Source: an uncultured Lachnospiraceae bacterium (lineage in GTDB: Bacteria; Bacillota; Clostridia; Lachnospirales; Lachnospiraceae). Taken from it: a stretch of DNA of 37,643 nucleotides. Location: positions 1 through 37,643 of the forward strand of contig CACXFV010000033.1 in NCBI GenBank assembly GCA_902767015.1, read 5' to 3'. The translations under genes and the position numbers were made by a program. The notes beneath the pieces are model-generated. The model ran no database searches. It had not been told where the DNA came from and worked only from the letters and a program-made list of their open reading frames with translations. This document shows, one piece after another, positions 1 to 37,643 of this stretch; position 1 is the first letter of the stretch; each line of letters opens with the position of its first letter.

Positions 1-324
1 CACCATCACCATGACCATGATCACCACCATCACCATCATCATGCAGATGATGTATTTACAAGTTGGGGCGCAGAGACACCTAGAAAATACACGGAAGAGG
101 AAGTAAAGACCATACTTGAAAAGCTTTCCGATACAGAAGAATTTGGTGTGATTCTCAGGGCAAAGGGAATGCTTCCGGATGTCAATGGGGAGTGGCTCTA
201 TTTTGATCTTGTTCCGGGCGAATACGAGATTAGAAAAGGAGCACCGGATTATACAGGTCGTATCTGTGTGATTGGAACCAAGCCGGATGAGAATAAGTTA
301 AAAGAGTTATTCTATTTAGCATAA
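1..324 (+). CDS. CobW/G3E-family GTP-binding protein, C-terminal part (5' end outside window)
   Basis: The frame is open from base 1 to a TAA at 322-324 and encodes 107 residues, so the start and the GTPase domain lie upstream of the window. The visible part opens with a dense His/Asp run (about 11 His in the first 14 residues), typical of the metal-binding linker of COG0523/CobW metallochaperones that handle Zn, Co or Ni. The segment after it (SWGAETPRKY, then VILRAKGMLP, then WLYFDLVPGEYEI) matches the usual CobW C-terminal domain pattern, in which a strand with 'RAKG' leads to a Trp-containing strand. An 80-bp gap separates it from a second CobW-like gene on the same strand, probably in the same operon. 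The family call is secure; the metal is unknown. Confidence 0.85.
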   Translation, partial: HHHHDHDHHHHHHHADDVFTSWGAETPRKYTEEEVKTILEKLSDTEEFGVILRAKGMLPDVNGEWLYFDLVPGEYEIRKGAPDYTGRICVIGTKPDENKLKELFYLA

Positions 325-404
325 TCATTAGCAGCAGATATTGTGTGATGTGTTTTGCAAAGGCAATAGATGAAATTGCCGCGATATGAAAGGTATGAGA
401 TTAT

Positions 405-1361
405 ATGAGCAATGAGAGAGAAGTGCCGGTTTATCTTTTTACCGGAATACTTGAAAGCGGAAAGACAAGCTTTATCAGAGATACCTTGAACGACAGAGGT
501 TTTCACAGAGGTGAGAAGACATTGATTATCCTCTGTGAGGAGGGCATCGAGGAATTTGATGAGGCAGAATTAGTAAAGAAAAATATATACTTTGAACATA
601 TTGAGGAAAAAGAACAGCTTAATAGAGAGTTTATGGCGAAATGTGAAGATTTTCATAGACCGGAGAGAGTCATGATTGAATACAACGGTATGTGGAAGGT
701 GGATATCGTTGCAGAAAATGTGCTGCCGGCGGAATGGGTTTTAGCCCAGGTCATTTCCTTTGTGGATGCAACTACCTTTAATATGTATTGGAATAATATG
801 CGTTCCATTCTCATGGAACAACTGTCGCTGTCAGATATGGTAATACTCAACAGATGTACAGACCAGACCAGGAGAAGCGAATTTAGAAGATGTGTGAAAT
901 TATTTAACAAGAAAGCACAGATTGGTTATGAGGCGGCAGAGGGATACGAGGATGCCTTAAAGGAAGAGGAGCTTCCTTATGACATCAATGCCGACATTAT
1001 TGAGATAGAGGATGATGATTATGGAATATGGTATATGGATGCCATGGATAATCCTAAAAAATATGATGGTAAAGTGGTGAAATTCAATGCCATGGTCTAT
1101 AATCCCCCTAAGTATCCGTCAAATTGTTTTGTTCCCGGCAGATTTGCCATGACATGCTGTGCGGATGATATTTCCTTTATGGGAATGCTTTGTAAATGCG
1201 TCAAAGGAAAAGAAGTGCATTACGCCGATAAAGAATGGGTTAACGTAACGGCAAAAATAAAAAGAGAATTTCTGCGGGAATATAAGGGTAAGGGCCCCGT
1301 ATTATATCTTGTCGATGTAGAAAAAACACAGAAACCGGAGGATGAACTTGTGTACTTTTAA
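405..1361 (+). CDS. CobW-like GTPase fused to a YcgQ/DUF1980-like C-terminal domain
   Basis: This is a 318-residue protein. Its N-terminus is a G3E GTPase fold: strand VPVYLFTG and a P-loop GILESGKT at residues 14-21. A guanine-specificity-like motif NRCTD near residue 150 replaces the canonical NKxD, and the CxCC metal motif of classical CobW proteins is not seen. Residues from about 210 to the end do not look like a CobW C-terminal domain. They carry DGKVVKFNAMVYNP, then GRFAMTCCADD, then WVNVTAKI, which resembles the C-terminal OB-like domain of the TIGR03943/YcgQ (DUF1980) proteins that partner YcgR-type permeases. The start follows an AAAGG-containing leader. With the upstream His-rich CobW gene it probably forms a metal-handling pair. 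The GTPase call is firm; the C-terminal assignment is from motif memory only. Confidence 0.75.
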   Translation: MSNEREVPVYLFTGILESGKTSFIRDTLNDRGFHRGEKTLIILCEEGIEEFDEAELVKKNIYFEHIEEKEQLNREFMAKCEDFHRPERVMIEYNGMWKVDIVAENVLPAEWVLAQVISFVDATTFNMYWNNMRSILMEQLSLSDMVILNRCTDQTRRSEFRRCVKLFNKKAQIGYEAAEGYEDALKEEELPYDINADIIEIEDDDYGIWYMDAMDNPKKYDGKVVKFNAMVYNPPKYPSNCFVPGRFAMTCCADDISFMGMLCKCVKGKEVHYADKEWVNVTAKIKREFLREYKGKGPVLYLVDVEKTQKPEDELVYF

Positions 1362-1388
1362 GTAACAGTTCAGTCATAAGCCATATAC

Positions 1389-1427
1389 AAAAAGAGTGTG
1401 CTGTACAATATGTAGCACACTCTTTTT
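1389..1427. terminator. Bidirectional intrinsic terminator between convergent genes
   Basis: A perfect 14-bp inverted repeat (1389-1402 and 1414-1427) has an 11-nt loop. It begins with AAAAA and ends with TTTTT, so it can end transcription from both the CobW-like gene on the left and the leftward S4-domain gene on the right. Confidence 0.9.
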
Positions 1428-1479
1428 ATCAGAAATAAGTGTTCATTGTTTGTGCCGCCTGCGGGGTATGTTTGGAAAA

Positions 1480-2235
1480 CTAGCGATATGAATCGGAATA
1501 AAGCTGAACAGTAATAAAGAATCGTCCTTTTTTGGTAGCCCTGATGTCATCCGTCAATATAAACTTTCCAAATCCCCGTACGGTAATGGTGTCTTCGGGT
1601 TTGACATGATAGCTGTTGTTTTCTGTAAGCCTGCCATTGATAAATACCTTTTTTTCACGGAGTGTAGTCTGTGCCTGACTTCTTGACAGCTTACAGATTT
1701 CTCCGACGATAGCGTCAAGTCGCAGAGAGGCCACATTAAATTCACGGCGGACAATAGTAATATAGGATTGGTCAGGAATCTCCTCCGAAAGGGAACATTT
1801 TACTGTGGTATGTTTCACACGGTCAAGATTCTGTATAATAAAATCTGAAATGGTGTGAATGCAGAATACAAAAGCCTCATTATCCCTGACAATAATGTCA
1901 CCCAGCATTTCACGTTTTATCCCAAGATTAATCATAGCACCAAGGAAATCACGGTGGGTAAGGGCATCAGAGAACTTCTTGAGAGAAGGAGTAACATGAA
2001 GACAGTCGATAGGGTAGGGCATCTCAGAAGTGCCAAACCGTACCACCTGTCTGTCACAAAAATCGGCACCACCATATAAATGATACACAGCAAAGGATAA
2101 ATCCTTCGCTGTCTCATAAAAAGTATTCAATTCTAAAAGACCAAGAAAATTGGTAAAGGTACAGATATTTCTGGAATAGGCTTTATCAGCCAGCTCCTTG
2201 AAACGTCGTTTTAATTGCTCATCTGTATAATTCAT
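1480..2235 (-). CDS. YlmH-like S4-domain RNA-binding protein
   Basis: From ATG 2235 the protein has 251 residues. The N-terminal two thirds (KRRFKELADKAYSRNICTF, then LYGGADFCDRQVVRFG, then DFLGAMINLGIKREMLGDI) is characteristic of the YlmH family. The C-terminal S4 RNA-binding motif follows (LRLDAIVGEICKLSRSQA, then VFINGRL, then DTITVRGFGKF). YlmH proteins bind stalled or rescued ribosomal 50S/tRNA complexes and usually sit in the ylm/sep division cluster; here the gene ends a phosphorelay operon instead. The frame stays open upstream into the response regulator via TTG codons, but conservation begins near MNYTDEQ, so ATG 2235 is chosen. No strong ribosome binding site precedes it, which suggests translational coupling to the overlapping regulator gene that ends at 2261, 26 bp upstream of this start. 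Confidence 0.85.
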   Translation of the reverse strand: MNYTDEQLKRRFKELADKAYSRNICTFTNFLGLLELNTFYETAKDLSFAVYHLYGGADFCDRQVVRFGTSEMPYPIDCLHVTPSLKKFSDALTHRDFLGAMINLGIKREMLGDIIVRDNEAFVFCIHTISDFIIQNLDRVKHTTVKCSLSEEIPDQSYITIVRREFNVASLRLDAIVGEICKLSRSQAQTTLREKKVFINGRLTENNSYHVKPEDTITVRGFGKFILTDDIRATKKGRFFITVQLYSDSYR

Positions 2236-2260
2236 ATTGCTGTAACAGGTATCACACGGA

Positions 2261-3031
2261 TTATCGATACTTGTCAAATACCTCCTCAATCATATCCACT
2301 AGTTTTATTCTGTCAGGTGGCTTTAATATATATCCGTCCGGTTTGTTGCGGAGCACATCAAAAATCTTCTGTTTTTCGTCTACACTGGTAAGAAAAATTA
2401 CAGGAATATCCTGACCGTTTTCTGATTTGCGTAAATTTTCAAATGTCTCTTTGCCGTTCATCTCCGGCATCATATAGTCTAAAAGAATCATATCAGGAGG
2501 CTCCTTTTCGACCACATTTAACGCCATCTTTCCGGAATTGGCTAACACGACTTCATAGCGCTGCTCCAAAATACTTTTAATATTGCGAAGAAGAATAGCA
2601 CTGTCATCAACCACCAGAATAGTCATCCTTCTTCTTCTCTTGTTGATCTTAGGAAACTTAGTCGAGAGGGGATTTATTTTCAGCATGCTGCAGCATTTAT
2701 CCATAATCTGCTGGCTATTGACAGGTCTTAGTAACTGTTCGTAGCGCTTATCCTGACAAAATGGGCTGACATTATTCCATTCCTCCTGTGTCGCCACTAC
2801 TAAAACAGGAGTGGCGGGACAATTTTCGTCAAGGCATTGGAACAGTTCGCTGTCTATATTATCCTCCCCTACATGGCAGACAATAATCAGATTAGGGCGA
2901 AAAATACTGACAACACCTTTTACGTTATCTATATTAACAGTCGAGAGCTGTACCTGAAATTCCTTAATCAGGCAATCGTTAATGCTCCGTATCACATCTG
3001 TAAATTTTCCGATTAAAAGTATCTTTTTCAT
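2261..3031 (-). CDS. Response regulator with pseudo-receiver plus receiver, no DNA-binding domain
   Basis: The 256-residue protein holds two CheY-like units. The C-terminal one (from about residue 134, MTILVVDDS) is complete: acidic DD pocket, phosphoacceptor Asp185 in LLDYMMPEMNG, Thr/Ser in IFLTS, and the conserved Lys in ILKPP. The N-terminal unit (KKILLIGKFTDV to LLRPVNS) has the alternating strand/helix pattern, but no acidic pocket and no Asp at the expected strand-3 end (LIIVCHVGED), so it looks like a degenerate receiver. There is no HTH or output enzyme. The start has an excellent AAAGGAG site 7 bp upstream. It follows the hybrid kinase by 46 bp, and is probably a phosphorelay target or adaptor for it. 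Confidence 0.9.
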   Translation of the reverse strand: MKKILLIGKFTDVIRSINDCLIKEFQVQLSTVNIDNVKGVVSIFRPNLIIVCHVGEDNIDSELFQCLDENCPATPVLVVATQEEWNNVSPFCQDKRYEQLLRPVNSQQIMDKCCSMLKINPLSTKFPKINKRRRRMTILVVDDSAILLRNIKSILEQRYEVVLANSGKMALNVVEKEPPDMILLDYMMPEMNGKETFENLRKSENGQDIPVIFLTSVDEKQKIFDVLRNKPDGYILKPPDRIKLVDMIEEVFDKYR

Positions 3032-3077
3032 ATGAGTTCTCCTTTTTAGGTTATATCTTATTATTCAACAACATTTG

Positions 3078-6000
3078 TTATTTGTCAATAATATCATGTA
3101 ATTTTTGGATAACGCCGGCTACCCGTTCGATGTCTAAATCATTCACATAGCCTGAGAGCTTGTCTAACATTTCGGCAACCGTATTCTCATAGCGGTATTT
3201 GTTCAACTCTTCAATGATAGCATCTGCAGTATCGACATCAAGGGTAGACATGGCGTTATTTAACATATCAAGATACTGTAAAAACATGGTGTTATCAAGG
3301 GATTCTCTATTGTCATTACCTGTCTTGCGATTGTCATCGCCGGAAGCGCTGTCCTTTGTCAGTGCTTCTGCCAGACTGTCAGTAAGTGTGTTCCATTCCT
3401 GCTCAAAGACCGGCATAAGTCCGTCGATTCGTTCCTGCAAAAAATCTCTCGCTGCATATTCCAGAATCCTGGCAAGAGCGGCAACACCGGTAGCACCGAT
3501 CATAGACGCAGAAGATTTCATGGAATGCACCTTTATTCTGTATTGCAGAAAAGCATCGTTCTTCTCAGTGGTATTTTTGGCATCTGAAATATCCTTCCAC
3601 ATCCGGTTCAGCGCTTTCATTTCCCGTGCAGCAGCAGCTTCAAAATTCTCTGCCATACTGAGTGCCAATTCTTTGTCTGCCAATTTCATAAGGGCATATT
3701 CCCAATCAATTCCTTCCACGTAAGGAAGCTCTTTTTCGGCTTCGGTATCATGATTAGTGACAGAATAGCTGGTTTCCGGCAGATAGTGCATAATCATTTT
3801 TTCAAGTTTTTCAGGATTGACAGGCTTACAGAGATAATCATCAAAACCTGCTTCCAGATACATCTCTCTGGAGCCGGTGATAGCATTTGCCGTCAGCGCA
3901 ATAACAGGGGTATGACTGTTCGGGTGTTCTTTTGCCTCCTTCATTTGCTTTAACACTTCAATACCATTCATATCCGGCATCATATGGTCTAAGAAAATGA
4001 TATCATAAGGAGTATTAAAAATCAGTTCCAGTGCTTTTATACCACCGTCTGCTTCGTCTATATTAATCATGGTGTTTTTCAAAAGATGCATAAATACTTT
4101 TATGTTCATGGCATTATCATCCACCACCAGTACATGCGCATTAGGTGCGACAAGCTTTGTGTCGGTGGCATAATGTGGTTCTCTGTTGGCAATACGTTGC
4201 TGCAGGTCGCCGATAGGTTCCACGTCAGTAACTTTTTGCAGCAGCTCGAAATGAAACTCACTGCCACTGCCATAGACACTCTCAACGAAAAGTTTACTTC
4301 CCATCAGGTCTAGCAGCTTCACGGTAATACTCATTCCAAGTCCTGTTCCCTCTATATTGCGGTTTCTCTCTTCTTCAATCCGTTCAAAAGCTGAGAATAA
4401 TTTATCCATATCACTTTCTTTAATACCGATTCCGGTATCTTTGACAGAAAAATGAAGCAGTTCATATTTGTCAGAAGTAGTGGCAGTAGGAGGGAGCCCT
4501 TGTCCGCTGTCATCAGGATGACCACTGATCTCAAGAGTGATTTCACCTTTTTCTGTATATTTCACAGCATTATTCAGAAGATTCAAAAGAATCTGTCTAA
4601 GTCTCACGTCATCGCCGTATAACCGTGAAGGAAGGGACTGTTCAATATTGATCTGCAGCTTGAGATTTTTTGCCTGCGCCTTGACAGATATCATGTTAAC
4701 AACATCATGAATGAGGCTGGACAACTCATATTCCACAGGAACAATCTCCATTTTTCCCTGTTCGATTTTGGACAGATCAAGAATATCATTGATGAGGGAG
4801 AGAAGTGTCTGTCCTGCATATTCAATATCTAACGCATATTCTCTTATCTTAGGCTCACCACTTTCACGGAGAATCATTGTATCAAGACCAAGAATGGCAT
4901 TGATGGGAGTTCTGATTTCGTGGGACATATTGGCAAGAAATTCACCTTTTGATTTACTGGCTAAAAGAGCCTGATTTTTTTCACTTTCGATATTGATAAA
5001 ATCAATGATGGCATTGAATATGGCAAATATCATCAGAATAATCAGACCAATGGCGAGTACAATACCGCTAAAAAGCTTTGTTTTTTGAAAATAAGTGATA
5101 ATCTGTATAATGGCACACAGGAAAGCACAAAACATTCCGATGGCGACATAGCGGTATTGCATCAGATACCCTTTGAAATAATCCCGTATAATGGTAGTGA
5201 AGATAAATAATATCGTTGCAATACAGATAACGGCCATGATGATAATGGTATCAGCAAAATCAGCAATGTCGGTTATGTGGAGAGCACTACAGACGGTAAA
5301 ATTGATGACTACGATTGTCTCAATAACACGAAAGGCAAGAGAATATCTGCTCTTTTGAATCCCGTCTACATATAGCAGGTACGGCAGGGGAAGCAGCATA
5401 ATCATGTAAAATGCCAAATCATTGATGACAGACATATTAGGAAAAATCAATTGTCTGAAAACAGAGTTGGTAATTTCCCAGACACCGGCAAACAGACCGC
5501 CCCACGCCAAAAATTCAAGATCAATTCTTCTGTGGTAGTAATGTCTGAAGGCAATGCTTGTGGTGATGGCAATAGCGCCGAGAGCAATGATTAAAAGAGC
5601 GACAATTAATTCCCCGCCATAGAATTTAAAATAATATTTCCACATGGCAAACTGGCTTCCCTGGTATACGGTATAAAAAATTCCTGTATAGGAGGAGCCT
5701 GTTTGTGAGGTGAATGTCAGTGTTTTTCCGGCATCATCAGGAGATAATCTGACAAAGATATAGGCCACAGCGCTGAATTGTCCGATTTTTCTTGTGGTGT
5801 TAGTCTCATAACGCTGCCGAAGCTCTCCGTCAACATAGAAGTTCATGTCCTGCTTTCCGCTTCGGAAGCACAGGTAGGTGGTATGGGGAATATGTGCCGG
5901 CAACGTTGTCTCAAGGGTAATCAGTTCATTGCGTTTGGCATCGCAGGAGCCGGGAACTTTTTGAGAGACTTTTGTGCCGTCCTCGAGAACTCTGAACCAG

Positions 6001-6137
6001 TTGCTGTTAAATTCGGATAAATCTTTATCATCAGCGCCCAGATTATCTTTTGGCAACAGTAATTCTCCTATAATCAGGTAACCGAATACAAAAATGACAA
6101 AAATGATTAATAAATTCTGAACCCATTTTGTTTTCAT
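3078..6137 (-). CDS. Membrane hybrid histidine kinase (7TM sensor-HisKA-HATPase-REC-Hpt)
   Basis: From ATG 6137 (GGAG 6 bp upstream; an in-frame ATG at 6149 lacks a site) the protein has 1019 residues. In order it has an N-terminal transmembrane anchor, an extracellular beta-rich domain of about 140 residues, and about seven hydrophobic segments between residues 175 and 380, which resembles a 7TMR-DISM sensor. HisKA follows with the phospho-His406 in NMSHEIRTP, then HATPase with N, G1 and G2 boxes (LLNNAVKYTEKG, KDTGIGI, GTGLGMSI). A receiver has Asp717 in FLDHMMPDMNG, and a C-terminal Hpt has His871 in VHSMKSSASMIG. All phosphotransfer residues are intact. The adjacent downstream response regulator is the obvious final acceptor. 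The ligand is unknown. Confidence 0.93.
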   Translation of the reverse strand: MKTKWVQNLLIIFVIFVFGYLIIGELLLPKDNLGADDKDLSEFNSNWFRVLEDGTKVSQKVPGSCDAKRNELITLETTLPAHIPHTTYLCFRSGKQDMNFYVDGELRQRYETNTTRKIGQFSAVAYIFVRLSPDDAGKTLTFTSQTGSSYTGIFYTVYQGSQFAMWKYYFKFYGGELIVALLIIALGAIAITTSIAFRHYYHRRIDLEFLAWGGLFAGVWEITNSVFRQLIFPNMSVINDLAFYMIMLLPLPYLLYVDGIQKSRYSLAFRVIETIVVINFTVCSALHITDIADFADTIIIMAVICIATILFIFTTIIRDYFKGYLMQYRYVAIGMFCAFLCAIIQIITYFQKTKLFSGIVLAIGLIILMIFAIFNAIIDFINIESEKNQALLASKSKGEFLANMSHEIRTPINAILGLDTMILRESGEPKIREYALDIEYAGQTLLSLINDILDLSKIEQGKMEIVPVEYELSSLIHDVVNMISVKAQAKNLKLQINIEQSLPSRLYGDDVRLRQILLNLLNNAVKYTEKGEITLEISGHPDDSGQGLPPTATTSDKYELLHFSVKDTGIGIKESDMDKLFSAFERIEEERNRNIEGTGLGMSITVKLLDLMGSKLFVESVYGSGSEFHFELLQKVTDVEPIGDLQQRIANREPHYATDTKLVAPNAHVLVVDDNAMNIKVFMHLLKNTMINIDEADGGIKALELIFNTPYDIIFLDHMMPDMNGIEVLKQMKEAKEHPNSHTPVIALTANAITGSREMYLEAGFDDYLCKPVNPEKLEKMIMHYLPETSYSVTNHDTEAEKELPYVEGIDWEYALMKLADKELALSMAENFEAAAAREMKALNRMWKDISDAKNTTEKNDAFLQYRIKVHSMKSSASMIGATGVAALARILEYAARDFLQERIDGLMPVFEQEWNTLTDSLAEALTKDSASGDDNRKTGNDNRESLDNTMFLQYLDMLNNAMSTLDVDTADAIIEELNKYRYENTVAEMLDKLSGYVNDLDIERVAGVIQKLHDIIDK

Positions 6138-6175
6138 AATAATCTCCATTCTGTTTCTTCAATGTGCTTTAACTG

Positions 6176-6203
6176 AAAAAGGCACCAATTAGGGTGTCTT
6201 TTT
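6176..6203 (-). terminator. Terminator-like hairpin in the leader of the hybrid kinase gene
   Basis: The arms 6176-6186 and 6193-6203 are flanked by A5 and T5 runs. Read leftwards, the stem has one A-C mismatch and ends in a T5 run; read rightwards the same position is a G-U wobble. It lies downstream of the kinase promoter at 6248-6276 and downstream of the MATE stop codon, so it may end MATE transcripts or attenuate the kinase operon. Confidence 0.5.
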
Positions 6204-6247
6204 AATCAGTCGGGGATTGGTTAAGGATGTAATTTTTTGCTACTAAT

Positions 6248-6276
6248 ACTATAACTACTTTAGAGGAAAATGTCAA
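6248..6276 (-). promoter_or_regulatory. Sigma-A type promoter for the hybrid kinase operon
   Basis: On the minus strand a perfect TTGACA (6271-6276) is followed by a 17-bp spacer and TATAGT (6248-6253). It points at the kinase gene and leaves a leader of about 100 nt that contains the hairpin at 6176-6203. Confidence 0.8.
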
Positions 6277-6324
6277 TAAAAGTGGTTATGATTTTCATAA
6301 GTCCCGATTTGAGTGCTTGATGTT

Positions 6325-7749
6325 CTATACAATCCTCTTGCCTCTCCATCCTCCGCGGCACCACCTCACAAACACTACAACCCCTCTTAACAGCTCATCC
6401 ATTGCCATGGCAATCCATATGCCTGTGAGCCCGTATCCCATGACAATGCCGAGAATATATCCCAGCAGCACAGACACGCCCCACATAGATGCCATTCCAA
6501 GGAAAGTCGGAAACCTGACATCTCCGGCAGCGCGCATACTGTTGATAATCACCAGATTGGCAGTGCGGCCGATTTCAAGAAAAATACATATCAGCATTAT
6601 TTTGTGACCAAGAGTGATGATATCTTTGTTATCTGTAAAAATGCCAAAGGTAATCGGGCTGATATAATAGCCAGCCAGTGCAATTGACACAGAAACCACC
6701 ATAGATTTTTTCAGGGTGGACAGTACCTTGTGATAGGCATAATCATAGTCAGATGCGCCGACAGAATGTCCCACCACGATAGAGGCAGCCATCGCAGCAG
6801 AGATAGAGAATAAATAGGCAAAATTACTGAGAATCCCTGCATATATTTTTGTATTGACAGCCACCGCTGACAGAGAGTTCACAAACATCATAATCATTAA
6901 TTGGGCAATATTATAAGAAATATTTTCACCGGCGGTGGGAATGCCGATTTTCAATAATTTACCCAAAATATCAAAGTGAAATGGTATCAGATAGCTTATA
7001 GAAATTTTTCCGTCAATCTTTTTGTTAAAATAGAGTATGGCAATGATGACAGCAATGACACGGCTTACCGTGGTAGAGATGGCAACACCCGCAACTCCCA
7101 TTTCTAAAAATTTCAGAGGACCATACAGAAACATATAGTTTCCGGCAATATTCACCAGATTCATGATAATAGAGGTAATCATGCCGATTTTTGTTCTTCC
7201 GTTGCTTCTGAAAATCTGTGAAAAAGTGTCAAATACAGCCTCCAGAAAAATAAAGCCACCCACGATTCTCATATAAGTACCGGCATCAGAAAACATTGAT
7301 GGCTGAACCTTTAACAGTTTTAACAGAGGTCTGTTCAATAAAAGAATAATGGCACTTATGATCACACTGATGACAAGGTTAAAGGCAATGGATACGCTAT
7401 AGATTTCATTGATTTTGTCACTGATTTTTGCACCGAGATACTGAGCCACCACCACCCCTGTTGCACTGGAGATAATGGAAAAAGCCAGTGTGAGAAAGCC
7501 GGTAATCTGACTGGCATTGCCGATACCGCCTACCGCAGTGTCAGAGTAATGACTGATCATCAGAGTATCAATATAGCCAAGGCACATCGACAAAAGTGCC
7601 TGAATAAAAATAGGCCATCCAAGCTTAAAAAGAGAGGTATGTATGACATCACTATCAGTCCTGTTTTGGTTAACCGCTCCGGTATCAGAGTGGTTAATAG
7701 CCATAGGACTGTCTGTAGGTGTTTTTGATTTTATTTTGAACGTACGCAT
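6325..7749 (-). CDS. MATE family multidrug/toxin efflux transporter
   Basis: From ATG 7749, with AAAGGGG 5 bp upstream, the protein has 474 residues. An upstream in-frame ATG at 7785 lacks a site. About twelve hydrophobic segments are visible, arranged as two similar halves. Typical MATE signatures are seen: FKLGWPIFIQALLSMCLGYIDT at the start of helix 1, DTLMISHYSDTAVGGIGNASQ between helices 1 and 2, and GVAGVAISTTVSR near the end of the N-terminal half. MATE proteins export cationic drugs or metabolites using Na+ or H+ gradients. The N-terminal tail of about 40 residues is hydrophilic and longer than usual. A TATAAT at 7800-7805 (minus strand) may be the -10 box of its promoter, but no good -35 accompanies it. 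It is divergent from the radical SAM operon. The substrate cannot be told. Confidence 0.92.
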   Translation of the reverse strand: MRTFKIKSKTPTDSPMAINHSDTGAVNQNRTDSDVIHTSLFKLGWPIFIQALLSMCLGYIDTLMISHYSDTAVGGIGNASQITGFLTLAFSIISSATGVVVAQYLGAKISDKINEIYSVSIAFNLVISVIISAIILLLNRPLLKLLKVQPSMFSDAGTYMRIVGGFIFLEAVFDTFSQIFRSNGRTKIGMITSIIMNLVNIAGNYMFLYGPLKFLEMGVAGVAISTTVSRVIAVIIAILYFNKKIDGKISISYLIPFHFDILGKLLKIGIPTAGENISYNIAQLMIMMFVNSLSAVAVNTKIYAGILSNFAYLFSISAAMAASIVVGHSVGASDYDYAYHKVLSTLKKSMVVSVSIALAGYYISPITFGIFTDNKDIITLGHKIMLICIFLEIGRTANLVIINSMRAAGDVRFPTFLGMASMWGVSVLLGYILGIVMGYGLTGIWIAMAMDELLRGVVVFVRWCRGGWRGKRIV

Positions 7750-7882
7750 TATTACCCCTTTCTGCACTGCTTTAGTACATATCAAATTGTTACAATTGAA
7801 TTATAGCCTGAAGAAAAAAGACAATCTACTTTTATCATGCTGAAAGATAACACAATCTTGCTTAAAATGAGTTCACTAATGG

Positions 7883-7911
7883 TTGATAAAAAAGGCAACT
7901 AGTGATATACT
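7883..7911 (+). promoter_or_regulatory. Sigma-A type promoter for the radical SAM/AAA/FtsK operon
   Basis: TTGATA (7883-7888), a 17-bp spacer and TATACT (7906-7911) lie about 100 bp before the first gene at 8012. No other comparable promoter is evident before the AraC gene, so this is likely the main promoter for roughly 12.5 kb. I see no regulatory RNA in the leader. Confidence 0.75.
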
Positions 7912-8011
7912 TAATGGTAGCGAATCAACATATAGAGTATCAACAGATAAAGAATTATCTCAGCAAAACCGTTGCATATACTTGCATTGACGGTAGACAG
8001 GAGGCATCCAT

Positions 8012-8641
8012 ATGCAGGAAAGTTGCCTGAAGATATCACACTACATTAAAAACACCAAGGTATTAGGACCTTACAATAGGGCTGCTTTGTGGGTACAGGG
8101 CTGTCTGCGTCACTGTGAAGGATGTCTTGCACGACAGATGAATGAGGAACAGCCGGAGATACGTCCTGTTTCAGAGCTGGCAGATATTTTCGCAGCCGCA
8201 GGTGATACAGAGGGCATTACCATAAGTGGTGGGGAACCCTTCTTGCAGGCAGGTGGTCTGGCAGAGATGGTGGAGAAAATAAAAAGACAGCGTGATTATG
8301 GCGTGATTGTATACACCGGATATGATTATGAACAGCTCATGCAGGAGAATAATGAAGATATACACAGATTTCTTAAGCAGATAGATATATTGATAGATGG
8401 AAAGTATATCAGGGAATTGGATGACGGTCTTCCCTACAGAGGTTCTAAAAACCAGAGAATCCTTAATCTCTCCCCGAGGTATACGCAGATAATGGAAGCC
8501 TATTATTATGGAACAGACAAGAGAAATATTGAGATTAATGTCACGGAAAACAGAGCATATCTGGTAGGTGTTCCATCGAAACAGGGATTTGAAGTGTGGG
8601 AAGAATTTAGAAAAAAGGCAGGTGGCAAGGGTGCAGTTTGA
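8012..8641 (+). CDS. NrdG/PflA-like radical SAM activating protein
   Basis: The 209-residue protein starts at an ATG preceded by AGGAGG at 7 bp. It has the radical SAM cluster motif CX3CX2C at Cys31, Cys35 and Cys38 (CLRHCEGC) and the SAM-binding GGEP at residues 73-76. The later IDILIDGKYI and RGSKNQR segments are typical of anaerobic ribonucleotide reductase activases (NrdG). Such proteins cleave SAM to a 5'-deoxyadenosyl radical and install a glycyl radical on a partner. The length and lack of a ferredoxin insert fit the NrdG branch, which carries a single 4Fe-4S cluster. No glycyl-radical enzyme is encoded in this window. The gene instead leads an operon of coiled-coil proteins and ATPases, so its target is unknown. 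The last codons overlap the next gene by 11 bp, which indicates coupled translation. Confidence 0.9.
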   Translation: MQESCLKISHYIKNTKVLGPYNRAALWVQGCLRHCEGCLARQMNEEQPEIRPVSELADIFAAAGDTEGITISGGEPFLQAGGLAEMVEKIKRQRDYGVIVYTGYDYEQLMQENNEDIHRFLKQIDILIDGKYIRELDDGLPYRGSKNQRILNLSPRYTQIMEAYYYGTDKRNIEINVTENRAYLVGVPSKQGFEVWEEFRKKAGGKGAV

Positions 8642-9620
8642 GTTAATGGCGAAGGATTATATCAGGTTATACTTTTTGAATGAGGTATTACATACAAAAA
8701 CAACGGAGTTTTACCTCTATATCGAGATAGAAGACAGTGAGACAAATTTTTTGGACATCAAGTCCGGCATCGGTGTTTACAGATTTAATAATTTTAACAT
8801 AGCAGAGGATATCACCAGTAATTGTATCACTTTCCGGCCGATTATCGTAGGCTGTTATACGTATTTCAGGATTGACGGGAATACCCCCACCATCGTAGAA
8901 ATTGTCAGAAATGGTTCGGGTAATGTGTCAGAGACTTTTACGCTTTCGGAGGGGGAGAGCAAGCTTGTGCTTGTCCCACAGGGAAGTAAAAAATATATTG
9001 TAACGGTCAGTGATGAGAACATAAAGGCAGAGAAAAAGATGCGGCCGACCCTAAAGGCAGAGAAAGAGATACGACCGGCGCCAAAGGCAGAAGGGTGGGA
9101 TTCATTTAGCGGTAGACACAAGGTTCAGGAGGATACAGAAGAGAAGGTTACCTCTGACAGCGGGCAATGCCACACAGATCAGTTACACAAAGAACAGTTA
9201 TACAAAGAACAGTTACACACAGAAATCAATAGCAGGCACCGGGCGGAAATCGATAATGCCTCACTAAATAAAGATATCGAAGAATTGAAGGAGCAGATAG
9301 AAGCATTAGAACAGTCAAACCGCCTGCTCGAGGAAAAAAGGCAAAATTTGAAGGACACACTTGTCAAAATGAAAGATGAGTATGACAAGAATTATGCCGG
9401 ATATGAGAGTGAATTAAAGGAGCTTCAGTCAAGGTATGCGGTGGATAAAGAAATTTTACTGATGTATTCAGACAGCAAAGTCATGCCGATAGAAGAACTG
9501 CTTGCAAGAGCGGAGACAGCAGTGACCCGGGTAGAGGAGCAGGTAAGATTACTAATCGCAGCAAAGCAGAAAAAGACTGCGCAGATTGAAGATGAGTTAC
9601 AGATAGGCAGAAAAGAGTAG
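8631..9620 (+). CDS. Unknown protein: beta-rich N-domain plus C-terminal coiled coil
   Basis: No family recognised. The chosen GTG start at 8631 has an AGGTGG-like site 5 bp upstream and overlaps the radical SAM stop; it gives 329 residues. ATG 8646 is the alternative. Residues 1 to about 130 alternate short hydrophobic strands (FYLYIEIED, GIGVYRF, YTYFRIDG, SKLVLVP, KKYIVTV) and suggest a beta-sandwich. Residues of about 135-150 repeat a KAEK-x-x-RP unit, and residues of about 180-195 repeat a QL(H/Y)KE unit. The rest, from about 200, is a long charged heptad coiled coil (IEELKEQIEALEQSNRLLEEKRQNL and onward; only part is quoted by pattern here). It contains no signal peptide or membrane span. 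By position it is a structural or adaptor subunit of the ATPase operon. Confidence 0.8.
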   Translation: MQFELMAKDYIRLYFLNEVLHTKTTEFYLYIEIEDSETNFLDIKSGIGVYRFNNFNIAEDITSNCITFRPIIVGCYTYFRIDGNTPTIVEIVRNGSGNVSETFTLSEGESKLVLVPQGSKKYIVTVSDENIKAEKKMRPTLKAEKEIRPAPKAEGWDSFSGRHKVQEDTEEKVTSDSGQCHTDQLHKEQLYKEQLHTEINSRHRAEIDNASLNKDIEELKEQIEALEQSNRLLEEKRQNLKDTLVKMKDEYDKNYAGYESELKELQSRYAVDKEILLMYSDSKVMPIEELLARAETAVTRVEEQVRLLIAAKQKKTAQIEDELQIGRKE

Positions 9621-9634
9621 CCGGTGGTGAGAGA

Positions 9635-11068
9635 ATGGATGAGGTATGGCAATTAGAGCGTCAGATAGACAGTCTTCAAAGTGAGATACAGTTTCAAAAT
9701 GAGCAGGCATATAGAATGCGAAATCAGCTTGCACAGGATAGTTTAAAAAAGCTTCAGGAATATCAGGCGCAGATGGAGTCAGCGTTAGACAGGCATGATA
9801 AAATGGTGCGCAAGGAATACGAAAAACGCCTGAAGGAGTACCAAAACAGTGTTAATGATGAATTAGAGCATAAGCAGCTTAAGATGGATATTGAATATCA
9901 GCAATTATTGATTAGCACAAAGGAGAAGGAAGAAGAGTGGAAAAGTAAGACCAAAAAGCTGCAGACCCTCATTGATGAACTCAGGCAGAATGAGAATCAC
10001 AAAGAAACTGTATCGGTCAATGACGCCAAAAAATATATGACACAGGCAGTAATCGCCTATAAGAAAGTAGAAAAAAAGCCACATGAAAAGTTTTTTCCTA
10101 AAAGAATCACGGTATATTATAACGCGATAAGAGAAGCGAGAACCTTATTTGACAGAGGACTTTATGAGGCGGCCATTGCCATTTCCATTTCGGCAAAATC
10201 CGGTGTGAGCAGACTTGTCTTTGATATTGATGATGCATTGGAAGAGTGGCAGAGACAATTTGCCATATTAAAGACGAAGGCAGAGGCATTATCCTTTAAG
10301 CTTGCGGAGGAAATTGATACATGGTGTGTTCATTCCGGCAGTATATCAGATAGTGATGGGGCAAAAAAGACCATGAATTTCTGGTCAAAAGGGGCATACG
10401 GAAACATATACCGCTATGTGAAGCAATTGGAAACGGAGTTAACACAGGCGCAAAAGTCAGGATTAGAGAGCTATCTCAAAGAAGAAAAAAGTATGTCCTC
10501 AGAGGAGATTAAGAAGCATATTCGTCAGCTCGACGACTTTGACAGTGACTTTGACAATATCTGTCATCTGTGTAAAAGCAGATATGAAGCGGCCTGTGAG
10601 AGGCAGGATTTTGGTGAAAAGATTATTGATTATCTGATTGATGAGATTAATTTAAGCTTCGTGGAGGCAGAGAGTCATTTCAAGGCAGCGGCGTCTGGGG
10701 TTTTGGAAAGTGATGATTACAGACAATACATGGAGTATTTCTTTGGAGCAGGTTATGAGACATCAGATATGAGGGAATGGCTTGAACTCGTGTTTGAAAA
10801 TTCTTCCGGTACCAGAATCTTTATTTATATTGTTCCGGATGAGCAAAAGGAAGAAGTTGCCAACAGAATTGTTTTATATATTGACTGCGGGACATCTGAA
10901 CATGCAGAATATGCCCGACAGATTTACAGGCACATCTGTGAGAGTATAGGGGTGGAGGAGGAATCTGATATCATTACTTTTGCACAGAATATAGAGCAAT
11001 TGACAATGAATTATGATAAAGTACTTGGTGCTGCAGGAGAATCCATAGAGAAAAAAATAAGAAAGTAA
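9635..11068 (+). CDS. Coiled-coil protein A, paralog of the next gene
   Basis: No named family recognised. The 477-residue protein starts 14 bp after the preceding gene. Residues 1 to about 130 are an unbroken charged coiled coil. Residues of about 160-330 are helical, with a TPR-like stretch (AIREARTLFDRGLYEAAIAI, from residue 164). The C-terminal 150 residues are mixed alpha/beta (KIIDYLIDEINLSF near residue 328, then TRIFIYIVPDE, then NRIVLYIDC). The same three-part layout, with recognisable sequence correspondences, occurs in the following gene, so the two appear to be diverged duplicates. There is no membrane segment or signal peptide. It is likely an oligomeric scaffold partner of the AAA+ and FtsK-type ATPases; that is inferred from context only. 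Confidence 0.82.
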   Translation: MDEVWQLERQIDSLQSEIQFQNEQAYRMRNQLAQDSLKKLQEYQAQMESALDRHDKMVRKEYEKRLKEYQNSVNDELEHKQLKMDIEYQQLLISTKEKEEEWKSKTKKLQTLIDELRQNENHKETVSVNDAKKYMTQAVIAYKKVEKKPHEKFFPKRITVYYNAIREARTLFDRGLYEAAIAISISAKSGVSRLVFDIDDALEEWQRQFAILKTKAEALSFKLAEEIDTWCVHSGSISDSDGAKKTMNFWSKGAYGNIYRYVKQLETELTQAQKSGLESYLKEEKSMSSEEIKKHIRQLDDFDSDFDNICHLCKSRYEAACERQDFGEKIIDYLIDEINLSFVEAESHFKAAASGVLESDDYRQYMEYFFGAGYETSDMREWLELVFENSSGTRIFIYIVPDEQKEEVANRIVLYIDCGTSEHAEYARQIYRHICESIGVEEESDIITFAQNIEQLTMNYDKVLGAAGESIEKKIRK

Positions 11069-11084
11069 ATGCAGGAGGTGCAGG

Positions 11085-12599
11085 ATGAGTGGTGTAGCAG
11101 GTGGAATTATTTTATTACCATATGTATTTTCAATAATTGCGGCAAAGATGACGGTTGCGGCAACGGATGCAGCGTTAAAGCGGGTGACAGATGAGACAGG
11201 AATGTATTATCAATATTCTAAAATCAGAGAGGAGGCACAGTTAAGACAGAGTGGTGCAGAAAGGCAGCTAATCGATGCCAGAAGCATGGTACAGGCTGAC
11301 CTGCAGTCACAGGCGAGGCTTCAAAAGGAAGTATCAGATAACGTGTTGCAGCAGATTGAATTACAGCGCAGGGAAATAGCAGGAAGGCTTGAGAAGGCTG
11401 ATGAGGAGGAATACAAAGAATATCTTAATCAGTTAAGTGATGCGGGGATGGAGCTTACGAACCGCATTGAGACAATGCAGGCAGAGTTTGTGAATCATTA
11501 TCACGCGAAGATTCAGGAGAGTATGGGAACGGTTACCAATGCCATTAATATTCAGTACGGCACATATCTGGAGGAGCTTTCACAGTACAAAGATAATCTC
11601 AATGCCAAAAAAGAGCTTGCTGCAGGAATGGCAGGTGATTACATCAAAGAAGCAGAAGCACTTTTGCTATCTCTGGTGGAAGACTATGAGGGAGAGCGTT
11701 ATGCAGGCTTTGCACTTAAGGAATTAAGGGAGGCACTTGACGCAGCAAGAGAGCAGTATCAGTCAGGCAATTATGAGGCAGCCCTTGCGACGGCGAAGGA
11801 TGTGTCTGTGAATGTCATTGAAGAGATTTATAAGGCAGATTGTAAGGGGAGAGAATGGGGAAGCTATTATCAATATGCCTGCCTACTGGCAGATGAGCTT
11901 GAGGTCTATATCATTTCCCAGGATACCATCACGCAGGAGATAAAGGAAGAAGCAGAAAAGGCGGCAGGAAGAAGCTTTGAAGATGAGATTGTAGGGATTC
12001 GCATCAGTGAATATACAGAGCTTATGAAGTCTGGAAATGGGATGCACAGATATGATTATCTGTTGGAAAAGACGAGAGAGTTAAAGAGGCTTCTGCAATC
12101 AGAGGATATTAAATCAGCCGATACAGACCAGTTGAAGGAATATATCCATTTATTAAATGATGAATTGTATCCGGCTGTCACAAAAACAATTTACAAGGGA
12201 ATCCTCAATATGAATAATGCCTTTTCAAGACAGAATATCAGTGAGGAAATCATTGATTTTTTTGAAGAACATAATTTTAATTTTGACGGCTATTCTTATG
12301 ATGAAGACAGACATGACGGGGCATTGCATATCGGACTGTCAAATGATACAACCGGAGAAGAAATTGTGGTGACACTGGCGCCAGAGTTGGTGGGAGGCGG
12401 AGATATTCGGACGAAGGTGGAGATTCACCAGCTAAAAGGGGACGAAACCAATGAGGAGAGAAAAGAATATTACAGAACCGGTGTACAACAGGTAGTGTTT
12501 GAAAATACGCCGGGGGCACAGATACATTTAGAATGTGATAAATCCACGAAAAACCGATTGTCTGAAAAGACAGAGCTGCGGGATAAAATCAAGGGATAG
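11085..12599 (+). CDS. Coiled-coil protein B with hydrophobic N-terminus, paralog of the preceding gene
   Basis: No named family recognised. The 504-residue protein has a strong GGAGG site 6 bp before its ATG. Residues 3 to about 25 are hydrophobic (GVAGGIILLPYVFSIIAA), a possible membrane-associating helix without a signal-peptidase site. A coiled coil rich in Gln, Glu and Ala follows to about residue 200. A TPR-like stretch (ELREALDAAREQYQSGNYEA, from residue 213) matches the equivalent part of the upstream gene product. The C-terminus has IIDFFEEHNFNFDGYS near residue 386 and then a strand-rich segment. If the N-terminal helix inserts, this protein could tether the otherwise soluble operon products to the membrane. 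Function unknown. Confidence 0.82.
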   Translation: MSGVAGGIILLPYVFSIIAAKMTVAATDAALKRVTDETGMYYQYSKIREEAQLRQSGAERQLIDARSMVQADLQSQARLQKEVSDNVLQQIELQRREIAGRLEKADEEEYKEYLNQLSDAGMELTNRIETMQAEFVNHYHAKIQESMGTVTNAINIQYGTYLEELSQYKDNLNAKKELAAGMAGDYIKEAEALLLSLVEDYEGERYAGFALKELREALDAAREQYQSGNYEAALATAKDVSVNVIEEIYKADCKGREWGSYYQYACLLADELEVYIISQDTITQEIKEEAEKAAGRSFEDEIVGIRISEYTELMKSGNGMHRYDYLLEKTRELKRLLQSEDIKSADTDQLKEYIHLLNDELYPAVTKTIYKGILNMNNAFSRQNISEEIIDFFEEHNFNFDGYSYDEDRHDGALHIGLSNDTTGEEIVVTLAPELVGGGDIRTKVEIHQLKGDETNEERKEYYRTGVQQVVFENTPGAQIHLECDKSTKNRLSEKTELRDKIKG

Positions 12600-12616
12600 T
12601 GTTATAGGAGATTGCG

Positions 12617-15600
12617 ATGAGTTCTATTCTTGAGAGAACAGATTTGAACAGAATATATCTGATATATGGACATCTGGATGATATGTTTATATCGGGCAAT
12701 TTGCAGGTGAATAATTTCAGACCGTTTTTGAACGGATATTTAAAAAGCCTTGGCTATGAGCAGATTGTCTTTTATTCCGGTGCCAAAAATGTCGGAAAAT
12801 TTGTCATGGATGATGAGAGTGCGATGCTTGCCATTAACAAAAATAAGAGAATTATGTCAGAGAATCAGCAGGTGTACCGGGATGATGCCCGTGATACTTA
12901 CACAGCCCTCAGGCAGGCGGATACTATGGTGAGTGTACCAAAAAGAAAGCGGAGGATTTTAAATCCAAGAGTGCGCGGCACGGCAAATGCCGGTGTAGAA
13001 GCACAAAAGGAGCAAATTACCTATTCTTCTGCAGAAGTACAGACGGAAGTCTATCCTTCCGGCAGGGAAAATAGCAGCAGGGAAAATACCGCTGAAAGTG
13101 TTAGTACAGACAAGAGAAGAAAGCTTATCTATAAGCAGCCGAAGATTACACCCATAGAATTTCTTGAGGATGCAAAAAAAATCATGGCGGATACAACACA
13201 CAAGTCGGCAATTGTCTTTACTTTCTTTCAAGACTTTGTCACAGACAGAACCGCACCATTGCAACCGTATTTAGAGCTTGTATCCCATTTGTGGGATGAG
13301 TACAGCAGTAACAGTAATGAGAATATCTGTATCTTTCTGGCACCCCAGATGTCCACAAAGGATTTGAGCGATATGTTCGACAATATGGAGAACGGATATG
13401 TGCTCAAGAACCGTTTCTTTAACGCTGACGGAACTGCCAACAGAGGAACGACAATCGAGGTGGGGCTTCCCAATGATGATGAGGTAGGCTATCTGTTAGA
13501 ATACTTAAGAATCGTGGGGGATAAAGGTAAACGCATCACGTTCCGGCAGAGTGGAAAAAAGAGGATTGTCTCTTCTATATTGTATTATAGCAGGGAGAAA
13601 GACAAGTCAGAGAACCGCTCCGGTTTTTTAAATGCCGTTTACAACGATTTGGTATATTATATGAGACGGTCGGATACCGCTATAGTAAATATAGATGATG
13701 AGGCTGTGACAAAAATATATGGCAGTGACAAAAAGCAGGAGATGGCGTCGCCCCTTGAACAATTGAAAAATACCAGGGGTTGGGAGAGTGTGGCAGAAAG
13801 AATCAATGAGATTATCAGAGATTATCACATCAAAAAAGAAGAATATGAGAAGAAATATGCGAAGCAGTCCTCACTGGAAAAGCATCAAAATCATGCGTAT
13901 TCTAACGAACGGATAGATAAAGAAAACGGAAAGGAAGGCTTCCTTTATCAGGTGCCCCATTTTATTATACGAGGCAATCCGGGCGTGGGCAAGACTACAG
14001 TGGCAAGATTAATCGGAAAAATCTTTTATGATGAGGGGATGCTTCGGAAAGGAGATACCATCGAGGCAAAAAGAGATGACCTTGTGGATGCTTATGTAGG
14101 AGGAACCGCCATCAGAACAACGGAGTGCGTTGAGCGGGCAACGGAAGGTGTTCTTTTTATTGATGATGCTTACTCATTGTTAGAGAAAGGAGAGGAGCAT
14201 AATTTTGCAAAAGAGGCCATTGATACACTGGTTCCGATTATGACGAATCCGGACCGGTATCGTTTTTGCATGATTATGGCAGGTTATCCGGAGTTGATGG
14301 ATGAACTGTTGGCGATGAATCCGGGACTCAAAAGCAGATTCAGCAATGCAAACATTCTGACCATTGAAGATTATCCGCCGGATTTATTAAAAGATATTTT
14401 CATCAAAGAATGTCATAAGGACGGATACCGGTTATCACAGGAGATGGATTTAGCGTTGTTTTTTAACAACCTTTACGGGCAGCGCAACAGGGCGGATTTC
14501 GGAAATGCAAGAGATATCGTGGCAATTGCGAAAGAAGTGAAGCTTCAGTGCAGCCTGAGAGATAATACGACAAGATGTATTATCAGGGAAGATTTTGGAG
14601 ATTATCAGAAATATTTTATCAGGCAGGGGGTATCCTCCATTGATGAAATATATGCAAAACTGGACACCTATGTGGGAATGGAGTTTGTAAAAGATTTATT
14701 TAAGAGTGTGAGATTTGAGCTATTGGACGTGATGGATAGCAAGAGCCGGGGAATCAAGCCGGAGACATATCCGGAGCATTATATATTTGCCGGCAATCCG
14801 GGAACTGGAAAGACAACTGTGGGCAAAATGATAGGCGAATTTTACCATATAATGGGTGTACTGGGAGCAGCACAGACATTGTTTGCGGATGCCTCTGACA
14901 TCATTGGTAATCATGTGGGAGATTCAAAGGATAAAGTTACTGCGCTCATGCAAAGAGCAATTGACCATAATCAGGTATTATATATAGACGAGGCATACCA
15001 GATTTCGGAATCAGCCTATGGCAATGAAATTATAGGCGCCATGATGACGAAAATGACAGAGAATGCAGATGACTTCAGGGTGATATTCGGCATGTACACC
15101 AATAAAGTTGAGAATTTTTTAAAGCTGAATGCCGGTCTTCCCAGAAGGCTTAGAATTGTTGAATTTCCGGACTATACCCCGGAGCAGCTGACAGAGATAT
15201 TTGACAGGACAATAGAGGCTGCCGGCTGTACGATTACGCAGGAGGCACACGAGAGAGTCGCGAAGATTTTTAAGTATCTGTACAGTGTAAGAGGAGAAGA
15301 TTTTGGCAATGCGGGAGAAGTCAAAAAACTGGCGGCAGACATGAAAAGACGGCGGCTTGAGAGGGTGTATTCTTCAGCACTGGAGGGTGAGGAAAAATAC
15401 AGATATGAGCTTTCGGATATCCCACAGAAGCTGCTGGAGCTTACAAAAGCACAGGCAGGTGAAAAATCCTTTGAGGATATTATGAAGGAATTAAAGGACC
15501 AGATTGGTATGTCAGATTTAAAGGATATTGTGCTACAAAAGCAGGAGGAAATCTTATATGCCAAAAAAAGTGGCGAATCGACAGAAGATATTTGCCCGGG

Positions 15601-16309
15601 ATATTATTTCTTTGTAGGAAATCCGGGTACCGGAAAATCCACAAGTGCACAGTTATTTGCCAATTGTCTGTATCGGCTTGGCATTGTGAAGACGGATAAA
15701 TTCTATTCCTGCACAGCGAAGGATTTAATCGGACAATATGTGGGTGAGACGGACAAAAAGACGTATGAATTACTGCAAAAATCGGTCAACAGTGTATTGT
15801 TCATTGATGAGGCATACAGTCTTTCGTATTCAGACGGCTATTCAGATGGCGGATTCAAGAAAGAGGCATTAGAGCAGATGATTGCATTTATGGATCAGTC
15901 TGAGCACAGAAAGAATTGCTGCATTGTTTTTGCAGGCTATGAGAAGGATATGCAGGGATTATATAAATCCAACAGCGGAATGCGCTCAAGAATTGAGGAG
16001 GTTCATTTCAGAGACTATTCTGCAGAGGAATTATACGAGATATTTAAGCTGTTTTGCCAAAAAAATGGATTTCAGGTCAGTGAAGGGGTGGAGAAGGTAT
16101 ATATCCCCATATTTGCAAAGCTAAAGGAGCTTACCTATTTTTCCAATGGCAGAACGGCAAGAACCATCTATGAAAAGACGATTATCAATATGAAGCGTAG
16201 AATTGTGAGAAGTGACGATATCCCGAAGGGCGGGGAACGACTGGTGATAGGGGAAGATTTGTTGTCAGAGGAGGACGCTGTAAGGATAATCGGGGCAGAT
16301 GGCAATTGA
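12617..16309 (+). CDS. Triple CbxX/CfqX-type AAA+ ATPase with degenerate N-terminal module
   Basis: The 1230-residue protein has a TAGGAG site 6 bp before ATG. It contains three AAA+ modules of the CbxX/SpoVK/EccA class at a regular spacing of about 275 residues. Module 1 has Walker A GNPGVGKT at 453-460 and Walker B VLFIDDAY at 512-519. Module 2 has GNPGTGKT at 726-733 and VLYIDEAY from 787. Module 3 has GNPGTGKS at 1001-1008 and VLFIDEAY from 1060. Each is followed by sensor and arginine segments such as SRF or SRI. Residues 1 to about 330 contain alternating strands and helices (RIYLIYGHLDDMF, then KSAIVFTFFQDF, then NICIFLAPQM) like a P-loop-less NTPase, probably a degenerate fourth module. 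There is no transmembrane segment. CbxX-type proteins remodel protein complexes: Rubisco activase CbbX, and EccA in type VII secretion. A remodelling role for the neighbouring coiled-coil proteins is inferred. Confidence 0.92.
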   Translation: MSSILERTDLNRIYLIYGHLDDMFISGNLQVNNFRPFLNGYLKSLGYEQIVFYSGAKNVGKFVMDDESAMLAINKNKRIMSENQQVYRDDARDTYTALRQADTMVSVPKRKRRILNPRVRGTANAGVEAQKEQITYSSAEVQTEVYPSGRENSSRENTAESVSTDKRRKLIYKQPKITPIEFLEDAKKIMADTTHKSAIVFTFFQDFVTDRTAPLQPYLELVSHLWDEYSSNSNENICIFLAPQMSTKDLSDMFDNMENGYVLKNRFFNADGTANRGTTIEVGLPNDDEVGYLLEYLRIVGDKGKRITFRQSGKKRIVSSILYYSREKDKSENRSGFLNAVYNDLVYYMRRSDTAIVNIDDEAVTKIYGSDKKQEMASPLEQLKNTRGWESVAERINEIIRDYHIKKEEYEKKYAKQSSLEKHQNHAYSNERIDKENGKEGFLYQVPHFIIRGNPGVGKTTVARLIGKIFYDEGMLRKGDTIEAKRDDLVDAYVGGTAIRTTECVERATEGVLFIDDAYSLLEKGEEHNFAKEAIDTLVPIMTNPDRYRFCMIMAGYPELMDELLAMNPGLKSRFSNANILTIEDYPPDLLKDIFIKECHKDGYRLSQEMDLALFFNNLYGQRNRADFGNARDIVAIAKEVKLQCSLRDNTTRCIIREDFGDYQKYFIRQGVSSIDEIYAKLDTYVGMEFVKDLFKSVRFELLDVMDSKSRGIKPETYPEHYIFAGNPGTGKTTVGKMIGEFYHIMGVLGAAQTLFADASDIIGNHVGDSKDKVTALMQRAIDHNQVLYIDEAYQISESAYGNEIIGAMMTKMTENADDFRVIFGMYTNKVENFLKLNAGLPRRLRIVEFPDYTPEQLTEIFDRTIEAAGCTITQEAHERVAKIFKYLYSVRGEDFGNAGEVKKLAADMKRRRLERVYSSALEGEEKYRYELSDIPQKLLELTKAQAGEKSFEDIMKELKDQIGMSDLKDIVLQKQEEILYAKKSGESTEDICPGYYFFVGNPGTGKSTSAQLFANCLYRLGIVKTDKFYSCTAKDLIGQYVGETDKKTYELLQKSVNSVLFIDEAYSLSYSDGYSDGGFKKEALEQMIAFMDQSEHRKNCCIVFAGYEKDMQGLYKSNSGMRSRIEEVHFRDYSAEELYEIFKLFCQKNGFQVSEGVEKVYIPIFAKLKELTYFSNGRTARTIYEKTIINMKRRIVRSDDIPKGGERLVIGEDLLSEEDAVRIIGADGN

Positions 16310-16375
16310 GAAATGGCAATGACAGAATAAAGGAAAGAATGAAGCACCGGATAACAGACGGAAAGTGAGGACAGA

Positions 16376-16684
16376 ATGGAAGGCAGAAAAGGAGATAGAC
16401 AGGAAGATAGAATAGAAGATAGAAAAGAGAGTATCTGGAAGGATTTTGATTTTCCTACCCTCGACCCTATTTTGGTGTCACATGATTATAATGTGCATCG
16501 GGAGAGCGGGAATACTCAATATATGGAGACTCAAAATAATGACACTCGAAACAATGAAGTGCAAAACAATGGGACTCGAAACACTTCAGGTGGAATGAAA
16601 AAAGAACTATATGGCGAAAATATCGATGATCTCGCATATGAGGATATTGATTGGGATGATTTTCCGGCATTGACAGAGTCATGA
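16376..16684 (+). CDS. Small acidic Asn-rich protein between the two ATPase genes
   Basis: No family recognised. The 102-residue product is hydrophilic and probably largely disordered. Its start has GTGAGG 5 bp upstream. Two similar short motifs flank the centre: WKDFDFPTLD near residue 22 and DWDDFPALTE at the C-terminus, sharing W-x-D-F, then P-x-L. Between them lies an imperfect Asn/Thr/Arg repeat (QNNDTRNN and QNNGTRNT). This layout resembles a flexible linker carrying two copies of a docking peptide, which would fit an adaptor or substrate for one of the flanking ATPases. It lies 66 bp after the AAA+ gene. Coding status is supported by position, reading frame and ribosome binding site, but not by homology. 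Confidence 0.65.
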   Translation: MEGRKGDRQEDRIEDRKESIWKDFDFPTLDPILVSHDYNVHRESGNTQYMETQNNDTRNNEVQNNGTRNTSGGMKKELYGENIDDLAYEDIDWDDFPALTES

Positions 16685-16698
16685 AAATAACAGACTGC

Positions 16699-16748
16699 GA
16701 CCGGTTATGAATGCATGGTAACCGGTCAGGAAGCGTCGGACAGACGCT
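16699..16748 (+). promoter_or_regulatory. Two tandem perfect hairpins before the FtsK-type gene
   Basis: Hairpin 1 pairs 16699-16707 with 16719-16727 (9 bp, 11-nt loop). Hairpin 2 pairs 16732-16737 with 16743-16748 (6 bp, 5-nt loop). Neither is followed by a T run, so they are not intrinsic terminators. They could be an RNA processing or stability element that sets the ratio of upstream to downstream gene product in the operon. Confidence 0.55.
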
Positions 16749-16784
16749 ATGGCATATTAATGGAAGTAGGAAATGAGGATGACG

Positions 16785-19700
16785 ATGAATAAACCACTTA
16801 CAGAACAGGATTTAATCAATGTTAAGGATGAGCACAGGCTGGTCATGGATATATTTCATGAATTTGAGGGACTGGCAAAGGAATATGCAAAAGAGTGCGC
16901 TAAGATTAATGAAGAATATGACAGGACACTAAAGGAAATTGACCGTGAAATGGAAGTCATACACAATGAGAGCAAAAATGACTTTGAAAAGAGGCTGTCA
17001 GCGCTGGAGCGGGAGAAAAATCTTAAGGTTAACCGGTGGGATGAAGAATTTAAGTCGGCGCAAAAAGATAATCAGCAGAAGCGGGAGCAGGCGCAGAAGG
17101 AGCGCGAAGCGGTGATAGACAATGCTTCCATGTACAAGATTGATATAAGCTATAAGATTAATGAGGAGAAGAAAAAGCTCACTGAATATATGGATATGAT
17201 CACAGAGGCAGAGAACGCCATTGCAACAAAGAAATATTTTAAGATTATTGCCATGAACCAGACGAAGGTACCGGTGGAGGGAGAATCACTTAAGGAGCTG
17301 GTACAAAGAAATCCCATGAGAATGGTACTGGCAATCAATCAATTAGATGATCAGGTGATTGACAGATTTCGCCATGGTGCCGAACTTAAAGAAAAATCAA
17401 TAGAGTTTTATTCCTATAAGTGCAAGGCAGTGGACATATATAAGAGAGAAATGGCAAAGCTGAATTCTATCATGCCCGATGTAGAAAAAGAAATCTTTGA
17501 CAAGACAGAGGAGGCCGCAAGGCGTATGAAGGAAGCCGTGGCAAAGCTGGATGAAGAGATGGCAAGGCGCAAGGAGGAGTATGTGGCAAAATCTACGGAG
17601 ACAGAGGTGGAATTTAACAGGAACAAAGAGAAAATAACGGAGGAATATACCGCAAAATGCGTGGAGGCTGATAAAAGTGCTGAGGAAAGAAGAACACAGG
17701 CACTTCTTGTGATGAATCATTCTCTGCCTCAGGCATTAAAGCGTTATCAGGAAAGCAACATCCAAATGCTGCCGCCTCACCTTCTGAAAAAATTGGCAGA
17801 CATGTTAATGGCGGAAAAAATAAACAGTGTAGCGGACTATGAGCTAAAGAAGGAGGAGCCACAGAATTGTACGGTGGGATTTGTGTATTTTATGTTTAAA
17901 CAATTTCTGCCGGATGAGGCATCATTAAAGTTTATGACAGCCAATTATGAGTTTATTCTGAAGAAAGGTTGTTTTATCCTTCCGTACGCACTGGCAGTGA
18001 ATGAAAGTCTTGCGCTGTGTTATGAATACGATAACGCGGGGGCGGAGACGGCAGGTCAGACCATGCAGACAATCTGTATGAAATTGTTATTGGATACCCC
18101 GCCCAATAAAATCCGGTTTCAATTTTTTGATCCGCTGAAGTCAGGCCATACCTTTGCCATGTTTAAACATTTTGAGGAGGAAAACAGTTCCGGTGTCAAA
18201 ATCATCATGGGTGGGATACACACAGAGGAGCATGATATTGAACAGCAGCTTCAGGTTATCGTTGACCACATTAAGTCAATGCAGGTGAATAATTTTAAAG
18301 GACAATATTCCAATATCAGAGAATATAATGCGGCAAACAAACTGAATCCACAGCCGTACAATATAGTCGGAATTATGGATTTTCCGGCAGGCTTCTCAAA
18401 GAGAGCGATAGAACTTTTAAGTCAGGTGGTGGCTACCGGTAAAGCATGTGGTGTCTACACGATAGTGATGTGCTCTAAGGAGCAGATGTGGAATGTAGAG
18501 TACAGGACCAAGAGTGTCATCGCCGGCATTAAGAAAATGTGCAGTACCTTTCGATATGTGGCACCGGGGTTTGAGCGTGTCACACCGGAGGAAATTGACA
18601 GACAGATGGAACAGTCGGGTGTCACATATGAAGCATCGGAAGGAAGCAAATTGCAGGAGCCGGACATTCATGAAGAGAATGTGCGGTACGTCATTGATCC
18701 GCCGTTAGATATCAGCCGGATATTGACGATTGCCCCTGTCATGAGGGAAGCGATTAAAGAGGCAGGAAGAATTGTAATTGATTACGACAACATTATGCCA
18801 AAGAAGGAGCATTATTATCAGGCAAACACAGCAGAAGGAATATCCATTCCAATCGGGTTGACAGGTGCCAGCGAGATACAGACATTAAATTTAGGAATGC
18901 CGGGAAGCCAGTCGGTGCATGCATTAATCTGTGGGCAGATTGGAAGCGGAAAGAGCAGACTGTTACATGCCATTGTCACAGGTGCGCTCATTTCGTATAC
19001 CAAAGAAGAGCTGGAGGTATATCTGATTGATTTTAAGAGTGGCACCGAATTTAAGATTTATGCGGACTATAATCTGCCGAATTTTAAGGTGATTGCCATT
19101 GAGAGTGAGCAGGAATTTGGTCTGAGTGTTCTTCGTGCCATCAAGCAGGAGGGTGAACGCAGGGCGCAGATATTTAACATGTGTACCAAGAGTGATATCA
19201 CCTCCTACAACAATAGCCCGGAGGCATCAAAATATGGAAAAATGTCCAGAGTTCTCATTGTCATTGATGAATTTCATATGCTGTTCTCGGAGGAGAACAA
19301 AGAATATGCCGACGAGGCTTCAAGACTGATGGAGGAAATTCTGCGGCTGAACAGGAGCTTTGGTTTTCATCTGGTACTCTGTTCACAGAGCATAAGAGGC
19401 ATGTCTGCTCTTGATGAGGCAACACTGGCACAGGTGGCAGTACGTATTGCTTTGAAATGCCCGAGAGAAGATGCTGAAATTTTATTGGGGAAGGGAGCGG
19501 ATGCCATTGCGCAGATTGAGGAGAATGATGCAGGCTCTGCCATCTATCTGCCTTCTATCAGTACACCAAACAATCATAATAAGTTCCGGGTAGGTTATTT
19601 AAGTCCGGACAGGCACAAGGAAATATTGAAAAATATTGAAGAGCATTATAATGAAATAGGCGAATATACGGAGGCAAGAGTGCTGGTATCAGATGTATCG

Positions 19701-20513
19701 GACAGCAGAAACAGTGTATTTCAGCGGTATTATACGGACGGAGAGATTATATCACAAAACAGAGTTCTTCATTTTGGTGAGCCATTAAAGGTAGAATCAG
19801 AGCTGGAGGTAAGATTTGAGCAGACGATTGCCAATAACATGCTGCTGATTGGCAAAAATATTCAAAAAGCACAGAATATATTGTTTTTTGCTACGTTAGA
19901 TATTGTTCTCTATAAAGTTTTGCAGCAGAGAAGAGAAAAAAACTCTGCCAACATTTATGTGTTGAACTATTGTGATGGTGCCAATACGAATTTCAATGAC
20001 AAGCTGCAGGAGTTAGGAATGTCAGTACCCCAGCTGATTCATTATTATGATGGTGCCGGTGCCATTGGTGCCATAGAAGCGCTCTATGAGCGGTTTGACA
20101 ATAAGACAAGCGAGGATACGGATGACTGGATTGTGATATCCAACCTTGCCCTGGCGAGCTATTTAAGTGAAAGCAGTTTCAATAAAAAGGACAGTAAGCT
20201 GGTGAGTGATTTTGAGAGGATGCTTTTAGAAGGACCGGGAAAAGGAATGTTCTTTATCGTGTGGTGTGATAATCCTGCAATTTACAGGGCAAAATTCGGA
20301 TATACCTTTGAACATTTTGGCAAGAGAATCGTATTCAATGTGACACCACAGGATGCACTTGAGTTTGCTGATATTGTAGAGGATGACAGTATCAACAGAA
20401 ATAATGCATACATATGGCAGGAGGGGAAGGGAAAAGAAAAATTCCGACCATATGATGCGCCTATGGACAGTTGGTTTAGAAGATTGTGTGATGAGTGCCT
20501 GTGTGTGGAATAA
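16785..20513 (+). CDS. FtsK/SpoIIIE-type ATPase with N-terminal coiled coil and three ATPase-like modules
   Basis: ATG 16785 has GAGG 6 bp upstream and gives 1242 residues; the in-frame ATG at 16773 is too close to its site. Residues 1 to about 330 are a charged coiled coil. A first FtsK-like module (about 360-620) has lost its P-loop. The central module is intact, with Walker A GQIGSGKS at 717-724, Walker B VLIVIDEFH with Asp828/Glu829, and the LVLCSQS sensor strand. A third C-terminal module has a strand and turn LLIGKNIQKAQN where a P-loop would be, so it is also degenerate. The tandem arrangement resembles EccC/EssC of type VII secretion, but there are no transmembrane helices and no FHA domain. 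FtsK/HerA-class motors move DNA or peptides through a hexameric ring; which one applies here is open. It is the last gene of the operon. Confidence 0.92.
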   Translation: MNKPLTEQDLINVKDEHRLVMDIFHEFEGLAKEYAKECAKINEEYDRTLKEIDREMEVIHNESKNDFEKRLSALEREKNLKVNRWDEEFKSAQKDNQQKREQAQKEREAVIDNASMYKIDISYKINEEKKKLTEYMDMITEAENAIATKKYFKIIAMNQTKVPVEGESLKELVQRNPMRMVLAINQLDDQVIDRFRHGAELKEKSIEFYSYKCKAVDIYKREMAKLNSIMPDVEKEIFDKTEEAARRMKEAVAKLDEEMARRKEEYVAKSTETEVEFNRNKEKITEEYTAKCVEADKSAEERRTQALLVMNHSLPQALKRYQESNIQMLPPHLLKKLADMLMAEKINSVADYELKKEEPQNCTVGFVYFMFKQFLPDEASLKFMTANYEFILKKGCFILPYALAVNESLALCYEYDNAGAETAGQTMQTICMKLLLDTPPNKIRFQFFDPLKSGHTFAMFKHFEEENSSGVKIIMGGIHTEEHDIEQQLQVIVDHIKSMQVNNFKGQYSNIREYNAANKLNPQPYNIVGIMDFPAGFSKRAIELLSQVVATGKACGVYTIVMCSKEQMWNVEYRTKSVIAGIKKMCSTFRYVAPGFERVTPEEIDRQMEQSGVTYEASEGSKLQEPDIHEENVRYVIDPPLDISRILTIAPVMREAIKEAGRIVIDYDNIMPKKEHYYQANTAEGISIPIGLTGASEIQTLNLGMPGSQSVHALICGQIGSGKSRLLHAIVTGALISYTKEELEVYLIDFKSGTEFKIYADYNLPNFKVIAIESEQEFGLSVLRAIKQEGERRAQIFNMCTKSDITSYNNSPEASKYGKMSRVLIVIDEFHMLFSEENKEYADEASRLMEEILRLNRSFGFHLVLCSQSIRGMSALDEATLAQVAVRIALKCPREDAEILLGKGADAIAQIEENDAGSAIYLPSISTPNNHNKFRVGYLSPDRHKEILKNIEEHYNEIGEYTEARVLVSDVSDSRNSVFQRYYTDGEIISQNRVLHFGEPLKVESELEVRFEQTIANNMLLIGKNIQKAQNILFFATLDIVLYKVLQQRREKNSANIYVLNYCDGANTNFNDKLQELGMSVPQLIHYYDGAGAIGAIEALYERFDNKTSEDTDDWIVISNLALASYLSESSFNKKDSKLVSDFERMLLEGPGKGMFFIVWCDNPAIYRAKFGYTFEHFGKRIVFNVTPQDALEFADIVEDDSINRNNAYIWQEGKGKEKFRPYDAPMDSWFRRLCDECLCVE

Positions 20514-20528
20514 TGGGAGACGATGTAT

Positions 20529-21410
20529 ATGAAGCATGAAGACTTTTTAAAGTATGAAGAAAAGACAAAGCATGGCAGTTATCTGCTTCCATTTGTCATT
20601 TATGGTACCATCATTCCTGACGGATTAAAATATTTTCCGGCCCACTGGCATGATGAGATGGAGATAGTATATGTGAAGGCGGGACATTGCACCTATTATG
20701 TAGACTTTCAGTCTTATGAGGTATATGAGGGAGATGTTCTGATTATTCCGCCTGCGTTTATTCATTCCTTTGAACAATATCGTGATGAGCGTTTTGAGTC
20801 AAGAGTGATTGTGTTTAAATTTGACATGGTAAACAACAGTAAGCCGGATATGTGCTCTAAAAAGTATTTTATGCCTCTTTTTAACAATGAACTTCAACTT
20901 CCTTTTTATATAAAAAAAGATAACACTGACACAAAAGTGGTGGGAGAAACGGTAAGAAAAATCATTGATACTTATTATGGACGAAACTATGGATATGAGC
21001 TGAGATTGAAGATGTATTTACTGGAATTTTTCACCTTCTTTTTTGAAAATGGCCTGATCAATAAGAATAAAAGCCGTCTGACAGGTTCAAAATCAACAGA
21101 GAATACAAAGGCAGTGATTGAATACATTGAAAGGAATTATAAGAAAAAAATAACATTAGACGAATTAGCGGATTTTACCAGTCAGAGTGTGTATAATCTG
21201 GCACATACCTTCAAGAAAAGTACGGGACACAGTCCGGTGGAATATATCAATAACTACAGATTATCCATGGCGGCAAAGATGTTAGAGGATACAGACAGTA
21301 CTATCCTCGGCATTGCCATTGAGAATGGATTTAATAATGTGTCCTACTTTAACAGGGCATTCAAAAGTACATTTGGCATGACACCGTCTGAATATAGAAA
21401 GGGAAAATGA
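20529..21410 (+). CDS. AraC family transcriptional regulator with cupin sensor
   Basis: The protein has 293 residues from ATG 20529, which sits 9 bp after GGGAG; the ATG at 20523 is only 3 bp from it. The N-terminal half is an AraC-binding cupin (PAHWHDEMEIVYVKAGHCTY, then GDVLIIPPAFIHSF) that probably senses a small molecule through His residues. The C-terminal 100 residues hold the paired HTH domain (ITLDELADFTSQSVYNLAHT, then ILGIAIENGFNNVSYFNRAF, then TPSEYRKGK). It begins 15 bp after the FtsK-type gene on the same strand, so it may be co-transcribed with the operon and could regulate it or the protease gene behind it. The target is not evident. Confidence 0.92.
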   Translation: MKHEDFLKYEEKTKHGSYLLPFVIYGTIIPDGLKYFPAHWHDEMEIVYVKAGHCTYYVDFQSYEVYEGDVLIIPPAFIHSFEQYRDERFESRVIVFKFDMVNNSKPDMCSKKYFMPLFNNELQLPFYIKKDNTDTKVVGETVRKIIDTYYGRNYGYELRLKMYLLEFFTFFFENGLINKNKSRLTGSKSTENTKAVIEYIERNYKKKITLDELADFTSQSVYNLAHTFKKSTGHSPVEYINNYRLSMAAKMLEDTDSTILGIAIENGFNNVSYFNRAFKSTFGMTPSEYRKGK

Positions 21411-21465
21411 ATAATATCTGCTAAAATGAAATATATATAATTAAAGTCAGCTATGGGAGTCAGTT

Positions 21466-23226
21466 GTGGAGAGTCAGAAATATGAGCCGATGTTGAATCT
21501 GGCAATCAATACGGACAGAGCCCAGCGCAGTCAGAGTGAGGCACTGGAGGTAGGTTTTGATGCTGTTTTTGATACATGGGAGATTGTAGTCAGATATGTT
21601 GGAAACATTGATTTTTTGAGGGTATATGGTGTTGAAATTATCTATCTGCAGGGAAATTATGCTATCCTGACAATACCGGAGCCGTTTATAGAGCGATTAA
21701 GTGAGTTTCCCGAAATTATCTATGTTGAAATGCCAAAGAACTTGTATTTTACAGTGACAGGAGGAATAAGAGCCTCCTGCATTAATGCGGTGAGAACTAC
21801 CGGATTTCCCGGGGGCGGTTTATATGGCAGGGGTGTCATTTGTGCGGTCATCGACAGTGGAATTGATATTTTTCATCCGGCATTCAGAAACCAGGATGGA
21901 ACCACCAGAATCCTTGAAATCTGGGATCAGAATATAGATGGCAATCCTCCGGAAGGATACCGGCTTGGCAGTATTTATGACAGAGAAGAGATTAATCTGT
22001 TGTTAGGGGAATACGACAGTGGTATCTATTCTGTCCTGTCGGGGGGAACGATTCCTGCCAGAGATGTGTCGGGACATGGAACACATGTGGCAGGTATTAT
22101 GGCAGGAAATTTTGCGGAAAATAAAAACAACAATTTGGGCATTGCCACTAAAAGTGATATTATTGTGGTAAAGCTGGGGAATGTCTATCAGAATGGTGTG
22201 CCGACAACCACTGAGCTGATGCAGGCAATTGATTATGTATATAAGGCAGCGGTAAGATTTAGGATGCCTGTGGCGATGAATATCAGTCTGGGAAATTCCT
22301 ATGGCTCCCATGACGGAACCTCGCTGTTGGAGACTTACATTGACAATATATCCAATCTGTGGAAGATGAGTGTCTGTATCGGAACCGGCAACGAGGGAAG
22401 CAGTGCCGGTCATTCGGAGGAGATGTTTGAAAATGGTGAGGCAAAGAGGATTTCCTTCAGTGTGGGGGAATATGAGAGAAGTCTTAATCTTCAAATCTGG
22501 AAAATATATGAGGATGAATATCAGATCATGGTATATGCACCGGGAGAGTTTAACGGTGTTAAGATTAATACAGTGCCGGGAACCCTTAACACCCAGATTG
22601 GAAATAACAGGCTGATGGTGTACTATGGGGAGCCGTCACCCTACAGCAGATTTCAGGAAATCTATCTGGAAATCGTGCCATTTTTACAGTCCTCTGATTA
22701 TATTACCTCCGGCGTGTGGAGCATTGTTGTCGTGGCGGGAAATGTGGTGAGCGGAAGGCTTGATATGTGGATGCCGGATGCTGCGGCGTTAAATGATAAC
22801 ACAAGATTTATCAATCCGAGTCCGGAGACAACATTGACAATTCCCTCCACAAGTGCCAAGGCAATCTCTGTGGGCGGCTACAATTCCAATACGTTTTCTT
22901 ATGCCGATTTTTCAGGGAGAGGATATACCAGACTCACTAATCAGATTAAGCCGGATATCGTGGCACCTGCGGTCAATATCTTATCGGCGGCAGTGGGTGG
23001 TGGAACCACCATAAAATCGGGAACCTCCATGGCATGTCCGTTTGTGTCCGGAAGTGCAGCACTTTTGATGGAATGGGGGATTGTGAATAACAATGATCCT
23101 TATCTGTATGGAGAAAAATTAAAGAGTTATCTGATAAACGGGGCAGTCAGCCTGCCGGGAGAAGCGGTTCCCTCCGTGCGTCAGGGGTTCGGTACACTGT
23201 GTGTGAGAAATTCTTTTCCAATATGA
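21466..23226 (+). CDS. S8 (subtilisin-like) serine protease, leaderless, Csp-like
   Basis: The GTG start has GGGAG 6 bp upstream and gives 586 residues. The triad is intact: Asp130 in AVIDSGID, His204 in GHGTHVAG, Ser521 in SGTSMACPF. The first 110 residues resemble a propeptide-like ferredoxin fold (VVRYVGNIDFLRVYGVEII, then YAILTIPEPFIERLSEFPEI). The stretch of about 315 residues between His and Ser contains the jelly-roll insert seen in clostridial CspA/B/C-type germination proteases and related intracellular S8 enzymes. No signal peptide is present, so it probably acts inside the cell. Its position behind the ATPase operon and AraC gene recalls MycP beside EccC in ESX loci, but MycP is secreted and membrane-anchored. 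A TATAAT at 21436-21441 could give it a promoter of its own, though no good -35 is seen. Confidence 0.92.
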   Translation: MESQKYEPMLNLAINTDRAQRSQSEALEVGFDAVFDTWEIVVRYVGNIDFLRVYGVEIIYLQGNYAILTIPEPFIERLSEFPEIIYVEMPKNLYFTVTGGIRASCINAVRTTGFPGGGLYGRGVICAVIDSGIDIFHPAFRNQDGTTRILEIWDQNIDGNPPEGYRLGSIYDREEINLLLGEYDSGIYSVLSGGTIPARDVSGHGTHVAGIMAGNFAENKNNNLGIATKSDIIVVKLGNVYQNGVPTTTELMQAIDYVYKAAVRFRMPVAMNISLGNSYGSHDGTSLLETYIDNISNLWKMSVCIGTGNEGSSAGHSEEMFENGEAKRISFSVGEYERSLNLQIWKIYEDEYQIMVYAPGEFNGVKINTVPGTLNTQIGNNRLMVYYGEPSPYSRFQEIYLEIVPFLQSSDYITSGVWSIVVVAGNVVSGRLDMWMPDAAALNDNTRFINPSPETTLTIPSTSAKAISVGGYNSNTFSYADFSGRGYTRLTNQIKPDIVAPAVNILSAAVGGGTTIKSGTSMACPFVSGSAALLMEWGIVNNNDPYLYGEKLKSYLINGAVSLPGEAVPSVRQGFGTLCVRNSFPI

Positions 23227-23235
23227 ACGTTAGCG

Positions 23236-23264
23236 TTGACAACAGTGATAAAAAAAGTTAATAT
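23236..23264 (+). promoter_or_regulatory. Sigma-A type promoter for the mgtE leader
   Basis: A perfect TTGACA (23236-23241), a 17-bp spacer and TAATAT (23259-23264). The predicted transcript starts near 23271 and would carry a leader of about 225 nt before mgtE. Confidence 0.75.
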
Positions 23265-23324
23265 ATAAAGGAATTTTAAGAGATATTTTATGGTCAATTC
23301 CAAAGAAAAAAGGAGATGAATGCG

Positions 23325-23408
23325 ATGGACGGTGGTTCGGGAAGCGGAAGTATACCGCGGGGGAGTTTTACCATCGGTATATATTTAAGCTTCACAGGAA
23401 AAAGGTGA
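23325..23408 (+). CDS. 27-residue leader mini-ORF upstream of mgtE
   Basis: A short frame starts at ATG 23325 with AAAGGAG 9 bp upstream; an in-frame ATG at 23316 touches the site. It encodes Met-Asp followed by a Gly/Ser-rich segment, a Pro-Arg, a hydrophobic stretch (FTIGIYLSF) and a basic end (TGKR). Its second half forms the left arm of a long hairpin, and its stop codon lies near the hairpin top. This suggests a translated leader peptide whose ribosome opens the hairpin and so affects mgtE expression, analogous in logic to mgtL-type leaders; that is inference. No homolog is known to me. Confidence 0.5.
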   Translation: MDGGSGSGSIPRGSFTIGIYLSFTGKR

Positions 23409-23436
23409 ATTTTAAATATATGCCGATGGTGGGGCT
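23364..23436 (+). promoter_or_regulatory. Long RNA hairpin in the mgtE leader
   Basis: The core arms 23370-23388 and 23412-23430 pair over 19 positions with a single wobble. The stem extends outward through four T-G wobble pairs (23366-23369 with 23431-23434) and two Watson-Crick pairs, and inward after a 2-nt internal loop through a 5-bp stem (23391-23395 with 23405-23409) capped by 9 nt. The wobble pairs favour an RNA function. There is no T run after it, so it is not a simple terminator. Recognisable M-box (ykoK) consensus sequence is not seen. Confidence 0.65.
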
Positions 23437-23496
23437 TTCAGTGTATATTTCCATGTAATAATTTAATCAAAAAAATGAAATGCGAGGTTAAATGAC

Positions 23497-24867
23497 ATGG
23501 AAGAAAGAGATATATATTCAGACAATGGCAGTCTGGAGGAAAGAATTGAGGCGTTGCTCTCCCAGAAAGACTACGCAGCACTGAAGGAGATTCTGGTGTC
23601 CATGAATGCGGCAGATATCTACTCTCTTTTTGAAGAACTCAAAGAGAGCAAGATTCCTCTTCTGTTCAGATTATTACCCAAAGTGCTGGCGGCAGAGGTG
23701 TTTGTTGAGATGGAGCCTGATGCGCAGGCGATGTTGATTCAGGGCTTTAGTGATAATGAGCTGAAAGAGGTATTGGACGAGCTGTATCTGGATGATGCCG
23801 TTGATATTGTGGAGGAGATGCCTGCCAATGTTGTCAAGCGTATTCTTCAGAATACGGATGCCGATACAAGAAATATGATTAATGAGATATTAAAGTATCC
23901 TGATGACAGTGCAGGCAGCATCATGACGATTGAGTATGTCAGTCTCCGGTTGAACATGACGGTAGGTGAGGCAATTAAGAGAATCAGGAGAACCGGTATT
24001 GACAAAGAGACGATATATACCTGTTACGTGACAGACACAAGCCGGTTTCTTCATGGAGCCATATCCATTAAGACATTGCTGCTGGCGGAGGAGGACGAAT
24101 ATATTAAGGATATCATGGATACCAACTATGTATCTGTTCATACCCATGAAGATAAGGAAGATGTTGCGAACAAGTTCAATAAATATGATTTGCTTGCCAT
24201 TCCGGTGGTGGATGATGAGAACAGACTTGTGGGGATTGTTACCTTCGATGACGCCATTGATGTTATGCAGGATGAGGCAACCGAGGATATCAAAAAGATG
24301 GCAGCTATCATTCCTTCGGATAAATCATATTTTAAGACGACGGTGTTTGAGACATGGAAAGCAAGAATCCCATGGCTTTTGCTGCTGATGGTGTCAGCAA
24401 CCTTTACGGGGATGATTATTACCTCCTTTGAAGATGCGCTGGCTGCTTATACAGTGCTTACTGCCTATATTCCTATGTTGATGGATACGGGCGGCAACTC
24501 AGGAGGACAGGCATCGGTAACCGTCATCAGAGCATTATCACTGGATGAGATAGATTTCGGTGATATCTTCAAGGTAATCTGGAAGGAAGCACGTGTTGCG
24601 GTATTTTGTGGAATCACCTTGGGCGTGTGTAATTTTGCAAAGCTGCTTGTATTTGACAGGGTAAGCTTTGTGGTGGCACTGGTAGTCTGCATCACCCTTG
24701 TCGTGACAGTATTGATTGCAAAGGTAATCGGCTGTACCCTTCCGATTCTTGCCAAGAAGATAGGATTTGATCCTGCTGTAATGGCAAGCCCTTTTATTAC
24801 GACAATTGTAGATGCGATTTCACTTCTTGTGTATTTTAAAGTGGCATCAATGATGCTTCATATATAG
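23497..24867 (+). CDS. mgtE: Magnesium transporter MgtE
   Basis: The 456-residue length is normal for MgtE. An N-terminal helical superhelix domain (about 1-135; ADIYSLFEELKESKIPLLFR, then LDDAVDIVEEMPANVVKRIL) is followed by two CBS domains (about 140-265; YPDDSAGSIMTIEYVSL, then DTNYVSVHTHEDKEDVANKF, then AIPVVDDENRLVGIVTFDDA). The membrane domain has five hydrophobic helices, including the signature MDTGGNSGGQASVTVIRAL. MgtE is a Mg2+ channel gated by Mg2+ binding between the N-terminal and CBS domains. The start has GAGG 9 bp upstream. A structured leader with a mini-ORF precedes it, so expression is probably also controlled at the RNA level. Confidence 0.96.
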   Translation: MEERDIYSDNGSLEERIEALLSQKDYAALKEILVSMNAADIYSLFEELKESKIPLLFRLLPKVLAAEVFVEMEPDAQAMLIQGFSDNELKEVLDELYLDDAVDIVEEMPANVVKRILQNTDADTRNMINEILKYPDDSAGSIMTIEYVSLRLNMTVGEAIKRIRRTGIDKETIYTCYVTDTSRFLHGAISIKTLLLAEEDEYIKDIMDTNYVSVHTHEDKEDVANKFNKYDLLAIPVVDDENRLVGIVTFDDAIDVMQDEATEDIKKMAAIIPSDKSYFKTTVFETWKARIPWLLLLMVSATFTGMIITSFEDALAAYTVLTAYIPMLMDTGGNSGGQASVTVIRALSLDEIDFGDIFKVIWKEARVAVFCGITLGVCNFAKLLVFDRVSFVVALVVCITLVVTVLIAKVIGCTLPILAKKIGFDPAVMASPFITTIVDAISLLVYFKVASMMLHI

Positions 24868-24912
24868 AGTCTTTAGGGAAATTATGTGTTGGGAAATGGA
24901 GATTAAGTTTTT

Positions 24913-27657
24913 ATGGAAGATAATAATGTTGTGGAAAATTATGTAATGGGAATGCTGCTGGATGTTGATGATCTGCAGACTTATCAGGATATTTTCAGCG
25001 AAGCACAGAGGGTATATATTCAATGTTATAACGCAGAGGGAAAAAGTATAACAGAATTATCAGGGAGACAAGACGATATCAGTAAAGTATATGATTATGT
25101 GGGAAAAGAAAAGCTGGAGCGTGTGATGGAAGAGGCAGTAACAAAGACGGCACAACAGCAGGAACTCATATGGATGGATACTGCATGCAATAATCTCAAG
25201 ATAGTTACCATTCCTAATAATAAATATGGAAAATATGAAGGTCTTTGGCTTCTTCTGGTATTATATCGTCAGGAGGAGTATGGAGATACTGCCGGGACAA
25301 TGCCCACCAAAGGAATGTATACAAAGGTTACCTTTAATGGCGCGGGAAGAACCATAAGGCTGCTGAAGCTGTTTGCAGACCTTGCCATGTCTGCGGCACA
25401 TGATAGTATACTGAATAACGAGAAGATTAGAAAAATCAGTGAAAAAGATAATATCATCGAGAAGGAGCTTAAGAGGAAGGAAGTCATTACGAATATTCTT
25501 CAGGTAATAGAAACGGATGATGAGATTGAGAGTGTTGTCAATCAATCCATAGAATATATCTCAGATTATTTAGAGATTAGTGTGATTACGCTTGTCAGAA
25601 TAGATGAACAATCCGGAAAAGTACAGACGATAGGCAAGTGGTGTGACGCTGCCGTTGAGAATTATGACGATATGATGAAAGAACTTCCGCTGCGTCTGGT
25701 AGAGATATGCAGGGATGAAGCGGTGCTTATTGTTGAAAATCCAAAGGATAATGATAAATTAAAAGAACTTCTAGAGTCGTTGGGAATAAAGAGTATGATG
25801 ACAATTCCCATTGTAGCCGCCAAAGAGCCGCAGGTCTATGCTATTTTTGCGGAGACAAGGTATGAAAAGAAGTGGGATACCAATGTTGTCAAATTCTTGT
25901 TTGAGATTACCAAGCTGCTGCAGGATTTTCTCTATAAGCGGATGACCAAAGATACACTGATTAGTTCTTACACAGCACTGAAAGAGATTATGAATAATCT
26001 TTTCAGTGGAATCGTAGTCATTGACAATGAGACGGGAAAGCTTTTATTTATCAATGATACTGTTGTCAGAAATATCGGCAAAAGCTTTATTGAAGAGAAT
26101 GTATATGGTTATATCGGTCACAAAAAGAGTGGTACAGATAAAGATACTGAAAATGAGGACAATTCAATCTCTGATATAACGGACAATCATGCAAAATCAG
26201 TATTTTATACAGAAAAATTTGATGAGACGAAAGAAAAGTGGTATGACATATATTTCAGTCAGATTAGCTGGGTAGACGGAAAGAAGGTAACGCTGTGCAA
26301 CTTCATTGATATCACGGAGAAAAAGAAATATCAGCAGAAGATTGAGTTTCAGGCCAATAATGATTTTCTTACCGGACTGTATAACCGTATGAAATGTGAG
26401 GAGGATTTACAGTTCTTTATTAAAGAGGCAGAGAGAATCAACTCAAAAGGGGCGTTGTTGTTTGTAGATTTAGACAATTTTAAGCATATTAATGACGGAC
26501 TGGGACATCAGTTCGGAGATTTGCTGTTGAAAATGATTGCAGCATCCCTTCAGAGAATCAGAGGCATTGAGAATAGATGTTACCGTGTCGGCGGTGATGA
26601 GTTTATTGTTATCATAGAACCGGCGATTTTTGAGGACTACAGAAGAATTATCGATGATATACAGAAAGTATTTGCCTCTCCGTGGTATCTGGGGGATACC
26701 GAATACTTCTGCACGATGAGTATGGGTGTTGTGACCTTTCCTGACAGGGGAAGGAGTGTGGGTGACCTTGTGAAAAAGGCAGATATTGCCATGTATGATA
26801 CAAAGAAGAATGGTAAAAACGGCTTCCGCTACTACAGTGAGGGAGAAGACCAGTATTTGTACAAGAGATTGGACATGGAGAAAAATATGCGACTGGCCAT
26901 TGAAGACGGGTGTAAGGAATTTGAAGTCTATATCCAGCCGATTGTGGATACTGCCACGGAGAAATGTCTCGGAGGAGAGACATTGGTGCGTTGGAACAGC
27001 AAAAATCTCGGTTTCCTTATGCCGGGAGAGTTTATACCGATTGCAGAGCATATGCGGTTGATTGCGCCGATTGGAGAACATGTGCTGAGAACGGCATGCA
27101 AACTCAGCAAAAAGTGGTCAGATTTGGGAGTAAATGCCAGAATCAATGTCAATCTGTCAGTTATTCAGCTTCTTGCCAATGATGTGGTGGAAGTCATCAG
27201 AAAGATTGTAAAAGATATGGACATCATTCCGGAGAGGCTGGTGTTAGAGGTTACGGAGAGTCTTGCCATCAATGATATGACAAGGATGAAACATATTATC
27301 AGTGAGATTAAGAACATGGGTATCAAGATTGCACTGGATGATTTCGGCACAGGGTATTCCTCTCTTAACCATATTAAGCAGATGGATTTAGATATTATCA
27401 AAGTAGACAGAACCTTCATCAAAGACATTGCTGATGACGATTATTCTCAGGCATTTGTCAGATTGATTGCTGATTTGTCGAGACAACTGGAGGTTCAGGT
27501 ATGCGTAGAGGGGGTAGAGGATGTCAAGCAGTTAGAGACCTTGAGACGGCTTAACATTAATATGATACAGGGCTTTTACTACGGTAAGCCTATGAGGGTG
27601 CAGGAATTTGAAGAGAAGTTTTTGCACATAAAGGGCGATAAAGTGATTGCAGAATGA
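24913..27657 (+). CDS. PocR-like/GAF/PAS sensor with GGDEF and EAL domains (c-di-GMP turnover)
   Basis: The 914-residue cytoplasmic protein has no membrane span. In order: a PocR-like ligand domain (about 10-120; DDLQTYQDIFSEAQRVYIQC), a short coiled coil, a GAF domain (about 200-345), a PAS-type domain (about 350-470; LFSGIVVIDNETGKLLFIND), GGDEF (470-640; intact GGDEF at 560-564), and EAL (about 655-905; signature ETL at 689-691 with the catalytic Glu kept, then LVLEVTES, DDFGTGYSSL, IKVDRTFI and QGFYYGKP). Both catalytic cores look complete, so it may make or degrade cyclic di-GMP depending on sensor input. It lies 45 bp after mgtE and could share its transcript. The start is 11 bp from GGAG, a little far. 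Confidence 0.93.
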   Translation: MEDNNVVENYVMGMLLDVDDLQTYQDIFSEAQRVYIQCYNAEGKSITELSGRQDDISKVYDYVGKEKLERVMEEAVTKTAQQQELIWMDTACNNLKIVTIPNNKYGKYEGLWLLLVLYRQEEYGDTAGTMPTKGMYTKVTFNGAGRTIRLLKLFADLAMSAAHDSILNNEKIRKISEKDNIIEKELKRKEVITNILQVIETDDEIESVVNQSIEYISDYLEISVITLVRIDEQSGKVQTIGKWCDAAVENYDDMMKELPLRLVEICRDEAVLIVENPKDNDKLKELLESLGIKSMMTIPIVAAKEPQVYAIFAETRYEKKWDTNVVKFLFEITKLLQDFLYKRMTKDTLISSYTALKEIMNNLFSGIVVIDNETGKLLFINDTVVRNIGKSFIEENVYGYIGHKKSGTDKDTENEDNSISDITDNHAKSVFYTEKFDETKEKWYDIYFSQISWVDGKKVTLCNFIDITEKKKYQQKIEFQANNDFLTGLYNRMKCEEDLQFFIKEAERINSKGALLFVDLDNFKHINDGLGHQFGDLLLKMIAASLQRIRGIENRCYRVGGDEFIVIIEPAIFEDYRRIIDDIQKVFASPWYLGDTEYFCTMSMGVVTFPDRGRSVGDLVKKADIAMYDTKKNGKNGFRYYSEGEDQYLYKRLDMEKNMRLAIEDGCKEFEVYIQPIVDTATEKCLGGETLVRWNSKNLGFLMPGEFIPIAEHMRLIAPIGEHVLRTACKLSKKWSDLGVNARINVNLSVIQLLANDVVEVIRKIVKDMDIIPERLVLEVTESLAINDMTRMKHIISEIKNMGIKIALDDFGTGYSSLNHIKQMDLDIIKVDRTFIKDIADDDYSQAFVRLIADLSRQLEVQVCVEGVEDVKQLETLRRLNINMIQGFYYGKPMRVQEFEEKFLHIKGDKVIAE

Positions 27658-27658
27658 T

Positions 27659-27799
27659 TATTTATTCGTGGCAGTATCGCAACAAAGCATTGCTTTGTTG
27701 CGATATGCAGGAGGTGTAAAGTTTGAAAGTAATACTTTCAAACTATTTATTGGTGGCAGTATTGCAAGCATAGCTTGCAATATGCAGGAGGTGTTAAAA
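27659..27799 (+). repeat. Duplicated hairpin-plus-RBS repeat with three tandem hairpins
   Basis: Two related units, 27659-27720 and 27744-27799, share a 17-bp lead (TATTTATT[C/G]GTGGCAGT), then a perfect hairpin, then ATGCAGGAGGTGT and an A-rich end. Hairpin 1 pairs 27676-27688 with 27692-27704; hairpin 3 pairs 27760-27769 with 27773-27782. Their stems differ in sequence and length but stay perfectly paired. Between them a third perfect hairpin pairs 27720-27730 with 27734-27744. All three have 3-nt loops. The second unit supplies the ribosome binding site of the next gene. It looks like a mobile or dispersed RBS element, or a duplicated translational control module. Confidence 0.8.
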
Positions 27800-28555
27800 A
27801 TGAATTTTATGATAGGGGCAAGTTGTGCTCTGGCAGTGTTTTGCTTTGGATATTATGCATTTGCGGCGAGCTATGCAGGCGTGCATTCCTCCTTTCTGTG
27901 GTTCTGGCTGTTGGCAGGAATTGGTCTGATATGTATAGGCGGCTTGTTTTTGCTTCATAAAAGGGTTCATTTGTTGGATATGATACCGAAATTTGTGAAA
28001 ATGACAATAGGTTTGATGATTGGCATTGGTGTTGTGATATTTCTTGCCATGGAGGTAATGATTGTCAGCAAAATGAATGCAAGACCGGAGCGGGGAGCGG
28101 ATTATGTGGTGGTATTAGGTGCACAGGTCCGCGGCACCAGAATTACAAAATCATTGGCGAAAAGGTTAGATGCTGCTTATGATTATCTGCTTGCGGATGA
28201 AACGGCAAAGGTGGTATGTACAGGCGGACAGGGCAGAGGCGAGGAGATTTCAGAAGCGCAGGCAATGAGCGATTATCTTGTGGGGAAGGGGATAGATAAA
28301 AGCCGCATTATCATGGAAAATCAATCCACCTCCACCTATGAGAATCTGGAATATTCCCTTGCACTCATAGGGGATGATAAGGCGGAGATTGTCATTGTGA
28401 CGAATAATTTTCATGTCTACAGGGCAGTCCATCTTGCAAAATATGTTGGATTTACCAAGGTGTCAGGAATGGCAGCAGATTCCGATAACAGACTTTTGTT
28501 AAATTACATGGTAAGAGAGGGACTGGCTTTATTGAAGGAATTGGTGGTACATTAG
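27800..28555 (+). CDS. DUF218 (YdcF/SanA/ElyC-like) membrane-anchored protein
   Basis: ATG 27800 follows GGAGG by 8 bp and gives 251 residues; the frame runs open further upstream through the repeat, but that part is not protein-like. The N-terminus holds three hydrophobic helices (about 1-90). The DUF218 domain follows: ADYVVVLGAQVRG, then SLAKRLDAAYDYLL, then VVCTGGQGRGEEISEAQAMS, then RIIMENQSTSTYENLEYS, then IVIVTNNFHVYRAVHLAK. The E-x-x-S-x-x-T-x-E-N signature is intact. Family members (SanA, ElyC) affect envelope integrity in other bacteria, and the biochemical activity is unsettled. Translation is likely influenced by the hairpin repeat in front. Confidence 0.92.
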   Translation: MNFMIGASCALAVFCFGYYAFAASYAGVHSSFLWFWLLAGIGLICIGGLFLLHKRVHLLDMIPKFVKMTIGLMIGIGVVIFLAMEVMIVSKMNARPERGADYVVVLGAQVRGTRITKSLAKRLDAAYDYLLADETAKVVCTGGQGRGEEISEAQAMSDYLVGKGIDKSRIIMENQSTSTYENLEYSLALIGDDKAEIVIVTNNFHVYRAVHLAKYVGFTKVSGMAADSDNRLLLNYMVREGLALLKELVVH

Positions 28556-28596
28556 CATAAAATAACAGAAAGCTCTCACCTGAAATGAGGTAAATA

Positions 28597-30435
28597 ATGG
28601 ATAACTTTGAGAGGACGATGACAGAGCTTCAGAACGGCGACATAGGTGCATTATGGAAGCTGTATACGGAAATTGTCAAAAAACTATATAGCATTTCTGT
28701 CTGTGCGGGTAAAAATATGACGCACAGTGAGTCGGAGGAGGTAAGCACCGATACAAAGAAATGGATGCGTGATTGTCTAGTGGGACTTACCGGACAGCTT
28801 GAAGTTTGCACGAGGGAAGCGGATATTAAGAGAGTCATTCTTGAAAATACAGAAGACAAGGCTCTCAGGGAATTGATAGCAGAGCAGTTTGCTATGGAAA
28901 AAGAGACACAGCTTGAGCCTGATACTCAGGTATTGGCTGCGCTTACCCTGTATATGGGAATCTATAACAGCCATTCAGAAATCGCAGAGTGTTATCGGCG
29001 AAGGCAACCGGCTGAAGAAGAGCAGAATACAGGAAATGGCTTATACACTGCCGCCGGCAATCACGAAGATGCTGACGGTGAAATGTCCGTATCAAAGAAA
29101 CGACGGCTGTCTGCTAAAATGATTTTGGCGGTATCATCGGTTACCCTGATGTTCATTGTGGCTATGGTTGTGGGAGAAATTTATCTCCATAAGAGACAGG
29201 AAGAAAGACCAAAGCTTCATGAGGAGTTTGAGAATAGTGAAAAGACGACAGGAATGATATTGCAGGAATATTTTAATGAGATTACCTTTCCGGCAGCACT
29301 GAATGACGATGCATCGACAGAATTTCAGTTCACGTGGCGGTTAACGGAAGCAGATGTGAAACAGTGGTTTTGGGATAATTATGGAGAATGTCCGATAGAA
29401 ATAGCTTATACGACAGAGGAGTATGATACCGGCTGCCGGTATATCTATGATGAGACAAGGACTGATACGGAGGAAGAAAGTATCAGTATTACCTGTGCCA
29501 CTGGAGCTTATTCATCAAAATATGTGGAGGGGGTGGCATTTCATTATACTACTGGGGAAAAAGAGGGGATTGAGGAGGAGCAGCAGAAATTCTATGAATT
29601 GATGGGATTGCAGGAATATGGTGAAAAGCTGAAACAATTGGGAAGAGAGGAACCGGAGAGTATTCATATTGACACGCAGAATCATAGGGGAACGTATATT
29701 GTAGAGCAGACTTTTACGCCGGTACAACAGGGATATCATCTTTATATCAATGTTTATTTTTATGCAGACCCTATTCTGATGAAAAATATAGACATTGCCG
29801 GCAGTAAGCCTGCCGATATCGACGATATGCTGTCACCGGACAGCTATCATTTTCAGCCGCTGCCGGATACCGGGGATGAACAGAACTATCTGTCACAGCT
29901 ATATCATATGATATATGGGTATCGGGGAACAATTACTTATGCGGATAGACATACGTTTTATGAGGATGGAGAAGAATGTGATGAGGAGGAGCTGTACCTG
30001 AGGTGTCAAAGGGAATTAAATGGAGATGTGGAGGCGTTATCATCTGCAGGGATAGGGATATCATTAGAAGCGGGAGTACTGGATATTGTCATCGATTGCC
30101 ATATGGGGTATGCAAAGGAGATTAATGAAAATTTAAAACAGTACCCTTACGCCGATACCGGAAGTTCTTTCAGTATTTCCGGTCTGGAGGATGCAGATGA
30201 TGCTTTTTATATGGAGAGTGATGAAGTAGGATATATAGTGGATAATGCACAGAGAATTTTCTATCTGCTCAATGCGGATTTAAACTTCAGTGAAGAGAAA
30301 ATCAGGCAAAATCTGAAGCAGAATAGCCGTGCGTATGCCTTTGATATGACATATTTATCCAAGACAATAGAAGATTGTGATTATCAGGTTGGCATTAGTG
30401 AATACATGATAGAGATTAAAGTAACGAGAAAGTAG
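28597..30435 (+). CDS. Single-pass membrane protein with sigma-like cytoplasmic head and large extracellular domain
   Basis: No family firmly recognised. The 612-residue protein starts 6 bp after GAGG. Residues 1 to about 140 are helical. The opening FERTMTELQNGDIGALWKLY recalls region 2 of ECF sigma factors, and the ALTLYMGIYNSHSEIAECYR segment at about 110-130 recalls region 4, but both are degenerate. A basic stretch (KKRR) and one transmembrane helix (about 174-196) follow, giving an inside-N topology. The outer 415 residues are acidic and beta-rich, with Tyr/Glu-rich strands. This arrangement would suit a membrane sensor with an intracellular transcription-related head, or simply a surface protein. 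No lipobox or sortase motif is seen. It sits 41 bp after the DUF218 gene. Confidence 0.75.
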   Translation: MDNFERTMTELQNGDIGALWKLYTEIVKKLYSISVCAGKNMTHSESEEVSTDTKKWMRDCLVGLTGQLEVCTREADIKRVILENTEDKALRELIAEQFAMEKETQLEPDTQVLAALTLYMGIYNSHSEIAECYRRRQPAEEEQNTGNGLYTAAGNHEDADGEMSVSKKRRLSAKMILAVSSVTLMFIVAMVVGEIYLHKRQEERPKLHEEFENSEKTTGMILQEYFNEITFPAALNDDASTEFQFTWRLTEADVKQWFWDNYGECPIEIAYTTEEYDTGCRYIYDETRTDTEEESISITCATGAYSSKYVEGVAFHYTTGEKEGIEEEQQKFYELMGLQEYGEKLKQLGREEPESIHIDTQNHRGTYIVEQTFTPVQQGYHLYINVYFYADPILMKNIDIAGSKPADIDDMLSPDSYHFQPLPDTGDEQNYLSQLYHMIYGYRGTITYADRHTFYEDGEECDEEELYLRCQRELNGDVEALSSAGIGISLEAGVLDIVIDCHMGYAKEINENLKQYPYADTGSSFSISGLEDADDAFYMESDEVGYIVDNAQRIFYLLNADLNFSEEKIRQNLKQNSRAYAFDMTYLSKTIEDCDYQVGISEYMIEIKVTRK

Positions 30436-30462
30436 AGGTTGCACAAAATATTTTTCTTTGCC

Positions 30463-30490
30463 TTGACAAAAATGGATTGCGTGTTATACT
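30463..30490 (+). promoter_or_regulatory. Sigma-A type promoter for the thrS T-box leader
   Basis: A perfect TTGACA (30463-30468), a 16-bp spacer and TATACT (30485-30490), with the T-box leader beginning directly downstream. Confidence 0.85.
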
Positions 30491-30496
30491 TAAAAT

Positions 30497-30752
30497 TAAT
30501 CGAAACAGATAACACGTTGATGAGAAGAGTAAGTATTGTGTAAGATGCAGAGAGAGATGGGAAGCTGTGAACATCTTATCGGAGCAATACCGAAGACTAC
30601 CTCGGAGTGACCCCAATCCGGTCCGTTGATTACGTTACAATCATTAGAGTGATGCAGAACATTGCCGAGGTGTGGTATTTTTCTGTGTAATTAGGGTGGA
30701 ACCGCGAGATATCGTCCCTTATGGCATGAAAGCCATAAGGGATTATTTTTTT
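30497..30752 (+). promoter_or_regulatory. T-box riboswitch (tRNA-Thr sensing leader of thrS)
   Basis: The 336-bp gap before thrS is mostly this leader. It contains the AGAGA-type box and Stem I region (about 30550-30620), the T-box sequence AGGGTGGAACCGCG at 30693-30706, and a terminator at 30715-30752. The T-box pairs with the acceptor end of uncharged tRNA to form an antiterminator, so thrS is expressed when Thr-tRNA is scarce. The Stem I specifier should be a Thr codon; ACT at 30596-30598 and ACC at 30599-30601 are both present in the right area, and I cannot tell which is bulged without folding. Confidence 0.93.
30715..30752 (+). terminator. T-box-controlled intrinsic terminator
   Basis: An 11-bp perfect stem (30715-30725 with 30732-30742), a 6-nt loop and a T-rich tail (30743-30752) directly before the thrS ribosome binding site. 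Confidence 0.93.
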
Positions 30753-30771
30753 GAGAAAGGAAGGATTTATT

Positions 30772-32733
30772 ATGAAGATTACTTTAAAGGATGGCTCTGT
30801 GAAGGAGTATGCAGCGCCAATGTCTGTGATTGATATTGCCGGTGATATAAGCGAAGGGTTGGCAAGAGCAGCCTGTGCCGGTGAGATAAACGGAAAAGTA
30901 GTGGATTTGAGAACAGTAATCAGTGAGGACTGTGAGCTCAGTATTCTCACTTTTAATGATGAAAAGGGGAAGGCTGCCTATCGCCATACCACTTCTCATG
31001 TGTTGGCACAGGCGGTAAAGAGATTGTATCCGGAAGCAAAGCTGGCAATCGGACCATCTATAGATACCGGTTTTTATTATGACTTTGAACATGAGCCGTT
31101 CTCCAGAGAGGATTTAGACGCGATAGAAGTCGAAATGAAGAAAATCATCAAAGAGAATGATACACTTGAAAAGTTTGAACTGCCAAGAGAAGAAGCCATT
31201 AGGTTCATGGAGGAGAAGGAGGAGCCATATAAGGTAGAGTTAATCAGAGATTTGCCTGAGGATGCGGTGATTTCCTTCTACAGACAGGGAGATTTCACAG
31301 ACCTCTGTGCAGGACCGCACCTTATGAAGACAGGTGTCATTAAGGCATTTAAGCTGATTTCTTCCTCTGGCGCTTACTGGAGAGGCAATTCGGATAACAA
31401 GATGCTTACCAGAATTTATGGAACCGCTTATACAAAAAAGGCAGATTTGGAAGAATACCTTGCTTATCTTGAAGATATCAAAAAGCGTGACCACAACAAG
31501 CTGGGACGTGAGATGGAGTTGTTCACAACCGTAGATGTCATCGGGCAGGGCTTACCGCTGATTATGCCAAAAGGGGAGATTATCATCCGTACATTGCAGA
31601 GATGGATTGAGGATGAGGAGGAAAAGAGAGGTTATATGAGAACCAAAACACCGCTGATGGCAAAGTCAGATTTGTATAAGATTTCCGGCCATTGGGATCA
31701 TTATAAGGATGGTATGTTTGTTCTCGGCGATGAAGAGAAGGATAAGGAAGTCTATGCTCTAAGACCGATGACCTGTCCGTTCCAGTACTATGTATACAAG
31801 GCGACACCTAAGAGCTACAGAGACCTGCCATGCCGTTACGGCGAAACCTCTACACTTTTCAGAAATGAGGATTCCGGTGAGATGCATGGACTGACGAGAG
31901 TGCGACAGTTTACTATTTCAGAGGGACACTTAATCGTAAGACCGGATCAGATGGTAGAAGAATTTAAGGGATGTCTTGCCCTGGCAAAGTATTGTCTTGA
32001 GACACTGGGTGTCGAGGAGGATGTAACCTATCACCTTTCAAAATGGGATCCGAATAACAGAGAAAAATATATTGGCACGCCGGAGGTATGGGAGGAGACA
32101 GAAGGTCACATCAGGGATATTCTGACAGAGCTTGGTGTGAAGTTTACAGAAGATGTAGGAGAAGCGGCATTTTATGGTCCTAAGGTAGATATTAATGCAA
32201 AGAATGTATACGGTAAAGAGGATACCATGATTACCATACAGTGGGATGCACTGATTGCCGAGCAGTTTGATATGTATTATATAGACCAGAACGGTAATAA
32301 GGTAAGACCGTATATTATCCACAGAACATCAATGGGCTGTTATGAGAGGACGTTGGCATGGCTGATTGAAAAATATGCCGGTCTGTTCCCGACATGGCTG
32401 TGTCCGGAGCAGGTAAGAGTTCTTCCGATTTCTGAAAAGTATGAAGCTTATGCCGCAAAGGTGGAGGCTGAATTAAAGAAGAATGGTATCCGTTCAACGT
32501 TGGATAACCGTTCAGAAAAGATTGGCTTTAAAATCAGACAGACAAGACTTGACAGAGTGCCATATATGCTTGTAGTGGGACAGAAAGAGGAGGAAAGCGG
32601 CAAGGTATCCGTGAGAAGCCGTTATCTTGGTGATGAGGGACAGAAGGATTTAGGTGAGTTTATCGATGCCGTCTGCAAGGAAATCAGAACAAAGGAAATC
32701 AGAAAGATTGAAGTGCAGGAAGAAAAACAGTGA
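30772..32733 (+). CDS. thrS: Threonine-tRNA ligase
   Basis: ATG 30772 (AAGGA upstream) gives 653 residues, normal for bacterial ThrRS. It has an N-terminal TGS domain (1-62), an editing/SAD domain with the HTTSHVLAQA motif (about residue 70), a class II core with motif 1 (PLIMPKGEIIIRTLQRW), motif 2 (RYGETSTLFRNEDSGEMHGL) and motif 3 (GCYERTLAWLIEKYAG), and a C-terminal anticodon-binding domain (QVRVLPISEKYEAYAAKVEA). The zinc-site Cys lies in RPMTCPF. The enzyme charges tRNA-Thr and edits mis-charged Ser. Expression is under the T-box leader just upstream. Confidence 0.98.
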   Translation: MKITLKDGSVKEYAAPMSVIDIAGDISEGLARAACAGEINGKVVDLRTVISEDCELSILTFNDEKGKAAYRHTTSHVLAQAVKRLYPEAKLAIGPSIDTGFYYDFEHEPFSREDLDAIEVEMKKIIKENDTLEKFELPREEAIRFMEEKEEPYKVELIRDLPEDAVISFYRQGDFTDLCAGPHLMKTGVIKAFKLISSSGAYWRGNSDNKMLTRIYGTAYTKKADLEEYLAYLEDIKKRDHNKLGREMELFTTVDVIGQGLPLIMPKGEIIIRTLQRWIEDEEEKRGYMRTKTPLMAKSDLYKISGHWDHYKDGMFVLGDEEKDKEVYALRPMTCPFQYYVYKATPKSYRDLPCRYGETSTLFRNEDSGEMHGLTRVRQFTISEGHLIVRPDQMVEEFKGCLALAKYCLETLGVEEDVTYHLSKWDPNNREKYIGTPEVWEETEGHIRDILTELGVKFTEDVGEAAFYGPKVDINAKNVYGKEDTMITIQWDALIAEQFDMYYIDQNGNKVRPYIIHRTSMGCYERTLAWLIEKYAGLFPTWLCPEQVRVLPISEKYEAYAAKVEAELKKNGIRSTLDNRSEKIGFKIRQTRLDRVPYMLVVGQKEEESGKVSVRSRYLGDEGQKDLGEFIDAVCKEIRTKEIRKIEVQEEKQ

Positions 32734-32756
32734 TTTAGATTGTAAGAGGTGTCAAT

Positions 32757-33605
32757 TTGAAGGATAAGAATAATCTTTTTTTGATAGTGCTAAGCGTTGT
32801 CACTGTGATGAATGCGGGTTTATGCGTATGGCTGATTGCCCAGAAAAACAGTGAAAATAGAGCCATTACAGCACTCAATAACAGTATCGACAGATATCAT
32901 GAAAAATATGGAAGCAAAGAGGCAGACACCGGTGTGACAGCAGACACACCGGCTGCTTTAGAGCCTTCGGGGGAGGGAAACAAAGAAGTGAGCGAAAATA
33001 ACATCAAAGAATCTGAGGAAGAGGAGTTTTACTACGAGCCTGTCAGTGATGAACTTAAGCGCTATATGGACGGAAAATCATATCGGGAAAATGACAGGAT
33101 TTCCTATGATGATTTAGCACATGTGGTGGTGAAATATATTGATTTTGACTGGAACGTCCGAGAGGGAGAACTGATTGTCAACAAAAAAATCGCTCAGGAT
33201 GTTGTAGATATTTTCAAAGAGTTATATAATGAAAAGTATCAGATAGAAAAAATCAGGCTGGTAGACGAGTATAATGGTGATGATGATGCTTCTATGGCGG
33301 ACAATAACACATCCGCATTTAATTACAGGGTAATTGATGGGACGGATGAGATTTCAGATCATGGTTATGGCCTGGCAATTGATATTAATCCACTCTACAA
33401 TCCCTATGTGAGAACTGATTTTGGTGACAGAAATGTTCTGCCGGTCAATGGTGCACAATATGCTGACAGGTCAAAAGAATTTGAGCATAAGATTGTAAAA
33501 GAGGATGTCTGCTATAATGCCTTTACAAAGAGAGGCTTTCTGTGGGGCGGAGAATGGGATTCTCCTGTGGATTACCAGCATTTTTATAAAGAGCCTGAGG
33601 ATTAA
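32757..33605 (+). CDS. Membrane-anchored M15 family peptidase (D-Ala-D-Ala carboxypeptidase-like)
   Basis: The TTG start has GAGG 7 bp upstream and gives 282 residues. Residues 4-28 are a hydrophobic signal anchor, followed by a Ser/Glu-rich linker of about 70 residues. The catalytic domain shows the M15 zinc motif SxHxxGxAxD (SDHGYGLAID, with His202 and Asp209) and the third ligand His275 in the C-terminal DYQHFY. These place it with the Ply118/CwlK-like M15C group, which cleaves peptidoglycan cross-links. It is probably extracellular and wall-acting. The domain is complete and the gene ends 49 bp before the Nudix gene. Confidence 0.92.
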   Translation: MKDKNNLFLIVLSVVTVMNAGLCVWLIAQKNSENRAITALNNSIDRYHEKYGSKEADTGVTADTPAALEPSGEGNKEVSENNIKESEEEEFYYEPVSDELKRYMDGKSYRENDRISYDDLAHVVVKYIDFDWNVREGELIVNKKIAQDVVDIFKELYNEKYQIEKIRLVDEYNGDDDASMADNNTSAFNYRVIDGTDEISDHGYGLAIDINPLYNPYVRTDFGDRNVLPVNGAQYADRSKEFEHKIVKEDVCYNAFTKRGFLWGGEWDSPVDYQHFYKEPED

Positions 33606-33654
33606 AAGCAGTCTGCGAGATGCAGTTGTTTTGTTGACATTTTGGGAGAAAGAA

Positions 33655-34800
33655 TTGGGAACGATGGAGAAAGTAGAAGCAAAACTGACAACCTTATGTT
33701 ATATAGAAAAGAATGACAGTTATCTGATGCTGCACCGCAATAAAAAGAAAAAAGACCTGAGTGCGGATATGTGGATAGGGGTAGGGGGTCATTTTGAAAA
33801 ATGGGAAAGTCCGTCAGAGTGCCTTTTGCGGGAGGTAAAAGAGGAGACGGGGCTTACGCTGACCTCTTACAAGCTGCGCGGGATAGTCACTTTTTTATAT
33901 AGTGAAGAGACAGAAGCCGAGGGGATTGGGAACCGGAGAGATATACAGAATCCAAGAGACATCGGGGATGTCTCTGAGTTTGAGTATATGTTTTTATACA
34001 CTGCAGATGTTTTTACGGGAAGTATTCGGGAGTGTGACGAAGGTGAACTGGAATTTATCAGAAAAGACAAGTTAAAAACACTTTATTTCTGGACGGGGGA
34101 TGAGATATTCTTAAAACTGATTGAAAATGATTACCCGTTTTTTGATTTAAAGCTGACTTATAAAGGAAAGACTTTGCGTCGTGCCATACTTGACGGAAAA
34201 GAGCTTGAACTGTTTGACATACTGGATGAGAATTATGAGCCAACCGGAATTGTGCGGGAGAGAAGTATTGTGCATGAACGCGGGGACTGGCACAGAACGG
34301 TACACATATGGGTAGTCAGAGTGGCAGAAGGAAAAATGGAGGTGCTCTTACAGAAAAGGGCGGCCAATAAAGATTCCTTTCCGGGCTGCTATGATATCTC
34401 CAGTGCAGGTCATATTCAGGCTGGTGATGATTACGAGACATCTGCGCTGCGGGAGCTTTTTGAAGAGTTGGGAATCAAGGCAGCGGCAGAAGAACTGGAG
34501 CTTGTGGGAACACATAAGACTGAGTGTCATTCCCGCTTTTACGGAAAGCCGTTTATCAACAGAGAGTACAGTAATGTATATATCTATGATGCGACAGGTA
34601 AAAATCTTCAATGGAAGCTGCAAAAGGAAGAAGTAGAGACAGTCATGTGGATAGAATATGAGGCAGGCACAAAAGAATTAGAAGAGGGAACATTAGAGAA
34701 TTGCATACTGATGGATGAATGGAGCATGATAGGCGAGTGGCTGAAGCAGCATAAGCAGTATTGCGAACAAACAAATGCGATGTATATACAGGAGGTGTAA
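33655..34800 (+). CDS. Double Nudix hydrolase: MutT-like domain fused to an Idi/YfcD-like domain
   Basis: TTG 33655, with GGGAG 6 bp upstream, gives 381 residues; ATG 33664 is a close alternative. Domain 1 (about 1-165) has a perfect Nudix box (GGHFEKWE, then LLREVKEETGL) and the 8-oxo-dGTPase-like ending LKLIENDYPFFDLKLTYKG. Domain 2 (about 185-370) begins LFDILDENYEPTG and HRTVHIWVV, as in YfcD and isopentenyl-diphosphate isomerase-like Nudix proteins. Its box (GHIQAGDD, then ALRELFEELGI) has Asp where the first Glu is expected. The fusion may couple nucleotide-pool cleaning with a second diphosphate hydrolase; both substrates are inferred from family resemblance. The stop is 2 bp before the lipase start, so the two are translationally coupled. 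Confidence 0.92.
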   Translation: MGTMEKVEAKLTTLCYIEKNDSYLMLHRNKKKKDLSADMWIGVGGHFEKWESPSECLLREVKEETGLTLTSYKLRGIVTFLYSEETEAEGIGNRRDIQNPRDIGDVSEFEYMFLYTADVFTGSIRECDEGELEFIRKDKLKTLYFWTGDEIFLKLIENDYPFFDLKLTYKGKTLRRAILDGKELELFDILDENYEPTGIVRERSIVHERGDWHRTVHIWVVRVAEGKMEVLLQKRAANKDSFPGCYDISSAGHIQAGDDYETSALRELFEELGIKAAAEELELVGTHKTECHSRFYGKPFINREYSNVYIYDATGKNLQWKLQKEEVETVMWIEYEAGTKELEEGTLENCILMDEWSMIGEWLKQHKQYCEQTNAMYIQEV

Positions 34801-34802
34801 AA

Positions 34803-35654
34803 ATGTATAATTGCGGATTAATATTAGAAGGAGGAGGAATGAGAGGCCTCTATACGACAGGGGTACTGGATTTTTTTCAGGACAAGGGCATAGAGTTTGA
34901 GGCATGCTATGGTGTTTCGGCAGGAGCCGCAAATGGCTGTAACTTTCTTTCAAAGCAGCGAAAGAGAAATTATCATGTGAATACAGATTACATTGATGAT
35001 AAGAGTTATGCAAGTATCAGAAGCCTGATAAAGACCGGGAATTTCTTTGGAACAGAGATGTGTTATTATAAGATTCCCAATGAGCTGAATCCCTTTGATT
35101 TTGACACATTTCGTTCCTATGAAGGAGATTTTTATGCCGTTGTCACAGATTGTGAGACGGGACAGCCGATGTATCTTAAAATTACAGATTTACACAGGGA
35201 TATAGAAAAAATTAGGGCATCCTGCTCACTGCCACTGATGGCGGAGATTGTCTATGTAGATGGTCATCCCTGTCTTGACGGTGGTTTGTCAGATTCCATT
35301 CCTGTAAGACAGTCTGTGAAGGATGGCCACCATAAAAATGTGGTAATTCTCACCAGGGACATTGATTACAGGAAGAAGCCGAATGAGTTACTGCCTTTCA
35401 TTAAGATGAAATACAGTGCCTATCCGATGCTGGTCAGAGCAATTGAGCAGAGACATGTGGTATATAATCGAACCCTTGAGTACATCAGGAATCAGGAAAA
35501 GAAGGGGAATGTATTTGTTATCAGACCATCCAGTCCGGTCAAAATCGGAAGACTTGAAAAAAATAAGCAGAAGCTAAAGCAGTTATACAGACAGGGATAC
35601 AAAGATGCCGTGGCAGAATATGACAGATTGAGGGAATTTCTGAATAGATTATAA
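34803..35654 (+). CDS. Patatin-like phospholipase
   Basis: ATG 34803 follows AGGAGG and gives 283 residues. The patatin fold motifs are complete: oxyanion loop GGGMRG (10-15), nucleophile elbow GVSAG with Ser39, and the catalytic dyad Asp159 in the DGG motif (CLDGGLSDSIP). It has the YjjU/RssA-like small bacterial length, no signal peptide and no membrane segment. It probably hydrolyses acyl chains of lipids or lysophospholipids in the cytoplasm or at the inner leaflet. It is coupled to the double-Nudix gene. Confidence 0.94.
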   Translation: MYNCGLILEGGGMRGLYTTGVLDFFQDKGIEFEACYGVSAGAANGCNFLSKQRKRNYHVNTDYIDDKSYASIRSLIKTGNFFGTEMCYYKIPNELNPFDFDTFRSYEGDFYAVVTDCETGQPMYLKITDLHRDIEKIRASCSLPLMAEIVYVDGHPCLDGGLSDSIPVRQSVKDGHHKNVVILTRDIDYRKKPNELLPFIKMKYSAYPMLVRAIEQRHVVYNRTLEYIRNQEKKGNVFVIRPSSPVKIGRLEKNKQKLKQLYRQGYKDAVAEYDRLREFLNRL

Positions 35655-35685
35655 TAAAAAAAATAATATAAAACATAATAAAATA

Positions 35686-35714
35686 TTGAATAAATACAGA
35701 ATAGATGTTATACT
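35686..35714 (+). promoter_or_regulatory. Sigma-A type promoter upstream of the ribbon-helix-helix gene
   Basis: TTGAAT (35686-35691), a 17-bp spacer and TATACT (35709-35714), in a very AT-rich gap after the lipase gene. Confidence 0.7.
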
Positions 35715-35768
35715 AAAAATAGTAATTGCAGTAATGTTGATTTTATGAAAAGCAGGAGGTATTTTATT

Positions 35769-36101
35769 ATGTTTAATCATTATGATGAAAAGAGATTTGA
35801 TTCGTTTCAGAAGCTGTTGGGGAAAGGTGACGCGAAGAAAAATATATCGGTTAATTTCAGAACGGAGCTGGTGGAGAAGTTAGATGAGCTTTCTAAGCGT
35901 GCTTCTAAGATTTCAGGTAACAATATCACGAGGAATGCCATCATTGAAGAGGGTGTGACCATTTATGTTGAAGAATTTGAAGAATATATCAATAATATAT
36001 ATGCCAGCTATGAAGACAGCGGGAAATATATAGAAGACAAGATGAAGCTTCCGGATCATAAGCCTGAGACTAAAAGGATAGGCGTAAAGGAAAAAGGTTG
36101 A
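35769..36101 (+). CDS. Ribbon-helix-helix (CopG/Arc-type) DNA-binding protein
   Basis: ATG 35769 has AGGAGG 9 bp upstream (an earlier in-frame ATG at 35745 has none) and gives 110 residues. A strand ISVNFRTELVEKLDEL (about 25-40) is followed by two helices (SKRASKISG, then ITRNAIIEEGVTIYVEEF), the classic RHH pattern of strand, helix, turn with Asn, helix. The C-terminal tail is charged. RHH proteins bind DNA as dimers, often as autoregulators or antitoxins, but no toxin-like partner is adjacent. It precedes the cytidylate-kinase-like gene by 28 bp and may regulate that unit. Confidence 0.8.
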   Translation: MFNHYDEKRFDSFQKLLGKGDAKKNISVNFRTELVEKLDELSKRASKISGNNITRNAIIEEGVTIYVEEFEEYINNIYASYEDSGKYIEDKMKLPDHKPETKRIGVKEKG

Positions 36102-36129
36102 TGTAAAGGCGGCAGAAAGGGATTTTTAC

Positions 36130-36756
36130 ATGAGCAGGTTTGTTATTACAATAGCAAGAGGATATGGAAGTGGCGGCAGGACAATCGGGAAGATGCTTGC
36201 AGAGGATATGGGAGTTAATTTTTATGATAAAGAGATACTCAGGCTTGCCTCGGATGACAGCGGCATTAATGAAGAGACATTTGCAAAATCTGATGAAAAG
36301 CTGAAGAAAACCACTTTATACAGAGTTGCCAAGAATGTATATAAGGGAGAAGGTCTGTCCGATTACAGTAATTATGTTTCGGAGGACAGTCTTTTTAATT
36401 ATCAGGCAAAGGTATTGAGGGAGCTTGCTCTTAGAGAATCTTATGTTGTGATTGGAAGGTGTGCAGATTATATATTAAGCGATATGCAAAATGTCATTAA
36501 AATATTTGTACATGCGCCCCTGTCGCAGTGTATCGACGTAGTTGCCAATAAGTCCCCCATGACACGAGGAGAGATAGAGCAATTCATTTTGAAGACAGAT
36601 GCCTATCGTGCCCAATATTATTTTCATCATACGGGCAGGGCATGGAATGATGCCCGTAATTATGATATATGCCTGAATACAAAAGGTCTTACCTTTGAAA
36701 AAAGTGTAGATGTGTTAAAAAATTATATAAATATTTATAATTTAACAAAAAAATAG
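36130..36756 (+). CDS. Cytidylate kinase-like family protein (Cytidylate_kin2)
   Basis: The 208-residue protein starts with strand FVITIARGYGSGGRTIG, whose glycine-rich loop is the variant P-loop of the Cytidylate_kin2 family (GxGSGG with no canonical GKS/T). NFYDKEILRLA, then YVVIGRCADYIL, and the C-terminal YYFHHTGRAWNDARNYDICL are family signatures. It lacks the NMP-binding detail of true Cmk, so the substrate is uncertain. This family is common in Clostridia. It probably shares a transcript with the preceding RHH gene. Confidence 0.9.
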   Translation: MSRFVITIARGYGSGGRTIGKMLAEDMGVNFYDKEILRLASDDSGINEETFAKSDEKLKKTTLYRVAKNVYKGEGLSDYSNYVSEDSLFNYQAKVLRELALRESYVVIGRCADYILSDMQNVIKIFVHAPLSQCIDVVANKSPMTRGEIEQFILKTDAYRAQYYFHHTGRAWNDARNYDICLNTKGLTFEKSVDVLKNYINIYNLTKK

Positions 36757-36763
36757 TTAACAA

Positions 36764-36792
36764 TTGATTGGTTTTGTAGTAATATGTATACA
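36764..36792 (+). promoter_or_regulatory. Candidate promoter for the 67-residue gene
   Basis: TTGATT (36764-36769), a 17-bp spacer and TATACA (36787-36792). It would give a very short leader, starting close to the GGAGG site at 36805-36809. Confidence 0.5.
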
Positions 36793-36816
36793 TATTATAT
36801 TAATGGAGGTTTTGTG

Positions 36817-37020
36817 ATGAACAGATATTTTGAACTTGGTGTTTATAACGAGGAAAAGTCAGACGGTACAGGTGCATTAGCACGTTATTCAAGTATAAGT
36901 GAGGCTAAGGAAGCGATTGCTAATTTTACAAAAGAGCCGGATCAGATTTTTATCATTGATGAGTTAGAAGAGCAGGAAGACGGCTCCATCAGACAGTTAG
37001 GTGAGTGGATGGTGAAATAA
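36817..37020 (+). CDS. Small conserved-looking hypothetical protein (67 aa)
   Basis: ATG 36817 has GGAGG 7 bp upstream; the upstream in-frame ATG at 36784 overlaps the promoter and is unlikely. The product is acidic and soluble (YFELGVYNEEKSDGTGALAR, then EEQEDGSIRQLGEWMVK), with a strand/helix/strand rhythm. No family recognised. It is followed by a strong terminator and so seems to be a single-gene unit. Confidence 0.75.
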   Translation: MNRYFELGVYNEEKSDGTGALARYSSISEAKEAIANFTKEPDQIFIIDELEEQEDGSIRQLGEWMVK

Positions 37021-37062
37021 TGATTCTGAGTTAACAGGTATATCGGAATATGTGGTTGGATT

Positions 37063-37107
37063 GAATCGTCATATTAATTCGTAAGGAATTATTATGACGA
37101 TTCTTTT
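37063..37107 (+). terminator. Intrinsic terminator after the 67-residue gene
   Basis: The 18-nt arms 37063-37080 and 37086-37103 pair with one mismatch around a 5-nt loop and are followed by TTTT. Confidence 0.85.
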
Positions 37108-37190
37108 GAGATTAATTGTGAATTGTAGTCATCATTTATATATCATTTACTATATGTGATGCTATTGACAATGGATAAGGTGGGAAGGTA

Positions 37191-37430
37191 ATGCGTACAA
37201 TAGAATTTAAGATGGAGAGACCGGGACTTTTGCAGGTGGGTGACAGTGTGGAGGTGGATGAGTCCAAGCTACAGACACTTCAGGGTGTAATGTACTATTA
37301 CACGATTATACCGGCACTTGCTATGTCTAATAATATTCCTGCAAGGAACAGACTTACGGTGAATACCGGCAAAGTGACGGATATCAGAGAGACAGAGAGT
37401 GCATCCTTTGTTACGGTGGTCTTTGAATAG
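37191..37430 (+). CDS. Small hypothetical protein (79 aa)
   Basis: The ATG is preceded by AAGGTGG at 7 bp. The soluble product has strand-like segments (TIEFKMERPGLLQVGDSVEV, then NRLTVNTGKVTDI, then SFVTVVFE) resembling a small beta-barrel or OB-like fold with a helical middle. No family recognised. The 170-bp gap upstream contains the preceding terminator. Confidence 0.7.
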   Translation: MRTIEFKMERPGLLQVGDSVEVDESKLQTLQGVMYYYTIIPALAMSNNIPARNRLTVNTGKVTDIRETESASFVTVVFE

Positions 37431-37542
37431 GCTCATCCTCACGGGATTATTTTTATGTGAATAAGACAGAGTATATCAAGGACTGGTGGGGGGGATTGTC
37501 GGAAGCTGCAGGGAAAGACAGAAAAAGGAGTAGACATTTTAC

Positions 37543-37643
37543 ATGAAAAGAAGGATAATCTTGTCAGTCAGTCAGTCAGTCAGTCAGTCAGTCAGTCAGT
37601 CAGTCAGTCAGTCAGTCAGTCAGTCAGTCAGTCAGTCAGTCAG
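37543..37643 (+). CDS. Possible CDS start with in-frame tetranucleotide repeat, cut by the window edge
   Basis: The ATG at 37543 opens a frame that reads Met-Lys-Arg-Arg-Ile-Ile-Leu, then a repeating Ser-Val-Ser-Gln from the (GTCA) tract, with no stop to the last base. A basic start followed by hydrophobic residues would suit an exported protein. AAAGGAG lies 12 bp upstream, further than usual. Only 33 codons are visible, so coding status is uncertain. Confidence 0.35.
   Translation, partial: MKRRIILSVSQSVSQSVSQSVSQSVSQSVSQSV
37563..37643 (+). repeat. Tetranucleotide tandem repeat (GTCA)n reaching the window end
   Basis: At least 20 uninterrupted copies of GTCA plus one base run from 37563 to the final base. 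Four-base repeats change reading frame when copy number changes, a common phase-variation device. The true length is unknown because the window stops inside it. Confidence 0.95.

What the first reader, a model, noticed from the sequence alone, without database searches (positions are those of the whole stretch)
7883..20513. Seven-gene radical SAM / coiled-coil / triple AAA+ / FtsK-type operon without a known system match
Seen: one good promoter and seven same-strand genes with gaps of -11, 14, 16, 17, 66 and roughly 90-100 bp. They encode a CX3CX2C radical SAM activase, three coiled-coil proteins, a triple CbxX-type AAA+ protein, a small acidic protein and an FtsK-type ATPase. Known: a CbxX-type ATPase (EccA) and a tandem FtsK-type ATPase (EccC) together mark ESX type VII secretion. 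Inferred: lacking WXG100 substrates and all known membrane components, and gaining a radical SAM enzyme and soluble scaffolds, this looks like a separate NTP-driven assembly for secretion-like transport, DNA handling or defence.
Basis: partly seen in the sequence, partly recalled or inferred. Interest (0 to 1): 0.85.

Follow-up and report, generated by a model that had tools for sequence, protein, structure and literature searches.

The report
Stripped-down Ter-system motor cassette
A Lachnospiraceae-type bacterium carries, as an inserted block of seven genes, what looks like the motor-and-scaffold core of a larger 'Ter' stress or toxin-handling machine, without the sensor, switch and cargo genes that accompany it in relatives; this could make a poorly understood family of machines easier to dissect.

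Summary
The seven genes are real, open and in the order described, but not unmatched. Six of them recur in the same order (radical SAM, beta/coiled-coil protein, two paralogous scaffold proteins, CbbX/SpoVK-type AAA+, later an EssC-like FtsK ATPase) inside Ter-type operons of Butyrivibrio sp. AC2005 and an IMG/VR contig, and, split over contigs, in the MAG RUG12891. There they stand with TerD, a vWA/kinase/PP2C switch, Ter biosynthesis genes (one seen on the IMG/VR stretch), a HerA-like ATPase and cargo-like proteins, one with a papain-fold toxin domain. A further Lachnospiraceae MAG (SIG333) has the six genes plus HerA, with no switch or TerD at the locus. The window genome gave no TerD match, and the window has no HerA, switch or cargo match. 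Its small acidic protein resembles the vWA protein minus the vWA domain. The cluster is an insertion of about 12.6 kb between MATE and AraC genes that are neighbours in two congeners, just after a 35-bp element that lies upstream of araC in one of them. Best reading: the actuator core of a soluble, type-VII-like Ter machine without its usual sensor and switch. New variant of a known kind; function is inferred.

The parts
7834..7868 (+). 35-bp element shared with the MATE-araC intergenic region of same-genus genome G182 (31 of 35 identical); possible AraC operator; marks the left edge of the insertion
   Evidence: score 50, 0 of 300 shuffles; weaker in G201 (13 of 300); nothing in G206 (110 of 300); other congeners not compared
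7883..7911 (+). candidate promoter TTGATA-17-TATACT with extended -10
   Evidence: consensus match only; 41 sites in the stretch against 32.0 (s.d. 5.8) in shuffles
8012..8641 (+). g1: NrdG/PFL-activase-like radical SAM protein (CX3CX2C)
   Evidence: 45-56% identical to three relatives; below the NrdG equivalog cut-off (104.5 vs 126.1 bits)
8631..9620 (+). g2: N-terminal beta domain of about 130 aa, low-confidence linker, long C-terminal helical region
   Evidence: AF2 mean pLDDT 75.5; 33, 33 and 25% to three relatives, 42% over 124 aa to a fourth partial copy; no fold match at E <= 0.001; no detectable TerD relationship
9635..11068 (+). g3: helical/coiled-coil scaffold candidate, paralogue of g4
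   Evidence: hhalign probability 96.7, E 4e-10; 37-46% to four relatives; coiled coil read from the sequence, not scored
11085..12599 (+). g4: helical scaffold candidate with hydrophobic N-terminus (possible membrane segment) and C-terminal beta strands
   Evidence: AF2 mean pLDDT 63.9; hydrophobicity peaks 1.74-2.56 in five copies, 1.98 here; 43-48% to four relatives
12617..16309 (+). g5: 1230-aa AAA+ protein of the CbbX/SpoVK/EccA type with three P-loops; the SIG333 copy lacks the middle AAA domain
   Evidence: 62-71% to four relatives, one of them cut at its contig start
16376..16684 (+). g6: 102-aa acidic protein, probable TerY/vWA protein without its vWA domain; keeps N-terminal WKDFDFPTLDP and C-terminal DIDWDDFP
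   Evidence: N motif 0 of 5000 shuffles against two of three vWA proteins, C motif 89 and 99 of 5000; third vWA protein not significant (1173 and 377 of 5000)
16773..20513 (+). g7: EssC/EccC-like FtsK-family ATPase, N-terminal coiled coil (read from the sequence), one P-loop, no strong hydrophobic segment
   Evidence: 44-54% near full length to four relatives
20523..21410 (+). AraC-family regulator, host gene right after the insertion; possibly co-transcribed (inferred)
   Evidence: orthologues (56% and 48%) follow MATE in G182 and G201 without the cluster

Best explanation
The seven genes are the motor-and-scaffold ('actuator') core of a Ter-linked, type-VII-like soluble machine, moved as a cassette into this genome without its TerD sensor, phospho-switch (vWA/kinase/PP2C), HerA partner and cargo. 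Shown: gene content, order, synteny with Ter-type operons, insertion site. Inferred mechanism: g3 and g4 form a helical platform, anchored to the membrane by the g4 N-terminus; g5, a dedicated AAA+ chaperone of the CbbX/SpoVK clade, remodels or loads a partner by pulling on a tail; g7, a hexameric pump with one active ATPase ring, moves a protein (less likely DNA) through or off the platform; g1 modifies or activates a protein partner by radical chemistry; g6, a tail-only relic of the switch protein, keeps two docking motifs so that the core stays assembled without the switch. Expression may be under the local AraC protein, whose operator-like element now lies upstream of g1.
For: Same order of g1-g5 ... 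g7 in the window, SIG333, Butyrivibrio AC2005 and an IMG/VR contig; in RUG12891 g2-g5 and g7 lie on three contigs and g1 was not read. In AC2005 the same-strand run also holds TerD, ATPgrasp_Ter, C-C_Bond_Lyase, PRTase_2/TRSP, StiP/PELOTA_1, PP2C, Pkinase and VWA. TerD: 0 in the window genome. None of 20 AC2005 operon proteins outside the core matches the window at E <= 0.01; at the SIG333 locus only HerA does; the same queries do find partners on the IMG/VR contig and in RUG12891. g7: one P-loop, hydrophobicity peak 1.33, as described for EssC-like CoCoNuT ATPases (PMC11090510 section 10, read). CbbX/SpoVK/EccA clade members are described as dedicated chaperones (PMC10659427, passages). Cargo: the IMG/VR protein next to HerA has a papain-fold glutamine-deamidase toxin domain (E 8.1e-14) and shares a 136-aa N-terminal trunk (41%) with the AC2005 protein. 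Insertion.
Against: No phenotype or complex has been shown. The genome is 96.7% complete in 168 contigs, so TerD or switch genes could be missing from the assembly; the vWA search had no positive control in its call. The g4 model has low confidence, and g2 and g4 have no significant fold match. The g6 C motif alone is only nominally significant, and the third vWA protein does not support g6 at all. g7 also matches, more weakly, a DNA translocase coupling protein. The radical SAM substrate is unknown.
Confidence: 0.6

Rival explanations
1. A decaying remnant: a Ter operon arrived whole or in part and lost sensor, switch, HerA and cargo; the seven genes have no present function.
For: HerA, switch, cargo and TerD genes have no match in the window; g6 looks like an internally deleted gene; patchy distribution.
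Against: The seven reading frames are open over 12.6 kb, P-loops and CX3CX2C kept; the SIG333 locus also lacks TerD and switch genes yet keeps the same six genes, though whether the two losses are independent was not tested; g6 kept both ends.
Confidence: 0.2
2. A phage- or element-defence system in which g7 pumps or senses invading DNA and the AAA+ protein and radical SAM enzyme deliver a toxic modification.
For: PADLOC matches of g7 to SspH (2e-17) and mad8 (2.1e-14), of g5 to IetA (4.1e-13) and of g1 to pVip (1.4e-5); TerY-P-like modules act as anti-phage systems according to PMC11090510 (passages); weak match of g7 to a DNA translocase coupling protein.
Against: No nuclease family above cut-off among the seven proteins; the best solved relatives of g7 are the secretion ATPases YukB and EccC5; g1 scores 104.5 bits with NrdG and 20 with viperin.
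Confidence: 0.15
3. An accessory loading system for the separate WXG100/FtsK locus on contig C107 of the same genome (EccA-like role for g5).
For: Three WXG100 matches, a YukD protein and an FtsK-type ATPase on C107; g5 matches EccA models and the EccA1 structure.
Against: The core recurs with its own pump and Ter genes; SIG333 has the core but no WXG100 match.
Confidence: 0.05

Closest known systems
Ter-dependent stress-response operons (TerD, TerY-P triad, Ter biosynthesis genes; Anantharaman et al. 2012, known here only through PMC11090510 and recall)
   Same: In Butyrivibrio AC2005 and an IMG/VR contig g1-g5 and g7 are inside such an operon
   Different: The window has no match to the TerD, kinase, PP2C, vWA, HerA or biosynthesis proteins of AC2005, and its genome no TerD match
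EssC-like and SpoVK-like extensions of type III-A CoCoNuT operons (PMC11090510, section 10 read)
   Same: EssC-like ATPase with N-terminal coiled coil and one active domain; a SpoVK-family tandem AAA+ protein next to a protein with a glycine-rich hydrophobic part (C-terminal there, N-terminal here)
   Different: There they are alternative extensions; here both ATPases are in one cluster with a radical SAM protein and g2/g3; g5 has three P-loops instead of one active domain of two; no McrBC-type or CARF family among the 18 window proteins scanned
Type VII secretion (EccC/EssC, EccA)
   Same: g7 domain 2 is related to EccC and YukB, g5 to EccA
   Different: g7 has one P-loop and no strong hydrophobic segment; no WXG100 on the window contig
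vWA-MoxR FtsH ternary conflict systems (PMC7159879, passages)
   Same: A radical SAM enzyme beside vWA and AAA+ proteins, proposed there to modify a peptide effector
   Different: Different AAA+ clade by name; relationship of the radical SAM proteins not tested

Membership tests
Ter-dependent stress-response system | TerD-domain proteins | tested here: not met
   PF02342: 0 in the window genome; 3 in SIG333 (contigs other than that of the locus), 8 in AC2005 (all on the contig of the locus), 5 in RUG12891
Ter-dependent stress-response system | TerY-type vWA with kinase and PP2C (TerY-P) | tested here: not met
   No match of the AC2005 vWA, kinase or PP2C proteins in the window; vWA query 0 of 2 genomes, no positive control in that call; kinase and PP2C not searched in the rest of the genome; g6 keeps only end motifs
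Ter-dependent stress-response system | synteny of the core with Ter-type operons | tested here: met
   AC2005 and IMG/VR contig, contiguous; RUG12891 on several contigs
Type VII secretion system | EccC/EssC with transmembrane segments and more than one active ATPase domain | tested here: not met
   one P-loop, hydrophobicity peak 1.33; 92.5, 68.2 and 42.9 bits against cut-offs of 509, 778 and 347
Type VII secretion system | WXG100 substrate genes at the locus | tested here: not met
   the four PF06013 matches of the window genome lie on C107 and C131
CoCoNuT type III-A extension | EssC-like ATPase: N-terminal coiled coil, only domain 2 active | tested here: met
   one P-loop at 721; coiled coil read from the sequence, not scored by a program; description
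CoCoNuT type III-A extension | McrB/McrC-type core (CnuB/CnuC) | tested here: not met
   none among the 18 window proteins scanned with Pfam; genes beyond 30435 and the rest of the genome not scanned
SpoVK (TIGR02881) | equivalog score from a single SpoVK-type AAA domain | tested here: inconclusive
   455.1 bits against 422.95, but summed over three domains of a 1230-aa protein
NrdG (TIGR02491) | equivalog score | tested here: not met
   104.5 against 126.1 bits

The most novel reading that the evidence does not exclude
Genes g1-g5 plus g7 are a portable, self-sufficient soluble type-VII-like loading or export machine that Ter operons have wrapped in sensors, switches and toxin cargo; in this genome it runs without TerD, HerA or phosphorylation, held together by a vWA-less docking peptide (g6) and put under a captured AraC element, with a radical SAM enzyme that chemically modifies its scaffold or passenger.
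Probability: 0.25. Interest if true: 0.8.

Novelty: new variant of a known kind. Interest (0 to 1): 0.6.

Why it matters
What Ter systems do is a long-standing open question; tellurite is an unlikely natural target (PMC8115787, passages). A natural seven-gene version, and a second locus with the core plus HerA, strip the problem to a motor-and-scaffold core that can be expressed and tested. The link between the Ter switch, an EssC-like pump and a toxin-domain protein in relatives makes effector handling a testable function of these operons. The vWA-less g6 points to two short motifs as possible docking sites.

Tried and rejected
ESX/type VII membership: rejected on P-loops, hydrophobic segments and WXG100 position. 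NrdG for anaerobic ribonucleotide reduction: below cut-off; a glycyl-radical-like pattern in g2-g5 and g7 gave one weak match in g5. g2 as a TerD domain: hhalign probability 0.1%. Fold searches of g2 and g4 in PDB and of g4 in viral models: no match at E <= 0.001. Profiles of g4 and g3 against PDB sequences: best E 0.0043 and 0.0092, not convincing. Plasmid searches with g3 and g4: no match. First genome-contig scan, single g7 sequence: nothing; second, two-row alignment: four loci, three near full length. Viral-contig scans with two g7 alignments, g5 and g1: nothing; with g4: one contig; with a piece of that contig's HerA: the same contig. PHROGs: g7 matches FtsK/SpoIIIE-like phage families, g1 a phage NrdG family. 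Literature: no paper held three or more of TerD, CbxX, SpoVK, radical SAM, EssC, StiP; other searches. The 2012 Ter paper is not held, so whether it already mentions these genes in Ter operons is open.

The IMG/VR vWA protein did not support the g6 relation (1173 and 377 of 5000 shuffles); kept as evidence against. The RUG12891 copy of g5 is cut at its contig start, its g2 is partial and its g1 was not read. HerA: the AC2005 copy passes the Pfam cut-off (25.5 vs 23.2), the SIG333 and RUG12891 copies do not (21.3 each).
Full report
OBSERVATION. The seven ORFs are present as described, with gaps of -11, 14, 16, 17, 66 and 88 bp if g2 starts at GTG 8631. Family scans give a radical SAM protein of the NrdG/activase type below the NrdG cut-off, three proteins without a family above cut-off (g2, g3, g4), a CbbX/SpoVK/EccA-type protein with three AAA domains, a small acidic protein without a family, and an FtsK/SpoIIIE ATPase whose nearest NCBIfam models are EccC/EssC at scores far below their cut-offs. 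g7 has one P-loop, g5 three.

CONSERVATION. g1-g5 and g7 recur in the same order in SIG333 (G112): 54, 33, 41, 46, 50 and 48% identity in the longest BLAST segments. There an 894-aa HerA-like protein stands in the place of g6, and g5 lacks the middle AAA domain. Two genome-contig scans were made: the first found nothing; the second found three near-full-length relatives of g7, in Butyrivibrio sp. AC2005, RUG12891 and SIG333, and one partial match. Searching AC2005 and RUG12891 with g5 gave 71 and 66%. In AC2005 g1 starts at 103146 and g5 ends at 111545 of the contig, g7 starts at 124232, all on one strand. A viral-contig scan with g4 gave an IMG/VR contig with g1-g5; the neighbouring stretch of the same contig holds g7 at 44%.

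THE TER CONTEXT. In AC2005 the run is: P-type cation ATPase, seven TerD matches, g1-g5, kinase-like protein (below the Pfam cut-off), protein kinase, vWA, PP2C, coiled-coil protein, Zn-peptidase, ATPgrasp_Ter, HAD hydrolase, HerA-like, 400-aa and 163-aa proteins, g7, vWA, Sel1, membrane protein, C-C_Bond_Lyase, PRTase_2/TRSP, StiP/PELOTA_1, TerD. These Pfam names place it among Ter operons. RUG12891 has matches to 15 of 20 non-core AC2005 proteins on the three contigs searched (not to the Zn-peptidase, the 400-aa protein, the two TerD queries and the P-type ATPase), and five TerD on another contig. The IMG/VR contig has the P-type ATPase, four TerD, kinase, vWA, PP2C, coiled coil, 163-aa protein, HerA-like, 442-aa protein, g7, a second vWA, Sel1 and C-C_Bond_Lyase; no Zn-peptidase, ATP-grasp or HAD match was listed there, and the stretch ends after the lyase. 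The window genome has no TerD match (0; SIG333 3, AC2005 8, RUG12891 5). None of the 20 non-core AC2005 proteins matches the window at E <= 0.01; on 38 kb around the SIG333 locus only HerA does. The TerD genes of SIG333 are on other contigs.

RARITY. g7 at E <= 1e-20: 4 of 200 family genomes, of which the window genome and SIG333 are near full length and two partial; 2 of 9 in the genus, the second partial; 3 of 391 in the class at 1e-30, two of them partial. g4: 2 of 397 family genomes; 1 of 79 genomes of the genus of AC2005, AC2005 itself. g3: 1 of 398 phylum genomes, the window genome. The samples overlap and the first look is heuristic, so these are rough.

g6. Aligned with the vWA proteins of AC2005 and RUG12891, g6 shows matching ends and nothing convincing of the vWA domain. 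Shuffling tests: N-terminal motif 0 of 5000 against both; C-terminal motif 89 and 99 of 5000; against the IMG/VR protein 1173 and 377 of 5000, not significant. In AC2005 and the IMG/VR contig the vWA gene also lies between g5 and g7, which fits. I read g6 as a vWA protein reduced to its two terminal motifs; a chance likeness of the C-terminus alone is possible.

SCAFFOLDS. g3 and g4 are paralogues. g4 has a hydrophobic N-terminus in five copies (peaks 1.74-2.56, here 1.98), so 'soluble scaffold' may be wrong for it. The g4 model is mostly helical with C-terminal beta strands, at low confidence; g2 has a beta domain and long helices. Neither has a significant fold match. g3 keeps C321 and C435, g4 keeps C484, in five of five copies: candidates, no more, for radical SAM targets.

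CARGO IN RELATIVES. The AC2005 400-aa and IMG/VR 442-aa proteins share a 136-aa N-terminal trunk at 41%; their C-termini gave no BLAST match to each other. The trunk is weakly similar to the 163-aa protein of the same operons (E 4e-6 to 0.07 in the five pairs listed, in a database of five sequences). The 442-aa protein carries a papain-fold glutamine-deamidase toxin domain (PF15644, E 8.1e-14); the C-terminal part of the 400-aa protein has no Pfam match. Trunk plus variable toxin end is the plan of polymorphic toxins (general knowledge), which suggests that the pump handles toxin cargo. The window has no match to the 400-aa or 163-aa protein.

INSERTION. Of eight other genus members searched, six have a close orthologue of the downstream S8 peptidase gene (62-75%), two none. 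Stretches around the six were fetched. In two (G182, G201) MATE is followed by araC and then S8 without the cluster, with about 1.1 kb of unexamined sequence between araC and S8 in G201; in three (G204, G205, G206) MATE is next to S8 without araC; in one (G200) MATE lies elsewhere in the stretch. None of the six stretches has a match to g1-g5 or g7 at E <= 1e-10 and over 80 residues. A 35-bp element upstream of araC in G182 matches window 7834-7868, 31 of 35 (0 of 300 shuffles). So about 12.6 kb, roughly 7869-20513, entered between this element and araC, and the araC ORF now starts 9 bp after the stop codon of g7. That AraC controls the cassette is inference.

KNOWN SYSTEMS. Section 10 of PMC11090510 (read) describes three alternative extensions of type III-A CoCoNuT operons: an EssC-like ATPase with an N-terminal coiled coil and only domain 2 active, a SpoVK-like ATPase beside a glycine-zipper protein, and an EccE3-HerA ATPase. 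It cites Anantharaman et al. 2012 for WXG100/FtsK operons near TerY-P. ATPases of these three sorts occur together in the Ter-type operons of relatives (the HerA-like protein was not tested for an EccE3-like part), and two of them in the window. PMC10659427 (outline and passages) places SpoVK, CbbX and EccA in one clade of dedicated chaperones. PMC7159879 (passages) reports a radical SAM enzyme in a vWA-AAA+ conflict system, proposed to modify a peptide. PMC4978471 (passages) reports TerY-P islands with FtsK and WXG in Helicobacter pylori. PMC10853773 (passages) describes HerA/FtsK capture by defence systems. I found no paper describing the radical SAM/g2/g3/g4/SpoVK core, but the library holds open-licence papers only and the 2012 paper was not available.

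VERDICT. A real, conserved module with a known home (Ter operons) but an unusual form: the actuator core without its usual sensor, switch, HerA and cargo. New variant of a known kind. The mechanism is inferred from anatomy.

Noticed in passing
L078:12847-14175 and L023:8055-9257: Ter-type operons of the IMG/VR contig and Butyrivibrio AC2005 carry proteins with a shared N-terminal trunk and different C-termini, one a papain-fold glutamine-deamidase toxin domain; a 77-aa ORF without Pfam match follows in the former (possible immunity gene, untested).
   Followed up: partly
L017 (contig C107 of the window genome): A separate locus with an FtsK-type ATPase, a YukD protein and WXG100 proteins, so the genome probably has a conventional type VII system.
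   Followed up: partly
L054, L055, L056, L057, L058: Relatives of the radical SAM protein sit beside or near AAA ATPases on plasmids: with FHA, kinase and phosphatase genes in Aristaeella, PIN and AAA genes in Moellerella and Photobacterium, DUF1257/DUF2997 genes in Paenibacillus, contractile-injection genes in Treponema (by record annotation). In Geminocystis (L053) no AAA gene is adjacent.
   Followed up: partly
L015:2806-12442 and L019:7862-17778: Distant relatives of g7 (1497 and 1460 aa) lie near WXG100-like ORFs (25.2 and 25.6 bits, just below the cut-off of 27.3) and Prok-JAB proteins.
   Followed up: partly
L011 (Caballeronia plasmid pSBC2-5) and L013 (Helicobacter plasmid): Other g7 relatives lie with WXG100, VWA, PP2C, kinase and CARF genes, or with HNH endonuclease and SMI1/KNR4 genes, by record annotation.
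   Followed up: no
L014:14146-16872: The SIG333 copy of g5 lacks the second AAA domain in frame, so three ATPase domains are not needed for conservation.
   Followed up: partly
window 28597-36756: A run of same-strand ORFs; the first has no Pfam match at 0.001 and the rest were not examined.
   Followed up: no
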